Shown: in pieces, positions 1 through 64,000 of the stretch | How positions within the stretch are numbered: the stretch's first letter is position 1 | Layout of the letters: each line of letters opens with the position of its first letter | NCBI RefSeq assembly: GCF_000025705.1 | Contig: NC_013959.1 | Location: 1,789,063-1,853,062, forward strand | Source of the DNA: Sideroxydans lithotrophicus ES-1 | Lineage (GTDB): Bacteria > Pseudomonadota > Gammaproteobacteria > Burkholderiales > Gallionellaceae | DNA length: 64,000 bases | Reading direction: 5' to 3' | Program-made: the position numbers and the translations under genes | The notes under the pieces: model-generated | Seen by the model: only the letters and a program-made list of their open reading frames with translations | Database searches by the model: none | Told to the model about the DNA's origin: nothing

Positions 1-219
1 AACATCTACTTCCCGCCCGCTGCGGTGAAGCGCGAATACTTGCATCCCAGCGAATCGCATACCCATTGTGTATGGAAGGGTGAAGCAAGCTATTACAATG
101 TCGAGGTTGACGGAATGGTGAATGAGGATGCAGCATGGTACTACCCTGATCCATCAACAGCCGCTGCCCGCATAAAAAACTACATCGCCTTCTGGCATGG
201 AGTCCAGGTGGAGGAATGA
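1..219 (+). CDS. DUF427 family protein, C-terminal fragment
   Basis: The reading frame is open from the first base, so only the last 72 residues are present. The visible part contains CVWKGEASYYNV followed by AAWYYPDP and ends with a short helix (residues IKNYIAFWHGV). This is the pattern I associate with DUF427, a small beta-barrel family of unknown biochemical role. The stop (217-219) lies one base before the proposed GTG start of egtB, so the gene is probably cotranscribed with the ergothioneine genes. The N-terminus is outside the window. Family call moderate; function unknown. Confidence 0.7.
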   Translation, partial: NIYFPPAAVKREYLHPSESHTHCVWKGEASYYNVEVDGMVNEDAAWYYPDPSTAAARIKNYIAFWHGVQVEE

Positions 220-220
220 C

Positions 221-1477
221 GTGGCAATAAACGATGCCGCATTGATCGAACGTTTCCGAAAGGTCCGCGCGCGATCGGAATCGCTGTGCGCACCGCTGCA
301 GATCGAGGACTACTGCATCCAGGCCATGCCCGACGTGAGCCCACCCAAGTGGCATCTGGCGCATGTCACCTGGTTCTTCGAGACGTTCATCCTTGTGCCG
401 TATGTGAAACGGTACCGCAGGTTACGCGAGGAATATGCGCATCTGTTCAATTCCTACTACGAGACGGCGGGCACTTTCTTCCCGCGCCCGCAGCGCGGCA
501 TGCTGTCGCGTCCCACGGTGGACGAGGTCTACCGCTATCGCAGCCATGTCGACGACGCACTGCTGGAATTGCTGGCACATCCGCCTGACGAACATGCCGC
601 CGATATCCGCGAACGCGTACGACTGGGTATCGAGCACGAGATCCAGCATCAGGAGTTGCTGCTGATGGATACCCGCTACAACTTCTCCATCAACCCTCTG
701 CAACCTGTCTATCGCAACATCGAAGTTCCCATCACCGCAGCACCCGCACAGGCGATGGGCTGGCAGGAATTTGCCGGCGGGGTCGTCGAGATCGGCCATG
801 GCGGCAATGCATTCGCATATGACAATGAGCGTCCCAGACATCGCACGCTGTTGCAGGCTTTCCGACTGGGCACGCGACTGGTCACCAATGCGGAATATCT
901 GGCCTTCATCGATGACGGCGGCTATGGCCGCGTCGACCTATGGCTGTCCGACGCCTGGCGCACCGTCGACGAACAGCACTGGCAGGCGCCGCTATACTGG
1001 TTCAAGGAAGGCCGCGACTGGAAACATTTCGACCTGACCGGCGCGCATGCCTTGCGCCCGGACGAACCGGTGTCACACCTGAGTTATTACGAGGCGGATG
1101 CCTATGCACGCTGGGCAGGCAAGCGTCTGCCGACTGAAGCGGAATGGGAACATGCCGCAAGCACCCACGCCACCAACGGCAACTTCCTCGACAACGGCCT
1201 CTATGTACCGCAGCCCGCGCAACAGACAGGATTGACCCAGATGTTCGGCGACCTGTGGGAATGGACGCAGAGCGCCTACCTGCCCTATCCCGGCTTCAAG
1301 CCGCTGCCCGGAACACTGGGCGAATACAACGGCAAATTCATGAGCAACCAGATGGTGCTGCGCGGCGGCTGTTGTGCCACCGCGCAGGATCATATGCGCG
1401 CCAGCTACCGCAACTTTTTCCGGGCGGCAGATCGCTGGATGTTTTCCGGCCTGCGCCTGGCGGAGGACATGCCATGA
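221..1477 (+). CDS. egtB: Ergothioneine biosynthesis sulfoxide synthase EgtB
   Basis: A non-heme iron enzyme that uses O2 to join hercynine (trimethylhistidine) to a thiol donor, giving the sulfoxide precursor of ergothioneine; cytoplasmic. The 418-residue protein has an N-terminal DinB-like helical domain with WHLAH (H45/H48) and the H139-x3-H143-x-E145 metal motif, followed by a formylglycine-generating-enzyme-like C-terminal domain with RLPTEAEWEHAA, FGDLWEWTQSAY and VLRGGCCAT. I chose GTG 221 because GGAGG sits about six bases upstream and it directly follows the DUF427 stop; an in-frame ATG at 197 would overlap that gene. The stop overlaps the egtD start (ATGA). No egtA or egtC is nearby, which suggests free cysteine rather than gamma-glutamylcysteine as donor; this is inference. 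Confidence 0.93.
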   Translation: MAINDAALIERFRKVRARSESLCAPLQIEDYCIQAMPDVSPPKWHLAHVTWFFETFILVPYVKRYRRLREEYAHLFNSYYETAGTFFPRPQRGMLSRPTVDEVYRYRSHVDDALLELLAHPPDEHAADIRERVRLGIEHEIQHQELLLMDTRYNFSINPLQPVYRNIEVPITAAPAQAMGWQEFAGGVVEIGHGGNAFAYDNERPRHRTLLQAFRLGTRLVTNAEYLAFIDDGGYGRVDLWLSDAWRTVDEQHWQAPLYWFKEGRDWKHFDLTGAHALRPDEPVSHLSYYEADAYARWAGKRLPTEAEWEHAASTHATNGNFLDNGLYVPQPAQQTGLTQMFGDLWEWTQSAYLPYPGFKPLPGTLGEYNGKFMSNQMVLRGGCCATAQDHMRASYRNFFRAADRWMFSGLRLAEDMP

Positions 1478-2463
1478 GAAACGCATCGCCCACCCCTGCG
1501 CGCAATCCCGAGGAGGACGATTTCCTCTCCAGCGTACGCGAAGGCTTGCGCCAACGCCCCAAGTCCATCGCGCCGAAATATTTCTACGACGCGCACGGCT
1601 CGCATCTGTTCGACCTGATCTGTACCACGCCGGAGTATTACCCGACGCGCACCGAGACCGGCATCCTCGATCGCCACGGCGCCGAGATGGCTGCGATGCT
1701 GGGAGCATCCTGCGTACTGATCGAGCTGGGCAGCGGCAGCGCGATCAAGACACCGTTGATACTGCGGCACCTGTCCGACAATGCCGTGTATGTGCCCGTC
1801 GACATCTGCGAGCCGCACCTGCGGCAAAGCACGCAACGCCTGCAAGCGATGTTCCCGGCACTGAGCATGCAACCGCTGCGTGCCGACTACCATCGGCTCC
1901 CCGCTTATGCGATCAAGCACCATGCCAGACAAAGACAGGTGGTGTACTTCCCCGGCTCCACCATCGGCAACTGCACACCGCAAGAAGCTGTACAACTGTT
2001 AAAGAGTATTGCCGACCTGGTCGGCCCCGGCGGTGGATTGCTGATCGGCGTGGATGCAAAGAAGCCGATCGAGATGCTGAACGCGGCATACAACGATGCT
2101 GCGGGCCATACTGCCGCATTCAATCTCAACCTGCTGACACGCATGCAGAACGAACTCGGCGCGCAACTCGATGCGACACAGTTCGCCCACCATGCGTATT
2201 ACAACGAAACGCATGGCCGTATCGAGATGCATCTGGTCAGCCGGTGCAGACAAACGATACGGCTGGGTACGGAGTCTTTCCCGTTCGCCGAAGGCGAGAC
2301 CATCCACACCGAGAACTCGTACAAATATACCGCGCATGAATTCAGGCAACTGGCCCGCATGGCAGGCTGGCACCTGAAATCGACATGGCATGATGAAGAT
2401 GGATTATTCAACGTGCATTACCTGAGCCTGTCCTCCGCCGAACCACTGAAACTGACGCGATGA
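1474..2463 (+). CDS. egtD: L-histidine N(alpha)-methyltransferase EgtD
   Basis: Trimethylates the alpha-amino group of histidine to hercynine using three S-adenosylmethionine, the first step of ergothioneine synthesis. The product is 329 residues, close to the usual size of about 320. Visible family features are APKYFYDAHGSHLFD (residues 33-47), TTPEYYPTRTE (51-61), the SAM loop ELGSGSA (84-90) and YFPGSTIGN. The start ATG at 1474 overlaps the egtB stop by four bases, so translation is probably coupled; the same frame is open further upstream, but that stretch lies inside egtB. Together with egtB this is a minimal two-gene ergothioneine pathway that lacks a recognisable egtE. Confidence 0.95.
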   Translation: MRNASPTPARNPEEDDFLSSVREGLRQRPKSIAPKYFYDAHGSHLFDLICTTPEYYPTRTETGILDRHGAEMAAMLGASCVLIELGSGSAIKTPLILRHLSDNAVYVPVDICEPHLRQSTQRLQAMFPALSMQPLRADYHRLPAYAIKHHARQRQVVYFPGSTIGNCTPQEAVQLLKSIADLVGPGGGLLIGVDAKKPIEMLNAAYNDAAGHTAAFNLNLLTRMQNELGAQLDATQFAHHAYYNETHGRIEMHLVSRCRQTIRLGTESFPFAEGETIHTENSYKYTAHEFRQLARMAGWHLKSTWHDEDGLFNVHYLSLSSAEPLKLTR

Positions 2464-2473
2464 GCGATATATC

Positions 2474-3313
2474 TTGAACCGCATCCGCCTCGCTGCCTAT
2501 ACCACGCTGACCATGGTCGCCTTCGCCGGCAACTCGCTGTTTTGCCGCATGGCACTCAAGGAAACCGGCATCGATGCCGCGAGCTTCACCACCGTGCGCC
2601 TGCTTGCCGGTGCGGCGATGCTGTGGCTGCTGATGTACTGGCAGAGACAAGCCCCGCTGCAACATGGCAGCTGGCGCAGCGCTTTGGCATTGTTCGTCTA
2701 TGCGGTCGCGCTGTCCTTCGCCTACCGCACCATCAACGCCGGCGCGGGAGCGCTGATGCTGTTCGGCGCGGTGCAGGTGACCATGATCCTGTTTGGTTTC
2801 ATGGCAGGCGAGCGCATGGCCGCGCTGCAGATCGCAGGCTTCGTGGCGGCGATGGCCGGGCTGGTGATACTGGTATCGCCCGGTGTGGAGGCGCCGTCGG
2901 TGCTGGATTCGGTATTGATGCTGGCGAGCGGAACTGCCTGGGGCGTGTATTCCCTGTTCGGGCGCGGACTGCCGAATCCGGCCGCTGCGACGGCCGGGAA
3001 TTTCCTGCGCGCAGCACCGCTGACGCTCGTTCTGTCGCTGCTTTCTTTGCCCTGGATGAATCTGGATGCGCACGGCATGCTGTATGCCGTGCTTTCCGGC
3101 GCGCTGACTTCCGCATTGGGTTATGTGATGTGGTACCGGGTGTTGCAGCACATGCATGCCATGACGGCTTCGACGGTACAACTCAGCGCACCGGTGATCG
3201 CTGCTGCGGGCGGTGTCTTGCTGCTCGGTGAAGCGTTCACGCGCGACCTGGTGATCGCTTCGCTGCTGATACTCGGCGGGATATGGCTGGTGTTGCGTTT
3301 CCGCAAAGCGTGA
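2474..3313 (+). CDS. EamA/DMT-family membrane transporter
   Basis: A hydrophobic 279-residue protein with about ten transmembrane helices in two related halves (EamA repeats), the architecture of drug/metabolite transporters such as RhaT/YdcZ-like exporters. Recognisable pieces are FAGNSLFCRMAL near the first helix and a second-half start at VLMLASGTAWGVYSLFGRGL. The start is a TTG at 2474, ten bases after egtD; the next in-frame ATG at 2512 would remove the first helix, so the TTG is preferred. Its position just behind egtBD suggests it could move ergothioneine or a related amino-acid derivative, but the substrate cannot be read from sequence. It converges on the lyase gene with only three bases between the stops and no visible terminator. 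Confidence 0.85.
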   Translation: MNRIRLAAYTTLTMVAFAGNSLFCRMALKETGIDAASFTTVRLLAGAAMLWLLMYWQRQAPLQHGSWRSALALFVYAVALSFAYRTINAGAGALMLFGAVQVTMILFGFMAGERMAALQIAGFVAAMAGLVILVSPGVEAPSVLDSVLMLASGTAWGVYSLFGRGLPNPAAATAGNFLRAAPLTLVLSLLSLPWMNLDAHGMLYAVLSGALTSALGYVMWYRVLQHMHAMTASTVQLSAPVIAAAGGVLLLGEAFTRDLVIASLLILGGIWLVLRFRKA

Positions 3314-3316
3314 ACT

Positions 3317-4486
3317 TCATTTGAGCGTCTGTTCGGCGCGAGCGATGTTCTCCAACGCCTGTTTGACGACGCTGCGCGGCGCGCCGATGTTCATGCGCAT
3401 GAAACCGCTGCCCTGTTCGCCGAACAACACTCCCGGACTCAGGCCCAGCCCAGCTTCCTGCACGAAGAAATGCTTGAGCTGCTTGTCGCTCAGCCCCATC
3501 GCGCGGCAATCCAGCCACAACAGGTAAGTGCCTTCCGGTTCGATCAGCCTGATCCTGGGCAGATGCTGCTGCAGAAAGTCGCGCACCAGGTCGCGTGTGC
3601 CGGCAAGATAATCCAGCAGCTCGTCCAGCCATGGCGCCCCATCGCGGTAGGCTGCCTCGAACGCCACGATGCTGAACGGGTTGCTCGCGCTGACATGCAG
3701 CGTGTCGAACGCTTTAGTGATCGCGGCACGGTCAGCCTCATCCGCTACGATCAGTGCGGATAGCCCCAGACCGGGGATGTTGAAGGTCTTGCTGGGCGCC
3801 ACGGCGGTGACGATCCTGGCCTGGCCCGGCAACGTGGCCAGCGGCACGTGCCGCACGCCGGGATAGACCAGGTCGGCATGGATCTCGTCCGACACCACGG
3901 CGATGCCGTGACGCTGGCACACCTCCAGTAGCGCCTGCAGTTCCTGCCGTTGCCACACCCGCCCGACCGGATTGTGCGGCGAACACAGGATCAACAGGCG
4001 CCCCCCTTCCGCTGCGCAGCGTTCCAGATCGTCCAGGTCGAAGCGGTAGCGACCTTCTTCCAGTTTGAGCGGATTGAGCAGCAGCTTGCGCCCGGTCGTC
4101 GCCGGCGCGGACAGGAACGGCGCATACACCGGTGGTTGCACGATGACGGCATCGCCGGGTCGGGTGAGTGCAAAGATGCAGGCATGCAGAGTAGGCACGA
4201 CGCCGGGACAACACAGGATGGACTCGCGCTGCACTGTCCAGCTGTGCCGCACATGCAGCCAATGGATCAGCGCGTCGTACAGCGATTCCGGAAAGACGGT
4301 GTAGCCGAAAACGGGATGGGCGGCACGGTTCGCCAGTGCCTGCTGCACCGCTGCCGGCACGGCGAAATCCATATCGGCCACCCACATGGGCAGGACATCT
4401 GCCCTGGCGAAATACTCGTAGCGGGCATCGTATTTTAGGCTCGATGTCCCGGCACGCGAGATGATCTGGTCGAATTCGGATGGCAT
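3317..4486 (-). CDS. PatB/MalY-type PLP-dependent C-S beta-lyase
   Basis: A fold-type I pyridoxal-phosphate enzyme of 389 residues. PatB/MalY proteins cleave the C-S bond of cystathionine or cysteine conjugates to pyruvate, ammonia and a thiol. The N-terminus (MPSEFDQIISRAGTSSLKYD, then LPMWVADMDFAVP) is typical; SPHNPVGRVW is the PLP-ring region, VVSDEIHADLVYPG gives the PLP-pyridine Asp, and APSKTFNIPGL contains the Schiff-base lysine (about K233). I chose ATG 4486 because family members start just before this block; an extension to ATG 4525 is possible and neither has a strong Shine-Dalgarno site. It lies convergent to the ergothioneine genes. Because EgtE is also a PLP C-S lyase, this enzyme is a candidate for the missing last step; that is inference. 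Confidence 0.88.
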   Translation of the reverse strand: MPSEFDQIISRAGTSSLKYDARYEYFARADVLPMWVADMDFAVPAAVQQALANRAAHPVFGYTVFPESLYDALIHWLHVRHSWTVQRESILCCPGVVPTLHACIFALTRPGDAVIVQPPVYAPFLSAPATTGRKLLLNPLKLEEGRYRFDLDDLERCAAEGGRLLILCSPHNPVGRVWQRQELQALLEVCQRHGIAVVSDEIHADLVYPGVRHVPLATLPGQARIVTAVAPSKTFNIPGLGLSALIVADEADRAAITKAFDTLHVSASNPFSIVAFEAAYRDGAPWLDELLDYLAGTRDLVRDFLQQHLPRIRLIEPEGTYLLWLDCRAMGLSDKQLKHFFVQEAGLGLSPGVLFGEQGSGFMRMNIGAPRSVVKQALENIARAEQTLK

Positions 4487-4601
4487 TTGAATCGGAATAT
4501 AGCACTTACGTCCGGATGCGGACATTCTGGCGAAACGCCATTCATCGGTCTATTCCAATCGCCGAAACTGCATGGGTACCCGGGATTGCGATATGTCCGG
4601 A

Positions 4602-5516
4602 TCAGGCTCCGATCCTTGCGCGCAGACGACCGAGCAGCCCGAGGAAATTCCCCGCCTGTATCTTTTCCTGTGGATCGCTGATCGGTGCCACGGTCTGGCG
4701 CTTTAACAATACCGGTTGGTTGCGCACCGCATGGAAGCGCTCCAGCATGGATTCGAGGTTGCGTGCCAGGATGCCTTTGCTGACAGGCTTGGGCAGGAAA
4801 CGCGTGATCTGGGCCTGGTTGATGAGTTCGATCAGGTGCGAAGTATCGTTGAACGAGGTCAGCACGATGCATTGCGTCTGCGGGTTGAGTTGCTTGATGG
4901 TCTTGAGGATGTAGCCGACATTGGTCTCGCCCAGCATGAGGTCGGAGACAACGACCGATACGTCCTGTTTCGCCAGTTCTTCCATGGCGTGCTGCGCATC
5001 GGCGGCCCAGACGATCTCGCACCGGTCGCCCAAGGTCTCGTGCACGGTCCTGGCGGTGGATTCATCGTGATCCATGACCAGCACGCGCGGTTTGCTGCCC
5101 ACCATAACGTTCACTTCTTCCGCATGGGTTTGCACATCGAAGCTGGCCACGGCGATGGCGGCAGCTTCGGCGACCACTTTCTTCACCTCTTCGGCATCCC
5201 AGGGCTTCATCAGGTAGCGGAACACCTCGCCTTCGTTCACGCTGGCGATGGATGCTTCCAGGTCGGAATAGCCGGTCAGCAGGATGCGCATGGTGGCGGG
5301 AGAGGTCTCGCGCGCGATGCGCAGCAGTTCGGAGCCTTGCATCACTGGCATGCGCTGGTCGCTGACCACGACATGCACTCTTTCTTCGCGCAGTATCCGG
5401 ATGGCCTCTTGCGGATCGGTGGCCATGCGCACGTTGTAGCCGACGAAGAACAGCATGCGCAGTGAACGCAGGATGCGCTCTTCGTCGTCGACCAGCAGTA
5501 ATGTAGGTTTGCTCAT
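4602..5516 (-). CDS. Response regulator with two receiver domains
   Basis: The 304-residue cytoplasmic protein has receiver 1 at about residues 4-122 (acidic pair D10/D11, phosphoacceptor D53 in VVVSDQRMP, T81, K104 in LMKPW) and receiver 2 at about 144-265 (D192 in VVVSDLMLGE, T216 region, lysine in FLPKPVSK). Between them is a short helical linker, and the last 35 residues form no recognisable output domain. Receiver 1 resembles those in RpfG-type proteins (RILLTGYSD), but no HD-GYP follows. It starts 16 bases after the CBS-kinase gene, so the two form an operon and probably a cognate pair. Output is likely through protein contact; its target is unknown. Confidence 0.88.
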   Translation of the reverse strand: MSKPTLLLVDDEERILRSLRMLFFVGYNVRMATDPQEAIRILREERVHVVVSDQRMPVMQGSELLRIARETSPATMRILLTGYSDLEASIASVNEGEVFRYLMKPWDAEEVKKVVAEAAAIAVASFDVQTHAEEVNVMVGSKPRVLVMDHDESTARTVHETLGDRCEIVWAADAQHAMEELAKQDVSVVVSDLMLGETNVGYILKTIKQLNPQTQCIVLTSFNDTSHLIELINQAQITRFLPKPVSKGILARNLESMLERFHAVRNQPVLLKRQTVAPISDPQEKIQAGNFLGLLGRLRARIGA

Positions 5517-5532
5517 GGTTGGTATCCTTGTG

Positions 5533-6861
5533 TTATGCGGCGACTTCCAGCACTGCCGGTTGTTGCGCCGCTAGCGCTGAAGCGACGGGCAGGCTGATGT
5601 GGAAACAGGTGCCTTCGCCGACACGCGAATCGACTGTGATGTCTCCGCCGTGCTTCTGAATGATCTGGTGCGTGATGGCCAGCCCCAGGCCTGTGCCCTC
5701 GCCTACCGGCTTGGTGGTGAAGAACGGATCGAAGATGCGCGTCAATATCTCTTGCGGGATACCCCTGCCACTGTCGGCCACATTGACGTGAACCATTCCA
5801 TCTTCAGACCAGGTCCTGATATGCAGCTTGCCAAAACCTTCCATCGCCTGCGCGGCATTGGTGAAGAGGTTGAGGAACACCTGATTGAGCTGTGACGGCG
5901 CACAGGTGATCCTCGGCAGGTCGCCCAGCTCCCTGACGACTTCAACCTTGTCCTTGAGCACGTTGCGGCCGATGTTCAGCGCGCTTTCGATGCAGTCGTT
6001 CAGGCTCACGGCTTCCGTGGCTGCCGCATCCATGCGCGAGAAGTTCTTCAGGTTGAGCACCAGTTCGGAGATCTGGGCGATCCCGTACAGCGAATCCCCC
6101 ATCAGTCCGTGCATCTCGCCCAGCATCTCGCGGGCGTTCATGTCATTGCGCAGTTCGCCAATCTGCTGCATCTGCACAGCGATCTGCTCCTCTGTCGCCT
6201 GCTCGTCCAGCAGGTCGTCCAGCAAACCCTCATAACCGGCGATCAGGGTCTGGATCTGCTGGAACAGTGCCTGTCCTATCGCCACATTGTTTTGCACATA
6301 GCCGAGCGGTGTGTTGATCTCATGCGCGATGCCCGCCACCATCTGGCCGAGCGATGCCATCTTTTCCGATTGCACCAGCGCCAGCTGCGAGGATTTGAGT
6401 TGCGCATTGGCCTGCTCCAGCTCGCTGGTGTTGGCACGCATCTGCACTTCCATCGCATGCAGCAGGTCCATCACGAAACCAACGCCCAGGTAATGCCCGC
6501 GCCGGGTGATGATGAAGTCTTCGGTGAGCGGAAACTGCATGTTGGAAGCGACATGCTGTGCAGCGATTGCCAGCGGCTGATCCAGTTCGACCAGCAGGGG
6601 TTTGTCGTTGAGAAAGCTGCGGATCGGTCGCTTGCCGTGCAACTCGCGCGCATAGCGCTTGAGATAGATATCCATGAAACGGTAGCGACTGATCATCCCT
6701 ATCGGGCGTCCGTTTTCTACGACCGGTAGCGAAAGGAGTTTTGAATATTTGGGGTTGGAAAACAGCTCGGCGACATCTTCCAGCGGGCAATCCGGGGAAA
6801 TGGCTTCGATCGAGTTGACGAGCGAAAATACGTCCTTGCCTGCATGGCTGGTCTGGGGCAT
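5533..6861 (-). CDS. Soluble histidine kinase with N-terminal CBS pair
   Basis: A 442-residue sensor kinase with no transmembrane segment, so it reads an intracellular signal. Residues about 15-140 form a CBS-domain pair ([42 protein letters not shown]), a module that often binds adenine nucleotides. A coiled linker (145-170) leads to the H-box [17 protein letters not shown] with H180, then N-box [15 protein letters not shown]1 [14 protein letters not shown]-box [10 protein letters not shown] and G2 [12 protein letters not shown]. The start ATG 6861 has AGGAGG at 6866-6871; an upstream in-frame extension to 6909 is less likely. It is cotranscribed with the tandem-receiver regulator downstream. 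Confidence 0.9.
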
Positions 6862-7176
6862 ACATCCTCCTAATACTGGTTCCCTGATGCTGTTTTGTTT
6901 TTTGTGCACGCGATTCTATAAACGGGATGTGACAAACAGATGAAATGACGATCGTCCTGACCATGCTGCCGCCAATGTCATCCCTGTTTTGCTCGTGCTC
7001 CGCAGCCGCAAATAGTCGCAGGAAGGTTTGTGCGAAAAATTACGTCATGCGCCTGCGCAATCCGGTGTGTGATCGCCATTCACCTATCATCTGCATTGAC
7101 AATGTGGTGTCCTGCGATCAGGTTGGACTATGATGGCGCCATGTACGACATGCCCTGTGTTTTCCCCGGGAGGCGC
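6862..7176. other. Intergenic region between divergent genes, 315 bases
   Basis: This gap separates the minus-strand kinase from the plus-strand phosphatase remnant. It should contain both promoters. Small frames here (for example 6945-7133 plus) lack a ribosome site and protein-like composition. CCGGGAGG at 7167-7174 is the ribosome site of the next gene. I see no convincing sigma70 pair or hairpin. Confidence 0.4.
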
Positions 7177-7443
7177 ATGAAAAAGCCCGTCATATTCACC
7201 GAACTTGATGGAACACTACTGGATGAAGTGACCTATTCCTGTCGCGAGGCGTTGCTCGCTTTAAGCTCCATAGCTGCAAGCGGAACGCCGTTGGTCATGT
7301 GTTCCAGCAAGACCAAAGGGGAACTCGCAGCATACCGTAGCCAGCTGAATAACAATTACCCAATCATCCCTGAGAACAGCGGTGGCATTTTCATACTTTC
7401 CGACTGCTGCAGATGCGGAAGAAAATCAATGAAGCCATGCTGA
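7177..7443 (+). pseudogene. Truncated mannosyl-3-phosphoglycerate phosphatase remnant
   Basis: This 88-codon frame starts at ATG 7177 with a GGGAGG ribosome site. Residues 5-70 match the N-terminus of HAD-family mannosyl-3-phosphoglycerate phosphatase (MpgP): FTELDGTLLD for the first HAD motif, VMCSSKTKGEL for motif II, and PIIPENSGGIFI. Intact enzymes are about 260-280 residues; here the frame runs into an unrelated tail and stops. In addition the motif reads E-L-D-G-T where the family has D-x-D-G-T, so the catalytic nucleophile Asp is Glu. Both points say it is not an active phosphatase. It overlaps the start of the glycerate kinase gene by 31 bases. It may survive only as a leader that carries the ribosome site for the kinase. 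Confidence 0.7.
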
Positions 7444-8825
7444 AAATGATGTCACCACAGCCAGGCGGGGCCGCCTCGGCCCTGCCGGAACAGAACATCC
7501 TGGCAGAGATTTTTAATGCCGCTGTAGCTGCGGTCGATCCTTGCAACGCCGTGCTGAATTCGGTGCACGTAGAAAACGATCGGCTAGTTGTCGGGAGGAA
7601 ATCGTATGACCTTGGCGCTTTCGAACGCCTGGTCGTGGTCGGTGCAGGCAAGGCGACGGCACGTATGGCATTGGCTGTCGAATCCCTGCTTGGAAACAGG
7701 ATCGCTGCAGGGCTGATCGTCGTCAAGGAGGGGCACACCGTGCCTTTGTCCATCGTCGAGCAGGTGGAGGCTTCCCACCCTGTTCCGAATGAAGCCGGAC
7801 AGGTTGGCACACAACGCATATTGCAGCTGATGCGGAATGCGGACGACAAGACGCTGGTCATCTGTTTGCTGTCGGGCGGTGCGTCGGCTTTGCTGGTTGC
7901 TCCGGAGGAGGATGTGACATTGCGCGACAAGCAGGAAACGACACGGTTGCTGCTCAATGCGGGAGCGTCCATAAACGAGTTGAACGCGGTACGCAAACAC
8001 CTTTCAGCGATAAAAGGCGGCAGGCTGGCTGAAGCCGCTTACCCGGCACAGTTGCTGACATTGATCCTTTCCGATGTCATCGGCGACCCGCTCGATGTGA
8101 TCGCGTCTGGACCCACAGCTGCGGACAGCTCGACTTTTGCCGACGCGTGGTCGGTGATCGCGAAATTCGGTTTGCAGAAAACGCTGCCTTCGCACGTGGC
8201 GGATCATCTCCGGCGCGGCATCGCCAGGAAGGAGCTGGAAACGGTCAAGGCAAACGATGCCTGCCTGGGCAAAACCGACAATGTGATCATCGCCGGCATA
8301 CGTCAGGCCTTGTCTGCGGCACAGGCCAAAGCCCGTCGACTGGGGCTGGAATCGATAACGATTTCCGATGCCCTGCAAGGAGAGGCACGCGATGCTGCGC
8401 ATTCTCTGGCACAAACCGCCCTGTCCGAACTGGCCTTGATGAAACCGGGCAAGCAGCGTTGTTTGCTTTGCGGCGGCGAAACCACTGTCACCGTGCGCGG
8501 AAACGGAAGAGGTGGAAGGAACCAGGAACTGGCGCTGGCCTTTGCGCTCGAGATCGATGGCGTATCAGGCGTGTCGCTGCTCTCCGCAGGCACCGACGGC
8601 GGCGACGGTCCGACCGATGCGGCCGGTGCGTTCGCCGATGGCAACATCGTTGCGCTGGCACGCAGCCACGGAATAGACCCGCTGCGCTATCTGGACCGGA
8701 ACGATTCTTATGATTTTTTCCGGCAGCTCGATGCCGCGTCAGGAATGCAATATCATTTCAAGACCGGCCCGACCGGCACCAATGTCATGGATATCCAGTT
8801 CTTGCTGTTGCACAAATTGGAATAG
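7413..8825 (+). CDS. Glycerate 2-kinase (GckA/TtuD, MOFRL family)
   Basis: Transfers phosphate from ATP to D-glycerate to give 2-phosphoglycerate, feeding glyoxylate- or glycerate-derived carbon into lower glycolysis; cytoplasmic. The 470-residue length is slightly longer than the usual 420-450. Family features include VVGAGKATARMALAVE, the LLSGGASALLVAPEE glycine loop, LNAVRKHLSAIKGGRLA, LILSDVIGDPLDVIASGP, and the C-terminal MOFRL segment CLLCGGETTVTVRGNGRGGRNQE followed by SAGTDGGDGPTDAAGA. The start is uncertain: ATG 7413, 7437 and 7446 are all in frame, and none has a clear ribosome site. The gene begins inside the degenerate phosphatase frame. Confidence 0.9.
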   Translation: MRKKINEAMLKMMSPQPGGAASALPEQNILAEIFNAAVAAVDPCNAVLNSVHVENDRLVVGRKSYDLGAFERLVVVGAGKATARMALAVESLLGNRIAAGLIVVKEGHTVPLSIVEQVEASHPVPNEAGQVGTQRILQLMRNADDKTLVICLLSGGASALLVAPEEDVTLRDKQETTRLLLNAGASINELNAVRKHLSAIKGGRLAEAAYPAQLLTLILSDVIGDPLDVIASGPTAADSSTFADAWSVIAKFGLQKTLPSHVADHLRRGIARKELETVKANDACLGKTDNVIIAGIRQALSAAQAKARRLGLESITISDALQGEARDAAHSLAQTALSELALMKPGKQRCLLCGGETTVTVRGNGRGGRNQELALAFALEIDGVSGVSLLSAGTDGGDGPTDAAGAFADGNIVALARSHGIDPLRYLDRNDSYDFFRQLDAASGMQYHFKTGPTGTNVMDIQFLLLHKLE

Positions 8826-8932
8826 CCTGCCCTTGGCCTCTTGCCTGCACCAGGCCGAAGACTCCCTGACGAAATATGAATCAGATGTGCTGATCACGGA
8901 CTCGATTTCGACCGGCACGAACAAGCCAAGGC

Positions 8933-8949
8933 GGTATAAACCTTATACC
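8933..8949. repeat. Inverted repeat, 7-bp arms and 3-base centre
   Basis: GGTATAA at 8933-8939 and TTATACC at 8943-8949 are perfect reverse complements with ACC between them. It is about 110 bases after the glycerate kinase stop. It has no T-tract, so it looks more like a protein-binding dyad than a terminator; it could also be chance. Confidence 0.45.
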
Positions 8950-9085
8950 CGTTGCATAGCCATGTCTTTGCAAGTGTTTATGGAGAACCCGATAAGCACA
9001 CCACTTATCCCAAACTGGAACCGGGTGATTGCGGCCATCCCTGACATTTTTGACATGCTTGAAATAGCCGTGGTAGCAGACAGTA

Positions 9086-9108
9086 AATAACCATTCGACT
9101 AGGTTATT
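9086..9108. repeat. Inverted repeat upstream of the aminotransferase gene
   Basis: AATAACC (9086-9092) and GGTTATT (9102-9108) are perfect reverse complements around a nine-base centre. It lies 38 bases upstream of the -10-like TATAAT, which would suit an operator or a weak hairpin. AT-rich and short, so significance is uncertain. Confidence 0.4.
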
Positions 9109-9145
9109 CGCCATATTGCGGCATCCACTCCTCCGTTGGCACAGG

Positions 9146-9151
9146 TATAAT
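9146..9151 (+). promoter_or_regulatory. Candidate -10 element of the aminotransferase promoter
   Basis: A perfect TATAAT lies 31 bases upstream of the GTG start at 9182. No good -35 hexamer is present at 16-18 bases; TTGCGG at 9116-9121 is too far. Only the -10 box is supported. Confidence 0.4.
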
Positions 9152-9181
9152 TCTCGTCATCTCATACCCATAGGAAAAATC

Positions 9182-10375
9182 GTGTCCCTCTCCACTCGCG
9201 TGCAAGCCATCAAACCTTCGCCAACTCTTGCTGTAACTGCACGAGCGGCGAAACTGAAGGCGGAAGGCAAAGACATCATCGGCTTAGGCGCAGGAGAACC
9301 GGATTTCGATACTCCACAACACATCAAGGATGCCGCCATCGCGGCGATCAACAAGGGTTTCACCAAATACACGGCGGTCGGCGGAACGCCATCGCTCAAG
9401 GCGGCGATCATCGCCAAGTTCAAACGCGACAACGGACTGGATTACACACCAAAGCAGATCCTGGTCTCCTGCGGCGGCAAACAAAGCTTCTTTAACCTCG
9501 TGCTTGCCACGATCAATCCCGGAGATGAAGTCATCATCCCCGCACCGTATTGGGTGTCTTACCCCGACATCGTGCTGATCGCCGAAGGCAAACCGGTGAT
9601 CGTGCAGGCAGGCATCGAGCAAGGCTTCAAGATGACGCCCGCGCAACTGGAAGCGGCGATCACGCCCAAGACCAGGATGGTGGTGATCAACAGCCCGAGC
9701 AACCCGTCTGGTGCGGTCTATACGCTGGAAGACCTGAAAGCACTGGGTGACGTACTGCGCAAGCACCCTAACATCATCATCTCCACCGACGACATGTACG
9801 AGCACATCGCGTTGACCGATGCCAAGTTCGTCAACATCCTCAATGCCTGTCCCGACCTGTATCCGCGCACCATGGTGCTGAACGGCGTATCCAAGGCCTA
9901 CGCGATGACCGGCTGGCGCATCGGCTATGCAGGCGGCCCTGAGAACATCATCACGGCGATGGAGAACGTGCAGTCGCAAAGCACTTCCAACCCGACTTCC
10001 ATCTCGCAAGTGGCGGCTGAAGCCGCGCTGAACGGCGACCAGGGCTGCATCGCGCCGATGCTCAAGGCATTCCGCGAGCGCCATGTGTTCGTGGTGAACG
10101 AACTGAACAAGATCCCCGGCCTCCACTGCATCATGGCCGGCGGAGCCTTCTATGCCTTCCCCGATGCCCGCAAGGCTATTGCGGCGCTGCACAAGAAAGG
10201 CACCATCAAGGAAGCCAACGACCTCGCCTTGTCCGAATACCTGCTGGTGGAAGCCGGCGTGGCAGTGGTGCCCGGTTCTGCCTTTGGCAGTGAAGGCTAT
10301 ATTCGCCTGTCATTCGCCACTTCGATGGATAACCTGAAAAAAGCACTGGAACGCATGGCCAAGGCCTTGTCGTAA
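9182..10375 (+). CDS. Aspartate aminotransferase, class I (subgroup Ib)
   Basis: A PLP enzyme that transfers the amino group between aspartate and 2-oxoglutarate, linking the TCA cycle with aspartate-family synthesis; some members also accept prephenate. The 397-residue product shows LGAGEPDFDTPQHI, YTAVGGTPSLKAAI, APYWVSYPD, INSPSNPSGAVYT with the conserved Asn, STDDMYEHI, and NGVSKAYAMTGWRIGY with the PLP lysine. These are typical of the Ib group (Thermus-type AspAT), not of E. coli AspC. The start is GTG 9182 (protein begins MSLSTRVQAI), preceded by AGGAAAA; an in-frame ATG at 9116 would add residues unlike the family and lies upstream of the -10 element. The HDOD gene follows after five bases. 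Confidence 0.94.
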   Translation: MSLSTRVQAIKPSPTLAVTARAAKLKAEGKDIIGLGAGEPDFDTPQHIKDAAIAAINKGFTKYTAVGGTPSLKAAIIAKFKRDNGLDYTPKQILVSCGGKQSFFNLVLATINPGDEVIIPAPYWVSYPDIVLIAEGKPVIVQAGIEQGFKMTPAQLEAAITPKTRMVVINSPSNPSGAVYTLEDLKALGDVLRKHPNIIISTDDMYEHIALTDAKFVNILNACPDLYPRTMVLNGVSKAYAMTGWRIGYAGGPENIITAMENVQSQSTSNPTSISQVAAEAALNGDQGCIAPMLKAFRERHVFVVNELNKIPGLHCIMAGGAFYAFPDARKAIAALHKKGTIKEANDLALSEYLLVEAGVAVVPGSAFGSEGYIRLSFATSMDNLKKALERMAKALS

Positions 10376-10380
10376 GCAAA

Positions 10381-11346
10381 TTGGCGAACATCAAGCAGCA
10401 AGAGGCAGTTGCAGCAGAAGTCTTTGCTGCGCTGGAGAGTGGAAAACTCGAACTGCCGACACTGCCCGACATAGCGATCAATATCCGCGAGACGATCGAG
10501 GATCCAAACGTCTCTGCTGAAAAGATCATCCGTCTGCTTTCGGCCGACCCGGCAATCTCTGCACAGATCATCAAGACCGCGAATAGCGCTGCTTTCTCAA
10601 ATGGCTTCCCGGTCAACGATCTGCGCTCGGCGATCTCTCGCCTGGGCTACCGCATGCTGCACAACCTGGTGATGCTCATCACCATGAGCAACCTGTTCAA
10701 GGCAAGCAGTCCGATCATCAACCAGGAACTGAAGGATCTGTGGGATCACAGTCGCGAGGTCGCTGCCAACAGTTATGTGCTGGCTCTGCATCAGAAACAT
10801 CTCAAACCGGAGCAGGCCTTGCTGGCTGGTCTGGTGCATGATCTCGGCGCTTTACCGCTATGCATCTACGCCGACCATCATCACCCGCGCCTCGACAAGG
10901 AGACGCTGGAAGGCCTGATCCGCAAGTTCCATACCGAGGTTGGCGCCAGGTTATTGTCCAGTTGGCACTTCCCGGACAACCTTGTTGAGATCGTAGCAGA
11001 GCACGAGAACCTGCAACGCATGACCGCAGGCGGAGTGTCGGACTATATCGATGTGGTCACGGTGGCGAATATGATGATGCCAGCCACGGCGAAGTTCGTT
11101 GCCTGGGAGAATGTGCGTGCGATAGGCCGGCTGGGATACACCCCTGCACAATGCCAGAATTTTCTGGCCCGGCACGAGGAACAACTTTCCATAGCACGCG
11201 AAATGCTTGGCTTCCCGCGATCAAATGTACCAAAGCAAGCGACCGCGACTTCCTCTGTAGTGGCAAAACCGATCGTTCCGGCACCCGAAGAAAACCCGGA
11301 CAGCACATCGGGTGTGCTGTCCGGGTTGTTCAAGCTGTTCAGGTAA
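10381..11346 (+). CDS. HDOD-domain signalling protein
   Basis: A 321-residue cytoplasmic protein. Residues about 22-215 form an HDOD domain (LPTLPDIAINIRETIEDPN, then AQIIKTANSAAFS, LRSAISRLGYRMLHNLVM, ALLAGLVHDLGALPLCIYA). HDOD proteins are HD-like helical modules without proven catalysis that act as protein-interaction parts of signalling and chemotaxis pathways; the HD pair is kept here (LVHDLG). The tail is low-complexity and ends VLSGLFKLFR. The start is TTG 10381, six bases after the aminotransferase stop; no ATG upstream is in frame within reach. The last codons encode a strong hairpin described separately. Specific role unknown. Confidence 0.85.
   Translation: MANIKQQEAVAAEVFAALESGKLELPTLPDIAINIRETIEDPNVSAEKIIRLLSADPAISAQIIKTANSAAFSNGFPVNDLRSAISRLGYRMLHNLVMLITMSNLFKASSPIINQELKDLWDHSREVAANSYVLALHQKHLKPEQALLAGLVHDLGALPLCIYADHHHPRLDKETLEGLIRKFHTEVGARLLSSWHFPDNLVEIVAEHENLQRMTAGGVSDYIDVVTVANMMMPATAKFVAWENVRAIGRLGYTPAQCQNFLARHEEQLSIAREMLGFPRSNVPKQATATSSVVAKPIVPAPEENPDSTSGVLSGLFKLFR
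11293..11327 (+). terminator. 15-bp perfect hairpin inside the 3' end of the HDOD gene
   Basis: The arm at 11293-11307 pairs without mismatch with 11313-11327, leaving a five-base loop. It is followed by GTTGTTC rather than a clean T-run. It lies 19 bases before the stop, so it is coding sequence as well. It could end transcription from the aspartate aminotransferase unit or block read-through from the opposing asmA-like gene 27 bases away. Confidence 0.5.
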
Positions 11347-11354
11347 AGTATTGT

Positions 11355-14300
11355 TCAGTGCCCTGCGCGCAGCTTGGGTTCGGCAGTTGTGCCGTACAAA
11401 GTCAGCACGTTGTTGCCGGGGCGCATCTTGATCTCGGCATTAAAGGTTCCCGAAAGTTGGTTGCCCGGGAACACGTCGAACGATCCGCTTGAGTTCAGCA
11501 TCTCCGAAACGATCTTCAGCTGGCGGAAATGAGTCCCTCGGTTATCCACCTGCACCTGGCCGGCCAGGTCATCGAAATGGGTACGCCCGCCTACCAGATT
11601 ATCCCGGCTTAGCAGCCGTGCCGTCTCGACCATGTCGATGGCGATCGTGCCTTTCTTGACGGTGAAAGTGCCATCCAGGCGTGGCGAATCGCCCAGTTGT
11701 GAAAGTTTTACGCCACCCATCGAGAAGGTGCCCTCGCCATTCAGGTCCCCTTCGACATGGAGTTTCGGATACATCTTGTCCACATCGAACGTCTTGGCCT
11801 CCAGACTACCCTGTAACTGCCAGCCTTTGTCCCAGCTGAGCTTCGCGCTGCCAAGCAAAATCCCGTTGAAGATGTGGGCATCCAGTTCGGTGAAGCTCAC
11901 CACACCTTCTCCGATATTGCCCTTCGCGCTCAGATCGCTGAATACGAGATCCGGCAACATGGGCAAGCCGCTTTCCTTCAGGTTCACATTCACTATCCAG
12001 CGATTATCGTTATTCTGGAGATCGAAACCGAGCTTGTCGTCAGGACTATGCAGCGAAACCCGGCTGAACGCTCCGTGCGCATCGATGTCTGCGATTCCGT
12101 CCATGGTTGGCAAGGTGATTTCATCGGTAACGATCTTTACATGCTGCAAATTCAGATGGCGAATCGGATATTGCGCATTGGCGCCCAGCAACATCAGGCT
12201 TTCAGCCTGCTTGTTGATGACTCGCCCATCGATGCTGACGTCATTCAAGTCGGCTTCGCTGATCACCTTCACATCGGAGAACAGGGAGAGTGCGGCAAAG
12301 TTGAGCACTATGCTCGCGACCTTCACTTCCTGGTTATTTCCCATGGTCACGTTCTGCAATTGCAACCTGGGAGGAAGGGAAGCCGCACTCATTCCGCCGA
12401 TGTGCACCGGCTGCTTCAGTTGCGCGGAAAGTCGCTGCTCGATTGGAGCAATGTAATCCTTGAGCGGATAGACATAGGGCAATGCCACTGCAACTACCAG
12501 AGCCAGCATGACCACACCGAAAGCGATCTTGCCCAACGGCAACGGTTTGCGATGTTTCCTGGCTGTGGAAGGTTTGCTTGCCTTGGCTTGAGACAGGGCC
12601 GCTTGCTGCGCAGCCTGCTCCAGATCGATTATCGCCTGTGCCTTGGCGCGTTGTTCTGCTTCCGCCCATGCCTTGGCCTGTTCTTCCGCCAATGCCTGCT
12701 CTTCGGCTTTGCGGCGTGCGTCCTCTTCGGCTTTCCTGTTCGCCGCTTCGGCCTCCTTCTTCAGCCGTTCCATTTCAGCGGCGATGTTGCTGGAACTTTT
12801 TTCTGCTGCGATCTTCGCCTCTGCTGCAACGCGCTGCTCTGCCTCGATCCTGGCTTTTTCTTCGACTTCAAGAATCGCAGGAATCTCCGGGCGGGCCACT
12901 GGCGCAGCAGCCGGCTGCTCCGGCGCCATACCACCCAGGAAGCTGTCCAGCTTGATCTCGAAGGCTGGTGCTGCCGCAGTTGCAGGCTGTGAGCTTTTTT
13001 CTTTGGCCGCGCGTGCCTTCGCCTCTTGTTCCGCAACTGCACGTTTAGCACTTTCTTCCGCTTCGCGTTCGGCAGCCTCCTCGGCATCACGCTTCCTTGC
13101 AGCTGCTTCCGCCTCTGCGCGTTTTTTGGCAGCCGCTTCCTGTTCTGCCTTGATGCGTGCAGCCTCCTCTTCAGCTTTCAATCTGGCGGCCTCGGCCTCG
13201 CGTCTTGCTTTTTCCTCAGCTTCCTGTTTGATGCGAGCCTCGGCCAGTGCCTTGGCTTCAGCTTCGGCGCGTGCCTTGGCCGCTTCCAGTTCGGCCTTGA
13301 CTCGCGCGGCTTCCTGTTCCGCTTTCAAGCGGGCTGCCTCGGCTTCGGCTTTGGCCTTGGCTGCTGCTTCCAGTTCGGCCTTGATCCGTGCCGCTTCTTG
13401 TTCCGCTTTCAAACGTGCTGCCTCGGCTTCCCGTTTCGCCTTTTCTTCCGCCTCCTGTTTGGCACGCGCCGCCGCCTCGATCTCGGCGCGAACTCGTGCC
13501 TCTGCTTCCGCTTTGGCTTTGGCCGCAGCCTCCAGTTCGGCCTTGACGCGTGCAGTCTCCTGTTCCGCTTTCAGGCGCGCCGCTTCAGCTTCTCTCTTGG
13601 CCTTTGCCTCTGCCTCTTGCTGGGCACGCGCTGCCGTTTCGATCTCGGCACGGATTCGCGCCTCGGTTTCAGCCTTGGCCCGTGCAGCCGCTTCCTTGGT
13701 CGCTTTGGCTAACTCGGCTTCCTGTTTGGCCTTGGCTTCGGACTGCAAACGATTGGCCGCCTCCTGCTTTGCCTTGGCTTCGATCTCCGCCTTGGCCCGC
13801 GCGGCCAATTCGGCTTCAAGCTTGGCTTTGGCTTTGGCTGCAGCTTCAGCCTCCGCTTTGGCTTTTGCTTTGGCCGCTGCCTCAGCCTCTGACCTGGCTT
13901 TGGCTGCTGCCATGCTTGCTTCCAGTTCTGCGTGCGCACGGGCGGCTTCTTCTGCTTTCTGTTTGGCTGCCAATTCCGCTTGCTGAGCTCGTACTCGTTC
14001 CGCGGCATCAGCCTGTTGCTTGGGCGCCGTGCCAGGCACATGCATGGAGCTGAAATCCAGATCTTCTGTTGGCGGCTTCGCAGCAGCCTTGGGGGTGAAT
14101 GTCTCTGCAGGTTTCGGAGAGAACATTTTGAGCGGGTTGAATTTTGGTACAGCGAACTTTGGCTCGACATGAACCTTGTCCTTGTCGCGGATATATCCAC
14201 CCGCCACCAGTTCGTTGACGATCTCTTGCCAGCTTTCACGCAGGCTGGGGGGAGCACGCTTGGCCAATTCTCCTGCAGCGGACTTGTTATCGATGAGAGA

Positions 14301-14384
14301 CAGTATGCGTTTAAGGTCGCTGGAAAGATTTGCTCCTTCTTTCTCGCCTTTTTCAGTTTTTATAAATACCGTTTTCTTGTCCAT
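11355..14384 (-). CDS. AsmA-like membrane protein with very long Ala/Glu/Lys helix
   Basis: A 1,009-residue protein in four parts. Residues 1-80 form a small folded region ([20 protein letters not shown] ... VAGGYIRD) of the winged-helix-like type seen at the N-terminus of some regulators. Residues about 125-600 are an almost uninterrupted Ala/Glu/Lys/Arg helix like the TolA stalk, including two copies of a 54-residue unit. A single membrane segment follows at about 617-640 ([20 protein letters not shown]). The C-terminal 365 residues resemble AsmA-type lipid-transport or assembly proteins ([15 protein letters not shown], then beta-rich repeats and [21 protein letters not shown]). The long helix precedes the membrane segment, so it is probably cytoplasmic, unlike TolA's periplasmic one. 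Role unknown; perhaps envelope organisation. It stands alone, with tRNA-Asn upstream. Confidence 0.75.
13345..13668 (-). repeat. Tandem 162-bp coding repeat, two copies
   Basis: Within the helical region of the AsmA-like gene a 54-residue unit beginning [20 protein letters not shown] is followed directly by a near-copy beginning [20 protein letters not shown]; the DNA copies are offset by about 162 bases (for example 13643 versus 13482). A third, shortened and rearranged copy follows. Boundaries are approximate. Such repeats vary in number by recombination. Confidence 0.75.
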
Positions 14385-14525
14385 GATCCATATTAGATAT
14401 ATTTATCTTTGGCCGCGCATCTCTTTAATGAGATCTGTCACGAAATTACGCATAAATCTTCTTCTGACGTCGTTTCTCATATTGACCAAAACGCTCTCAG
14501 TCATTAGTATAGCGCCCTCATCAAT

Positions 14526-14601
14526 TCCCTGATAGCTCAGTCGGTAGAGCGACGGACTGTTAATCCGCAGGTCCCTGGTTCGAGTCCAGGTCGGGGAGCC
14601 A
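14526..14601 (+). tRNA. tRNA-Asn (anticodon GTT)
   Basis: A 76-base cloverleaf including the encoded CCA (14599-14601). Acceptor TCCCTGA (14526-14532) pairs with TCGGGGA (14591-14597) with one T-G wobble; the D arm is GCTC/GAGC, the anticodon loop CTGTTAA holds GTT at 14559-14561, and the T arm is CCTGG-TTCGAGT-CCAGG. The top pair of the anticodon stem is an A/C mismatch. A strong hairpin follows. Confidence 0.97.
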
Positions 14602-14607
14602 AAAAAC

Positions 14608-14636
14608 AAGGGCTGTCGCATCATGCGACAGCCCTT
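14608..14636. terminator. Bidirectional intrinsic terminator
   Basis: A 13-bp perfect stem (AAGGGCTGTCGCA with its complement, loop TCA) is flanked by TTTTATTT on the plus side and, on the minus strand, by TTGTTTTTT. It ends the tRNA-Asn transcript on the plus strand and lies 23 bases past the ccmI stop on the minus strand, so it probably closes the ccm operon too. Confidence 0.92.
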
Positions 14637-14659
14637 TTATTTCCAGCCCAACACGCCTT

Positions 14660-15904
14660 TCAGCGAATCAGCTGATCGATAGCGATCTTGACGCCTTTGC
14701 TGCCCAGAGCCAGTGGCTGGCTCATACCTTGCATATCGCCCGGTTGTGGCATGGCAGTACCGGATTTGGAGATGCGCGCCACAACGACCACCTGATCGAA
14801 GTTGGACATCTTCATCTGAGGTGACATCGCCATGCTGTCATCCAGTGCGAATTGCACCGGCAGATCCCTTACCTGCTTGCGCAGGATCGCCAGCGGCATT
14901 TTTGGCCCTTGAGCGGCGCGTGCCAGCACGAACAAGGTGTCATTCGGATCGGCCTGGCCCTTGAGCGCAGCGCTCAAGGTCACGGTTCCGGTGATGCGTT
15001 CCTGGCCAGCCGCCTGGGCCTTGGGCGCAGGCTCGTTGATCTGGTCCAGCTGGGCAACCTTGCCGCCCTTGCTTTGGGCTAGCAACATATGCGCCTGACG
15101 CAGGCCTTCTTCGACCATCTTGGCATTCTCGCTTCCTGGAGGGAGCTGCTTCATCAGCTTCTCCCAGTACATGATGGCGACAGAGAATTCTCCGCGCTCC
15201 ATCGCTGCCGTTCCAGACAGCGCCAGTGCCTTGGCATAGTTGGGATCGATCTCTAGCGCACGATTCAGCAGGCTGGTCGGTGCTCCCACCAGCGTGTTCT
15301 GGGTCATCGCCAACGCGTCCGCATAATCAGCCCACAACATGGCTTCGTCCGGGACGAGTTTGGTCAGGCTGTCGTATTTTTTGGCGCCATCGGCATAGCG
15401 TCCGAGCTCGACATAGGAACGGGCAAGCATGAGCAGGACTTCCGGATTGTTGGGGTTCTGCACCAGCTTGTCTTCCAGCGCCTTGATCCCGGCTTCGTCG
15501 CGCACTATTCCGCCAGCGCCAAATTCCGGCTGGGGAGCAAAGGCATTAGGATTCCCGAGCTTGAGATACAGTCCCACCGAGGCCAGCGGCAGCAACACTG
15601 CCAATACGACAGCCGTAATTTTCAGTGGATGGGGCTTTTTCGAAACCTCGCCAGTCTTGGTATCGCCGACCTCTTCCAGAAGCCGCGCCTGCAGTTCGCG
15701 TTTGCCTTGCTCATGCAATTCCGGGGTAAGCAGTCCATTCTTCAGGTCGGCATCCATTTCGGCAATCTGGTCGCGCAGAATCTCAAGATTGGCGGCATCG
15801 CGAACAACCGAATTGTCCTTGGCGATCCCGCGCCACAACGGCACAGCCACAAACAGAATGGCGATGATCAACAACGCCGCACAGATGATCCAGAATAAAG
15901 TCAT
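14660..15904 (-). CDS. ccmI: Cytochrome c maturation protein CcmI (CycH)
   Basis: A membrane-anchored chaperone that binds the C-terminus of apocytochrome c and presents it to the CcmFH haem ligation complex. The 414-residue product has two membrane helices near the N-terminus (FWIICAALLIIAILFVAVPLW and LKITAVVLAVLLPLASVGLYL), a cytoplasmic loop between them, then TPR-type helices (NPEVLLMLARSYVELGRYADGAKKY; NYAKALALSGTAAMERGEF) and a C-terminal periplasmic domain. Its start overlaps the ccmH stop by four bases. It is the last gene of the ccm operon. Confidence 0.92.
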   Translation of the reverse strand: MTLFWIICAALLIIAILFVAVPLWRGIAKDNSVVRDAANLEILRDQIAEMDADLKNGLLTPELHEQGKRELQARLLEEVGDTKTGEVSKKPHPLKITAVVLAVLLPLASVGLYLKLGNPNAFAPQPEFGAGGIVRDEAGIKALEDKLVQNPNNPEVLLMLARSYVELGRYADGAKKYDSLTKLVPDEAMLWADYADALAMTQNTLVGAPTSLLNRALEIDPNYAKALALSGTAAMERGEFSVAIMYWEKLMKQLPPGSENAKMVEEGLRQAHMLLAQSKGGKVAQLDQINEPAPKAQAAGQERITGTVTLSAALKGQADPNDTLFVLARAAQGPKMPLAILRKQVRDLPVQFALDDSMAMSPQMKMSNFDQVVVVARISKSGTAMPQPGDMQGMSQPLALGSKGVKIAIDQLIR

Positions 15905-16362
15905 TTGTTTTCTTCTTCGTTGAGTAATGAGGCAGCGCGTTGTTGCGCTTCAGGGGTGAGTTCTGGCTCCTGCACGGTCTTGCGGCGCTTGCGCAACTGC
16001 ATGATCAACATGATTGCGCCGAACAGCAACATCGCAAAGGGGCCGAACCACAGCATCAGGGTGTTTTTTTGCACTGGCGGGTTATACAACACGAAGTCGC
16101 CATATCGGGCAACGAGATAATCGATGATCTCCTTGTCGCTCTTGCCCTTCTCCATCATCTCGCGCACTTCCTGGCGAAGGTCTTCTGCAAGTTCGGCGTG
16201 TGAACTTGCCAGCGATTCATTCTGGCAAACAAGGCAACGCAGGTTCTCTGCCAGTCCGATCATGCGTTTTTCTATCACCGGATTGGTAGCCAGGTCTTTT
16301 GCTTCGCCGGCGTACGAGCTGAAAGGCAACAGGCAAAACAACAGGATTGTCAGCATTCTCAT
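15901..16362 (-). CDS. ccmH: Cytochrome c maturation protein CcmH
   Basis: A periplasm-facing thiol oxidoreductase subunit that reduces or holds the CXXCH cysteines of apocytochrome c before haem attachment. The 153-residue protein has a signal sequence (cleavage near SSYAGEA), the conserved LRCLVCQNES motif (C43, C46), the segment LVARYGDFVLYNPP, and a C-terminal membrane helix (LMLWFGPFAMLLFGAIMLIM). The short form without a TPR extension fits the presence of a separate ccmI. It overlaps ccmG by four bases and ccmI by four. Confidence 0.95.
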   Translation of the reverse strand: MRMLTILLFCLLPFSSYAGEAKDLATNPVIEKRMIGLAENLRCLVCQNESLASSHAELAEDLRQEVREMMEKGKSDKEIIDYLVARYGDFVLYNPPVQKNTLMLWFGPFAMLLFGAIMLIMQLRKRRKTVQEPELTPEAQQRAASLLNEEENK

Positions 16363-16886
16363 TTGTTCTGTAACTCCGCAACCATTGGCAATATCTTCTC
16401 GCGCAGGTTCTGGTCCGTGACCGGACCGATCTGCTTGAAGCGGATGATTCCCGTTTTATCGATGACATAGGTTTCCGGCACGCCGTAGACGCCATAGTTG
16501 ATGCCGACGCGCCCATCACTATCCATCACGCTCAAGGTGTAGGGATCCCCGGCTTGGCGCAGCCACATCTCCGCATCTTCCTTTTTGTCCTTGTAGTCGA
16601 GGCCGTAGATCGGAACAATGTTCTGTTGCGACAAGGACAACAGCACAGGATGCTCTTCCTTGCATGAAACACACCAGGAGGACCACACATTGAGCAGCCA
16701 GACCTTGCCCTTCATTTCCTGCATCGAAAACTGTTTCTTCGGATCGTGCAGTTGCGGCAGTGTGAAAGCCGGAGCAGGCTTGTCGATCAGCGGCGACGGC
16801 ACTTCATGTGGATCTAGTCCCAGTCCGATATATAGAAAAACAGCCAAAACCAGAAAAGCCACCAAGGGCAATATGAATCGCATCAT
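16359..16886 (-). CDS. ccmG: Thiol:disulfide interchange protein CcmG/DsbE
   Basis: A membrane-tethered periplasmic thioredoxin that keeps apocytochrome c or CcmH reduced, receiving electrons from DsbD/CcdA-type proteins. The 175-residue product has an N-terminal anchor helix (LPLVAFLVLAVFLYIGL), PAPAFTLPQL, and the redox motif WCVSC (C72, C75) in place of the commoner WCPTC/WCEPC. The cis-proline region reads GVYGVPETYVID. Two adjacent Met codons (16886, 16883) are possible starts; both overlap the ccmF stop. Confidence 0.94.
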   Translation of the reverse strand: MMRFILPLVAFLVLAVFLYIGLGLDPHEVPSPLIDKPAPAFTLPQLHDPKKQFSMQEMKGKVWLLNVWSSWCVSCKEEHPVLLSLSQQNIVPIYGLDYKDKKEDAEMWLRQAGDPYTLSVMDSDGRVGINYGVYGVPETYVIDKTGIIRFKQIGPVTDQNLREKILPMVAELQNK

Positions 16887-18868
16887 GCGGCATTCTCCTT
16901 CAATTGCTCACTTCCTGTGATCACAGCCTGTGCCTTGCGTGCGTGGATACGATAACGACGATCGCTGATCGCCAGGATGCCGCCGAAAGCCATCATCAGG
17001 CAACCGAACCATATCCAGTCTACGAAAGGCTTGATATAGACCCGCACCGCCCATGCCTTGGTGCCAGGAATCGGCTCTCCCAGTGACACATAGAGATCGC
17101 GCAATAGCCCGGGTTGGATGGAAGCCTCGGTCATAGGCATGCCGGACACGTTGTACTGGCGTTTTTCGGGATGCAGCGCGGTAACCAGTTTGCCATTCTT
17201 GATGACACTCACCTGGCCTTGCGATGCAACATAGTTAGGACCGGGAACATCGATCACTCCATCAAAACGGAACTCATATCCACCAGCCTCGACAGTGTCG
17301 CCGACATCCATACGGACGTCACGTTCGGTCTCATAACCTTTCACCATGGTCACGCCAATGATGAAAACGGCGATGCCAAGGTGGGCCAGCAGCATCCCGT
17401 AGTAACTGCGTGAAGGAATCTTCAAACGGTCCAGCAAATCGCCGGAACCGGCGATACGTTTGCGCAAATCGAGCAGTGTGGTGGTGATGACCCACGCTGC
17501 CAGCAGCAAACCCAGGGCGATGAGCGGGGTCCATTGCCCCATGACCAGTGGCAACAATAAGGCGATGACCATGCTGGCTCCAAATGCCCAGCGCACGCGC
17601 TGCCAGATGTCCGGCACGCTGGCATGCTTCCATCGTGCGATCGGTCCCAGGCCCATCATCATCACTAACGGCGCCATCAGGGGCACGAACACGGTATTGA
17701 AGTACGGTGGGCCCACGGAAAGTTTGCCGAAACCAAGCGCATCCATGAACAGCGGATACAGCGTTCCCAGGAACACCGACGCGGATGCCACCGATAGCAA
17801 TACGTTGTTGGCAAGCAGCATGGACTCACGCGAGACAAGGTCGAATTTGCCGCCCAAACCGATCTTGGGAGCCCGCCATGCGAACAAAAGCAGCGACGAT
17901 CCGATGACCACCACCAGGAAAGTAAGAATGAAGACGCCTCGTTTGGGGTCGGTCGCAAAAGCATGCACCGAAGTCAGCACACCCGAGCGCACGAGGAACG
18001 TTCCCAACAGACTCAGCGAGAAAGCCGCGATCGCCAGCAATACAGTCCAGCTCTTGAATGCGGCGCGCTTTTCCGTCACCGCCAAGGAGTGGATCAATGC
18101 AGTACCGGCCAGCCATGGCATGAACGAAGCGTTCTCGACCGGATCCCAGAACCACCAGCCGCCCCAGCCCAATTCATAGTAAGCCCACGCGCTGCCCAGC
18201 ATGATGCCGATAGTGAGGAAGACCCATGCCACGGTCGTCCAGGGACGCGACCAGCGCGCCCAGGTCGAATCGAGTTTGCCGCCCAGAAGTGCAGATAGCG
18301 CAAACGCAAACGCCACGGAGAAGCCTACGTAGCCCATGTACAGCATGGGTGGATGGATCACCAAACCAGGGTCTTGCAACAGCGGATTCAGGTCGCGCCC
18401 ATCCATCGCTGCCGGCAACAGGCGATCAAACGGGTTGGACGTAAGCAGCATGAACAGCAGGAAGCCTGTGGATATCAAACCCATCACGCCGATCACCCGC
18501 GCCAGCATCTCTTGCGGCAGGTGGCGGCTGAACGTGGCGACCGCGACAGTCCACACGGTCAGTATGAATGTCCACAGCAGCAGCGATCCTTCATGACCGC
18601 CCCATAATGCAGCAACGCGGTACTGGATCGGCAATTGCGAATTGGAATGCTCCGCCACATACAGCACGGAAAAGTCGTTACCCACGAAGGAGTGCACCAG
18701 ACAAACAATGGCAATGAGGACGATGAAGAACTGTCCGACTGCCAAAGGCCGTGCCGTGGACATCATCACCGGATTGTTGCGTGCGGCACCGATGATGGGC
18801 AATACGCCCTGGATCATTGCAAGGAACAAGGCGACGATGAGTGCAAAATTACCGATCTCTGGAATCAT
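16883..18868 (-). CDS. ccmF: Cytochrome c haem lyase subunit CcmF
   Basis: A large polytopic membrane protein (661 residues, about 15 helices) that takes haem from holo-CcmE and attaches it to apocytochrome c with CcmH/CcmI. It contains the tryptophan-rich WWD segment WGGWWFWDPVENASFMPW, the preceding DPGLVIHPPMLYMGYVG with conserved His, and GTFLVRSGVLTSVHAFA with another haem-ligand-type His. Length is typical. It starts 16 bases after ccmE and overlaps ccmG by four bases. Confidence 0.96.
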   Translation of the reverse strand: MIPEIGNFALIVALFLAMIQGVLPIIGAARNNPVMMSTARPLAVGQFFIVLIAIVCLVHSFVGNDFSVLYVAEHSNSQLPIQYRVAALWGGHEGSLLLWTFILTVWTVAVATFSRHLPQEMLARVIGVMGLISTGFLLFMLLTSNPFDRLLPAAMDGRDLNPLLQDPGLVIHPPMLYMGYVGFSVAFAFALSALLGGKLDSTWARWSRPWTTVAWVFLTIGIMLGSAWAYYELGWGGWWFWDPVENASFMPWLAGTALIHSLAVTEKRAAFKSWTVLLAIAAFSLSLLGTFLVRSGVLTSVHAFATDPKRGVFILTFLVVVIGSSLLLFAWRAPKIGLGGKFDLVSRESMLLANNVLLSVASASVFLGTLYPLFMDALGFGKLSVGPPYFNTVFVPLMAPLVMMMGLGPIARWKHASVPDIWQRVRWAFGASMVIALLLPLVMGQWTPLIALGLLLAAWVITTTLLDLRKRIAGSGDLLDRLKIPSRSYYGMLLAHLGIAVFIIGVTMVKGYETERDVRMDVGDTVEAGGYEFRFDGVIDVPGPNYVASQGQVSVIKNGKLVTALHPEKRQYNVSGMPMTEASIQPGLLRDLYVSLGEPIPGTKAWAVRVYIKPFVDWIWFGCLMMAFGGILAISDRRYRIHARKAQAVITGSEQLKENAA

Positions 18869-18884
18869 ACTGAGGCTCTCAAAA

Positions 18885-19379
18885 TTATTTATCTACAGGA
18901 ACTGCAGCGGATGGGCTGTTGCCAGCCTGCAACGGTGCGGCTTTGGCAGCTTCGGCAGCTTTGGCCTTTTTCAATGCATCAGCCGCCTCTGGTGGCATAT
19001 AGTTTTCATCATGCTTGGCCAGCACTTCTTCGGCATGGAAAACGTTACCCTCTTCCAGTTTGCCTTGGGCAACCACCCCTTTTCCCTCCTTGAACAGATC
19101 CGGAAGGATGCCTTTATAGACCACCGCCATCGTTTTGAATGTGTCTGTGATGTTGAAATGCACGGTCAATCCATCATTTTCGCGCTTCAAACTCCCCGAC
19201 TCTACCAGGCCACCGATGCGGAAGCTGCGATTTTGCGGCGCTTCCTTGTTGTAAACCTGGGTCGGGGTGAAATACAGGCTGACGTTGTTCTTCAGTGCAA
19301 ACAGCACCAGACCAACTGCCGCACCAACCAGCACGAGCCCTCCAACGATGAACCACAATCTTTTCTTCCTAGGTGTCAT
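18885..19379 (-). CDS. ccmE: Haem chaperone CcmE
   Basis: A periplasmic, membrane-anchored haem carrier that binds haem covalently through a histidine and passes it to CcmF. The 164-residue protein has an N-terminal anchor ([22 protein letters not shown]), an OB-fold core ([33 protein letters not shown]) and the motif [12 protein letters not shown], whose H123 is the covalent haem site with Y127 nearby. The Ala/Lys-rich tail is unremarkable. The start overlaps the ccmD stop by four bases. Confidence 0.96.
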
Positions 19380-19561
19380 GCCGCTTCCCCTGTTCCGTCT
19401 TCACCCATCTCTTTATTCATCAAACGCAATTCGCGCAACACATTCTTTCTGCGGTTGCGCACCATGGCGATCTCGACAGCAAACACAAAAAATGCCAGCC
19501 CGTACGATCCCCATACGTAAAAAGCGTAACCGTTCATGGCAAAAAAATCAGCCCAGTTCAT
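19376..19561 (-). CDS. ccmD: Haem exporter accessory protein CcmD
   Basis: A 61-residue, single-helix membrane protein that helps release holo-CcmE from the CcmABC complex. The family pattern is clear: [22 protein letters not shown] then a positively charged cytoplasmic tail ([14 protein letters not shown]). It follows ccmC after 93 bases, an unusually wide gap for this operon in which I see no gene. It overlaps ccmE by four bases. Confidence 0.9.
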
Positions 19562-19654
19562 TGCTGCACCTCCGACACTTTACTGGCATAGCCAGCAGAT
19601 TGCGGGGGAGGTGCAATGCAGCCATTCCCGCACCCGTCACATTCTTGCACCGTG

Positions 19655-20392
19655 TCATGGCTGCACCTCCTTGAGGCTGTTCACCCATTGCGTATTGGCT
19701 TCACGCTCCAGAATGATGCTGCGCACACGTGCCAGACTGACGGCAATTGCATACAGCCAGCAGGCGATCAATAACGAGAACATGGCTTGCTGCATGGCGA
19801 TATGCATCGTGGTTCCGCTGAACTTGATCGTCGAGCCCTGATGCAGGGTATTCCACCACTTCACCGAAAAATAGATGATCGGCACGTTCACCGATCCGAC
19901 GATTGCCAGCAAGGCGCTGGCTTTGTCCGCGCGGCGCGGATCGTCGATGGATGCCTGCAGGGCGATGAAGCCCAGGTAGAGGAACAGCAGGATCAATTCG
20001 GAGGTCAAGCGCGCATCCCACACCCACCATGCCCCCCACATCGGCTTGCCCCATAGCGCGCCTGTCCATAGCGAGATAAATGCAAACAGCGCACCAGTCG
20101 GCGCGAGGGATTGCGCCATCATGGAAGAAAGCCGGGTATTGAATATCAGCCCCAATGCAGCATATCCGGCCATAACCAGGTAAATGAACATGGACAGGAT
20201 GGAAGCCGGGACATGAATGAACATGATGCGATAAGCTTCGCTTTGCACAGCATCGGTCGGCGCCACGAAAAAGCCTATGTATAAGCCGATCACGAACAAG
20301 ATCGCTGCCGGCCATGCAAAGAAAGGGATCAGCTTGCCTGCCAGACCGTAAAATGTGGTCGGTGCCGAGTATTTGAACCAGTTGATTGCCAA
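19655..20392 (-). CDS. ccmC: Haem exporter membrane protein CcmC
   Basis: A six-helix membrane protein (245 residues) that loads haem onto CcmE. It has the WWD motif (WGAWWVWDARLTSELILL) and conserved periplasmic histidines (IMFIHVPASILSMF; WWNTLHQGST). I chose the TTG at 20392 (protein MAINWFKYSAPTTFYGL) four bases after ccmB; the frame stays open further upstream but that would lie inside ccmB and add a nonsense Arg-rich stretch. Confidence 0.93.
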   Translation of the reverse strand: MAINWFKYSAPTTFYGLAGKLIPFFAWPAAILFVIGLYIGFFVAPTDAVQSEAYRIMFIHVPASILSMFIYLVMAGYAALGLIFNTRLSSMMAQSLAPTGALFAFISLWTGALWGKPMWGAWWVWDARLTSELILLFLYLGFIALQASIDDPRRADKASALLAIVGSVNVPIIYFSVKWWNTLHQGSTIKFSGTTMHIAMQQAMFSLLIACWLYAIAVSLARVRSIILEREANTQWVNSLKEVQP

Positions 20393-20396
20393 ATCT

Positions 20397-21080
20397 CTAC
20401 TCCATAGAAATACGTAACGCCTGCGCCGCCACGAACGGCGTGAATACCAGGGCAAACAGCATAAAAGCCCCCAGCAAAGACAGGTTGGAAACAGCACTCA
20501 TACCGCTGGTGACCGCCTCCACCGCACCCGTACCGAATATCAGCACCGGGATGCAAAGCGGCAACACCAGCAACGACACCAGCACGCCGCCTCCGCGCAA
20601 ACCCAAGGTAAGCGCCGCGCCTATAGCGCCAATCATGCTAAGTATGGGCGTACCCAGCAATAACGCCAGCATCAACATCCACAATGCCTGCGCAGACATA
20701 TCGAATTGCAATCCCAGCACTGGCGCGATCAATACCAACGGGAGGCCGGACAGCATCCAATGCGCCATGATCTTTCCTAGCACAAGTACGGTGAGCGACT
20801 GCGGCGCGAGCAACATCTGCTCCAATGTTCCGTCCAGATAGTCCGCTGAAAACATCCTTGGCAGCGACAACATGGAAGCCAACAAGGCGGCGACCCACAC
20901 CACACCGGATGCCATCTTTCGCAACATCTCGGATTCCGGCCCGACTCCCAATGGGAACAGGCTTGCCACCATCACGAAAAAGATCAGCGTGGTCAGGACA
21001 TCTGCGCGTCGGCGCATCGCCAAGAGCAAATCTCTCCGGATCACCAATCCCATCAATCCGAACAGCGAGAGTTTCCTCAT
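20397..21080 (-). CDS. ccmB: Haem exporter permease CcmB
   Basis: The ABC-type permease partner of CcmA, 227 residues with six membrane helices, needed for release of haem-loaded CcmE. Recognisable family segments are VIRRDLLLAMRRRADVLTTLIFF at the N-terminus, FSADYLDGTLEQMLLAPQ and GLRGGGVLVSLLVLPLCIPVLIFG. It overlaps ccmA by four bases and is followed after four bases by ccmC. Confidence 0.95.
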   Translation of the reverse strand: MRKLSLFGLMGLVIRRDLLLAMRRRADVLTTLIFFVMVASLFPLGVGPESEMLRKMASGVVWVAALLASMLSLPRMFSADYLDGTLEQMLLAPQSLTVLVLGKIMAHWMLSGLPLVLIAPVLGLQFDMSAQALWMLMLALLLGTPILSMIGAIGAALTLGLRGGGVLVSLLVLPLCIPVLIFGTGAVEAVTSGMSAVSNLSLLGAFMLFALVFTPFVAAQALRISME

Positions 21081-21691
21081 GACAGTGCCAGTTGACGAGT
21101 CTGAACACCTTCCACATGCAAGGGTTGGTGCGTAGTAAAAATCGCCATGCCACCCTTCGACAGATGTTCGCCAATTAGTTCCTGCATCAAGCCCACTGCC
21201 CCCACGTCAAGTGCGGTCAATGGTTCATCCAGTATCCACAAATGCGCATCACCTATCAACAAACGGGCCAATGCAACCCTTCGACGCTGCCCTTGTGACA
21301 GCACTTTCACCGGCAAATGTTCTCGGCGCTGCAAACCCATGCGCCTTAATGCGGCGGCAGCTTGTTGTTCGGATACCGTATAACCCGCCAGTCCGGCGCT
21401 CATCTGCAAATTTTCAAGTGCATTCAACTCGTCCTTGATCGCGTTCAAATGGCCAATATACAGCAGCTCGGCATAGTAATCTTCACCCAGTTCGCGTACA
21501 CGTTTGCCGCACCAGAGAATCTCACCTTCTTCAGGCTGAATGAAGCCGCACAACGTGCGCAGCAAACTGGTCTTGCCGCTACCGTTTGCCCCCTGTACCT
21601 GCATGATCTCTCCGGCCTGGAGCGTGAAACTCAATCCGGAAAACAAACGATGATCGCCGCGACTGCACGCAAGATTGCCGACTTCCAGCAT
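21077..21691 (-). CDS. ccmA: Haem exporter ATP-binding protein CcmA
   Basis: The ABC ATPase of the CcmAB(CD) complex; ATP hydrolysis drives release of haem-CcmE. The 204-residue product carries Walker A GANGSGKTSLL, the signature LSQGQRRRVALARLL, Walker B LWILDEPLTALD and the H-loop TTHQPL. It is the first gene of the nine-gene ccm operon. No purine-rich ribosome site is visible before ATG 21691. Confidence 0.95.
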   Translation of the reverse strand: MLEVGNLACSRGDHRLFSGLSFTLQAGEIMQVQGANGSGKTSLLRTLCGFIQPEEGEILWCGKRVRELGEDYYAELLYIGHLNAIKDELNALENLQMSAGLAGYTVSEQQAAAALRRMGLQRREHLPVKVLSQGQRRRVALARLLIGDAHLWILDEPLTALDVGAVGLMQELIGEHLSKGGMAIFTTHQPLHVEGVQTRQLALS

Positions 21692-21720
21692 GAAGGAAAA
21701 TCCGAAATGAACAGTTGGGA

Positions 21721-21726
21721 ATTATA
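21721..21726 (-). promoter_or_regulatory. Candidate -10 element for the ccm operon
   Basis: On the minus strand this reads TATAAT, 30 bases upstream of the ccmA start. Seventeen bases further upstream the sequence GTGAAG is a poor -35. The divergent fabI gene has its own -10 candidate about 200 bases away. Confidence 0.45.
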
Positions 21727-21922
21727 TACGATTAAGCGTCGAGCTTCACTTCACCGGAACTTCACAAATTTCAGATATGCGCCAAGTATCCCCTTAAAGT
21801 TTCAGGCAAAAAATCACCCCACCAAGCAAAGTTGAGGCGAACCATCCGGGCTTGGCAGAAACCAGCCCTGCAACTCCAATCCGGATATCAGGCGAACACA
21901 TCAGTGCTGACGATCACAGGGT

Positions 21923-21928
21923 TATAAT
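21923..21928 (+). promoter_or_regulatory. Candidate -10 element for fabI
   Basis: TATAAT lies 37 bases upstream of the fabI ATG. No convincing -35 hexamer is at the expected distance. The gap 21692-21964 between divergent ccmA and fabI holds no gene. Confidence 0.4.
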
Positions 21929-21964
21929 CAGCAATCTTTATATCAACCATTTGCGGGAAACAAC

Positions 21965-22750
21965 ATGGGATTTTTGGCAAATAAGCGCATTCTTGTTACC
22001 GGCATGATCAGCAACCGCTCCATAGCCTATGGGGTCGCACAAGCCATGAGTCGCCAAGGCGCGCAGCTCGCCTTTACATATCAGGGGGAACGCGTAAAAG
22101 AGCGTGTAACGGAAATGGCCAAGGAATTTGGCAGCGAGCTGGCATTTCCATGCGATGTATCCTCAGACGCTGAAATTGAAAAGCTTTTCGTCGACCTGAG
22201 CAAACACTGGGATAAATTCGACGGGTTTGTGCATGCAATCGCATTTGCTCCGCGCGAGGCGCTGGATGGAGAGTTTCTGGATGGATTCAGCCGGGAGGCA
22301 TTCCGAACAGCACACGACATCAGTGCCTACAGTTTCCCGGCCATGGCCAAGGTCGCCTTGCCTTACCTGAACGAAAAGTCTGCGCTACTGACCATGAGTT
22401 ACCTGGGCGCAGTGCGCACCATGCCGCACTACAATGTGATGGGAATGGCCAAAGCCAGCCTCGAAGCCAGCGTGCGATACCTGGCCATGGATCTGGGACG
22501 CAAAGGAATACGTGCCAATGCCATATCTGCCGGCCCCATCAAGACTCTGGCTGCCGCCGGCATTGGCGATTTTGCCAAGCTGCTTTCATACAATGCCAAG
22601 CATGCGCCGCTCAAACGCAATGTCACGATTGAAGAGGTCGGCAACGTGGCAGCGTTCTTGTGCAGCGATCTTGCCAGCGGCATCACCGGCGAAATAACAT
22701 ATGTAGACGGTGGATTCAACACCACTTCACTCGGCACGACCGAAGCCTGA
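21965..22750 (+). CDS. fabI: Enoyl-[acyl-carrier-protein] reductase (NADH) FabI
   Basis: Reduces trans-2-enoyl-ACP to acyl-ACP, the last step of each fatty-acid elongation cycle; cytoplasmic SDR-family enzyme. The 261-residue protein has the cofactor loop [13 protein letters not shown] and the catalytic residues at the same positions as E. coli FabI: Y146, Y156 and K163 in [36 protein letters not shown] is the substrate-loop region. E. coli-like FabI has G93 in the triclosan pocket region; here [13 protein letters not shown] is conventional. Single gene, followed by a terminator. Confidence 0.97.
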
Positions 22751-22767
22751 CACTACGTTTGCAAATA

Positions 22768-22793
22768 AAACGCCGCTCAGTTGAGCGGCGTTT
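22768..22793. terminator. Bidirectional terminator between fabI and ppiD
   Basis: AAACGCCGCTCA and TGAGCGGCGTTT form a 12-bp stem around GT. The minus-strand side continues TTTTATTTG, the plus side TTTCATG. It lies 17 bases after fabI and 27 bases after the ppiD stop, so it serves both convergent genes. Confidence 0.9.
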
Positions 22794-22819
22794 CATGTTA
22801 GCCCTGAGACTCGTAGCGA

Positions 22820-24706
22820 TTACTTCTTTTCTTCCGCCGCGAACTCCTTCATTGTGATACTGGCCCGCTTTCTCGCATCTTCCATATAGGCCCGCCACAG
22901 CGCATCGCCTGTTATCTGGCGAATCTGTTGTTCATAACGAGCTATCTTTCCTTCATCGACTGTCGCAGCATCCTTGACTTCATCAATGCGAGCCAATTTG
23001 AAACCGCTTGCACTGTCGACACCAACATAGGCAGGTAATTTGCTTGTATCAGCACTAAATATGGCCTGCAGCAGCTCAGGATCGATGTTCGAACGCTGAT
23101 TGCGAGTGATGCTTTGAGCAGCCGTCCACTTCACGCCAGGCTTCTCACCATGCTGCAACTTGCCCAGAAAATCCCTGCCTTGCTGCCTCGCCAGTTCCGA
23201 AGCCTGCAATTGCAGGAGCTTTTGCTGGATAGCAGCAGATACTTCCGTCAAAGGACGTACGCTTGCCGGCTTGTAGTCCGTTACCCTGGCAGCCAACAAC
23301 TTGTTGGGGCCGACCTCCAATGCTGCAGTATTGCGTTTGTTTTTTATCGCATCATCCGAAAACACCGCCTGCAATACTTTGTCCGTCCACAATCCTGCAG
23401 GTGGCTGCCCCTTGCTCAGCCATACACCTTGCTGCACCGATAATTTTGCCAGTTCTGCAGCCGGCTTCAGACTGTCGCTTTGCTCATAGACGGTATTGTT
23501 GAATTTCTCCGCCAGCTCGGCGAACATGTCATTGGCGCGCTGCAACTTCAGTTGCTGGATGATCATGTCCCTGACTTCAGCCAAGGCCTGGATCTTGGCC
23601 GGCTTTACAGCAATCAGTTTGATGATGTGATATCCAAAGTCTGTCTGTACCAAGTCGCTCACTTGTCCGACTTTAAGGCTGAACACACTGTCTTCGAACG
23701 GCTTCACCATCGCACCGCGTCCGAACTCCCCCAGATCTCCGCCATTTGATGCCGAACCCGGGTCTTGCGAATACTGTTTAGCCAACGCGGCAAACTTGGC
23801 CGGAGATTGCTTTACCAGCTTCAATATCTGTTCCGCCTTGGTCCGTGCCGCCTGCTTCTCTGCATCCGAAGCCTGCTTCGGAACTGTAATCAGGATGTGT
23901 GCTGCATGTCGCTGTTCTTGCGTTCCAAAGTCTGCCTGGTGTTCTTCGTAGTACTGTTTTACCTCTTCATCTCTCACCTTCACCTGTGACAGCAAAGAGT
24001 CTGACGACAGCACCACGTATTGAACCTGAGCGCGTTCCGGCAGCTGGAATTCTTGCAAATTCTTATTGTAATATTCACTGACAGCACCATCGGATAATTT
24101 GACCTGCTTCACAAATGCCGCAGCATCAAGGTCGGCAATAGCCACAACTCGTTGCTGTTCGTTCAGGTGTATCAGTTTTTCGGCTATCGATTCAGGGGCG
24201 TATCCGTTCTGGGTATACGATTCCGTCAATTGCTGAAGAAGCACAGCCTGGCGTATTTCAGCATCGAAGCCTGATGGGGTCTTGCCCTTGTCTCTAAGCA
24301 CCGCCTCGTAGCGTTGCCTGTCGAATCTGCCATCCTGCTGGAAGGCGCCGATATTGACGATAATTTGCCCAACCTGCTCATCAGTGATGCTTAGACCAAC
24401 CTTTTTCGCCTCCATCGCCATCAGATGTTGCGTAACCAATCTGTCCAACAGCGAAAACTTGATTTCCGGCTTATCGAAAAATGCAGGGTCAAAATTGGCG
24501 CCGGCCATTTCACGAACACGTTGCTGTTGCTGATTCATCGCGCTATCGAATTCCTGCTGTCCGATCTTTTCACCGTTTACGGTCGCCAGCGGCGCGGTAC
24601 CACTTGAATTCCGGTATGAAGTCACACCCCAAAATGCGAAAGGTAAAATGATCAGTGCCAATACGATCTGCACCAGCCTTCTCTTTTCTTGCACAAAATC
24701 GAACAT
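22820..24706 (-). CDS. ppiD: Periplasmic folding chaperone / PPIase PpiD
   Basis: A membrane-anchored periplasmic chaperone (628 residues, usual about 620) that meets proteins leaving the Sec translocon. Residues 12-31 form the anchor ([20 protein letters not shown]), about 35-180 a SurA-like N-domain ([17 protein letters not shown]), and about 265-360 a parvulin domain ([12 protein letters not shown] ... [32 protein letters not shown]). Other PpiD proteins often have a weak or inactive parvulin domain, so the chaperone role is the safer claim. It is downstream of tRNA-Val and tRNA-Asp in the classic lon-hupB-ppiD arrangement. Confidence 0.93.
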
Positions 24707-24782
24707 AACATCCTACCCGAAAGAACGGACGTCACTTCGGACATCCCATATGAAAAAAGGCGAACTTTCGTTCGCCTCTGTT

Positions 24783-24859
24783 TGGCGGAGTGGACGGGAC
24801 TCGAACCCGCGACCCCCGGCGTGACAGGCCGGTATTCTAACCAACTGAACTACCACTCC
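24783..24859 (-). tRNA. tRNA-Asp (anticodon GTC)
   Basis: A 77-base tRNA with encoded CCA on the minus strand. Acceptor GGAGTGG pairs with CCACTCC; the D arm GTTC region, anticodon loop CTGTCAC with GTC, and T arm GCGGG-TTCGAGT-CCCGT are all present. It is 33 bases downstream of tRNA-Val. Confidence 0.97.
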
Positions 24860-24892
24860 AAAACTTTTACTGCTGTTACAACATAAAACCAC

Positions 24893-24968
24893 TGGTGGGT
24901 GCTGACGGGATCGAACCGCCGACAATCGCCTTGTAAGGGCGGTGCTCTACCAGCTGAGCTAAGCACCC
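24893..24968 (-). tRNA. tRNA-Val (anticodon TAC)
   Basis: A 76-base tRNA with encoded CCA on the minus strand. Acceptor GGGTGCT pairs with AGCACCC; anticodon loop CTTACAA holds TAC; the T arm is GGCGG-TTCGATC-CCGTC, whose inner G-C pairs include one wobble. It lies 11 bases after hupB and is probably cotranscribed with it and with tRNA-Asp. Confidence 0.96.
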
Positions 24969-24979
24969 GACAAAGACGA

Positions 24980-25255
24980 CTAGTTTACAGCATCTTTCAA
25001 ACCTTTGCCAGCGCGGAATTTAGGAACTTTAGCAGCCTTGATTTTAATTGTGGCGCCAGTGCGGGGATTACGGCCATTACGTGCAGCGCGCTTACCAACG
25101 TAGAACGTGCCAAAACCAACCAAGCTTACGAGTTCACCCTTTTTCAGAGACTTCTTGATGGATTCGATTGTCGCGTCCAATGCACGCCCAGCTGCGGCCT
25201 TGGAAATGTCAGCGGATTTAGCAATTGCTTCGATCAGATCAGATTTATTACTCAC
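24980..25255 (-). CDS. hupB: HU family nucleoid protein, beta type
   Basis: A 91-residue histone-like DNA-bending protein of the nucleoid. The whole sequence follows [42 protein letters not shown], the DNA-intercalating arm [11 protein letters not shown] and the tail [16 protein letters not shown] good ribosome site (AAAGGGGAATCGC) precedes the ATG. It has its own sigma70 promoter (see 25307-25335) and lies in the standard position after lon. Confidence 0.97.
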
Positions 25256-25306
25256 GCGATTCCCCTTTGCTTGTTAGTTGAGAACACAGGAAAGCCCTGC
25301 AACGGC

Positions 25307-25335
25307 TTTATATCAAGGGTTTTTGGGCCGGTCAA
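25307..25335 (-). promoter_or_regulatory. Sigma70 promoter of hupB
   Basis: On the minus strand TTGACC (25330-25335), a 17-base spacer and TATAAA (25307-25312) form a near-consensus sigma70 promoter ending 51 bases upstream of the hupB start. This is the best sigma70 match found in the window. Confidence 0.85.
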
Positions 25336-25344
25336 GCAATTGCA

Positions 25345-25361
25345 AAAACTTTTTAAGTTTT
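25345..25361 (-). terminator. AT-rich hairpin after lon
   Basis: AAAACTT and AAGTTTT form a weak 7-bp stem around three bases, 21 bases downstream of the lon stop and just upstream of the hupB -35 box. The low GC content makes it a poor terminator. Confidence 0.3.
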
Positions 25362-25382
25362 CGAACGCCTTGCCAGCCCGCG

Positions 25383-27797
25383 TCAATGCTTGATCGCAGA
25401 GGATGTGCCTGTCTCGCTGATGACTGCAGGTGTGGCAACCGTAGCGACCTCAGGCTCCACCAGCGGTTCCGGCCGGCGCTCCAGCGCCATCTCCAAAACC
25501 TGCTCTATCCACTTGACTGGATGAATATCAAGCTTGTTTTTTACGTTATCCGGTATTTCGACCAGATCCTTGGTGTTTTCTTCAGGGATAAGAACGACCT
25601 TGATTCCACCACGTTGCGCAGCCAGAAGCTTTTCTTTCAAACCCCCGATCGGCAATACTTCACCGCGCAACGTTATCTCACCAGTCATCGCCACATCTGC
25701 ACGTACCGGGATGCCGGTGAGCGCCGACACCATCGCGGTACAGATGCCGATGCCCGCACTCGGGCCGTCCTTGGGTGTTGCACCTTCGGGCAAGTGGATA
25801 TGCAGGTCGCTTTTTTCATAGAAATTTCCGGCGATACCCAAGGCTCGAGCCCGGCTGCGCACTACGCTCAGAGCTGCCTGAATGGATTCCTGCATCACCT
25901 CGCCCAGCTTCCCTGTCGTCGTTGTTTTGCCCTTGCCCGGCAGAACCGCAGTCTCGATGGTCAGCAGTTCGCCACCGACTTCGGTCCAGGCCAAGCCAGT
26001 GACTTGTCCAACCTGATTCGTCTTTTCAGCGATGCCATAACTATAGCGACGCACGCCGAGATATTTGTCCAGATTACGTGCATTGATCGTGACCTTGTTT
26101 TCACGGCCTTTGAGCAATAACGACTTCACCACCTTGCGGCATATCTTGGACAACTCCCTTTCCAGACTACGCACACCTGCTTCGCGCGTGTAGTAACGCA
26201 GGATGTCGCGAATCGCACTTTCAGAGACACTGATCTCTTCCGGTTTCAAGCCATTATTCTTGATCGCCTTGGGCAGTAGATAACGTGTGGCAATATTGAC
26301 CTTCTCGTCCTCGGTGTAGCTGGACACATGGATGACCTCCATACGGTCCAGCAGCGGCGCAGGGATATTCATGCTGTTGGATGTGGCAACGAACATCACA
26401 TCCGACAGGTCATACTCGACTTCAACGTAGTGGTCGACGAAAGTATGGTTCTGCTCCGGATCAAGCACTTCCAGCAATGCCGACGATGGATCTCCGCGAA
26501 AATCCATGCCCATCTTGTCCACTTCATCCAGCAGGAACAGCGGATTCTTCACCCCGACCTTGCTCATGTTCTGCAGTATCTTGCCCGGCATGGAACCGAT
26601 GTAAGTGCGGCGATGCCCTCGTATCTCGGACTCATCCCTTACGCCGCCCAACGACATGCGGACGAACTTGCGGTTGGTTGCACGCGCGATGGACTGCCCC
26701 AGCGAAGTCTTGCCCACACCGGGAGGACCTACCAGGCACAGGATAGGTGCCTTCATCTTGGCCACGCGTTGCTGCACCGCAAGATATTCCACGATGCGCT
26801 CTTTCACCTTTTCCAAACCGTAGTGATCAGCCTCCAGCACGTCTTCAGCATGTTTCAAATCCGTATCGATCTTGGTTTTTTTCTTCCACGGCAAACCAAC
26901 CAGCACATCGATGTAATTGCGCACCACGGTCGCTTCGGCAGACATCGGTGACATCAGGCGCAGCTTTTTCAGTTCCGCCTCGGCTTTTGCTCGTGCATCC
27001 TTGGGCATGTGCGCATCTTTGATCTTCTTCTCGATCTCCTCGATGTCGGCACCGTCTTCGCCTTCGCCCAGCTCCTTCTGGATCGCTTTCACCTGCTCAT
27101 TCAGGTAGTACTCGCGCTGGCTCTTTTCCATCTGGCGTTTGACGCGCCCACGGATACGTTTCTCCACCTGCATGATGTCCAGCTCTGCTTCCAGCAGGCC
27201 CAGCAGATGCTCGAGTCGCTGGCGCACATCGAATATTTCCAGCACTTCCTGCTTCTGTTCCAGCTTGAGCGGCAAATGCGCAGCGATGGTGTCGGCCAAG
27301 CGACCGGCATCGTCGATACCTGCTAGTGAAGTCAGGATTTCAGGCGGGATCTTCTTGTTCAGCTTTACATATTGATCGAACTGGTTGATCAGCGCACGGC
27401 GCATCGCCTCGGCCTCGTGGCCGATCTCTTCGTCGACAGGCACCGGCTGTATCTCGGCATCCAAATGGGATTTGTCATCAAATATCCGCAACACTTTTGC
27501 GCGTTGCGTACCTTCCACAAGCACCTTGACCGTGCCGTCCGGCAATTTGAGCATTTGCAGGATATTGGCGATGCTGCCGATACGATAGATATCCTCGGTG
27601 GCAGGCTCGTCCTTGGCAGCGGATTTTTGCGCAACCAGCACGATGCTTTTACCCGCTTCCATCGCAGCTTCCAGTGCCTTGATGGACTTTGCCCTCCCAA
27701 CGAACAGCGGAATCACCATATGCGGGAAAACCACCACATCGCGCAGGGGCAATAATGGATACAGGTCAGCGGTTGTACTTATAGGATCGTTTTCGGC
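25383..27797 (-). CDS. lon: ATP-dependent protease Lon
   Basis: A hexameric AAA+ serine protease that degrades damaged and regulatory proteins in the cytoplasm. The 804-residue product has the N-terminal substrate domain ([20 protein letters not shown] region), Walker [16 protein letters not shown] near residue 355, Walker [13 protein letters not shown], and the protease domain with the Ser-Lys dyad in [14 protein letters not shown] (Ser near 681) and [10 protein letters not shown] (Lys near 724). I chose ATG 27797 (MAENDPIST); a TTG 33 bases upstream is in frame. The C-terminus has a short extra tail ([16 protein letters not shown]). A sigma32-like promoter precedes the gene. Confidence 0.96.
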
Positions 27798-27835
27798 CAT
27801 GATTCGGGACTCTGAATTATTAGGGGACAAAGACG

Positions 27836-27863
27836 ATGTGGGGTCAGGGCTCAGTAATTCAAG
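27836..27863 (-). promoter_or_regulatory. Sigma32 (heat-shock) promoter of lon
   Basis: On the minus strand CTTGAA (27858-27863) and CCCCACAT (27836-27843) are separated by 14 bases, close to the sigma32 consensus CTTGAA-N13-15-CCCCATNT. It ends 38 bases upstream of the lon ATG in the short clpX-lon gap and overlaps an imperfect hairpin just after clpX. Lon is heat-induced through sigma32 in E. coli, so the site makes sense. Confidence 0.75.
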
Positions 27864-27883
27864 CCCTGCCCGCCAAGGCAGGC

Positions 27884-29140
27884 TTACGCGGCCTTGGGCG
27901 TATCCGCATACATCACGATGGGCTTGATTTCACCCGCACTGTTTTCGTCAAGCACTACTTTGCTCACGTTTTCCGCCGACGGCAGATCGAACATGGTATC
28001 CAGCAAGGCATTTTCAAGAATTGAGCGTAATCCGCGCGCACCGGTCTTCCGTTCCAGCGCCTTTTTTGCAATCACATTCAACACGCCTTCGCGGAACTCC
28101 AGTTCCACACCTTCCATCGAGAACAGTTTCTGATACTGCTTGGTAAGCGCATTTTTTGGCTCGGTCAATATCTGGATCAAGGCTGCCTCATCCAATCCCT
28201 CGAGTGTCGCCACCACCGGCAGGCGGCCGACGAACTCTGGAATCAGACCGAACTTGATCAAGTCTTCCGGCTCCACTCCGCGCAACACCTTGCCGATATC
28301 GTTACTTTCATCGCGTTTGGCAAGATTGGCGGAGAAACCTATACCTGCTTTCTCGGAGCGGTTGCGAATCACCTTCTCCAGACCGTCGAATGCACCGCCG
28401 CAGATGAACAGTATATTGCTGGTATCCACCTGGAGGAACTCGGTATTCGGATGCTTGCGTCCGCCCTGAGGAGGGATAGACGCCTTGGTGCCCTCGATCA
28501 GTTTCAGCAGTGCCTGCTGCACGCCCTCACCCGACACATCGCGGGTAATGGAAGGGTTGTCGGATTTGCGCGAGATCTTGTCGATCTCGTCGATGTAGAC
28601 GATACCGCGTTGCGCACGCTCAACATCATAGTCGCAGGCCTGCAGCAATTTCTGGATGATGTTCTCGACATCCTCGCCAACATAACCCGCTTCTGTCAGC
28701 GTAGTGGCATCCGCCATCACGAAAGGCACATTGAGCAACCGCGCCAGCGTCTGCGCCAGCAAGGTCTTGCCCGAGCCAGTCGGTCCGACCAGCAGGATAT
28801 TGCTCTTTGCCAGTTCGACACCGTCCGCGTCAGTGCTCTTCAAGCGCTTGTAGTGGTTATATACAGCCACCGACAGAATCTTTTTTGCCTGACGCTGCCC
28901 AATGACATACTCATCCAGACGTGCGCAAATCTCATGAGGAACCGGCAACTCGCTCTTGTCTGACTTGTCCCCGCCGATGCTGCTTTGTGTCTCTTCGCGA
29001 ATGATGTCGTTGCACAGCGCGATACACTCGTCGCACACGAATACCGACGGGCCCGCAATCAGCTTGCGCACCTCATGCTGGCTTTTCCCGCAGAACGAGC
29101 AGTACAGCAGCTTGTCACCCTTGTTCTTGTCCGACGTCAT
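27884..29140 (-). CDS. clpX: ATP-dependent Clp protease ATP-binding subunit ClpX
   Basis: The AAA+ unfoldase that feeds substrates to ClpP. The 418-residue protein has the N-terminal zinc-binding domain (C14, C17, C36, C39 in YCSFCGKS and [10 protein letters not shown]), Walker [13 protein letters not shown], Walker [11 protein letters not shown], the pore loop GYVGEDVE, and [12 protein letters not shown], the region of the ClpP-binding IGF loop. The start is ATG 29140 with GGAGGTG five bases upstream; a GTG two codons earlier is in frame. It follows clpP after 42 bases. Confidence 0.96.
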
Positions 29141-29182
29141 TTGCACCTCCGCTCCGAAATTATCGGCAACCTACCTGATTAC

Positions 29183-29809
29183 TTAAATCCGCTTATCCAG
29201 CACTTGATCTACCAGGCCGTATTCCACAGCCTCTTTCGCACTGAGGAAATTGTCGCGTTCGCTGTCGCGGGCGATTTCTTCCACTGTGCGTCCGGTATGT
29301 TGTGCCATCAATGCATACAGGCGTTCGCGCAAACTCAGGATGTACCTGGCATGGATCTCGATATCCGATGCCTGGCCGCGGAATCCACCCAAAGGCTGGT
29401 GGATCATTACGGTTGAATTCGGCAAGGCAAAACGCTTGCCCTTTGCACCTGCCTGCAGAAGGAATGCGCCCATCGATGCGGCCATACCGATACACAGCGT
29501 AGATACCTGCGGCTTGATGAACTGCATGGTATCGTAGATCGCCATACCCGCCGAGATGGAGCCGCCCGGCGAGTTGATGTAGAAATGGATATCCTTGTCC
29601 GGATTTTCCGATTCCAGGAACAACATTTGGGCAACGATCAGATTGGCGGTATGGTCATTGACCTCGCCAACCAGGAATACCACACGCTCCTTGAGCAGGC
29701 GCGAATAGATATCGTAGGCCCGCTCTCCTCGCCCGCTGCTCTCAACCACCATCGGAATCATGCCGATGTCCTGCGGTTCCATCATCAGCTTGGTAGAGCT
29801 ATTCAACAT
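29183..29809 (-). CDS. clpP: ATP-dependent Clp protease proteolytic subunit ClpP
   Basis: The tetradecameric serine peptidase that degrades proteins delivered by ClpX or ClpA. The 208-residue product has the catalytic triad S112 ([12 protein letters not shown]), H137 ([11 protein letters not shown]) and D186 ([18 protein letters not shown]), with the same spacing as E. coli. The first residues are a propeptide that is probably autoprocessed. It begins two bases after the tig stop. Confidence 0.97.
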
Positions 29810-29811
29810 GT

Positions 29812-31116
29812 TCAGTTACTCCCCATCAATTCGTTCAGCGTGACTGCCTGATCGCCGACCTTGGCACCAGCCATCACCCAGGCGACCACATTATCCTCCA
29901 GCACGAGATTTTCGACTTCACGCAGGCGCGCAGGATCGGAGTTATACCAACGCACCACTTCTTCCGGATGCTCGTAGCTCTGCGCATATTCCTGCACCAG
30001 AGCCTTTACCTGTTCAGGCTTGGCTTGCAGGTCATGCTTCTTGACCAACTCAGCCAGAATCAGGCCGAGCTTCACGCGCTTGGTCGCACGTTCGACAAAC
30101 ATATCCGCCGGCAATTGCATCCCCTTGGGGATTTTCATTCCGCGCGACTCCATATCCTGCAGAGTCTGCTGCATCAGGTTTTGTGCCTCACTTTCCAACA
30201 GTGACTTGGGCACTTCCAGCTCAGATATCTTGAGCAACGCGTCCATTGCGCTGTCTTTATTGCGCACCTTCACCCGACGCTGAGCCTCGCGCCCGATGTT
30301 GTCGCGGATCTCGGCTTTAAGCTTGTCCACATCGCCGTCCTCCAGGCCAAGAGATCTGGCGAACTCGGCATCGACTTCAGGCAACTCCGCCTCTTCCACT
30401 GCATGCACGGTGATAGTGAAAGTCACTTGCTTGCCGGCCACTTCCTTGCCGTGATAATCCGCGGGGAAAGTCATGTCGAAGGACTTGGTCTCCCCTGCTT
30501 TCATACCGACGATGGCCTTTTCGAAATCCGGCAGCATGCGCCCGACCCCAAGCACCAACGGAACATCCTTGGCTTCGCCACCTTCGAATACGACTCCGTT
30601 CAGCTTGCCGTAATAATCGATGCGAACCTGGTCGTCATTACGAGCCGCACGATCGGTTTTTTTGAACACTGCACGCTGCTTGCGCAATGTCTTGATGGTC
30701 TCTTCCACATCCGCATCGCTCAGCGTGAATGCAACGCGATTTACGCTTACGTCCGAGATATCGCCCAGGGTGACTTCCGGATAAACCTCGAAAGTCGCGC
30801 TGTACTCGATCTGCGGCGCGTTCAGGTCCGCAGTCTTGATCTCGAACTGCGGATAGCCGGCCACTTGCAGCTTGTTGGTAACGGCAGCCTCGGCAAAAGA
30901 ACGTTGCAGGCTCTCGCCCAGAACTTCCTGTTGCACCGATGGCCCGTATTGCTGCTCCAGGACTTTATACGGCACTTTGCCCGGACGGAATCCATGTACT
31001 TTGGCGGTCCGGCCGATGCGCTTCAGCCGCGCTTCCATTTCGCCGCGCAATTGTTGCTGGGGGATGGACGCATTCAAACGGCGCTGCAATCCACTCAAGG
31101 TCTCTACATTTGACAT
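29812..31116 (-). CDS. tig: Trigger factor
   Basis: A ribosome-associated chaperone with prolyl isomerase activity, first to meet nascent chains. The 434-residue protein has the N-terminal ribosome-binding domain with signature [12 protein letters not shown] (residues about 41-52), an FKBP-type domain at about 160-245 ([36 protein letters not shown]) and a helical C-terminal domain. The ATG at 31116 has AAGGAAG upstream. First gene of tig-clpP-clpX. Confidence 0.97.
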
Positions 31117-31181
31117 ACTGACACTTCCTTTGAATTTAGGCTGGCTTCACAAAACGAATATCGCGGACAGAATGATACATG

Positions 31182-31212
31182 AAACGGGGCGGGATGGCCC
31201 GCCCGCCCGTTT
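31182..31212 (-). terminator. Terminator after glgP
   Basis: A GC-rich stem (12 bases at 31182-31193 against 11 bases at 31202-31212, one bulge) overlaps the glgP stop codon and is followed on the minus strand by TTTCATGTATCATT. It separates glgP from tig. Confidence 0.75.
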
Positions 31213-33715
31213 ACTCAACATGTGCCGGCACTTGCAGCAGGTGCCAGATATCGCGGTTATAGTCCTGTATGGTGCGGTCGCTGGAGAACTTTCCGCTGGC
31301 TGCGGTATTGAGGATACTCATGCGAGTCCAGCGTTCGCGATCACGATATGCGGCAGACACCTTTTGCTGGGCAAGCACGTAACTGCGGAAATCCGCAGCC
31401 GTCAGCCATGGATCCTGCGGACTCATGATCGCCTGTACGACAGGATCGAACAGCCCCGGCTCGAACAGGTTGAAATGTCCGCTTTCCAGCAAGTGCATCA
31501 CTCGCGCCAGCTCCTTGTCGGACGCAACGATAGCGGCTGGATCATAATGTCCGTGAGCTGCCTCGACCTGCTCGGCAGTCAATCCGAACAAAAAGAAGCT
31601 CTCCGCTCCGACTTCTTCGCGGATCTCGATGTTGGCTCCATCCAGCGTACCGACGGTGATCGCTCCGTTCATCATGAATTTCATGTTGCCCGTACCCGAT
31701 GCCTCCTTGCCCGCCGTGGAAATCTGCTCGGACAGGTCGGCGGCCGGACAGATCACCTCCATCGCAGAAACACGATAGTCCGGCAGAAAGGCCAGGCGCA
31801 ACAGACCCTTGGTTGCCGGATCGTGATTGACGACATCTGCTACCGCGATCACCAGCCGGATGATGCGCTTTGCCATGATATAGCCCGGCGCAGCCTTGCC
31901 ACCGATCAGCACACAACGCGGCGTCCAGTCGGCAATATCGCCACTCTTGATGCGATCATAAAGATGGATGACATGCAGCACATTGAGCAACTGGCGTTTG
32001 TATTCGTGGATACGCTTGACTTGCACATCGAACAATGCAGAAGTATCGAATTCGACGCCGCAATCCTTTGCGACCATCTCGGCCAATTTTTGCTTGTTGG
32101 CCTGTTTCACCTTGTACCACTCGGCCCGGAACTTCTTGTCATCGGCAAATTCGCGCAGCGCCGTCAATCTGGACAGGTCGGTTCGCCAAGCGTCACCGAT
32201 ACTCTGGTCGATCAGTGCGCTCAGCAACGGATTGCTTGAAGCCATCCAGCGACGTGGCGTCACTCCGTTGGTCTTGTTGTTGAACCTGGCCGGCCACAAC
32301 TCGAAGAAGTCATGGAACAGATGCTGCTGCAACAGCTTCGAATGCAGCGCAGCCACGCCATTCACGGAATGAGACGCCACCACTGCCAGATAGGCCATGC
32401 GTATCTGCGGCACGCCGCACTCTTCCACGATGGACATGCGCCGCTCGCGCTCCGTATCGCCGGGCCAGCGTGAAGACACCTCCTCCATGAAACGGGCATT
32501 GATCTCGTAGATGATCTCCAGCAATCGCGGCAACAGTCGCCCGAACATATGCACCGGCCAGCGCTCCAATGCTTCCGGCAACAGCGTATGGTTGGTATAG
32601 GCCATCGTGTTCGAAGTGATATCCCACGCCTCATCCCAGCCCAATCCATGTTCATCCATCAGCAAACGCATCAGTTCCGGCACGGCACAGGTGGGATGAG
32701 TATCGTTTAATTGAAAACAGTTCTTTTCGGCGAAGCCGGTGAAATCATTGCCATTCTTGTTCACCCATTGGCGCAAGACGTCCTGCAGGCTCGCTGACGC
32801 CAGGAAATACTGCTGGCGCAAACGCAGCTCCTTGCCGTTCTCGCTGGCATCGTTCGGGTACAAGACCATGGTGATATGCTCGGCGGCATTCTTGGCCGCG
32901 ACCGCCTCGGTATAACTGCCGGCATTGAATTCATCCAGGTTGAACTCTTCGGTGGCTGTCGCTTTCCACAGACGCAAGGTATTCACAGTGCCGTTGCGAT
33001 AGCCGGGTATCGGCATGTCATAAGGCACGGCGACCACATCCTGGGTATCCACCCAGCGTGCGTGCAAACCGCCATCCGATCCGGTATAGAAATCGGAACG
33101 CCCACCGAATTGGATGTTGACCGCGAATTCCGGCCGTTCGATCTCCCATGGATTGCCGTTGCGCAACCAATGGTCCGGCTCCTCCATCTGGCGCCCATGT
33201 TCGAGCTTCTGGCGGAACATGCCGTATTCGTAGCGGATGCCGTAGCCCGTCACCGGCAGTTGCAGCGTCGCACAGCTATCCAGGAAGCATGCCGCCAAGC
33301 GGCCCAGGCCGCCATTGCCCAGGCCGGCATCGCTTTCCAGTTCTTGCACCTCCTCCAGATCCAGACCCAGATTGCGCATCGCTTCGGCGCTTGCCCCTTC
33401 CAGATCCAGGTTCAATAGCGCATTGCCCAAAGCGCGCCCCATGAGGAATTCCAGTGACAGGTAATAGGCCTGTTTGCAATCGGACTCATCGTAGGCGCGC
33501 TGCGTCCTGCGCCAGCGCTCGACCAAACGGTCGCGCAAAACCAAAGCGCAGGAAGAATAAACATGGTGCGAAGACACACTCGCCTTTTCCCAGCCAAGGG
33601 TGTGATTGAAATAACGACAAAAATCCTCCTCCACACCGATGGCATTCATGCCCAGTGGCGGAATCTTCATCGTGCCAGGATGCTTGGCGAGAAAAGGCTT
33701 ATTGACCGTATTCAT
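31211..33715 (-). CDS. glgP: Glycogen/starch phosphorylase
   Basis: Releases glucose-1-phosphate from glycogen by phosphorolysis, with PLP as catalytic phosphate group. The 834-residue length is typical. Features include LEFLMGRALGNALLNL, GNGGLGRLAACFLDS, NDTHPTCAVPELMRLL, ARFNNKTNGVTPRRW and the PLP-lysine region EASGTGNMKFMMNGA. The start ATG 33715 has GGAATGAA before it. It has its own promoter and terminator and lies behind the other glycogen genes in the same direction. Confidence 0.96.
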   Translation of the reverse strand: MNTVNKPFLAKHPGTMKIPPLGMNAIGVEEDFCRYFNHTLGWEKASVSSHHVYSSCALVLRDRLVERWRRTQRAYDESDCKQAYYLSLEFLMGRALGNALLNLDLEGASAEAMRNLGLDLEEVQELESDAGLGNGGLGRLAACFLDSCATLQLPVTGYGIRYEYGMFRQKLEHGRQMEEPDHWLRNGNPWEIERPEFAVNIQFGGRSDFYTGSDGGLHARWVDTQDVVAVPYDMPIPGYRNGTVNTLRLWKATATEEFNLDEFNAGSYTEAVAAKNAAEHITMVLYPNDASENGKELRLRQQYFLASASLQDVLRQWVNKNGNDFTGFAEKNCFQLNDTHPTCAVPELMRLLMDEHGLGWDEAWDITSNTMAYTNHTLLPEALERWPVHMFGRLLPRLLEIIYEINARFMEEVSSRWPGDTERERRMSIVEECGVPQIRMAYLAVVASHSVNGVAALHSKLLQQHLFHDFFELWPARFNNKTNGVTPRRWMASSNPLLSALIDQSIGDAWRTDLSRLTALREFADDKKFRAEWYKVKQANKQKLAEMVAKDCGVEFDTSALFDVQVKRIHEYKRQLLNVLHVIHLYDRIKSGDIADWTPRCVLIGGKAAPGYIMAKRIIRLVIAVADVVNHDPATKGLLRLAFLPDYRVSAMEVICPAADLSEQISTAGKEASGTGNMKFMMNGAITVGTLDGANIEIREEVGAESFFLFGLTAEQVEAAHGHYDPAAIVASDKELARVMHLLESGHFNLFEPGLFDPVVQAIMSPQDPWLTAADFRSYVLAQQKVSAAYRDRERWTRMSILNTAASGKFSSDRTIQDYNRDIWHLLQVPAHVE

Positions 33716-34194
33716 TTCATTCCCAATGATTTATAAATTGGTTGCTTTATAACAACAGCAACATTGATGCCAAGCAGCAGTTAACACAAGAACACGGAGC
33801 GTACTCGAAAGTCATCACTTCGTCGGCCGACGTTATCCTGAATATCTGCACATGGTGTTCAACCCTGCCCTGACAACAACAGCGTCTTCCATTCTCCGAA
33901 TCAGACACCGGCACCAACTCGGTGCAGTCCGAACCGACCGGCACAAAATCGCCTCGTTAGACGTTCTCCATGAACATGCGGACCGCAATAATATTAAAGC
34001 AACCGGTCCGCCCCCGTGTGCGGATATGGGAATCGCTCAAGCACTCGATACAAAGCGGGCTGACGTCGGAAAAAACCATGACTGTATGCAAAAGTCACAT
34101 GCGCCCAATGGGTAAGTTTTCCCACAAACGGGAATGAATGCCGACAGTGTAACAACAAAGCTGACGGCCATGCCTACAACCATTCTGGCCAGGA
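33716..34194. other. Intergenic region upstream of glgP, 479 bases
   Basis: It contains the glgP promoter at 33746-33773. The remaining 400 bases hold only short frames without ribosome sites or family resemblance (33852-34115 plus; 33747-33944 minus). I see no tRNA, clear terminator or repeat in it. Confidence 0.5.
33746..33773 (-). promoter_or_regulatory. Sigma70 promoter of glgP
   Basis: On the minus strand TTGGCA (33768-33773), a 16-base spacer and TATAAA (33746-33751) lie 30 bases upstream of the glgP ATG. A second TATAAA-like stretch lies closer to the gene (33731-33736). Confidence 0.65.
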
Positions 34195-35943
34195 TCAAAC
34201 GGCTTCGGAACGGCGCATGGCTCCGCCCATGGCCGGCTCTCCAGTGCCTACGCTGATCACATGCTGCAACTCAAGGGGCGGCGGCAGTTTGAGCAGGCGA
34301 TACAGATTTGAAAGGTTGCGACGGAACAGCGCGTCGAAAGAGGCCACGCTCATCGCCGAATTGTAATCGCCGAACCACCAGAACCAGTCAGAGCCTTCGC
34401 AATCCGCAAGCTGCTCGGTGGCCAGCCGCATCTCATCGGCATTCAAGCGCCCGCTCGACATGACGATGTCATAGCTGCGCTTGGCTTCGCACAACAAATC
34501 CCAACCGCGATTCTTGTCGGCAGAACCGATCCAGGTGCTGAACGTCCCATACACCCAGCTGCCCGCCACCATCTGTTTCAATTTGCTCGCCGTCACAGGC
34601 GAATCCGGATCGTTCAGTGCCCGTACGCAATCATGGAAAGTAGTGGTGCAGATATCGGCATGACTTTCCAGTCTGGAATAGAGTTCCGACAGGAAATAAT
34701 AGGCGTTGTAGGGATAATATTCCCACGCGTTTTCGCCATCCAGGATCACGGTGACTACCGGGTCGTCGTCACCCGGCGCATTGCGCAGTATCTCCTCCAG
34801 ATGATGGACGAAATCGGCTGCCGCATCATCGCCCTTCCACTTTGCGTATTCGAAGCCTATCTTGTCCGACAAACCGTCATCGCGGAAGAAACAATGGATC
34901 GGCTTGCCGCCCGTCTCGACCAGATAAGGCTTGTACAGATACCCCGAGCTGCCCGGCAGCGGGTTGTCGTTCATCTCGCGCCGCAGGCTATTGGCCAACA
35001 CCGCCTGCCCGGTCGCAGTCCATTCGCAACCGTGTTCCGCCAGCAGCTTCAACGCAGCTCGCGACACACCGCCTTCGGAAGGCCACATGCCGTAAGGTAC
35101 GGTTCCGAAATTTTGCCTGTGACTCTCCACGGCATTGGCAAGGTGGGAATGCACTCGCGACAGTCCGCCCGGATAGTGCGATGCCTGAGGCAATGGCGCG
35201 TTCGGTTCGCTTTCACGTGCTGCAGCAAAGTCCAGCAACAGCGGCACGATGGGGTGGTTGTAAGGTGTGGACGATATTTCGATCTGCCCGCGTTCCGCAA
35301 GTTTGCGATACCGCGGCACGATGCCGGTGATGATCTCCCCGATCAGATCGAACAACTCCTTGCGCTCGGTATAGGTGAACTGGCTGCCCTTGGTCATCAA
35401 CCGGGCCACCAGTTCGCTGCTGCGGCGCATACTCTCGCCCATCCAGACGAGGTGGTACCAGACCAGCAGGTCGGCCAGATATTGTCCAGACAGATAGGTC
35501 ACATTCTCGCGGCCATGCCCCTCCACCAGCTTCTGCAGGTCGAACAGGTGCTGATAGGCCCGGTACGGCTTCAGCATCTTGGTATGGTTGCTCTTGAAAC
35601 AACTGTCCAGGATGTGTTGACGCGCTTCGTCGCCCAGCTCGTCCAGCCGCTCGTGATTCAGCATCCCGAGCAACGCATCGCGAATGTCGCCGCTCTTGAA
35701 CTGCCGTTCGTAATCCTGCAGTTGCTCGACCAGGATGGGCACGAAGTTCACCACTGCCCTGGCTTGCGGATGCTGTTCCAGGTGGAATGCCATATCGGTG
35801 TAATCCTTCATGGCATGCAGATAAGTCCATGGCAGCACGAACTCGCCATTCAGGTACTCGCGATAATCCGGCTGATGCATGTGCCAGCACAGGATCAGAT
35901 GCAGCTTCTTGTTGACGTTTTGCTTCGTATTGCTTTGTGGCAT
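34195..35943 (-). CDS. Glycoside hydrolase family 57 protein
   Basis: A 582-residue cytoplasmic alpha-glucan-active enzyme of the GH57 type (alpha-amylase, 4-alpha-glucanotransferase or branching enzyme). The N-terminal LHLILCWHMHQPDYREY carries the family's first motif (HQP); later segments include YGMWPSEGGVS, with a Glu in the usual nucleophile region, VILDGENAWEYYPYNAYYFL, and DWFWWFGDYNSA. I chose ATG 35943 with GGAAAG upstream; the frame is open for another 100 codons, which are implausible. It sits 30 bases after glgC and probably handles glycogen or maltodextrin; the precise activity is not readable. Confidence 0.88.
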   Translation of the reverse strand: MPQSNTKQNVNKKLHLILCWHMHQPDYREYLNGEFVLPWTYLHAMKDYTDMAFHLEQHPQARAVVNFVPILVEQLQDYERQFKSGDIRDALLGMLNHERLDELGDEARQHILDSCFKSNHTKMLKPYRAYQHLFDLQKLVEGHGRENVTYLSGQYLADLLVWYHLVWMGESMRRSSELVARLMTKGSQFTYTERKELFDLIGEIITGIVPRYRKLAERGQIEISSTPYNHPIVPLLLDFAAARESEPNAPLPQASHYPGGLSRVHSHLANAVESHRQNFGTVPYGMWPSEGGVSRAALKLLAEHGCEWTATGQAVLANSLRREMNDNPLPGSSGYLYKPYLVETGGKPIHCFFRDDGLSDKIGFEYAKWKGDDAAADFVHHLEEILRNAPGDDDPVVTVILDGENAWEYYPYNAYYFLSELYSRLESHADICTTTFHDCVRALNDPDSPVTASKLKQMVAGSWVYGTFSTWIGSADKNRGWDLLCEAKRSYDIVMSSGRLNADEMRLATEQLADCEGSDWFWWFGDYNSAMSVASFDALFRRNLSNLYRLLKLPPPLELQHVISVGTGEPAMGGAMRRSEAV

Positions 35944-35972
35944 GGTACTTTCCAATGATCGTCCTGAGAAGC

Positions 35973-37256
35973 TTATCGAATGTGATGTATCGACTGGCCC
36001 AGCATGTCCGGCGTCACCAGGGTGACACCGCCTGGGGAAACGTGGAAACGTTGCGCATCTTCCTCCGGATTCAGGCCGATCTTCATCCCGTCCGGAATCA
36101 CGCAATTGTTGTCGAGCACCACGCGGTGCAATTTCACATCTTCGCCGATGCGTGCACCGGACAATATCACTGAATCGGAGACCTCGCTGCGCGAACCCAC
36201 CCTGATATCCGAGAACAACAATGAATGCTGCACTCTGGCACCGCTGATGATGCAACCGCCTGAAACCATGGAGTCGATGGCAACACCACGCCGGTCGTCA
36301 TCGTTGAACACGAACTTGGCTGGCGGCAGCTGCTCCTGATAGGTCCATATCGGCCAGCTCTTGTCGTACAGATCCAGAGCGGGAGTCACGCTGACCATCT
36401 CCATGTTGGCTTCCCAATAAGCATCGATTGTTCCGACATCGCGCCAATATGAATCGACGCCGTCCTGATTGCCGACGCAACTCTTTTCAAAACGGTGCGC
36501 ATACACACGATAGCGGTCTATCAGGTAAGGGATGATATCGTGACCGAAATCATGCGAGGATTTCTTGGTGTCGGCATCGCGGATCAACTGCTCGTACATG
36601 AATTTGGCATTGAACACATAGATACCCATGCTGGCCAGGATGCGTCCGGGCTTGCCCGGGATCTCATCCCCGACAGGGGGTTTCTCGGTGAACTTGACGA
36701 TACGGTCCTTGTCGCCAACGGTCATCACGCCGAACGAAGCGGATTGGCCGGCAGGCACCTCGACACAGCCCACCGTCATGTCGGCATCGCTGCTCACGTG
36801 ATATGCCAGCATCTCACCGTAGTCCATCTTGTAGACGTGATCACCCGCAAGGATCACGATGTACTCCGGGTTGTAGCCGCGCAGGATGTCAATGTTCTGG
36901 AACACCGCATCCGCCGTGCCGCGATACCATTCTTCCTGAATGCGCTGCTGGGCGGGCAACAGGGATACGAACTCGTTGAACTCGCCGCGCAGAAAACCCC
37001 ATCCCTTCTGGATATGCTCGATCAGCGTATGCGCCTTGTATTGCGTCACCACCCCGATACGGCGAATACCGGAATTCATGCAATTGGACAGCGGGAAATC
37101 GATGATGCGGAACTTGCCGCCGAACTGCACTGCGGGCTTGGCATTCCAGTCGGTCAGGTTGTGCAACCGGCTGCCGCGGCCTCCGGCCAGCACCAGCGCC
37201 ACGGTGTTCTTGGTCAAGGCACTGATGAATCGTGGTGAACGCATTTCCTGGACCAT
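35973..37256 (-). CDS. glgC: Glucose-1-phosphate adenylyltransferase
   Basis: Makes ADP-glucose, the committed and allosterically regulated step of bacterial glycogen synthesis. The 427-residue product has the nucleotide-binding loop [48 protein letters not shown] and a left-handed beta-helix C-terminal domain ([14 protein letters not shown] type repeats). ATG 37256 has GGGAGG about nine bases upstream; the open frame further upstream is not used. Followed by GH57 after 30 bases. Confidence 0.96.
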
Positions 37257-37294
37257 GATGGTTCCTCCCCTGTTAGTTACTCGACAAAAAATCC

Positions 37295-38725
37295 CTACGC
37301 AATCTTTCTGTACAACTCCAGATAACGTTGCGCGCTGCCGGCCCAGCCGACATCGCGACGCATGCCATTCAGCTGTATCCGCCGAAAATCCTTGCCGTCG
37401 CGATAGCATTCGATCGCCCGCTCGACAGTACGATACAAGACCGATGCATCCGCTTCTTCGAATACGAAACCAGTGCCGTCAGCCGCCTGCGCATCGATCA
37501 CCGAATCCGCCAAACCTCCTGTCCGGCGCACCACCGGCGGCGTACCGTAACGCATGCCATACATCTGGTTCAGACCGCACGGCTCGAAACGCGACGGCAT
37601 CAGGAAGATGTCCGCGCCGGCCATGACCTGGTGCGACAGGCCCTCGTCGAAACGCACGGTGACGGAGACCCGCCCCGGATAGCGCTGCGCCAGGTGCTGA
37701 TAGCGCCGTTCCAGTTCGCTCTCGCCGCTGCCCAGCACGACCAGCTGAGCGCCGCCGTCCAGCAGTTTGGGCAGGCTCTCCAGCAACAGATCCAGCCCTT
37801 TCTGGTAAGTAAGGCGGCTGACCACTCCGAGCAACGGCGCTCTTTCGTTATTTTCCAGGCCCACACGCTGTTGCAGCTCGCGCTTGACTGTCGCTTTGGG
37901 CGCAAGATCGCTGCTGTCATATCTCGCCGCCAGGTATGGATCGGTCGCAGGATTCCATTCCTGCTCGTCGATGCCGTTCAGGATGCCGCTGACATCGCCA
38001 TTGCGCACCTTGAGCAACCCCTGCATGCCATAACCCATCTCGGTCGTCTGTATCTCATGCGCATAAGTCGGGCTGACCGTCACGATGCGGTCGGCATAAT
38101 GCAAGCCCGCCTTCAGGAACGACAGGTAACCATGGAACTCCACGCCGTGCATGTCGAAACAGGATTGCGGCAATTCGAGCGGCGCCAGCCAGTCGCGATC
38201 GAAGTTGCCCTGAAAGGCCATGTTGTGAATGGTCATCACCGTCCTGGCATGCGTGGTCGGCATCAGTTGCAGGTATGCGGGAGCAAGTCCCGTCTGCCAA
38301 TCGTTGCAGTGCACGATGTCGGCACGCCAGCCGACAGGCGAAGCATCGCTGCCCAGCAGCGCGGCAACCCTGGACAGCATGCCGAAACGCATCGCGTTAT
38401 CGGGCCAATCGCCGCCAAGCTCGTATTGATACGGCCCCGGTACCCGGCAGAAATATTGGGGAGCGTCCAGCACATATACCGGCACTTCGGTGTGCGGCAT
38501 CTTCGCGCTTAACAATTTCACTTCCGGCTGCCCGGAAAAAACGGCAAACGTAGCGACCGTGCGCTTGTTCTCCAGCTTCTCCAGCACCTGGGTGTAGCCC
38601 GGCACCAGCAACCGCACATCCTGTCCCAGACCTTGCAGTGCGGCTGGCAGCGCTCCGCTGACATCGGCGAGGCCGCCGGTCTTGATCAGCGGGTGTACTT
38701 CGGAAGTCACGAACAGTATCTTCAT
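37295..38725 (-). CDS. glgA: Glycogen synthase (ADP-glucose)
   Basis: A GT5 glucosyltransferase that extends alpha-1,4-glucan from ADP-glucose. The 476-residue protein has the ADP-glucose motif KTGGLADV (K15-V22), [30 protein letters not shown] and the C-terminal [19 protein letters not shown] with the catalytic Glu. The ATG at 38725 overlaps the pgi stop (ATGA), so translation is coupled. Confidence 0.97.
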
Positions 38726-40368
38726 TTGAGCAAGTTGTAGTGATGGATCAGTCCGTTGGTGGAAGAATCGTGTGCCGCGATCTCGTCCCCGCTGCGCAAT
38801 TCGGACTGGATATGGCTGGCAAGCTGCTTGCCAAGCTCCACGCCCCACTGGTCATAGGAATTGATGTTCCAGATGATGCCCTGCACGAATATCTTGTGTT
38901 CGTAGAGCGCGATCAGCCTGCCCAGCGTTCCCGGCGTCAGCTTCTCGAACAGGATGGAATTGGTCGGTTTGTTGCCCTCGAACACCTTGTGCGGCAGCAG
39001 CGCTTCGATGTCTTTGGGCTCCATGCCGGCAGCCTGCAGTTCGGCGCGCGCCTCCGCCTCCGTCTTGCCGCGCATCAGCGCCTCGGTCTGGGCGAAGAAG
39101 TTCGACAGCAAGGTCGCATGATGTTCACCCAGCGGATAGTGGGTCTTTGCCGCGGCGATGAAATCGCTCGGGATCATTTGCGTCCCCTGATGCAATATCT
39201 GGAAATAGGCATGCTGGCCGTTGGTCCCTACTCCACCCCACAGGATGGGACCGGTCGGATAATCCACAGGCAAACCTTCGCGGTCGATGCGCTTGCCGTT
39301 GCTCTCCATGTCGGCCTGCTGGAAATAAGGCACGAAATGCTCCAGTGCCTGATCGTAGGGCAGCAGCGCCTGCTTGGTGACATCGTGAAAATTGTTGTAC
39401 CACAGCCCCAGCAGCGCCAGGATCACCGGCATGTTCCGCTCCAGCGGCGCAGTGCGGAAATGGGTATCCATCTGGTAACCACCGCGCAACAACTCCTCGA
39501 AGTTGTCCATTCCCACCGCCAAGGCGATAGGCAAGCCGATCGCAGACCACAGCGAATAACGCCCGCCGACCCAGTCGGAGAACTCGAACATATTCGCCAC
39601 GTCGATGCCGAATGCCGTCACTTCCCTGGCATTGGTCGATAATGCAACGAAATGTCTGGCGATGTGCTTCTCATCGACCGCACGGCGCAGAAACCAGTCG
39701 CGTGCTGCGCGCGCATTCATCAGCGTCTCCTGCGTGGTGAAGGTCTTGGAAGCGACGATGAACAATGTCGTTTCGGGATCAAGCGCCTCCAGATTCTCCA
39801 GCAAGTCGGTGCTGTCGATATTGGAGACAAAATGCACCTTCACCTTGCCGTGATATGGATGCAGGGCACGGCATACCATCAACGGCCCGAGGAACGAGCC
39901 ACCGATACCGATGTTCACGACATCCGTGATGGCTTTGCCGGTATAGCCGCGCCATGCCCCGTTGCGCACGTTCTCGCTGAAACTGCGCATCTTTTCCATC
40001 ACACGGCGCACTCCCGGCAACACATCCTGCCCGTCTACCAGCACCGGCGCATGTGCGGGATCGATCGCCGCACGCAAGGCGGTGTGCAACACTGCACGGC
40101 GTTCGGTGAAATTGATCTTCGCTCCGGAAAACATCTGCTCGCGCCAGTCCTCCACTTGCGTCTGACGGGCCAGCGCAAAGAGCCGCGTCATGGTTTCCTG
40201 GGTGACCAGGTTCTTGGAATAGTCGAGCAGCAGGTCATCCAGACTCAGCGAAAAACGCTCGAAGCGACCGGGATCGTTGGCAAACAGGCTGCGCATCGAA
40301 AGCTGCCTGTTTTCTTCAAAATGGACGAGCAAGTCCTGCCAGGCTTTTGATTGTATCAATGCAGACAT
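38722..40368 (-). CDS. pgi: Glucose-6-phosphate isomerase
   Basis: Interconverts glucose-6-phosphate and fructose-6-phosphate. The 548-residue length is typical of the bacterial long form. Family signatures: [50 protein letters not shown] and, near the C-terminus, [14 protein letters not shown] with the catalytic Lys. Its place between glgB and glgA links gluconeogenic sugar phosphate to glycogen. It begins 17 bases after glgB. Confidence 0.97.
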
Positions 40369-40385
40369 ATCTCCCCTTTACGCCA

Positions 40386-42557
40386 TCAGGACACCCGCTG
40401 CAATACGATGCCCGCCAACGGCGGCAGCGTCAGTGCCAGCGATTGCATTTCGCCGTTCCAGCTCATGTCCGAGGTATCCATGCCCAGACCGTTGCCCATG
40501 TTGGAACCGCCATAGTAGTGCGAGTCGCTGTTGAATATCTCGCGGTAACAACCCTTGTGCCGCACACCTACGCGATACCCCTCGCGCGGCACCGGTGTGA
40601 AATTGAGGACCACCACCACATATGAACCATCGCGAGCAATGCGGCGATAGCTCAGCACCGACTGGTCGGCACTGTTGCAATCTATCCACTCAAAGCCCTC
40701 GTGGGAAAAATCCAGCTCATGCAGTGCGGGCACATCGGAATACAGCCGGTTCAGGTCGCGCAATGTGGACTGGACGCCAGAATGCTCGCTGCGGCCAAGC
40801 AGATACCAGTCCAGCTCTGAACCTACTTTCCACTCATGGCCCTGTGCGAATTCATTACCCATGAAATTGAGTTTCTTGCCCGGGTAGGTCATCTGATAAG
40901 TGAACAGCAAACGCAGATTGGCGAATTTCTGCCAGGAATCTCCAGGCATCTTGTCGATCAGGGATTTTTTACCGTGTACCACTTCGTCATGCGAGAACGG
41001 CAGCACGAAGTTCTCGGTATAGCTGTAGAGCTGGCCGAAGGTCAGGCTGTTATGGTGGTATCTGCGGTGTACCGGATCGTGCTCGATGTAGTCGAGGGTA
41101 TCGTTCATCCAGCCCATGTTCCACTTCATGCTGAAACCCAGCCCGCCCAGATAGGTCGGGCGCGACACCATGGGCCAGGAAGTGGACTCCTCGGCCAGGG
41201 TCAACGTGCCGGGAAAACGCTCATGCGTCATCACGTTCAACTCACGGAAGAAATCCACCGCCTCGATGTTCTCGCGACCGCCGAACTTGTTCGGCAGCCA
41301 TTGCCCGGCCTTGCGCGAATAATCCAGATACAGCATGGAAGCCACCGCATCCACGCGCAAACCGTCGATGTGGAACTCGCTCAGCCAGTAGTGGGCGTTG
41401 GCCAGCAGGAAATTGCGCACTTCGTTGCGCCCGTAATTGAAGATCAGCGTGCCCCAGTCCTGATGCTCGCCCAGTCTCGGATCCTCATGTTCATACAATG
41501 CCGTACCGTCGAAACGCGCCAGCGCCCAGCTGTCCTTGGGAAAATGCGCCGGCACCCAGTCGAGGATCACGCCGATACCGACAACGTGGCAGGCATCGAC
41601 GAAATACCTGAAATCGTCCGGCGTGCCGAAACGGCTGGTCACACCGTAATAGCCTGTGGTCTGATAGCCCCAGGATTCATCCAGCGGATGCTCGCTGATC
41701 GGCATCAGTTCGATATACGAGAAGCCCATCTCCTGCACATAAGGCACCAGGCTGTCGGCCAACTCGCGGAAATTGTAGAAGCGCCCGTCCCAATGCCGCT
41801 TCCATGAACCGGCATGGATCTCATAAACGCTCAGCGATTCGTGCATCCAGTCGCGGCTGGCACGCTGCCCCTGCCATGCCGAATCGCGCCACTGATAACC
41901 GTCCAGCACCGACACCCTGGCTGCAGTGCCGGGACGCATCTCGAAGCTCAAGCCATAGGGGTCGGTCTTGGCGAACACCTCGCCGGAGTGGCGATTGCGT
42001 ATCTCGAACTTATAGAATTCCCCCAAACCGATGTCGGGCACGAATATCTCCCACACGCCGGTGCTGCCCAGCGCGCGCATCGGATAGATACGCCCGTCCC
42101 AGCCGTTGAAATCGCCCACCACGCTGACGCGCTCGGCATTCGGCGCCCATACAGCAAAACGCACACCCCACACGCCCTGCACCTCCATGTGGTGCGCACC
42201 AAGCATGCGGTATGCCTGTTCCAGACGACCTTCCGAGAAAAGATACAGATCGTGATCGGTGATGCTGCTGCCAAAACTGTAGGCATCATGTATCTCGACC
42301 ACATGATTGAAAAAATTGATCCTCAGGCGGCACGGGGCGGGAAGGGACTGCTTGCCCTGCCAAATATAGAAACCACTGGAACTGTCGCGATCGAGAGCTT
42401 GCCATGCGTCGCCGTCATGCACCGCGACCTCGGTCGCATGAGGTTGAAACACGCGCAGAACCCAGCCTGACTTGTTCTGATGCAGCCCCAGATATGAAAA
42501 GGGGTCATGATGGCGCGCCTCAAGAATGGAGCGCTTGTTCTGAGTTTCACTAGGCAT
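40386..42557 (-). CDS. glgB: 1,4-alpha-glucan branching enzyme
   Basis: A GH13 enzyme that introduces alpha-1,6 branches into glycogen. The 723-residue product has an N-terminal beta domain, a CBM48 domain ([25 protein letters not shown]), and the catalytic barrel with [17 protein letters not shown] (nucleophile Asp), LAEESTSWP (acid/base Glu) and [17 protein letters not shown] 42557 is preceded by GAGGAGCGAAGAA; a TTG five codons upstream would sit on the ribosome site. First gene of the glycogen operon. Confidence 0.97.
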
Positions 42558-42877
42558 TTCTTCGCTCCTCAAGCGAAATATAGCCTTTTAGCACGAGTGG
42601 GGCAATTTAAAATCGAAAGAAAATCCGCCTGTAACCAATAATTAACATTCATGGCATGCGGAATCCAGCTCATCGAGAGATGAATGCCACCAAGATGTTT
42701 TGGAGCGATGCGACAGCCTTGTGACTGATCGTGCCAGACACCTCCTTCGCACAAATATAAACCGCATCCCTATCTGGTGAATGAAAAACCTCATGCCGCA
42801 GTTGTCGAACTTATTCCCATGGTGTCAGCGATGTCAGTCTTTAAGAACTGCCAAATCCGGCTCAGCTCCCCCAGAGA
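42558..42877. other. Intergenic region upstream of glgB, 320 bases
   Basis: It holds the glgB promoter (42577-42605). I find no clear terminator for the long operon that ends at 42878, and no plausible gene; the small plus-strand frames at 42777-43008 overlap the cytochrome gene and look like shadows. Confidence 0.45.
42577..42605 (-). promoter_or_regulatory. Sigma70 promoter of glgB
   Basis: On the minus strand TTGCCC (42600-42605), a 17-base spacer and TATATT (42577-42582) end 19 bases before the ATG. Confidence 0.55.
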
Positions 42878-44485
42878 TCAAGGAACAATCCAGTTTCCGT
42901 CAGCCACAAGCCGGGGGCCTGCCAGATCAGCGAATCGAACCATATACCCGCCTTTGGATGCGAAACGCTGGCCGGGCGCCAATCCCAGCCTCGGGTAGTA
43001 GCCGGTGATCACGCGATAGCTCAGCATGGTTTCCACGCGTTCCACCAGATAGTCGCGCACGAAGCTGTCCAGCATTCCGCTCAACGTCTCAGCCAGGATG
43101 CCGCAGGCCAGGTAGGTATCGGTCTGGACCCGTTCGTCGATGACGGGCATCTGGTGCACCTTGAACCACATGAATGGATAGTCCATGCGCACCCTGCGCT
43201 GGTCGGGCAGGTCGAACGGATAGGTCAGGCGGGCCGTTGTGCGCCAAGACGCCGGAACAGGTGCGTTTTCCAGTCCGCCCATCAGTCCGGAAATGAAAAT
43301 CGCCGGGGTGGCAGGCGGTGTTTTCGGTAGTGCGGCCAGGTCGCCCGGACGCAGCCAGAGCACGACCGCGCTATCGGCAGCCGCGTTCCTGATGGCGTCG
43401 GTCAGCGCCTGTGACGAACCCTGCTGCGGCAGCACAACATCGTTCACTTTCATCCGCGCGGACGGAAGCGCCACCCGTAACGCCTGCGCTGCCTGTTCTC
43501 CGATATCCCCGCGGCGGAATATCTGGGTAACCCTGAGCGGCTTCTGCTGCATTCCCCGAATCTGTTCTGCAATCAACTGCGCTTCGAGCAACACGCCCTT
43601 GGAAAAATAGACCGGATAAAAATCGTTTTCGGCGACGACCGGCGCATCCACGTTGGGCAGCAGGCAGGGGATCTCTTCGTCTTCGCAGAATCGATGGACA
43701 GGTGCCCAGGTCTTGCCGCCGAGTCCGGAAATGACTGCAAACACCGGCTCTGCCGCCAGCTTTTTGCGCAATTGCTGCTCCCACGTTTCCGGTGGCCCGC
43801 TCAGCTCCCACACATGCAATTGCCATTGCCGGATGACGCGGTATTTGATTTCCCGTACCGAGTGCATGGCCCGGTGGCCGCCGCGAATGAACGAGTTTTT
43901 GTCGGCAAAAAACTGGTTGAGCACCGACAGCATCGCCTTGCGCTTTACCGGATCGGCATCGGGCGTAATGATGGTGGCAAACTGCAGGGTGTCTTCAGAA
44001 ACGCCGGGCACCGGCTGGCTGGTCAGCTGCTTGAGGTAGGCGACGAGGGATGCCATGGTCGCGTCGTCCAGCTTGAACCGCGGCATCAGGTAGTTAAGCT
44101 TGCGTCCATCCGCATCAAGACCATCGCGGATAGCGCGGGCCAGCGTGGCATCGGTGTAGGCGCTGCGGTTGGGCCGGTAACCCGCGACGTGCGGCGTGGT
44201 CATATCCTCGATATTCCTGAGTCCGGCGCGAAACAGGTACTTGCCGATGATGGGCGGGATAACGTAGCGTCCCTCCTGCGTGCCGAGGCCGCTGCGGCGA
44301 TGGCAGGCAACGCAGGCCGCCTCTGCACCGGTAACATCGCCCCCCTCTGCCCGGGTTCCTTGCAGCACTGTTCCGTCGGGCAGCAAGCCCTGACGGTAGA
44401 GAGTTTCACCTGCAGACGCGGCAGGCGCCGCGGTCGCAACGGGATTCAGCAGGATGAACAGGATCAGGGCAGTCAGGACACGCAT
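42878..44485 (-). CDS. Cytochrome c fused to a periplasmic-binding-like domain
   Basis: A 535-residue exported protein. It has a signal peptide (LTALILFILLNPVATAAPA), then a class I cytochrome c domain at about 25-155 with the haem site C58-V-A-C61-H62 and a likely axial Met134 in YLMPRFKL. From about 165 to the end it has the alternating alpha/beta pattern of a type I periplasmic-binding fold (QFATIITPDADPVKRKAML; FAVISGLGGKTWAP; VVLWLRPGDLAALP), like ABC-transporter substrate-binding proteins for amino acids but with no transporter nearby. Last gene of the multicopper-oxidase operon, 20 bases after the Sco gene. Most simply a periplasmic electron acceptor with a ligand-sensing or docking domain; function inferred. 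Confidence 0.8.
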   Translation of the reverse strand: MRVLTALILFILLNPVATAAPAASAGETLYRQGLLPDGTVLQGTRAEGGDVTGAEAACVACHRRSGLGTQEGRYVIPPIIGKYLFRAGLRNIEDMTTPHVAGYRPNRSAYTDATLARAIRDGLDADGRKLNYLMPRFKLDDATMASLVAYLKQLTSQPVPGVSEDTLQFATIITPDADPVKRKAMLSVLNQFFADKNSFIRGGHRAMHSVREIKYRVIRQWQLHVWELSGPPETWEQQLRKKLAAEPVFAVISGLGGKTWAPVHRFCEDEEIPCLLPNVDAPVVAENDFYPVYFSKGVLLEAQLIAEQIRGMQQKPLRVTQIFRRGDIGEQAAQALRVALPSARMKVNDVVLPQQGSSQALTDAIRNAAADSAVVLWLRPGDLAALPKTPPATPAIFISGLMGGLENAPVPASWRTTARLTYPFDLPDQRRVRMDYPFMWFKVHQMPVIDERVQTDTYLACGILAETLSGMLDSFVRDYLVERVETMLSYRVITGYYPRLGLAPGQRFASKGGYMVRFADLAGPRLVADGNWIVP

Positions 44486-44505
44486 TTGCCTAACTCCGCA
44501 GAACC

Positions 44506-45144
44506 CTATGGGGTGGAGACGAGTTTTCGATACTCAAGCAGCAGGTCGTCCGCCGAGGCGAAGCCGTCTATCCTGAGCCAGGCTTTTCCGGGCGCCGCCC
44601 GCAATAGCGTTACCGGCGTGTGATCCATCTTGTCGCCGTAATACACGCCGAAAGCGCGCTGCGCGGCAAGGCTGGCTTCGCTGGTGCCGGTATAGAACTG
44701 CCACTGCGATTTGGCATCGTACTTATGCGCATATTCGGCCAGTTGCCTGGGCGTATCCTGCTCCGGGTCGATCGAGATCGAGATCATGTGGACCTTGTTA
44801 CGCTCGCTTCCGAGCTTCGCCTGCAGCTCTTGAAAGGTGTGGCTGGTGAGAGGACAAGCCGACGTGCAGGTGGTGTAGATGAAATTCATGATGACCGGCC
44901 GGCCATCGTTCATTTCGTCGGGGAGCAACACGGTCCGGTTGTCGTCGCGCACAAGTTCGACGCGGGGCACGTTGTAATTCATCGTCTTGCGTACCACTTT
45001 TTGCACCGCGTGATGAACATCGGCCGAGCCGGACATGTCCATCATTTCCATATGCATCCCATCATGTGCATAGGCACTGGTTGCGGCAGCACCGGACAGA
45101 CCGATGGCAAGCGCGGCCGCCAGGATAGTCAGGTTTGATTGCAT
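44506..45144 (-). CDS. SCO1/SenC family copper chaperone
   Basis: A periplasmic thioredoxin-fold protein of 212 residues. Sco proteins deliver Cu(I) to cytochrome oxidase CuA or related copper enzymes, or act as thiol reductases. The copper ligands are present: C93-x3-C97 in YTTCTSACPLTS and H175 in KMDHTPVTLL. A signal peptide ends near SAYAHDG, followed by a Met/His-rich stretch (GMHMEMMDM) that could also bind copper. In this operon its likely client is the multicopper oxidase rather than a terminal oxidase; that is inference from context. Confidence 0.9.
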   Translation of the reverse strand: MQSNLTILAAALAIGLSGAAATSAYAHDGMHMEMMDMSGSADVHHAVQKVVRKTMNYNVPRVELVRDDNRTVLLPDEMNDGRPVIMNFIYTTCTSACPLTSHTFQELQAKLGSERNKVHMISISIDPEQDTPRQLAEYAHKYDAKSQWQFYTGTSEASLAAQRAFGVYYGDKMDHTPVTLLRAAPGKAWLRIDGFASADDLLLEYRKLVSTP

Positions 45145-45160
45145 GATGCCTCCTTCAATT

Positions 45161-46003
45161 TCAGTCGGGCCGGGTGAATTCCGCGTCAGCCAACTTGGGA
45201 TTGAGCACCACTTGCTGGATCGAAATGTCTTCCGAACCCTTTACGCCCTCGACACTGGTTTCCATGGTGAACGGAATCTTGAGCCCCTTCACGGATTTGT
45301 AATCGCGGAAATAGGTCGCCACCTGTTTAGGCTTGCCGTCCATGCGGCGCGTACCGTCGATCTTCACGTCGAGGAAACTCTTGGCATCCACCCAGACATG
45401 GCGCACGTCGCCGTTCTTGAGGGTGAGCTTGAGCTTGTATGCATCGTTACCGTCCACTTTTTCGATGCCTTCCGATTCCACCCGGGTACCCTTGGCGGCG
45501 TAATCGATCAGGAATCCGTCCAGATCCTGCTGCTGGCTCGCCATTTTCATTTCTTCCGGGGTAAAGGGTTCGACCTCATGGCGCCCGAGGAAGGGCCGCA
45601 ATTTCCAGCCGTTGGTCCCGTCGTAGGCCTGGATCGCGGTATCGCCGCGGAATTTCATTTCGAAGCGCATCTTGTTCGGACGTGCCAGGTTCATCACGAA
45701 CGGCAGCCGAACCATTTTTCCTTCCGGTTCGCTTTTGATTTTGCCGGGATCGAAGTGCGTTTTTGTCAGTGCGTACATGGGAACGGGCGGCTTCGTCCTC
45801 AGTCTTCCCGCGTCGATCTTGCCCGTCATGCGCATGGTATGAATCGCACGCCACGCCTTTAGTCCGCCGCGCGCGGCAACATTTCTGTCGACGATCTGCT
45901 GCGCGGTAAGCGCACTGCCGGCAGCCGCATGTTTCTTGTTTGCGGCATAGGATGGTGTCGCGGCAAGCAATAAGCAAAGCAGTGTAATGAGTCGAGTAGT
46001 CAT
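45161..46003 (-). CDS. Secreted LolA-fold-like protein
   Basis: A 280-residue exported protein with signal peptide LITLLCLLLAATPSYA. The start of the mature part, TAQQIVDRNVAARGGLKAWRAI, followed by repeated amphipathic beta strands (MRFEMKFRGDTAIQAYDG; GNDAYKLKLTLKNGDV; HVWVDAKSFLDVKIDG), is what I associate with outer-membrane lipoprotein-sorting-protein-like (LolA/LppX fold) proteins. They have a hydrophobic cavity and often carry lipids. No lipobox Cys. It lies 16 bases from Sco and 10 bases after the small secreted protein. Role in the operon unknown. Confidence 0.7.
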   Translation of the reverse strand: MTTRLITLLCLLLAATPSYAANKKHAAAGSALTAQQIVDRNVAARGGLKAWRAIHTMRMTGKIDAGRLRTKPPVPMYALTKTHFDPGKIKSEPEGKMVRLPFVMNLARPNKMRFEMKFRGDTAIQAYDGTNGWKLRPFLGRHEVEPFTPEEMKMASQQQDLDGFLIDYAAKGTRVESEGIEKVDGNDAYKLKLTLKNGDVRHVWVDAKSFLDVKIDGTRRMDGKPKQVATYFRDYKSVKGLKIPFTMETSVEGVKGSEDISIQQVVLNPKLADAEFTRPD

Positions 46004-46013
46004 CTTGTTTCTC

Positions 46014-46526
46014 CTAATCCACGATCAATCCATCAATATGAAAATTGCCTATCACAACGTCGACGCTGCTGCCCACTTTGACTATCCTTCCGGGATTCCC
46101 GAAGATCATGTAATAGATCCGCTCCGGATTGGCCGCGATGTCCTGGCGCAACGTTCCGATATTTTCCAGCGTCGGAACGGCCAGCCGGGTGCCGCTCGCA
46201 TTGTCGATCAGGTATGGCCGCAACGTTTTGTCGAACAGTGCGTTGGCCTTGGACTTATCCAGCACGCGGAAACGAAATTCCAGCATCTCGCCCGACGATA
46301 CCGGATGTACGCCGACCACATCGACACCCCAATTGCGCTTGTAGTACAGACTGGGCCGGGTCCCGGCAAATTTCGTCTTGTTGCTTGCCGTCGGCGAAGC
46401 AGAGGCTGTTTTTTGGGCGACGGTTGCAGGGTTGTCCGCGGTGGCGGCACAAGAGCCCGGCGCCAGAAAAAAACCGCCCGCGAGCAAGCTCGCGAGCAGT
46501 AACCCACTTTCTGTTTTTATTATCAC
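46014..46526 (-). CDS. Small secreted protein of unknown function
   Basis: A 170-residue protein with an N-terminal signal sequence (SGLLLASLLAGGFFLAPGSCA), possibly a lipoprotein since the end reads GSCA, though this is not a strict lipobox. The mature part is basic and includes RPSLYYKRNWGVDVVGVHPV, then a beta-rich region (MLEFRFRVLDKSKANALF) and RLAVPTLENIGTLRQD. I do not recognise a family. It lies 10 bases after the giant gene's stop, inside the operon. Confidence 0.7.
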   Translation of the reverse strand: MIIKTESGLLLASLLAGGFFLAPGSCAATADNPATVAQKTASASPTASNKTKFAGTRPSLYYKRNWGVDVVGVHPVSSGEMLEFRFRVLDKSKANALFDKTLRPYLIDNASGTRLAVPTLENIGTLRQDIAANPERIYYMIFGNPGRIVKVGSSVDVVIGNFHIDGLIVD

Positions 46527-46536
46527 GGCCCGTCTC

Positions 46537-49500
46537 CTAGTTTCCGCTCAGCGGAATGTTGAACGTGCCACCGGAAGTAATGACTCTCGCATTGCCCCGG
46601 CGGTTCGCTGTGCTCGTCGCCGGAATCTGCGTGAAGGTCACATTCAGGTCGCAGTTGTTGCCTGCGGCCACGATCGCCCCCGCGGTGCAGGTCGAGTTCG
46701 GCGCGATGTGGAAGTAGGCGGCACCGCTGGTGATCGACGCGCCGAGTATCGTCAGGTTGCCGTCGCCCGCCCCGTTGTTGATCTGCGCGGTCAGGGTCGT
46801 GTCAGCCGGAGGCGCAGTACCGAAAGCGAGCGGCGACTGCGACAGCGTCGGAACCGTTCCCACTCCGCTCAACGTCACCGTCTGCAAGGTCGACGGTATC
46901 GTCGCGGTCTGGAAGGTGATGCGCAGTGTGGGCGTGAAAGTCCCTGCCGCGACAGGCGTGAAGCTCACGTTGACCGTGCAGGTGCCGCCAACAGGTACCG
47001 GGGTTGCCAGGCAATCGTTGGTCTGGCTGAAACGGTTCGAGTTGGTACCGGCAAAGGCAATGCCCGTGACGGTCAGCGGCCCGTACCCGGTATTGGTAAC
47101 GACTACCGGCTGGCTCACGCTGGTGGTGTTGATCAGCTGGCTGGTGAAGGTCAGCGTGGTCGGTGCCACAGACTGCGCCGGATGTGCGCCTGTGCCGTAT
47201 AGCTGCACTGTCTGTGTCAGGTTGCCAGTCCTTACAGTCACCGTTGCCGACCGCGTCACATAGGCATTCGGCGTGAACTGGACGCCAAACGTGCAGCTTG
47301 CCGCGGCTGCCAGTGGTGCACCGCAGTTGTTATTGACGATGGCGAAGTTGCCGTTGCCGCCAGTGATGTTAAGAGCGACACCTCCCGCCAGCGCAGCATT
47401 GCCGTTATTGCTTACCGTGATCACTTGCGCCGGGTAGAAGGTCGCCGGGATGCCGACCTGCTGCTGGCCGAAGTCGATCATTGCGGGCAACACCGACAGG
47501 TGGCCGGCACTGCCTGCAGAGGCTACCTCGTCGGCACCGATGTCGAAGCCTGTGCCTTGCGGACGGACCTGCGCGTCGACGTCGTGGTTGGGTGCCAGCT
47601 CGCTGCCGCCGTTATTCACAGCCGGCGACGCGGTGGCGATATGGTAGTCGCCGAAAGCGGCATAGGCCGTGCCTGCTGTACTGGTCGGTTTGATCAGGTA
47701 CAGCGGGCCGTAACGCACGTTGACGTAATTGTTGCCTTCGTCCACTGTCGGCACGGCCTGCATGGCTTTCATGCTTGGCGGATTGATGACTGCCGGGAAC
47801 TCGGGCATTACGCGCGAACCGTTGCAATACAGGTCAAGCAACAGCGGGTCGGTCGTCCTGTTGTGCGTCGTCGCGTTGTTGCCGTAACCGCTAGTACTGG
47901 TCAGCACGGAATAGACCGGATTCAGGCGCAAGTTGGCATTCCTGTTAGGCGTGACGCTGGTATCGCCCAGCACGCCGAGATCCCAGTAGGCCGGGCTGCC
48001 GGTGCATTGGCCGGTAACCGTCTGGGCCGGCAGTTGAGTGCAACCCGTGCTGCCGTTGTTGGAAGAACACAGCGCGCCCTGACCGGCCACCACACCGTAG
48101 CGGAACGAGCGGTTGTGCCAGACGATGTTGTTTTCCAGCATGGGCCTGGCGATCTGGTTGGCCACACGCACCGGATTGGTGACACTCGTCGAGATCGCGT
48201 TCATCAACTGCGGACTGGTCGGTTCAGCTGAGATACCAGCCGGACCCGGCCGCCCGTTGCCTGTCGAGGTCGCGGTTTCTCCAGTACCCGAAAGCAGGAC
48301 TCCAGCCGTACCGGTGCTGTCGTTCGAGGCGATGGTGTTGTTGATGATGGCGCTTGTATCGAGCACATCGCTCATTGAAATGCCGCCACCGACCCAGCCT
48401 GCCACGTTGTTGTCGATGATGTTGTTGCTCACCGTCACCTTGTTCCACGGAGCGAAGTTGCCCGGGAAGGCCTGTGTATCGGCGCCGTTCACCTGTTGCA
48501 GGCGTATGCCGCCGCCCTGGCCCGATTCCGCGAAGTTACCGCGGATGATGTTCGAATCGATGGTCAGGTTACCCGTACCCAGAGTCGCCGTTTGCAGCGC
48601 AAGCGTTGGCTCGCCGCCGACGAAGATGCCGCCGCCGTGGGTCGAGGTTGTCTGCTGGAAGCTCTGATTGAACAGGATCTCGTTGAACGCAATGGTGCCG
48701 TTCTGGCTGAAGCCGAGATGGCCGATACCGCCGCCGTCCGATTGGCTGAAGTTGCCGCAGATCCAGTTGTGGTCGACGCTGTAACCGTCAGTACCGGTGC
48801 AGATCGACACGCCGCCACCTGCACCGCCCTGGCCGGTGGTGCCTTCAACCACGCCGTTCTTGGTGATGGAATTGTGGTGGATACGCACGCTCTGGTCGTA
48901 ACCGAAGCCGGCGATGGCACCGTTGACCAAGGTGGGGCTTCCGGTCAGCAAGCCTTCAGGATTTTCGGACTGCCCCACATAGCCTGGTATTTCGAGGTAG
49001 GGAACACCGATGCGGACACCGCCATTCAGCGCACCGGCATTGCCGTATACGCGGTTGTTGGCGATTTCCAGATTGTGTGCCCAGCCGTTGACATAGATAC
49101 CGCCGCCGGCATCGCCGCCGGTGATGCTGACACCATCGATGCGTGATGGTGCGCAGAGGAAGTTGCTGAGCCCGGGCTGCGGTACAGTGTTGGCACCATT
49201 CACAAGATCGAACGCAACAGTCGTTGAGCTGTACGCGCAATCCGCGGCACTGGCCGTCAAGGGAGTTACACCATCGGCCTTGTAGCCCTTGGCCAGCACG
49301 GTGATGCCGGCACCTTCCTCGGTGCCCAGCACTGAGGGTTCAAGCAATACCACGCCGCCGGTGACTTCCTGGCCGGGTAGCGGATCGACCTGAGTACCCG
49401 TCGTGGACTGGTTGCCGGTGTTGGTATCAATACCGAACATGGCATTGATCCTTGGCCGCCAGACTTCCAGTTTGCTGGTCGGGTATTTGGCTGCGTTGAT

Positions 49501-52500
49501 GATGACATCAGCCGCGCCCACGCCTTGCAGGCGGACCGGCTTCCACATGATGTCCAGCTCGTTGTATGTGCCCGCATCGACCAGGATCAGGTCTCCTGGC
49601 TTGGCAGTGTCGATGGCCGCCTGGATGGTCTGACCGCTGGCACCCTGCACACGCACTGGTGCACGGTCTTCAAGCGTGACGGTCACTGTGTCGACGCTGA
49701 CCTTGCCGTTGGCGGCGGTGATCACGAGCTCGCCGCTTGGTGTATTGGCAGGCACATTGACGGTGATGCTGGCGTCGGTCCAGCTGGACACCTGCATAGT
49801 CCGGCCGCCGATGGTGACCTGGCTACCCGCACCCTGGGTGCCGAAGCCGTAGTGACGCAACAGCGTGCGCTTGCTGGCCGGACCGCTGGTGGCGAAGGGA
49901 CCCGCATAGGCGGGGTTCTGCACCTGCTGGTCGCCCAGCGCGGTGATGGTCAACGTGCCGCCAGCAGTGGTCAGGTAAGGCCCGAAGCCGGCACTGCTAT
50001 CCACGCGCAGGATGGCCGGGGTTGCGTCCGGGTAGGCGCAATCGGTCGGGTTGTAACCCGCCGCAAAGGCAGCGATCGGCAACACCGGCGTATCCAGATA
50101 GGTCGACTGCCCGGGCATGAACGGATTGGTGTAGCAGAAGTTGCTGTAAGCCGGGTTGTATTGCGGGTCGGTGATCTTCGCGGCCAACGCAGCCGTGGCG
50201 ACCACGTTGCCGTTTACGTCGACATATTGTCCAAGCGCATTGGTGGCCGGAATCGGGCCCGGATCGTTCATGCAGTTGATGAGCATGTTGGGTCCATAGC
50301 CGGACGGAGTCGGCGGATTCACCAGCCAGCTCGACGGCAACATCATGTTGTATGCGCCCCACTGGTCGGAATAGGTACGGCTGATCTCGCGGCCATTGAA
50401 GTCCTTGGTCGACACCGGAACGAACGGCACGGAAGCCTTCTCGCCGAAATCGGGCGCCGCCGCGTTGTACTCCGACGAGGCATCGTCAAGGATGATGCCG
50501 GTGTTGTTGGCGGCGACAGGCACTTCGGTGAAGACGAAGAACGTGGCACTGGCTTGCGTCTGGTCAGTCAGGGTGACCAGCTTTCTGTCACACAGCGGTC
50601 GATCCATGCCGGCGAACGGCGCGACCTGTTGCGCGGCCGGGAACAGGCTCAGGTAATCGGGCACGCGGTGCATATTGCCCACGCATTCCGGGAAAGAGAT
50701 CATCGATGCCGTCACCCCCAGATCCGACGTCGGATTGCTCTGGAAGCCGGGATCGCCGGTGTTCGGGTCGAACGGGTTCCCGTCATTCAACGTGGCCTGG
50801 TCGGGCAGGATGAAGATGCTGGCCAAGGGGCCGAATTGCTGCGTTGTCTGCGCGTTGAAAGCGTCGCCGACGAGGATGTTCTTGTCTTCTTCCTTGACGA
50901 TTTCATAGCCCGGCGGTGTCACGGCCTCGACCACGTACTGGCCGGGCGGCAGGCTGACCAGCGTTTGGCCGAATGCAGCCTGCGCCGCAGTCAGCGGATG
51001 CGCCGCGACATAGGCCGCACTCGGGAAATTGTAGCGCCCGTCATATGGAGCCGGCTGTACCTGGTTCCAGTTGTGGAAACCGTCGTAGCAACGGAATTGA
51101 TCGTTGTTCAATGTGTAGTTGGTGAACGGATCGACCTGGGTCGTGTTGTATGGTGGCAATGCGCCTGCCGCCGGTCCCGGCAATTGCCCCGGGCACTGCA
51201 TGTTGACTTGTGCTCCCGCCGTCACGCCAGCGGCCGCGGGAACCCCCGTGACGGGATTCCGCAACACCCCGTCTGCGCCGAGAATATAGTTCGCGCCATC
51301 CGAACCCTTGACAGTGTTCGCCCAGTCGTCCCAGCTGGACGTCTGCGTGGTATCGACCAGTTTCAGCGTCTTGGTGCCGTCGGGCAAGGTTGTCTGCTGG
51401 TACAAGTTCACCGTGACGCGCGGCACCAGCGGTTCCCAGATGGTCTGGATGTTGTAACGCTGGTCGTCAAACGGGCGCGTACTGCTGTAAACCACGGTGC
51501 CCTGGATGCCACCGTTCTCGCCCGGCGCGTAGGGTACACGTCCCCAGTTGATCAGGTTACGCTGGCTGATGAAACCCTGATTACCGTATGAATATGAACC
51601 AGGCACCTGCACGACGTTTGAACTGCAGGGCGCTCCTCCCGGACAGGCTGCATAGGTCGAGCTCCATAGTCCGGCACCAGGGCCGGTCGCATCCACCGCA
51701 CCGCCGGCATCGACGAAGATATTGACGCCGGTCTGTTTGTAGCGCGTGGTGTCGGCTTCGCTCACATACCAGTTGAACAGCGGGAACAGTTCGGCCAGCA
51801 GACCGTTGCCGTTGCTGTCGGTCAGCGTCTGGTTGGAGATGGCACCGTTACGGAAACGGTTCGTCATCAGCGCATTGGGTATGCCGGGTTCACCGGGGTC
51901 ATAGACGCCGTTCTTGTTGAGGTCCATGAACAGGTTCTGGTCATGCTGCGTGAACCAGCTCAACACCGGGATGTTGCCGAGAGCGACATTGGCGGTGCCA
52001 ACGACGACTGCCTGGGTCTGGATGATCTGGTCCAGCCACTGGTCCCACACCGCCAGTTCATAAGTGCCCGGCGGGACGCCCGTCAGGGTGAAGTTGCCGT
52101 TCGCATCGCACTGGGCGGCAGCGATGGAAGGCCCGGTGCCGCTTTGCGAATTCAGTGCGACCTGGCAGGTCGTCGAGCTGAGCAGGTCATATGCGCCGGA
52201 ATCGTACAGCGTCACGTCAGACGGATGCGACATATGCTCATTGGTGACATGTCCGGTGACCGTCTGCGCGCCGGTCAACCCGTTGGCCGCCGCATAGGCT
52301 GCCACGTGCGCCGGATTGACGAAGCCGATCGTGGTATGGAATCCGGGCGGGCCGAATTCCTGGAAGTACACGGGCTCCTTGACGCCGGTAAAGGCATCCT
52401 GGGCGGGCGTTCCTTCCAGTGTCTCGGTTTGCCACCAGACCTCGCCGGCTCCCTCGCGCCCCGCGCCCGGATGGGCATACACGTCATAGCGTGCCGGTGT

Positions 52501-55158
52501 CAGGTTCTTGATCAAGGCGTGTCCAGCCAAGGCGTATTTGGCAGGATCGGCTTGGGCAGTGCCAGCATTGGGATCGTTCGGGCAGGTGTAGATGACACCT
52601 ACGACGTTGCCGGTAGCACTGGTGGCGGTGCCGTTGGTTTTGGTATTCCTGTCATCCGGGCAACCCGGCCTGCCGAGCAGCCAGTTGCTGAGCGGCATGT
52701 TGAAGGCATCGTAGGTTTGCTGGCCGGCGGGATCGCCAGTACGTCCGGCCGGGTCGAACAGGATGATGTTGAATCCGCCGAGCCCGTTTTCGTTGAGGTC
52801 GTTTTGCCCGTTGGTCGGCGCATTGTCCTCATAGATATAGACACTCAACTGTGCCGGTTCGAGCGGAGTGGCCTGCAATGCGATTGAAACCGGATTCCAG
52901 GCTTTGGCGGTGGTGGTACCAACTTGTACTTGCGGCTTGATTTCCGCGCCGCCCATCATGTGGCCGCTGCCGGCCGGGTCGCAAACTGTGGGATCGGTAC
53001 TGCCGCAGCCGCCCACCGGGTTCCCGGCATCGCCGGGCAGGATGGAAATGTAGTAGTTCTTGGTTGGATCCAGAACGGCATCGGCGATCTGCGTCGCAAC
53101 CTGTGCGGCAACCGCGGCGCCGCGCACCTGCTGTCCGCTACCGCAGCTCACGGCACCGACGCAACCGGTTGCGATCACCGGCATGTTGCTCCGGTGGAAA
53201 CTGGTGCCCAGCGTGCGCGTCCCCAGCACGGGTGTTCCGGTCGGGTCAACCTTGAATGTCTGGTCTTCCTGGATGGTCCAGCGATAATCCGTAATTGCCA
53301 TCCCGCTGGTCGCATCGACCACGGCCACATTGAGTCCGGTCGCCATGCCGGCGGGAACAAATGTGACGGTGGCAGTGGCGGGCGAGCTGGCGGTGCCCTG
53401 CGAATTGGTGGCCACATAGGTGAACTGGCAGGATGTCGTGCCGGTATTGGGAATTGCGGTAAATGATCCATCCGGGTTCACCGTTACCGAACTGCAAGTG
53501 CCCGCCGTGGCCAGCGATGCCGTCAGCGGGTACGAGCTTGGATCGCTGGCGTTGGTCAGCAAACCGGGACGCGATGCCGAGAACGTGCTGGCCAGGGTGC
53601 TGGTATAGGTTTGGGTGGCGGCTGTCGGTGCACCGCCGGTTCCGCTCGCGGCGACGTTCAATGTCACCGTTGCCGTTTGGCCGGTCGTATTGCTCGCCGT
53701 ATAAGTGAAGGAATCGGTTCCCCTGAATCCCGCCGTTGGAGTGTAGATGAAAGTCCCGTCTGCATTGAAGCTCAGCGTGCCGGTGGCAGGTTGTGTAAGC
53801 GTCGACAATGTGGCGACTGCAATGTCGTTGAGTTTTACGTTGCCGTTGATCGCGGTGCTCAGGGGCACCTGATAGGAATCGTTGACCACTGTTGGTGTGG
53901 CAACGGCGGAAAATACTCCCGCTGCATAGCCGGTCGCAGTCGTGGTGTCGACTGGCTGATTGACCAGCAGGAATCCCTGCTGGCCGCCATCCGGCCCGTT
54001 TGCCGTGGTCAGGCTGAGCTGGCGGTCGAAGACACCAAATGTCGAGGGATTGAACTGACCGGCGGTGACTGACGGATTGACGATCACATCGTACGTCTTG
54101 CCTGCCGTGAGCAGCACCTCATCCTGAATTTTCGGAATGCCGGGTGCGACATTGCCATCCTCGGCGACGAGCGACATCGGCAGGCCGACCACGGTTGGGA
54201 TGTGCGTGTGCGAGCCGGCGTTCAGAAAGCGCAGCAGCACATTGCCACTCGATTCGGAGGCGCCCACCGCGAACGCGGACTTCTGTGGCGCGGATTTGTC
54301 GTAGGCCTGGCCGTTGATCAGGAAATAGGTGGGTGTGTAATTCACTGCCGCCGGGTAACAGGTGTTTGCGGTGCTGGTGTTGCATGACGGGTCGTTCCAG
54401 CGCAGGTTCACATTGGTGCCGGCCATTGCCGCCGTGTCCACCTGGGCGTTCTGGATCGGGTCGATTTCGCTGAACAGCAGGGTTGCGTCGGAATCATAAG
54501 GGACACCGGCGCCGGCGTTGGCGGCAGGATAGGCATTGCCGCTGGCGAACGTCGTCACCGTGGTGCCATTTGGCACTGCAGGCGCCTGGGTCACGATCAG
54601 CACGCCGTAGAGTCCCATCGGTACCTCCAGCGATGGCAAGGTGGCGGCCTCATAAATGTAGCTGCCGGGACGCAGATTGTTCCAGGTCAATGTCGTGGGA
54701 GTCGTGCCGTTCGCGGCGACTTCGGTTGCCCATGACATCGCACGATCCAGTTGCGGTGGTGGTACGAATGCGGGGCTGGCCGCTGCGTTGTTCGGGAAGG
54801 TGCTGAAATTTTGCGCCGGATGTGCCGGGCTCGGCATCCGCGTCGGCATGCCCATGCCGCCGCCCAATTGCCCCAGGACCATGATGGAGGTCGGCACCGG
54901 CAGGCTGTTGGTCAGGTTGATTTGCAGCGTGTCGCCGGGTGCTGCGACGATGGTCGGCCCCGGAGCCCAGGCAGCGGTGCATGCGCCGGTGGTGCAGTAT
55001 CCCCACATCGGCACTATAGCCCCGTCCGGCAAAGTGGCATTCATGCGTTGCGCAGTCAGGTTGACGGGGATGGTCGCTGCGGCAGCGGCACCGGCGTCCA
55101 TGAGCATGACGACGGAAAGTATGGTCCACAGAGTCGCTTTGATATTAGGGGTTCTCAT
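46537..55158 (-). CDS. Giant secreted mosaic protein with degenerate cupredoxin start
   Basis: A 2,873-residue exported protein; ATG 55158 has AAGGAG upstream. After a signal peptide (about 1-28), residues about 28-410 are multicopper-oxidase-like (APGPTIVAAPGDTLQINLTNSLP; PMGLYGVLIVTQAP; YFLINGQAYDK) and parallel the neighbouring 520-residue oxidase, but the copper motifs are reduced to one HTH (317-319). Then come two bacterial Ig/cadherin-like domains (about 420-600), SdrD-B-like repeats with Ca-site character (DLNKNGVYDPGEPGIPNA), an IPT/TIG domain near 1775-1815, a right-handed beta-helix of the NosD/pectate-lyase type from about 1840 (TIQAAIDTAKPGDLILVDAG) to 2540, and three or four choice-of-anchor/HYDIN-type domains to the end (FGQQQVGIPATFYPAQVITV). 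No membrane or sorting tail is visible. Probably an extracellular matrix or scaffold protein of the oxidase system. Confidence 0.82.
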   Translation of the reverse strand: MRTPNIKATLWTILSVVMLMDAGAAAAATIPVNLTAQRMNATLPDGAIVPMWGYCTTGACTAAWAPGPTIVAAPGDTLQINLTNSLPVPTSIMVLGQLGGGMGMPTRMPSPAHPAQNFSTFPNNAAASPAFVPPPQLDRAMSWATEVAANGTTPTTLTWNNLRPGSYIYEAATLPSLEVPMGLYGVLIVTQAPAVPNGTTVTTFASGNAYPAANAGAGVPYDSDATLLFSEIDPIQNAQVDTAAMAGTNVNLRWNDPSCNTSTANTCYPAAVNYTPTYFLINGQAYDKSAPQKSAFAVGASESSGNVLLRFLNAGSHTHIPTVVGLPMSLVAEDGNVAPGIPKIQDEVLLTAGKTYDVIVNPSVTAGQFNPSTFGVFDRQLSLTTANGPDGGQQGFLLVNQPVDTTTATGYAAGVFSAVATPTVVNDSYQVPLSTAINGNVKLNDIAVATLSTLTQPATGTLSFNADGTFIYTPTAGFRGTDSFTYTASNTTGQTATVTLNVAASGTGGAPTAATQTYTSTLASTFSASRPGLLTNASDPSSYPLTASLATAGTCSSVTVNPDGSFTAIPNTGTTSCQFTYVATNSQGTASSPATATVTFVPAGMATGLNVAVVDATSGMAITDYRWTIQEDQTFKVDPTGTPVLGTRTLGTSFHRSNMPVIATGCVGAVSCGSGQQVRGAAVAAQVATQIADAVLDPTKNYYISILPGDAGNPVGGCGSTDPTVCDPAGSGHMMGGAEIKPQVQVGTTTAKAWNPVSIALQATPLEPAQLSVYIYEDNAPTNGQNDLNENGLGGFNIILFDPAGRTGDPAGQQTYDAFNMPLSNWLLGRPGCPDDRNTKTNGTATSATGNVVGVIYTCPNDPNAGTAQADPAKYALAGHALIKNLTPARYDVYAHPGAGREGAGEVWWQTETLEGTPAQDAFTGVKEPVYFQEFGPPGFHTTIGFVNPAHVAAYAAANGLTGAQTVTGHVTNEHMSHPSDVTLYDSGAYDLLSSTTCQVALNSQSGTGPSIAAAQCDANGNFTLTGVPPGTYELAVWDQWLDQIIQTQAVVVGTANVALGNIPVLSWFTQHDQNLFMDLNKNGVYDPGEPGIPNALMTNRFRNGAISNQTLTDSNGNGLLAELFPLFNWYVSEADTTRYKQTGVNIFVDAGGAVDATGPGAGLWSSTYAACPGGAPCSSNVVQVPGSYSYGNQGFISQRNLINWGRVPYAPGENGGIQGTVVYSSTRPFDDQRYNIQTIWEPLVPRVTVNLYQQTTLPDGTKTLKLVDTTQTSSWDDWANTVKGSDGANYILGADGVLRNPVTGVPAAAGVTAGAQVNMQCPGQLPGPAAGALPPYNTTQVDPFTNYTLNNDQFRCYDGFHNWNQVQPAPYDGRYNFPSAAYVAAHPLTAAQAAFGQTLVSLPPGQYVVEAVTPPGYEIVKEEDKNILVGDAFNAQTTQQFGPLASIFILPDQATLNDGNPFDPNTGDPGFQSNPTSDLGVTASMISFPECVGNMHRVPDYLSLFPAAQQVAPFAGMDRPLCDRKLVTLTDQTQASATFFVFTEVPVAANNTGIILDDASSEYNAAAPDFGEKASVPFVPVSTKDFNGREISRTYSDQWGAYNMMLPSSWLVNPPTPSGYGPNMLINCMNDPGPIPATNALGQYVDVNGNVVATAALAAKITDPQYNPAYSNFCYTNPFMPGQSTYLDTPVLPIAAFAAGYNPTDCAYPDATPAILRVDSSAGFGPYLTTAGGTLTITALGDQQVQNPAYAGPFATSGPASKRTLLRHYGFGTQGAGSQVTIGGRTMQVSSWTDASITVNVPANTPSGELVITAANGKVSVDTVTVTLEDRAPVRVQGASGQTIQAAIDTAKPGDLILVDAGTYNELDIMWKPVRLQGVGAADVIINAAKYPTSKLEVWRPRINAMFGIDTNTGNQSTTGTQVDPLPGQEVTGGVVLLEPSVLGTEEGAGITVLAKGYKADGVTPLTASAADCAYSSTTVAFDLVNGANTVPQPGLSNFLCAPSRIDGVSITGGDAGGGIYVNGWAHNLEIANNRVYGNAGALNGGVRIGVPYLEIPGYVGQSENPEGLLTGSPTLVNGAIAGFGYDQSVRIHHNSITKNGVVEGTTGQGGAGGGVSICTGTDGYSVDHNWICGNFSQSDGGGIGHLGFSQNGTIAFNEILFNQSFQQTTSTHGGGIFVGGEPTLALQTATLGTGNLTIDSNIIRGNFAESGQGGGIRLQQVNGADTQAFPGNFAPWNKVTVSNNIIDNNVAGWVGGGISMSDVLDTSAIINNTIASNDSTGTAGVLLSGTGETATSTGNGRPGPAGISAEPTSPQLMNAISTSVTNPVRVANQIARPMLENNIVWHNRSFRYGVVAGQGALCSSNNGSTGCTQLPAQTVTGQCTGSPAYWDLGVLGDTSVTPNRNANLRLNPVYSVLTSTSGYGNNATTHNRTTDPLLLDLYCNGSRVMPEFPAVINPPSMKAMQAVPTVDEGNNYVNVRYGPLYLIKPTSTAGTAYAAFGDYHIATASPAVNNGGSELAPNHDVDAQVRPQGTGFDIGADEVASAGSAGHLSVLPAMIDFGQQQVGIPATFYPAQVITVSNNGNAALAGGVALNITGGNGNFAIVNNNCGAPLAAAASCTFGVQFTPNAYVTRSATVTVRTGNLTQTVQLYGTGAHPAQSVAPTTLTFTSQLINTTSVSQPVVVTNTGYGPLTVTGIAFAGTNSNRFSQTNDCLATPVPVGGTCTVNVSFTPVAAGTFTPTLRITFQTATIPSTLQTVTLSGVGTVPTLSQSPLAFGTAPPADTTLTAQINNGAGDGNLTILGASITSGAAYFHIAPNSTCTAGAIVAAGNNCDLNVTFTQIPATSTANRRGNARVITSGGTFNIPLSGN

Positions 55159-55185
55159 GGCTGAGCTCCTTCGCAATGGTTGCTT

Positions 55186-56748
55186 TTATAGAGATTCGTC
55201 GATGTACCAGGTGAACGGGTCGACGATCAGCATCATCATCATTCCGCCCGGAAACACATCGTTCGTTGTTATCTCGCGCTCGTTGTGGGAGTGCCACATG
55301 TACGCATAGCCTGCTTCAGAGGTGGGGCCGTTGAAGTTCAGCGTCCCCGGTGGCAGCGGTGTCGAGTTGAAGCCTGAGTTGGAGGACTGTATGCCCAGAT
55401 AAGGCGTACCCGCGTACCACTGGCCGTTGGCGACGATCTGCGGATCAGGCGGCGTGATCGGGATAGGTTTGTTGTGGTCGGCGCACCATTCGCCATAGTT
55501 GGGGGCGAAATTCGTCGCCGTCGGATCGTTCGATACGCCGACCGTGTTGTAGCCGTAGGCATCCGGGTTACAAACGATGGGGTGCGACACCCCGCCTGCG
55601 TCGACCCATTGGTCTCCGCTATGATGGTTGTACACGTCCCAGTTCAATCCTTTGCCAGTCCAGGTGAAGATCGCATCGACGGTCTGCCCGGACACCGTGG
55701 GAATGGTGAACAACAACGGCCCGGCCAGTTTGGTCGCATCGCTCTGGCTCACTATCAGATTGCCGTCGCGTGCCAGCACGCGTGCATGGTTGCCGTGGAA
55801 GTGGAACGGATGCTGCCAGCGTCCCTGCCCGACCACGCGCATCAGCAGTCGCTCGCCGGGGTGGATGTGCGGGTTGCCGTTGTAGGGCTGGTGGATGTAC
55901 GACGCGGAATAGGAGGCGTCCATGTCGTCCGGCATCGAGCGGCCGTTGATCAGGAAATAATTGGGGCGGTAGGGTTCGGTGGTAACCATGATCTCGGGGC
56001 ATGATGTCGCGCCACCAGCCACGCTGGCAGCGCAGGAATTGACCTGATCCAGCGCCTGCTGGTGCATACGCGAATCGATCTCGCTGAATTCGAACAGATA
56101 CTCGCGGTCGTAACAGGTCGCCGCGTGATCGTATGCGGTCGCCGCGAGCGAAAAAGGTCCCTGGGTGCATCCTGTCGGCGCTGCCATGGTTGGCAATACG
56201 ACAATGGCTCCGTAAAGACCCATCTGGATCTGCAACTCGGGCTGGGTGCCGCTGTAATAGGAATAGGTGCCTGGATGGGTAGGCGTGAACGTGTAGCTTA
56301 CCGTGCTGCCCGGTGCAGCTTCCTGCACCATCGCGCCGCCCACGCCGCCGCTCGCCGTGACCTGGAAGCCGGGAAACACAATCGAGGTATTTCCTGCTGC
56401 CAAGGGCAAGGAATTGGTCAGATTGATCGTGACGGCCTGGCCTTCAGTCACGATCATGGTCGGCCCCGGCAATTGCATGAGCGGGCAATTGGGTGCCGGG
56501 CCTGCGACGCCGGTCGCGGGCCTGGCCGCGAAACCGCTGGGCGTGGTGGTACAGCCGTAGCCCCAGGAATAGATCATGGCTCCGTCCGGCTGGCTGATGT
56601 AATCGGCGCTTGCGGTGAGATTGAAAACCGGCCCCGTGATGCCGTTGACCTCAGCTTGCGCCGTTGCTGCAAACAGCAGGCAAGTCGCGGCCGCGGAGGC
56701 AAAGAACCAGGAGGCGAGCCGGCGGAAATTTCTTGTCATTGGATTCAT
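55186..56748 (-). CDS. Multicopper oxidase-like protein, T2/T3 half
   Basis: A 520-residue exported protein with Sec-type signal (WFFASAAATCLLFAATAQA). Cupredoxin domains are visible: LPGPTMIVTEGQAVTINLTN, IQMGLYGAIVVLP, YFLINGRSMPDDMDA. The copper motifs are HPFHFHGNH (H313, H316, H318, H321) and, near the C-terminus, YMWHSHNERE (H486, H488). HxHG plus WHSH is the pair that in laccases gives type 2 and type 3 copper ligands; there is no HCH motif, so no type 1 copper here. The ATG at 56748 has AGGAGAACGACC before it, ten bases after the preceding oxidase gene. It probably works with that protein (see findings). Paralog of the giant protein's N-terminus. Confidence 0.85.
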   Translation of the reverse strand: MNPMTRNFRRLASWFFASAAATCLLFAATAQAEVNGITGPVFNLTASADYISQPDGAMIYSWGYGCTTTPSGFAARPATGVAGPAPNCPLMQLPGPTMIVTEGQAVTINLTNSLPLAAGNTSIVFPGFQVTASGGVGGAMVQEAAPGSTVSYTFTPTHPGTYSYYSGTQPELQIQMGLYGAIVVLPTMAAPTGCTQGPFSLAATAYDHAATCYDREYLFEFSEIDSRMHQQALDQVNSCAASVAGGATSCPEIMVTTEPYRPNYFLINGRSMPDDMDASYSASYIHQPYNGNPHIHPGERLLMRVVGQGRWQHPFHFHGNHARVLARDGNLIVSQSDATKLAGPLLFTIPTVSGQTVDAIFTWTGKGLNWDVYNHHSGDQWVDAGGVSHPIVCNPDAYGYNTVGVSNDPTATNFAPNYGEWCADHNKPIPITPPDPQIVANGQWYAGTPYLGIQSSNSGFNSTPLPPGTLNFNGPTSEAGYAYMWHSHNEREITTNDVFPGGMMMMLIVDPFTWYIDESL

Positions 56749-56758
56749 GGTCGTTCTC

Positions 56759-58306
56759 CTAGTCGACACGAATCTCGGTCATCATCCCGCCGAAGTTTTC
56801 AGCATCGTTGGAAAGACGATTGAGATTGGTGGTGTAGAGGAAGTAGGTGCAGGGGGTTGTGGCGGTGCAGTTCGCATAATCGGGACTGCTTGCATCCAGG
56901 ATCGCATCCGTGGACTCGCCACCTCCCAGGGTGATCGAGTTGGTTGTGTAATACAGATTGTTGCCGGCCATGTCGCGCAACAGGCGCGCATTGTCTGCGA
57001 TCACCTGCATCGGGATGCCGACCGTGGCGAGCGTATGGAACTCGGTGACATTGAGGTCGGAAATGCGCAGTAGCGCGCGGGTCTGACCAGCGCTTCTCTT
57101 GATCTCAATCAGGGTAGGCAGAGGTTGCGACGGCCGTGAAATTCCGTCAGATGACAAAGTTGCCATCGGCCCGTTGATTACCGGTTTGCCATCCAGGCCA
57201 GTGCCTGTATTAGTAACGTTGGTGTTGATGGTGTCCGGATAGCTGCGGCCGCTCAGCATGAAGTACTTGTCGTGCATGTCGGCGAATGCTTCCGGATTAA
57301 ACGTCATGCCTACATAGTGGAAATTGGGGTCGAAGCTCATCATCTGGATCGGGTACTCGACGTCATAGCGGGTCGAGCCGTCGCCATCGTTGTAAGCGTA
57401 CGTGGCTGTGCCGTTGTTGGTGACGCCGGTTGCGCCGCCGCTGGCCAGATTGGCGGTGACGGGCAGCGGAGTTTGCCCGGTGCACAGGATGTCGCTACAG
57501 CCGACGCCGGTTGCTGCCGGATCGACTGCCGCTTTCTTGTTTGCCGCTTCCAGTGCCGCTCCGATGTCGCCATTGACCCGGTTCTGACGTGGGCGCACAT
57601 AGAGTTGCCCCACCATACCCATTTGCAGGTGTTCGGGCGGTGTAATGTGACAGTGCCAGAAATAGGTTCCGGCATCGGGCGCAGTGTAGTAATAGGTGAA
57701 GCTGCCCGCGATGTTAATGGCAACCGATGCGTCCGGCACGCCGTCAAAATATGAAGAAGCGTTGGGATAGCCGTGGAAGTGCACGGTGTGCTGCTCGAAC
57801 AGGTCCGGCCGCATGATCATGCCGACATTGCTCAAGGTCAGAAAGAATTCGTCATCCTCGTCGATTGCCATCGTCGGCGCCGGAGAGTTGGCGGACAGGA
57901 CGCCGTTGTTCATGATGGCTGCCGGTTCTATGCTGGCCGCATTGAGATCGTTCGGATCATTGGTGGGATTATTGAACACGTCAGCCGTCACGGTTCCAGG
58001 CAGCCCTTGATCAAGATTGCTCGTGCCTGAAAGCGGGCCAAACCCGAACAGGTATATCTGATGGCCGTCGCCCATGGTGGCAAAGCCGTCACCGCCGGCT
58101 ATTTCCTGGCATTTGACCACGCCCGGATGATTCGGATCGACGGTGGACCCGTTGGGGTGAAGCGTGGTCGTGCTCGGGCATTGCACGCGAAACGATGCGC
58201 TATAGGCCAGAGAGGAGAACAGTGAAATTACTGCCGCAAACCCAAGTACGAAAAACTCGAGCACATACTTCCGTACCGGATGGCTTGATGTTGTCGCATT
58301 TTTCAT
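56759..58306 (-). CDS. Multicopper oxidase-like protein, type 1 copper half
   Basis: A 515-residue exported protein, first gene of the operon. After the signal segment (LEFFVLGFAAVISLFSSLAYS) the first cupredoxin domain carries H173-T-V-H176-F-H178-G and, 40 residues on, H218-C219-H220 ... H226 ... M231 (YFWHCHITPPEHLQMGM). These are the motifs that provide the type 1 copper (Cys, His, Met) and half of the type 2/3 ligands. The second half (TYAYNDGDGSTRYDVEYPIQ; YFMLSGRSYPDTIN; ALLRISDLNVTEFHTLATVG) is cupredoxin-like without copper motifs. I chose ATG 58306 with GGGGG upstream; in-frame Met codons at 58318 and further upstream are possible. The substrate cannot be read from the sequence. Confidence 0.87.
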   Translation of the reverse strand: MKNATTSSHPVRKYVLEFFVLGFAAVISLFSSLAYSASFRVQCPSTTTLHPNGSTVDPNHPGVVKCQEIAGGDGFATMGDGHQIYLFGFGPLSGTSNLDQGLPGTVTADVFNNPTNDPNDLNAASIEPAAIMNNGVLSANSPAPTMAIDEDDEFFLTLSNVGMIMRPDLFEQHTVHFHGYPNASSYFDGVPDASVAINIAGSFTYYYTAPDAGTYFWHCHITPPEHLQMGMVGQLYVRPRQNRVNGDIGAALEAANKKAAVDPAATGVGCSDILCTGQTPLPVTANLASGGATGVTNNGTATYAYNDGDGSTRYDVEYPIQMMSFDPNFHYVGMTFNPEAFADMHDKYFMLSGRSYPDTINTNVTNTGTGLDGKPVINGPMATLSSDGISRPSQPLPTLIEIKRSAGQTRALLRISDLNVTEFHTLATVGIPMQVIADNARLLRDMAGNNLYYTTNSITLGGGESTDAILDASSPDYANCTATTPCTYFLYTTNLNRLSNDAENFGGMMTEIRVD

Positions 58307-58446
58307 GGCAACCCCCATGCTGTAGTTGCTACAAGTGAAAACCATCGTCGTTGGCCATTGTTATCAACACCGGGCCCGGCGCGGTACTTTGACTAGTTGG
58401 CGTGGAGTTTATTGCGTGTCCTGGATTGAAGCAGTGGGGTGGAACT

Positions 58447-58469
58447 GGTATTTCGATGGTAGTAATACC
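58447..58469. promoter_or_regulatory. Candidate operator upstream of the oxidase operon
   Basis: GGTATT (58447-58452) and AATACC (58464-58469) are perfect inverted repeats with 11 bases between, about 140 bases upstream of the first oxidase gene. A further GGTA lies between the arms. The size fits a dimeric LuxR-type regulator, and one is encoded nearby; the link is inference. Confidence 0.35.
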
Positions 58470-58498
58470 CTACAAATGAGGGAGGGGCCACGGCCGTG

Positions 58499-58888
58499 TC
58501 ACATCGATGACGAAAAGCCCGCCATAACAGACTTGACCATTTGCAGAATCTCTTCTTCGCTCATTGAACCTTTGGGAATAAAGTGGCTTGCGCCTGCATC
58601 GAAAGCTGCTTGGCGATACTCGGGCAAGTCATAGGCCGTGATGACGATCACGGTGGTATCGGCATGGCTGACCTTGATGGCTTTGGTCAGGATGAGTCCG
58701 TTCGCGTCGGGCAAATTGACATCCATGAACACCAGATCGGGCACGCAATCCTGAATCTGTTCCAATGCAGCTTTACCTGCATCGGCTTCTGCAATGGACA
58801 ACGACGGAAAACCGGAACTCAGGATATGGTTGAGCGAGTGGCGAAAATCCGCATTGTCATCAACAATTAGCGCTGACGTTTTGTTCAT
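58499..58888 (-). CDS. Receiver-only response regulator
   Basis: A 129-residue CheY-like protein with one receiver domain and no output. The acidic pair is D10/D11, the phosphoacceptor D56 in LVFMDVNLPDAN, the Thr/Ser position VIVITAYD, and the Lys in HFIPKGSM. The sequence is of the NarL/LuxR receiver subtype. It points toward the oxidase operon and is 192 bases from it; it is divergent from the PAS kinase. It may take phosphate from that kinase and act by protein contact or as a phosphate sink. Confidence 0.88.
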   Translation of the reverse strand: MNKTSALIVDDNADFRHSLNHILSSGFPSLSIAEADAGKAALEQIQDCVPDLVFMDVNLPDANGLILTKAIKVSHADTTVIVITAYDLPEYRQAAFDAGASHFIPKGSMSEEEILQMVKSVMAGFSSSM

Positions 58889-59129
58889 AAGGGGCGCCCG
58901 TAGTTATCGTCCAATCGGTGAACGAACAGCATGCAATTTATATTCTTGGTACCCAAAGGACGATACAGTAAGCAGTGTATATTTCTGCTGCCGAGGCCGT
59001 ATCGCCAATACGCATATCCTTTGTCACAATAGGGCCGGACGCACCACAACAAGCTGGACAAGCTCATGGAACAGGTTTTCAATTGGCGGCGGGCACCACA
59101 AATGCATTGAAACATTTGAGGGGGAAGCT

Positions 59130-61214
59130 ATGTCACACGACACGTCACACAGCACGATCAATGTGGATGCACCACAGGATAACTTCCCTCCTCCCAATTG
59201 CCCTTTTGATGATTGCCGGGCAAACAGGCTTGGGCAGACGCAACAGGCAAGACTGGAATGGGAATTCACCGCCGATTCGATACCTCAGCTCATCTTCCTG
59301 CTGGATCGCGACGAACATATTCTGCGCACCAACCGTACTCTCGAACATTGGGGCCTGGGTCAGGTTGTCAACGCGCCGGGACGCAAGATTCATGATTTGC
59401 TGCACCCGGATTGCAAGGACACAGATTGTCACCTGAAGCACATCTGGAGATATTCAGCAGGCAATAGGGCGCAGAATTTTGCCGTTGAATACCAAACCGA
59501 GGACAAATTCCTGCATCGCCACCTGAATCTGCATTTCCGCTTCCATCATTTGCCACAGGACGCCGAAGCCGGATTGATCGTTGCAGTCATCAGTGACATC
59601 AGCGACGTCAAGCTGGCAGAAACAAAACTGAAGAATTCCAAAGACGAGCTCGAACGCCGCATCGAAGAAAACACCTTCGCTCTGATCAGCACCAACATCC
59701 GCCTGCAGCAGGAAATCGAAAATCACAAGCGCATCGAAGAGAAGCTGGAAAAAAACCGCGCGGAATACAGCCAGCTGGTTGAAGCCATGGAAGAAGGCCT
59801 GGTCATTCTTGACAAACAGGGGGCGATCACCTACGCGAATCGGCAGTTCTGTAACACGCTGGGATATTCTCTCGAAGAAATGATCGGTCACACTCTCATG
59901 AACTATGTCGCCGCAGAAAACCGCCCCGCGCTCGAACGGCATATGGCCGAACGGGCACAGGGAAGCGTCGCCACCTATGTTGCAAATCTTGCAGGGGTGG
60001 ACGGACAGAAATTCTGGGTGAAGATCTCGCCTACTCTGCTGAACGACCAGAAGGGAGAAACGACTGGCAGCTTTGCCATCATCGCCGATGAAGTCAATCA
60101 TCTGAATGTGCAACAGGTGCTGCGCGAAACGTCAATAGGAATCGAAGACCTCTATGACAATGCGCCCTGCGGTCATTACATGCTGGACAATAAGGATTTT
60201 TTTGTAACGATCAACACCACCAAAACCAAATGGCTGGGATACACCAAAGATGAAATGATCGGGAAGTTGAGATTCCAGGACTTGCTCACGGAGGCGAGTG
60301 CGCGACAATATGCAAGCTACTACCCACGGCTCAAGAACGTTGGCCACGTGCGCGACCTGGAACTCGAACTGGTGCGCAAGGACGGCAGCATTCTGCCCGT
60401 GCTGCTCAGTGCCACGGCCATTCGCAACGCAGACGGGCAATTCATGATGAGCCAGGCCATCGTTTGCGACATCAGCTATCGCAGCAATGCCGAACAATCC
60501 CTGCGCGAATCCGAACATGCAAAGCGGATGCTGACTGCACAGGTCCTGTCGGCACAGGAAAAAGAGCGCAAAAGAATAGCCAACGAACTTCACGACGGCA
60601 TCGGGCAGACGCTCAGTGCGATCAAGTTCTACGTTGAGAACGCCATAAGCAAACTGAACGAACGCACGATCGACGATAGCATACGGATATTTGGCAATGT
60701 CATCCCGAAACTGCAGGGTGCCATTGAAGAGATGAGGCGCATCTCGATGGATCTGAGGCCTTCGATGCTGGACGACATCGGCACGCTTGCCACGCTGTCC
60801 TGGTTCTGCAGACAGTTCCAGGGCGTATACGAATCTTTTCGAATCGAGCTTCTGCTCGACATCAAGGAAAGCGACATCCAGCTTCCGCTCAGGACCGCGA
60901 TCTTCAGGATCGTACAGGAAACCATGAATAACTGCGCCAAATACAGCCAGGCGAATTGCATCCACATCAGCTTGATCAAAACCTGCAAGGAAATCGAGCT
61001 CACTGTCGAAGACGATGGCCGGGGCTTCGATCATGCCGAGGTGTGCGCCAGGATCGCGAACGCCGGTGGCGGAATGGGACTGGTCAGCATGCGGGAGCGT
61101 GCAGAATTATCCGGCGGTACGTTCTCGGTCGAATCGGCCAAATGCAGAGGGACCAGCGTGCGAGTTACCTGGCCGTTCCAGGAATCGTCCCCCTCCCCGT
61201 CAACAACAGCTTGA
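59130..61214 (+). CDS. Three-PAS NarX-type histidine kinase
   Basis: A 694-residue sensor kinase without membrane segments. PAS 1 at about 35-155 (IPQLIFLLDRDEHILRTNRT; contains CKDTDC, C-x4-C), a coiled coil at about 160-215, PAS 2 at about 215-335 (LVEAMEEGLVILDKQGAITY), PAS 3 at about 340-455 (YDNAPCGHYMLDNKDFFVTI), HisKA_3 dimerisation domain with H488 (IANELHDGIGQTLSAIKF), and HATPase with VEDDGRGFDHAE and GGGMGLVSMRERAEL. The ATG at 59130 has GAGGGGG before it; the frame is open upstream but that overlaps the divergent promoter region. This kinase type pairs with LuxR-type regulators, as at 61263-61922. Confidence 0.92.
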   Translation: MSHDTSHSTINVDAPQDNFPPPNCPFDDCRANRLGQTQQARLEWEFTADSIPQLIFLLDRDEHILRTNRTLEHWGLGQVVNAPGRKIHDLLHPDCKDTDCHLKHIWRYSAGNRAQNFAVEYQTEDKFLHRHLNLHFRFHHLPQDAEAGLIVAVISDISDVKLAETKLKNSKDELERRIEENTFALISTNIRLQQEIENHKRIEEKLEKNRAEYSQLVEAMEEGLVILDKQGAITYANRQFCNTLGYSLEEMIGHTLMNYVAAENRPALERHMAERAQGSVATYVANLAGVDGQKFWVKISPTLLNDQKGETTGSFAIIADEVNHLNVQQVLRETSIGIEDLYDNAPCGHYMLDNKDFFVTINTTKTKWLGYTKDEMIGKLRFQDLLTEASARQYASYYPRLKNVGHVRDLELELVRKDGSILPVLLSATAIRNADGQFMMSQAIVCDISYRSNAEQSLRESEHAKRMLTAQVLSAQEKERKRIANELHDGIGQTLSAIKFYVENAISKLNERTIDDSIRIFGNVIPKLQGAIEEMRRISMDLRPSMLDDIGTLATLSWFCRQFQGVYESFRIELLLDIKESDIQLPLRTAIFRIVQETMNNCAKYSQANCIHISLIKTCKEIELTVEDDGRGFDHAEVCARIANAGGGMGLVSMRERAELSGGTFSVESAKCRGTSVRVTWPFQESSPSPSTTA

Positions 61215-61262
61215 GCGCCAGATAGATATCGCAAACGCTACTGCGGAATGAACCCCGGGCCG

Positions 61263-61922
61263 TCACGACATCGAAACCATCCCTTTTTCGATGGCATAAG
61301 ACGTCAGCACGGCGGCATTGTGCAGATTGAGCTTGCGCATCAGGTTGGAGCGGTGCTTTTCCACAGTCTTGACGCTCACGCACAGGTAGCTTGCGATATG
61401 CTTGTTGCCCTGTCCTTCGGCGATGAGCTTTAGCACTTCTCGCTCACGTAATGTAAGCGTATCCCAGGCTGATGCCGGATTGATGCCCTTGCCGCCGTCA
61501 AGGTAGCCGTTAACGACTTTCTCCGCGATATCGGGGCTAAGGTAGGTCTTGCCGTTGAGGACGCTTTTGATCGCCAGAATCAATTCGTCATGAGTGGCGT
61601 GCTTGAGCACGTAGCCGTCCGAGCCGGCGTGCAGGGCTTCACGGATATACTCCTCCGCCTTGTGTACCGTGAGAACCATTATCTTGATCGCGGGATAACG
61701 CTTTTTGATTTCCCTGATCGACTCGGTGCCGTTGGTGCCCGGCATGGAGAGATCCATCAGGATCAGGGTTGGAGAAAGACTGCCGGCCAGGCGGATCGCA
61801 TCCTTGCCGTTATCTGCTTCGCCGACGACCTCGATGTTCGGATCGGAAGACAGCAGCGAGCAAATTCCCTGCCGTAATAACGTGTGGTCTTCCACCAAAA
61901 GAATGCGCTGTTTCTGGTTCAT
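61263..61922 (-). CDS. LuxR/NarL-type response regulator
   Basis: A 219-residue DNA-binding regulator. Receiver at 5-122 with phosphoacceptor D57 (LILMDLSMPGTNG), and a LuxR-type helix-turn-helix at about 153-215 (LTLREREVLKLIAEGQGNKH then VSVKTVEKHRSNLMRKL). It is convergent with the NarX-type kinase, 48 bases apart, and is its probable partner. The oxidase operon is a reasonable target, given that it is the only large accessory unit nearby; not demonstrable from sequence. Confidence 0.93.
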   Translation of the reverse strand: MNQKQRILLVEDHTLLRQGICSLLSSDPNIEVVGEADNGKDAIRLAGSLSPTLILMDLSMPGTNGTESIREIKKRYPAIKIMVLTVHKAEEYIREALHAGSDGYVLKHATHDELILAIKSVLNGKTYLSPDIAEKVVNGYLDGGKGINPASAWDTLTLREREVLKLIAEGQGNKHIASYLCVSVKTVEKHRSNLMRKLNLHNAAVLTSYAIEKGMVSMS

Positions 61923-61943
61923 GATTCCCCCCTCCCATTTTTA

Positions 61944-62462
61944 TTACCACAATGGCTTGTCCCCGGTCGAATCGAAGCTAGGTCTCTGAACTGCTGCAAT
62001 CTGGCGCTGCTGGTATGCGAACACCCATTCGGAATATTTTACGGCGCCGTCGAAACTGTTGCCAGCCGACCCGAACCCGGCAACCTTGATGGGATGCATT
62101 TCCGACAGACTATGCACGCCTATTATTCCACCATCCCCTCCCCGTACCAGCCCCCATTCGCTGGCCCCTGTCATCGGATCGCGGTATATCTTGCGCAAAT
62201 AGCGCCGCGTGTAAGCATACTGCGAATCCTTGAGCAAATCTTCCAGACTGGACGGAAATTTGGCATGGTTCAAATGATACAACCCGATCGCGATGCGAAA
62301 CTGGTTTCCTGCGAATAACAGTTCGCGCTCCTTTTCCCGCTGTACGGCGGTATGCCAGACTTCCGCAGTAGCTCCCAGTACTGCCCCCATCACGACGATC
62401 ACCAGCAACAGTACCAGATAGGTAAACCCGCCGTTGCCATGTCTTTTGGTCAGGTGCCGCAT
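61944..62462 (-). CDS. Type II secretion-like minor pseudopilin
   Basis: A 172-residue protein with a prepilin signal: basic leader, then cleavage at G|FTYLVLLLVIVVMGAVLGA. The usual Glu at position 5 of the mature pilin is absent (Val), which is known for some minor pseudopilins. The rest has YRRYLRKIYRDPMTG-like GspG character. The ATG at 62462 has AAGGAG eight bases upstream, encoded inside the end of the preceding gene. Third pseudopilin of the cluster. Confidence 0.82.
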   Translation of the reverse strand: MRHLTKRHGNGGFTYLVLLLVIVVMGAVLGATAEVWHTAVQREKERELLFAGNQFRIAIGLYHLNHAKFPSSLEDLLKDSQYAYTRRYLRKIYRDPMTGASEWGLVRGGDGGIIGVHSLSEMHPIKVAGFGSAGNSFDGAVKYSEWVFAYQQRQIAAVQRPSFDSTGDKPLW

Positions 62463-62464
62463 CG

Positions 62465-62851
62465 CTACCACTCCTTGTATGGCGATCCATCGGCTGCATT
62501 GCCTTCAGCGCCGCTATGGACATCATAGACGCCGCCCTTGTCAGGGTCTTCCGGCGGTACGGTGATCCAGGTCGACGTGCTTTCGGTTACCGGGTCGCGC
62601 GGAATGTTGCGAAGATATTTGCGACTCACCAGATCGTCCAGCGTAGCGGGATATTTGTCGTTATCACCATAGAATTTATCCAGCGCATCGCGCATCAACG
62701 TCAGGTTCTCCTTCAGCACGGCATCCTTGGATTTCTGCACGCTGCCGAAATATCGGGGCACGGCCAGCGAGGCCAGCATGGCGATGATCAGCATCACCAC
62801 GATCAGCTCGATCAGCGTGAAACCCAGAAGCCTGCGCGGTAAGGATGCCAT
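62465..62851 (-). CDS. GspG-like pseudopilin
   Basis: A 128-residue pseudopilin: G|FTLIELIVVMLIIAMLASLA with Glu5, then the GspG pattern ALDKFYGDNDKYPATLDDLV and YLRNIPRDPVTES, ending in GSPYKEW. I chose ATG 62851, one base after the preceding gene, where MASLPRRLLG is a normal prepilin leader. An upstream extension would lie inside that gene. Likely subunit of a short periplasmic pseudopilus. Confidence 0.88.
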   Translation of the reverse strand: MASLPRRLLGFTLIELIVVMLIIAMLASLAVPRYFGSVQKSKDAVLKENLTLMRDALDKFYGDNDKYPATLDDLVSRKYLRNIPRDPVTESTSTWITVPPEDPDKGGVYDVHSGAEGNAADGSPYKEW

Positions 62852-62852
62852 C

Positions 62853-63341
62853 TCACCACTCCTTGTAGGGAACGCCGTTGATTCCGGTTCCCGTAACCGG
62901 CACGTACACGTCAAACACATCATCGCCCTCCTGCGGGTCGTCGGCACTGCTGGCATAACTGCGCTTGCCCCATGTATCCACAGCGGGAATGCTGCTGTCG
63001 CGCACGAATGGATCGCGCGGGATACGCCGCAGGAAATACAGCTTCTGCTCTTTCTGGCTCAACGCATCGTTCACGCCCTGCACCAGGATATTGAGCGTCG
63101 GCGGATAGCCGGACTCCCCCACTTTCTTGATGATGTGTCCTTCGTCGTATGCCTGTTTGTAGGCATCGATAGCACCGCGGATCTGTCTCAACGCCGCATG
63201 CAGCTCCTGCTCCTTGCCACGCTGCACGGTCAATTCGGCCATGGGCAGCGCGATGGTGGAAAGCATGGCCAGGATGGCCAGCGTCACCACCAGTTCGATC
63301 AGGGTGAAGCCGCGAGAAAAGGGTATGCGCACGATGTTCAT
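62853..63341 (-). CDS. GspG-like pseudopilin
   Basis: A 162-residue pseudopilin: leader MNIVRIPFSRG, cleavage before FTLIELVVTLAILAMLSTIA with Glu5, then YKQAYDEGHIIKKVG, LYFLRRIPRDPFVRD and C-terminal GVPYKEW. The two GspG-like proteins share this tail. It overlaps the upstream cohesin gene by four bases. Confidence 0.88.
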   Translation of the reverse strand: MNIVRIPFSRGFTLIELVVTLAILAMLSTIALPMAELTVQRGKEQELHAALRQIRGAIDAYKQAYDEGHIIKKVGESGYPPTLNILVQGVNDALSQKEQKLYFLRRIPRDPFVRDSSIPAVDTWGKRSYASSADDPQEGDDVFDVYVPVTGTGINGVPYKEW

Positions 63342-64000
63342 GGCAGCAATGCGACGTTGTGCGGAGCGGGCAGATTGACTTTGACCTGATCGCCTGCAGC
63401 ATTCACGGCCGACCCGGACACCGAAATTGGCACCTGCGGATTGGCGGCCGTCACCTTGAACGTCAGCACGGCCAGACTGCCGCGCCCGCCTGCCCCCTCC
63501 AGTCCAGGCTGCGAAACATCCACCGAGACCTGTCCGCCCGTCGGGTCGACATTGCTGCTGAACACGGTCTGCGCGTTGTTGCCCTTGAGGAAATCCCCCT
63601 CGGCCACATCCACGACTTGCAGGGCTGCCGGGTCGTACACCACTTTGAGCGGCACGTCGACGACCTTGCTGCCGGTCTGGGCATAGACCACGACCTTGAA
63701 CTGGTCACCGACCTTGGCCTGCGACGCGCCTTGCCAGGACAGCATGAGTGGCGGCGTGGCCGGTTTCACGCCTGGCAGCAACTTGCCGGGTGCAAGCGCG
63801 GCAACGACCGGAAGCGTCGGTACGGCCAGGACTTGCGGCGATGCCGCCTGCGTTACCGGTTCAGGCTGCGAAACGATGCCGCCGGGTGAGGCAGCCGGTG
63901 CGGCCTGTGCCAAAGGCACCGCAGCCTGCTGCGACTGCAGCGGTGCGGGAGCTGCGCCTGCGGCCGGCAGGGCTGGCATCACAGGCTGCGGATGGAACGG
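63338..64000 (-). CDS. Cohesin-domain protein, probably secretin C-terminus (partial)
   Basis: The frame is open through the window edge, so at least 220 C-terminal residues are present. A Pro/Ala/Gln-rich linker is followed by a cohesin domain (LSWQGASQAKVGDQFKVVVY; VPLKVVYDPAALQVVDVAEG; SLAVLTFKVTAANPQVPISV). In betaproteobacteria a cohesin domain often ends a type II secretion or pilus secretin (GspD/PilQ-like) placed just before GspG-like pilins, which is the context here. The secretin part itself is outside the window, so the identification is contextual. Confidence 0.7.
   Translation of the reverse strand, partial: PFHPQPVMPALPAAGAAPAPLQSQQAAVPLAQAAPAASPGGIVSQPEPVTQAASPQVLAVPTLPVVAALAPGKLLPGVKPATPPLMLSWQGASQAKVGDQFKVVVYAQTGSKVVDVPLKVVYDPAALQVVDVAEGDFLKGNNAQTVFSSNVDPTGGQVSVDVSQPGLEGAGGRGSLAVLTFKVTAANPQVPISVSGSAVNAAGDQVKVNLPAPHNVALLP

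Follow-up and report, generated by a model that had tools for sequence, protein, structure and literature searches.

A seven-gene cluster with a giant cupredoxin frame

The window, meaning the whole 64,000-nucleotide stretch of Sideroxydans lithotrophicus ES-1 DNA that was analyzed, holds seven closely spaced genes that run in the same direction in the order P0003, P0002, P0001, P0008, P0007, P0006, and P0005. The third of these, P0001, had been described in a sequence-only reading as a 2,873-residue mosaic protein built on a dead oxidase copy, and our analysis confirmed that observation as a whole: the frame is real and occupies the minus strand from 46537 to 55158. An alternative TTG start at 55176, six residues earlier than the ATG at 55158, gives 2,879 residues, and P0001 residue numbers are counted here from the TTG. 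The seven genes are as follows.

56759 to 58345, minus strand: P0003, 528 aa, bearing the T1 copper site plus the trinuclear half that belongs to domain 1 (ligand alignment)
55186 to 56769, minus strand: P0002, 527 aa, bearing the trinuclear half that belongs to domain 2 and lacking a T1 site (profile match, ligand alignment)
46537 to 55158, minus strand: P0001, 2,873 aa from the ATG, a dead two-cupredoxin subunit followed by Ig-like repeats, a conserved scaffold, and a variable tail
46014 to 46526, minus strand: P0008, 170 aa, with relatives in fused and separate clusters
45161 to 46003, minus strand: P0007, 280 aa, LolA-like (under the Pfam cut-off)
44506 to 45144, minus strand: P0006, SCO1/SenC copper chaperone (Pfam match)
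42878 to 44485, minus strand: P0005, with one CxxCH heme motif (motif and Cytochrom_C Pfam match)

This gene set matches the published Slit_1812-1818 of the same strain, which encode a predicted cytochrome, an SCO1/SenC protein, and small hypothetical proteins together with three cupredoxin proteins, of which the third is much larger, lacks canonical motifs, and has adhesin-like and polysaccharide-lyase-like domains (PMC12016527). Already in print are the cluster itself and, for Slit_1816, the absence of the motif, the large size, and those domains. P0005 corresponds to the gene product named MofC-like in PMC5566968 and a predicted cytochrome in PMC12016527. In the excerpts of these two papers used here, divided ligands, a ring, and a dead subunit and scaffold encoded by separate genes go unmentioned. 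A search of the full-text literature, which has most subscription journals outside its reach, found no split site, ring, or fusion of this kind and, on the cluster, only PMC12016527; heterodimeric fungal laccases were among the matches listed for heteromeric or split multicopper oxidases.

One copper site divided between two genes

Copper ligands were counted in alignments of P0003 (86 rows), P0002 (86 rows), and the P0001 N-terminus (78 rows), the window copy included. Loci L001 to L003 are the window itself, and the 86 rows contain what look like at least two repeats (L004/L045 and L005/L092); in the first round of counting, rows below a length limit were left out beforehand. The ligand motifs of the two smaller proteins lie at the following positions.

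57770 to 57790, minus strand: HTVHFHG, P0003 residues 186-192, three histidines in 86 of 86 rows
57614 to 57655, minus strand: HCHITPPEHLQMGM, P0003 residues 231-244, T1 Cys and Met and T3 His pair, ligands in 86 of 86 rows
55792 to 55812, minus strand: HPFHFHG, P0002 residues 320-326, three histidines in 86 of 86 rows
55273 to 55293, minus strand: HSHNERE, P0002 residues 493-499, H493 and H495 in 85 of 86 rows, with 1 gap

In domain 1 of P0003, H186, H189, H191, H231, C232, H233, H239, and M242 were found in all 86 rows, and none of the 86 had His at the four trinuclear positions of domain 2. P0002 showed the complementary pattern. Its domain 2 carried H320, H323, and H325 in every row, with Ser and never Cys between the histidines of the HSH motif, and its domain 1 had Cys in none of the 86 rows and a single His, at the first position of HCH, in just 6. 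No trinuclear His pair was present at the reciprocal sites of any of the three subunits in the aligned rows. T1 ligands in the N-terminal domain were seen in P0003 (86/86), with Cys absent from P0002 (0/86) and from the P0001 N-terminus (0/78), and no subunit of the trio bears both trinuclear halves on one chain. These counts indicate that each trio supplies one set of T1 ligands and one set of trinuclear ligands in total, split between P0003 and P0002, and this half-site split is invariant among the aligned rows. Without a T1 site and with half the trinuclear ligands, P0002 alone would not be an active oxidase.

The profiles of P0003 and P0002 both found 3g5w as their best match among solved structures. 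That of P0003 falls on domain 1 of 3g5w (HTIHWHG, HCH...H), and that of P0002 covers both, the HxHG stretch falling in domain 2. The model of P0003 was weak (pLDDT 71.6, with low-confidence stretches at about 178-183 and 192-207) and matched 2zwn and 3g5w at Z 21.7 each. Two cupredoxin domains per chain are indicated by models for P0003 and the P0001 N-terminus and by the 3g5w profile match for P0002. Single-chain relatives from the same searches served as the control, and 10 of 10 hold both halves in one chain. No single-chain fusion of P0003 and P0002 was seen; a long P0002 frame in locus L035 overlaps P0003 in another reading frame.

The closest known systems are the type C two-domain enzymes, such as 3g5w of Nitrosomonas europaea and 2zwn, which share with the trio the fold, through P0003 the T1 site in the N-terminal domain, and the motifs, HxxHxHG and HCH lying in domain 1 and HxHG and H[DS]H in domain 2. 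However, a type C enzyme has both halves on one chain, whereas in the trio they are on two gene products, accompanied by a third copy with neither. According to PMC13151041, two-domain multicopper oxidases form a trimer in which the trinuclear cluster is coordinated by two protomers, and in type C enzymes the N-terminal domain holds the T1 copper; the Streptomyces two-domain enzyme is treated as a homotrimer (PMC10419308). The OmpB/MofA systems resemble the trio cluster in having a MofC-like cytochrome and, in some cases, an SCO1/SenC gene (PMC5566968), both of which the window cluster holds as P0005 (one CxxCH, Cytochrom_C in Pfam) and P0006 (Pfam). They differ in having a single oxidase gene, and PMC5566968 states that there is no sequence homology to OmpB/MofA.

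Canonical motifs have been reported for Slit_1817 and Slit_1818 and none for Slit_1816 (PMC12016527), which favors the view of the literature that the three proteins act separately, two of them being multicopper oxidases and the third an adhesin whose binding head is cupredoxin-like. The division of the ligands argues against this, since P0002 and P0003 have half the trinuclear ligands each in all relatives and a homotrimer of either would, by the 3g5w pattern, contain no complete site. We therefore regard separate action as very improbable.

The N-terminus and scaffold of the giant frame

The segments of P0001 are listed below.

53977 to 55080, minus strand: dead two-domain multicopper-oxidase unit, residues 33-400 (AlphaFold2 model, no ligands)
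54610 to 54651, minus strand: EAATLPSLEVPMGL, residues 176-189, where P0003 has HCHITPPEHLQMGM; T1 site lost except Met
54184 to 54204, minus strand: HIPTVVG, residues 325-331, where P0002 has HPFHFHG; both trinuclear His positions lost
53362 to 53898, minus strand: Big_9/cadherin-like repeats, residues 427-605, also on most short stand-alone dead subunits
47524 to 53343, minus strand: conserved scaffold, about 612-2551, encoded separately in 8 of 8 distant loci
51730 to 51933, minus strand: SdrD_B-like domain, residues 1082-1149 (Pfam/NCBIfam scan)
49687 to 49848, minus strand: IPT/TIG domain within the scaffold (E 1.9e-4)
48256 to 48705, minus strand: right-handed beta-helix-like stretch, about 2158-2307 (E 2.1e-5, 24.7 bits)
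46540 to 47379, minus strand: choice-of-anchor D repeats, about 2600-2879, variable tail (Pfam/NCBIfam scan)

The N-terminus had been aligned by eye with the neighboring oxidase, P0002 (527 aa), and this homology was borne out by BLASTP (E 1e-19, 29% over 343 columns; for residues 34-294, 35% and E 2e-14), with all of the sequence blocks named earlier present. The reported loss of the copper motifs also stood. HPFHFHG of P0002 aligns with HIPTVVG of P0001, and HSH (493-495) aligns with FDR (P0001 383-385), so that of these histidines only the first, H325 in P0001, is left. Among the 78 rows, His occurs at the T328 position in none and at the V330 position in 1, and the T1 positions have Cys in none. 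No trinuclear His pair was found in these rows, in which isolated single histidines are limited to 2 rows in domain 1 and 1 row in domain 2. The AlphaFold2 model of this region (pLDDT 87.5, pTM 0.87) adopts a complete two-domain multicopper-oxidase fold, with 3g5w as the best structural match (Z 26.5, rmsd 3.5, 280 residues) and 2zwn at Z 26.0. The predicted fold and the ligand alignment, in which no complete copper set appears, identify the N-terminus as an oxidase homologue devoid of copper ligands.

The sequence-only reading had further proposed that an oxidase duplicate had been turned into a docking module on a long extracellular scaffold that perhaps holds the active oxidase, or else the mineral product, outside the cell. 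The oxidase homology and the fusion to a scaffold are upheld. A recent dead duplicate is rejected, because the ligands are lost in all rows with a residue at those positions, bar the single-His exceptions, and because the same loss is seen where the dead subunit is a separate short gene. Docking, joined to the long scaffold, is the most likely role of the P0001 N-terminus, but the neighbor to be held is a half-site and not a complete oxidase. That interpretation is therefore partly supported, and a third subunit that closes an oxidase ring is, we infer, the better description of the docking.

Two residues of the old sites bear on a different role. H325, the first His of its motif, is kept in 76 of 78 rows, with 2 gaps, and all 78 rows keep the T1 Met; since both persist though the sites are lost, a noncatalytic function of this unit is possible. 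The N-terminus might then bind a partner other than the oxidase (mineral, substrate, or copper for delivery), with the scaffold presenting that function. The old sites hold no metal-binding cluster, which argues the other way, and we give this alternative very little weight against a ring-closing subunit.

Beyond the dead unit, the Pfam/NCBIfam scan matched Big_9 (1e-15), SdrD_B (4e-10), choice-of-anchor D three times, and choice-of-anchor Q. Of the tail domains that had been named, the Ig-like, SdrD_B, and choice-of-anchor domains were recovered; however, IPT/TIG was detected only when its segment was scanned alone (1.9e-4), and Beta_helix fell slightly below threshold (2.1e-5; 24.7 bits against a cut-off of 25.9 bits). 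Sixty-seven other long relatives align along P0001 as far as residue 2550, with an identity of about 26 to 67% per 50-residue block and more than 40% in most blocks, and in this set the scaffold shows the same degree of conservation as the dead unit. The tail of choice-of-anchor D repeats is variable, with the low coverage there stemming partly from cut loci, and such repeats also occur in some acidobacterial giants. An assembly or chance fusion of separate genes was ruled out: the same fused frame recurs in many independent genomes, and the 67 long relatives align to it.

In eight distant trios (L123, L126, L127, L128, L129, L141, L142, and L143), the dead subunit and the scaffold are apart. 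The third gene is short in all eight (388 to 707 aa, some cut by contig ends) and encodes the dead two-domain unit, often with Big_9-like repeats, and a separate gene of about 1,680 to 1,970 aa lies directly upstream of P0003 (8/8). This separate gene matches P0001 from about residue 615 to 2550, and in several cases its N-terminus starts at the P0001 fusion boundary. None of the 8 short dead subunits has oxidase motifs, and the motifs are intact in 8 of 8 P0002 and 8 of 8 P0003 copies. Because the two parts are separate genes in all eight distant loci, P0001 is a fusion. Both arrangements, fused and separate, were found within genomes G101 and G239.

Just downstream of some separate-scaffold trios, we observed a subtilase with the same Big_9/cadherin repeats (14797-17154 in L141 and 11934-14264 in L129), which may process surface proteins. 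The L141 protein is a Peptidase_S8 by Pfam, and that of L129 was assigned by repeat match and sequence only.

Distribution, a second split family, and a proposed oxidase ring

A contig scan with the P0003 alignment gave 538 confirmed candidates, which are not necessarily all trios, and the best 80 of the 538 were analyzed. P0002 followed P0003 in 79 of these 80, the contig ending in the other, and the order P0003, P0002, P0001-like was found in 76 of the 80, the contig ending first in the other four. The trio gene set occurs in dozens of bacteria, with records assigned to Burkholderiales, Gallionellaceae, and Sideroxydans metagenome-assembled genomes (MAGs), to many Acidobacteria, and to one MAG each of Myxococcales and Deltaproteobacteria. 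Clusters also lie on megaplasmids of Paraburkholderia (6 records) and Cupriavidus metallidurans (2 records), and in one Paraburkholderia megaplasmid record examined, the trio genes are annotated as hypothetical proteins. Close P0002 relatives were present in six of 274 Gammaproteobacteria-class genomes besides the window genome. Within the order, a P0003 relative at E 1e-20 occurred in 6 of 250 genomes, the window genome included, and a P0005 relative was found in all six versus 1 of the remaining 244. Among viral contigs, 19 pattern matches for relatives were obtained and none was confirmed. One acidobacterial genome (G884, locus L037), of seven genomes searched, has five separate P0001-like giants with frames of 3,056 to 3,502 aa.

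We propose, with better-than-even confidence, that P0003, P0002, and the P0001 N-terminus form a ring of six cupredoxin domains with one working site, tethered on an outer scaffold. The three units would be diverged copies of one type-C-like two-domain oxidase, the third being the first 400 residues of P0001, and would assemble in a 1:1:1 ratio so that only one of three interfaces works. Domain 1 of P0003 would provide the T1 copper and four trinuclear histidines, domain 2 of P0002 would provide the other four, and the P0001 N-terminus would close the ring with no copper of its own. Through the covalent fusion, the conserved scaffold of about 1,900 residues would carry the ring and hold the oxidase outside the cell, where it would oxidize an outside electron donor (for S. 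lithotrophicus ES-1, this may be Fe(II) at mineral surfaces) and reduce O2. SCO1 (P0006) may load copper, and the c-type cytochrome P0005 may exchange electrons. We infer the ring, its composition, export, substrate, and tethering from what was observed, namely, homology, fold, invariant complementary ligands, gene order, and the fused and separate forms. The extracellular location of the trio proteins is predicted, here as in the published papers.

Multicopper oxidases in multisubunit complexes have a precedent in the Bacillus manganese oxidase MnxEFG. Unlike in the trio, the oxidase site of MnxEFG lies within MnxG, and its partners are not known to be oxidase copies.

Slit_1816 to Slit_1818 all rise together late on magnetite (PMC12016527, Table 1). 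Their late percentiles are 79.3, 74.8, and 29.5, respectively, on fresh magnetite and 13.7, 0, and 0 on Fe(II)-citrate. It is this expression that suggests Fe(II) in magnetite as a substrate. Many carriers, such as soil Acidobacteria and Paraburkholderia, are to our knowledge not known as iron oxidizers, and the general substrate may therefore be another than Fe(II). The wide difference in trio abundance on fresh magnetite (29.5, 74.8, and 79.3) counts against the ring, as do the weak P0003 model (pLDDT 71.6), the branching that is sensitive to ligand columns, and a second family that splits the site without a third gene.

This second family comprises adjacent genes of about 320 to 390 aa with complementary half-sites in 7 of 7 loci (L146 to L152). 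In subunit A, domain 1 carries HxxHxHG and HCH and domain 2 carries no motifs; in subunit B, domain 1 has none and the His motifs are in domain 2. Some B subunits have Tat-like signals. No third oxidase-like gene lies beside the A/B pairs in the 7 loci. Since these pairs seem to manage without one, a dead third subunit is in principle dispensable, and P0003 and P0002 alone could be the enzyme (as A2B, AB2, or a larger ring). The P0001 N-terminus would then be a surface module of its own, homotrimeric or monomeric, that does no more than dock on that enzyme. However, the dead subunit is the next gene in every trio locus in which the contig continues, with or without a scaffold, and it has a complete fold and is conserved over the entire two-domain unit. 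We consider a two-protein enzyme unlikely, and a three-subunit ring remains our preferred reading.

In trees, the five subunit types formed one clade each and were grouped together, apart from single-chain relatives, with FastTree support for the joint group of 0.97 with all columns and 0.99 without ligand columns. P0003 grouped with pair subunit A (0.92 and 0.93, respectively). The P0001 N-terminus was sister to P0002 with all columns (0.999) but not without ligand columns, so this sisterhood, which an origin of the dead subunit from the P0002 side would predict, depends on those columns; the order among the P0001 N-terminus, P0002, and pair subunit B shifts once they are removed. IQ-TREE likelihood topologies agreed with FastTree on the same two column sets, the support values being those of FastTree.

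A broader reading, to which we assign an even chance, is that of a heterotrimeric oxidase with a two-chain site and a silent third subunit on a scaffold of about 1,900 residues, which evolved stepwise from a homotrimer by duplication and complementary site loss. The split pairs would then be a living intermediate of that process, and the enzyme would serve an iron oxidizer on solid minerals. If so, homomeric, paired, and triple stages would all be present in living genomes, giving a clear example from bacteria of how loss of redundant sites can make a symmetric enzyme ring asymmetric. It would explain why a magnetite-responsive cluster of a model iron oxidizer has three "oxidase" genes, none of them complete, and it predicts that Slit_1817 or Slit_1818 expressed singly should be inactive. 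An oxidase tied to a surface scaffold would also bear on how cells reach electrons in solids.

P0008 (46014-46526, minus strand) has no Pfam/NCBIfam match and is retained beside both fused and separate trios. When MofC-like relatives were checked for a MofA-like gene, locus L167 had a PilY1-like protein and L166 (genome G714) an ordinary three-domain multicopper oxidase flanked by SCO1-like and MofC-like genes; because of L166, the SCO1/MofC-like accessory pair is not trio specific. A PAS histidine kinase gene (58794-61214, plus strand) lies upstream of and divergent from the oxidase genes, followed by a LuxR-type response regulator gene (61263-61922, minus strand), and a response regulator is also found near the Paraburkholderia cluster (L131). 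The kinase and response regulator are possibly regulators of the oxidase cluster.

Follow-up and report, generated by a model that had tools for sequence, protein, structure and literature searches.

To our knowledge, the oxygen-reducing site of multicopper oxidases lies either inside one chain or between identical chains. In homotrimeric two-domain oxidases, for example, domain 1 of each chain meets domain 2 of its neighbour to make a trinuclear copper site, so that a trimer has three of them. The type C two-domain oxidases, which include the blue copper oxidase of Nitrosomonas europaea (3g5w) and a metagenome laccase (2zwn), have a type 1 site in domain 1 and carry both trinuclear half-sites in each identical chain. 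Ceruloplasmin is a single chain arranged as a six-domain ring, with three type 1 sites and one trinuclear site between the non-equivalent domains 1 and 6, and a duplication route has long been proposed for ceruloplasmin-like six-domain proteins. MnxG, MofA and OmpB are also single polypeptides of six domains and have a single type 1 site and a single trinuclear site. Bacterial six-domain oxidases hold type 1 copper in domain 2, and domains 2 and 3 share the trinuclear site (PMC3600357).

Here we describe a locus of Sideroxydans lithotrophicus ES-1 in which the ligands of one such site are divided between two different gene products, with a third, ligand-free relative next to them. The window analysed is the whole stretch of 64,000 nt at positions 1,789,063-1,853,062 of NC_013959.1, and all feature coordinates are window-based. 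The cluster, Slit_1812-1818, has been published, with gene order and contents as found here in the available portions of PMC5566968 and PMC12016527. These portions describe three tandem multicopper oxidase/cupredoxin genes, SCO1 and a cytochrome, with two of the proteins having typical oxidase motifs; they make no mention of half-sites or of shared-site assembly. PMC12016527, in the portion available, reports that magnetite induces the cluster in S. lithotrophicus. Literature searches for heterodimeric, heterotrimeric or split multicopper oxidases, including heterotrimeric two-domain oxidases, gave nothing relevant among the papers listed; one of them matched mostly unrelated heterotrimers. 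The features of the locus are as follows.

56759..58306, minus strand: subunit A (Slit_1818), 515 aa, a two-domain multicopper oxidase unit
57770..57790, minus strand: A motif HTVHFHG, residues 173-179; H173 type 1, H176 and H178 trinuclear
57614..57655, minus strand: A motif HCHITPPEHLQMGM, residues 218-231; H218 and H220 trinuclear, C219, H226 and M231 type 1
55186..56748, minus strand: subunit B (Slit_1817), 520 aa, a two-domain unit
55792..55812, minus strand: B motif HPFHFHG, residues 313-319; H316 and H318 trinuclear, H313 invariant too
55285..55296, minus strand: B motif WHSH, residues 485-488; H486 and H488 trinuclear
46537..55158, minus strand: subunit C (Slit_1816), 2873 aa, an N-terminal ligand-free oxidase unit followed by a long tail
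53923..55077, minus strand: C residues 28-412, two-domain oxidase fold without copper ligands; model pLDDT 88
46014..46526, minus strand: 170-aa secreted-type protein of no known family (Slit_1815 by cluster position), conserved after C
45161..46003, minus strand: LolA-like protein, 280 aa (Slit_1814 by cluster position)
44506..45144, minus strand: SCO1/SenC protein, probable copper chaperone (Slit_1813; PMC12016527; PF02630, 6.8e-22)
42878..44485, minus strand: MofC-like protein (Slit_1812; PMC5566968) with one CxxCH haem motif and a periplasmic-binding-type domain

A preliminary description of this DNA had read A and B as a multicopper oxidase split over two adjacent genes, and this observation is confirmed, with coordinates, strand, lengths and motif positions as given there. 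At the junction, the stop codon of A is followed by ten bases and a new start, and the N-termini of both proteins contain a hydrophobic stretch typical of signal peptides, in agreement with the new signal peptide that had been proposed for B. The tail of C contains Ig/cadherin-like, SdrD_B-like and choice-of-anchor domains, together with a weak NosD-like match. SCO1 and cytochrome genes recur in homologs of the cluster.

The copper ligands of A and B are complementary. Domain 1 of A, its first cupredoxin domain, has every ligand of a type 1 copper site and four histidines of the trinuclear site; domain 2 of B holds the remaining four histidines, and the type 1 cysteine is absent from B. The preliminary description had assigned half of the trinuclear ligands to each gene and the type 1 site to A, and alignments of 86 homologs of each protein bear this out: H173, H176, H178, H218, C219, H220, H226 and M231 of A are each present in 86/86, as are H313, H316 and H318 of B, while H486 and H488 occur in 85/85 sequences with a letter at those positions. 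Because the ligand residues are invariant among homologs, the motifs of A and B are not there by chance. In a motif table set against complete two-domain oxidases, which have both ligand sets, A has the first only, B the second only and C neither; the alignment likewise places the losses in domain 2 of A, domain 1 of B and both domains of the C N-terminus. Together, A and B supply one type 1 site (two His, a Cys and an axial Met) and eight trinuclear His in four motifs. Neither chain by itself has the ligands of a full trinuclear site, the outcome that a shared site calls for. This complementarity is strong sequence evidence for a trinuclear site shared by A and B, and either protein alone should be unable to work like an ordinary multicopper oxidase.

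Each of A, B and the C N-terminus consists of two cupredoxin domains, with fold matches of Z about 25-27. Profiles of A and B find the two-domain oxidases 3g5w and 2zwn as their top solved relatives. By computed fold, 3g5w_A is the best solved match both for the B half (Z 26.8, rmsd 2.5 over 273) and for the C N-terminus (Z 25.4, rmsd 3.4 over 279), and the A half matches 4kns_A, a two-domain copper nitrite reductase (Z 25.2, rmsd 2.6 over 264). Like the type C oxidases, these proteins have two cupredoxin domains per chain, the four motif positions and, in A only, the type 1 site in domain 1. Unlike the type C oxidases, the half-sites are on different gene products, and an A:B:C set would have at most one trinuclear site, with a third chain that is ligand-free and long-tailed. 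Since no single chain has both trinuclear half-sites, we do not file A, B and C as type C members.

The three genes are adjacent and collinear, in the order A-B-C, in all homologous loci long enough to show order. The preliminary description had proposed comparing fused and split versions; A and B proved to be neighbours throughout, and A, B and C are separate genes, with no fusion, in every locus examined. Neither the loci nor searches of the order (300 genomes) and the phylum (398 genomes), run with the profile of A at E-value cut-offs of 1e-8 and 1e-15, showed an open frame that joins A and B; MnxG/MofA-type proteins may be too distant for detection in this way. A family-wide PF07732 search of 120 genomes found no long MnxG/MofA-like frame, and a plasmid search for MnxG/MofA returned only ordinary oxidases and close A/B homologs (Paraburkholderia, Cupriavidus). 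In a survey of 100 relatives, A and B had strong matches in the same eight genomes, that of ES-1 included. Within the ES-1 genome, PF07731 matched only A and B, and PF07732 was reported only for B and C; no other multicopper oxidase was detected with these two families, although one genome search for multicopper oxidase domains did not report A itself. Thus, there is no detected supplier of a missing half-site elsewhere in the genome. Over 78 loci, the distances of A, B and C run closely parallel (Mantel r 0.92-0.95), as expected from the joint inheritance of linked genes, which does not prove contact. B and C are sister groups in the tree (97/96); the C alignment was built without two rows from annotated records.

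We favour the reading, at a probability of roughly 0.7, that A, B and C make up one obligately heteromeric multicopper oxidase, likely an A:B:C ring with its trinuclear site between domain 1 of A and domain 2 of B. The heteromeric, shared-site explanation in the preliminary description is strengthened by the loss and invariance of the ligands, the adjacency of the genes and the lack of another detected oxidase, but three genes are involved rather than two. Sequence and computed folds show the three two-domain units, the complementary loss of ligands and its conservation, and the constant gene order. We infer the physical assembly of a trimer that includes C, along with its stoichiometry, its occupancy by copper, the substrate and the direction in which electrons flow. 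Each chain would derive from a unit resembling one chain of a homotrimeric two-domain oxidase. Gene duplication may then have been followed by complementary loss, in which A retained the domain-1 ligands, B the domain-2 ligands and C none. The resulting ring of six cupredoxin domains would have a single trinuclear site and, in A, a single type 1 copper. This type 1 copper would take up electrons from an extracellular donor and pass them over the His-Cys-His bridge to the trinuclear site, where O2 would be reduced to water; part of them may pass to the MofC-like cytochrome instead. C would close the ring, its long adhesin-like tail anchoring the enzyme to a surface or mineral, and SCO1 would serve as copper loader. 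Fe(II), Mn(II) or another reduced metal is a possible substrate, the sole hint being the magnetite induction in the literature.

Some observations weigh against the favoured reading. A model of a fused A-B chain (pLDDT 75, pTM 0.75) has low confidence at the copper-site loops and resembles six-domain proteins only loosely in Foldseek (TM about 0.35, rmsd about 10). The proteomics percentile ranks in the available portion of PMC12016527 differ for A, B and C, and the abundances do not indicate 1:1:1. As for C, the chief role of its gene might just as well lie in the long tail. A and B might share the trinuclear site in some other stoichiometry (e.g. A2B, AB2 or alternating A/B), with C outside the ring as a separate surface protein that has inherited a dead oxidase domain. 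Such an arrangement would fit the lack of copper ligands in C, and the identical complementary split occurs, with two genes visible only, in a distinct family of ~330-aa gene pairs, so a third chain is not always present. Yet the two-domain oxidase fold of C is well preserved, C comes after A-B wherever a locus is long enough to show order, and its sister relationship to B is what would be seen if C were a subunit copy of B. We regard an oxidase of A and B without C as unlikely.

A, B and C could also be fission products of a single-chain, six-domain manganese oxidase of the MnxG/MofA type, to which the preliminary description had likened the pair. The likeness in motif order stands, since the genes read L3/L4 first and L1/L2 second, and an assembly of A, B and C would match the total of six domains and the single type 1 and trinuclear sites. 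The enzyme would be extracellular in both systems, and SCO1 and a MofC-like cytochrome are encoded nearby here as in the mof/ompB clusters (available portions of PMC5566968 and PMC8218464). However, the domain positions do not agree: against the domain 2 and 2/3 arrangement of six-domain bacterial oxidases (PMC3600357), the ligands here are in domain 1 of A and domain 2 of B, and because of this difference MnxG/MofA are comparable in the order of their motifs only, which makes the analogy partial. The chains are three rather than one, no A-carrying locus has a fused form, and the nearest proteins by both sequence and fold are two-domain oxidases. Homology of MnxG/MofA with this cluster was not seen at an ordinary search level in the available portion of PMC5566968, and we recognised no MnxE/MnxF-type accessory genes in the cluster. 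In Foldseek, large parts of the fused A-B model align with ceruloplasmin at a loose TM of about 0.35, and 9bxa (Mnx) is in the list, no better than ceruloplasmin. Overall, fission appears very improbable.

We give equally little credence to A and B being independent, with A as a type 1 copper electron carrier and B as a copper-binding or structural protein, neither taking part in a trinuclear site. A alone does have a complete type 1 site, but each protein also keeps four invariant trinuclear-type histidines across 86 homologs, among them the pair flanking the Cys of HCH in A and those of WHSH in B, at the positions of complete oxidases, and these would be needless. We rejected a frameshift or pseudogene split of one gene, since 86 homologs repeat the arrangement of two genes with their own N-terminal signals and since cutting a standard oxidase in two would not leave the half-sites in these domains. 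We also rejected a NirK-type protein, which has type 1 plus a single type 2 copper without His-Cys-His type 3 ligands. The motifs here, HCH and HxHG in A with HxH and HSH in B, follow the multicopper oxidase pattern, though the fold is common to both.

If A, B and C do form one oxidase, two distinct incomplete proteins would both be needed, and the single genes, though annotatable as ordinary oxidases, would be expected to be inactive when expressed singly. The proposed history, from a homotrimer through duplicated genes to complementary loss, would be a multi-gene counterpart of the ceruloplasmin-like route; the ring would resemble that of ceruloplasmin in having six domains and one trinuclear site between non-equivalent domains, and differ from it in being made of separate chains, in the number of type 1 sites and in the domains involved. 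More tentatively, at slightly less than even odds, there may be a widespread class of obligate heterotrimers in which a symmetric three-site ring has become three genes, two subunits sharing one trinuclear site and a third, without catalytic activity, binding minerals or surfaces, devoted to extracellular solid-phase metal oxidation as a multi-gene counterpart of ceruloplasmin and MnxG. In practice, A and B should be tested jointly, probably together with C, for a role in iron or manganese oxidation. This is of practical use because many soil Burkholderiales and Acidobacteriota carry the cluster, which is magnetite-induced in S. lithotrophicus according to the available portion of PMC12016527.

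The three adjacent minus-strand genes A, B and C encode putative subunits of one multicopper oxidase and open a run in which the intergenic gaps are 10-27 bases throughout:

56759-58306, minus strand: A, 515 aa; first in transcription order
55186-56748, minus strand: B, 520 aa; second, ten bases after A
46537-55158, minus strand: C, 2873 aa; third, 27 bases after B
46014-46526, minus strand: 170-aa secreted-type protein, directly after C
After the 170-aa protein gene, minus strand: LolA-like protein
After the LolA-like gene, minus strand: SCO1/SenC protein
After the SCO1/SenC gene, minus strand: 535-aa protein with one CxxCH motif and a periplasmic-binding-type domain

Most cluster proteins, including A, B and C, carry a hydrophobic N-terminal stretch typical of signal peptides, and purine-rich Shine-Dalgarno-like stretches precede most starts. 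The 170-aa protein has no Pfam or NCBIfam match and is kept directly 3' of C in many clusters, compact ones included; the SCO1, LolA-like, 170-aa and cytochrome genes all recur in related clusters. Just upstream (58499-61922) lie a receiver-only response regulator, a PAS-rich HisKA_3 histidine kinase on the opposite strand and a LuxR-type response regulator, which may control the cluster; a close homolog of the receiver was found next to a related cluster once only.

The gene cluster itself is already known: it matches the published Slit_1812-1818 of Sideroxydans lithotrophicus ES-1 in gene order and content, and from order and size we assign A to Slit_1818, B to Slit_1817 and C to Slit_1816. 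Excerpts of PMC12016527 describe three cupredoxin-domain proteins, with canonical oxidase motifs in Slit_1817 and Slit_1818 but not in Slit_1816, accompanied by a SCO1/SenC protein, a predicted cytochrome and small hypothetical proteins. They also report that the cluster is expressed more strongly in late cultures on magnetite than in those on Fe(II)-citrate, and this induction suggests that the substrate may be a metal. In the excerpts of the two papers on the cluster (PMC5566968 and PMC12016527), we found no mention of a shared half-site arrangement; literature searches turned up nothing relevant in the papers they listed, the phrase 'two-domain multicopper oxidase' being swamped by unrelated hits.

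Both A and B match Cu-oxidase_3 and Cu-oxidase_2 in Pfam, and their copper ligands are complementary. A contains all the type 1 ligands and, in addition, four histidines of the trinuclear type (H173, H176, H178, H218-C219-H220, H226 and M231), all invariant in 86 of 86 aligned homologs. The ligand-type histidines of B are H313, H316 and H318, invariant in 86 of 86 homologs, and H486 and H488, invariant in the 85 of 85 with a letter at those positions. Alignment with complete two-domain oxidases from related genomes shows what each protein has lost: the domain-2 motif pair in A, the domain-1 pair in B, and both pairs in C; A and B each keep the other pair. H313, the first histidine of HPFHFHG in B, is invariant in the complete oxidases as well, and their domain 2, as in B, has no type 1 cysteine. 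The split of the ligand motifs between A and B noted in the preliminary description is confirmed.

The trinuclear site of homotrimeric two-domain oxidases sits where domain 1 of one chain meets domain 2 of its neighbour. Since A and B each bring a single ligand set, neither an A3 nor a B3 ring could form this site. Judged from sequence, A and B together could form one complete site, at the interface of A domain 1 with B domain 2. The shared-site heteromer suggested earlier stands in its core, but should comprise three genes rather than two. An A:B:C assembly would contain six cupredoxin domains, the same number as ceruloplasmin and MnxG. O2 would be the expected electron acceptor, and the MofC-like cytochrome might accept or donate electrons.

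The permuted motif order (L3, L4 then L1, L2) that had been likened to MnxG/MofA is loosely common to both, but the positions of the copper sites differ. In all bacterial six-domain oxidases analysed in PMC3600357, domain 2 holds the type 1 copper and the trinuclear site is at the junction of domains 2 and 3, whereas A-B joined in gene order would place its sites in domains 1 and 4. An A-B chain was modelled from L058, a locus in which an in-frame stop, read as Q, parts A from B (959 residues, 57 rows; pLDDT 75, pTM 0.75, with low confidence in the copper-site loops). The top Foldseek ranks went to proteins with six domains, namely coagulation factor V, Mnx 9bxa and ceruloplasmin, but at a TM of about 0.35 and rmsd of about 10-17, i.e. 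as non-rigid matches. Individually, the B half matches 3g5w_A, the Nitrosomonas europaea blue copper oxidase (Z 26.8, rmsd 2.5 over 273), and the A half the two-domain copper nitrite reductase 4kns_A (Z 25.2, rmsd 2.6 over 264); by sequence profile, the best solved relatives of both are 3g5w and 2zwn. The Pfam oxidase matches of C are weaker and fall within its first ~400 residues. Modelled with AlphaFold2 (62 rows; pLDDT 88, pTM 0.88), C residues 28-412 match 3g5w_A (Z 25.4, rmsd 3.4 over 279 residues), with 2zwn_B as good a match, so the C N-terminus is predicted to adopt a complete fold of the two-domain oxidase type that lacks copper ligands. The tail of C has Ig/cadherin-like, SdrD_B-like and choice-of-anchor domains.

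Among 84,980 species genomes scanned, more than 400 relatives of A came to light. The 80 A loci examined come mainly from Burkholderiales (Burkholderia, Paraburkholderia, Cupriavidus, Collimonas) and Acidobacteriota, with some others. In every locus of sufficient length A, B and C are adjacent, unfused, on one strand and in constant order; only split forms were found among these loci. On a Myxococcales MAG contig (L057, 457-3846), a 1129-aa frame that ends in B overlaps A in another frame; frame arithmetic shows it to be a long overlapping open frame rather than an A-B fusion. Strong A and strong B matches co-occur in the same genomes (100-relative survey). Distances within the A, the B and the C proteins run in parallel: Mantel r over 78 loci was 0.93 for A-B, 0.92 for A-C and 0.95 for B-C, with none of 999 permutations as high; such parallel distances are expected from joint inheritance and alone are no proof of contact. 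In the window genome (one contig, 3,003,656 bases), PF07731 matched A and B only, and reported PF07732 matches were B and C only; one of these genome-wide searches did not report A itself, so sensitivity is imperfect.

Some clusters are compact, with A of about 400, B of about 430 and C of about 640 aa (L048 4366-13881; L049 1406-14000; L166; L167; L168). In at least two of these loci, L048 and L049, the long tail that the window has fused to C is matched by a stand-alone gene of ~1.7 kaa upstream of A. The tail is thus a movable module. The cluster also occurs on large secondary replicons, in Cupriavidus metallidurans CH34 (L134, 13903-30214) and a Paraburkholderia (L135, 14290-29555); the annotated Paraburkholderia record labels A, B and C all as hypothetical proteins.

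Adjacent pairs of ~330-aa genes form a second family with the same complementary split in reversed gene order:

L050 3662-5585; L051 4806-6846; L052 5227-7287; L147 197-2304: ~330-aa pairs
L171 5711-7668; L172 4486-6485; L173 6783-8894; L175 6340-8454: ~330-aa pairs

The first gene has domain-2 ligands only (HSxHxHxNH and MHxH in most), and the second domain-1 ligands only, with type 1 copper (e.g. HTIHHHG, YHCHVNTPLHAEMGM). No third oxidase-like gene was seen near these pairs, several of which adjoin genes resembling a metal-efflux RND pump and its membrane-fusion partner.

In a 51-protein tree, A, B, C, the two ~330-aa pair members and the complete two-domain oxidases each fall on a single branch. 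A groups with the complete oxidases, at a fork that also holds the A-like pair member (93/87), though the joining branches are long and may be false. B and C are sister groups (97/96). The simplest account is that a two-domain oxidase gene was duplicated and that the copies lost complementary ligands, whatever the sequence and count of those losses.
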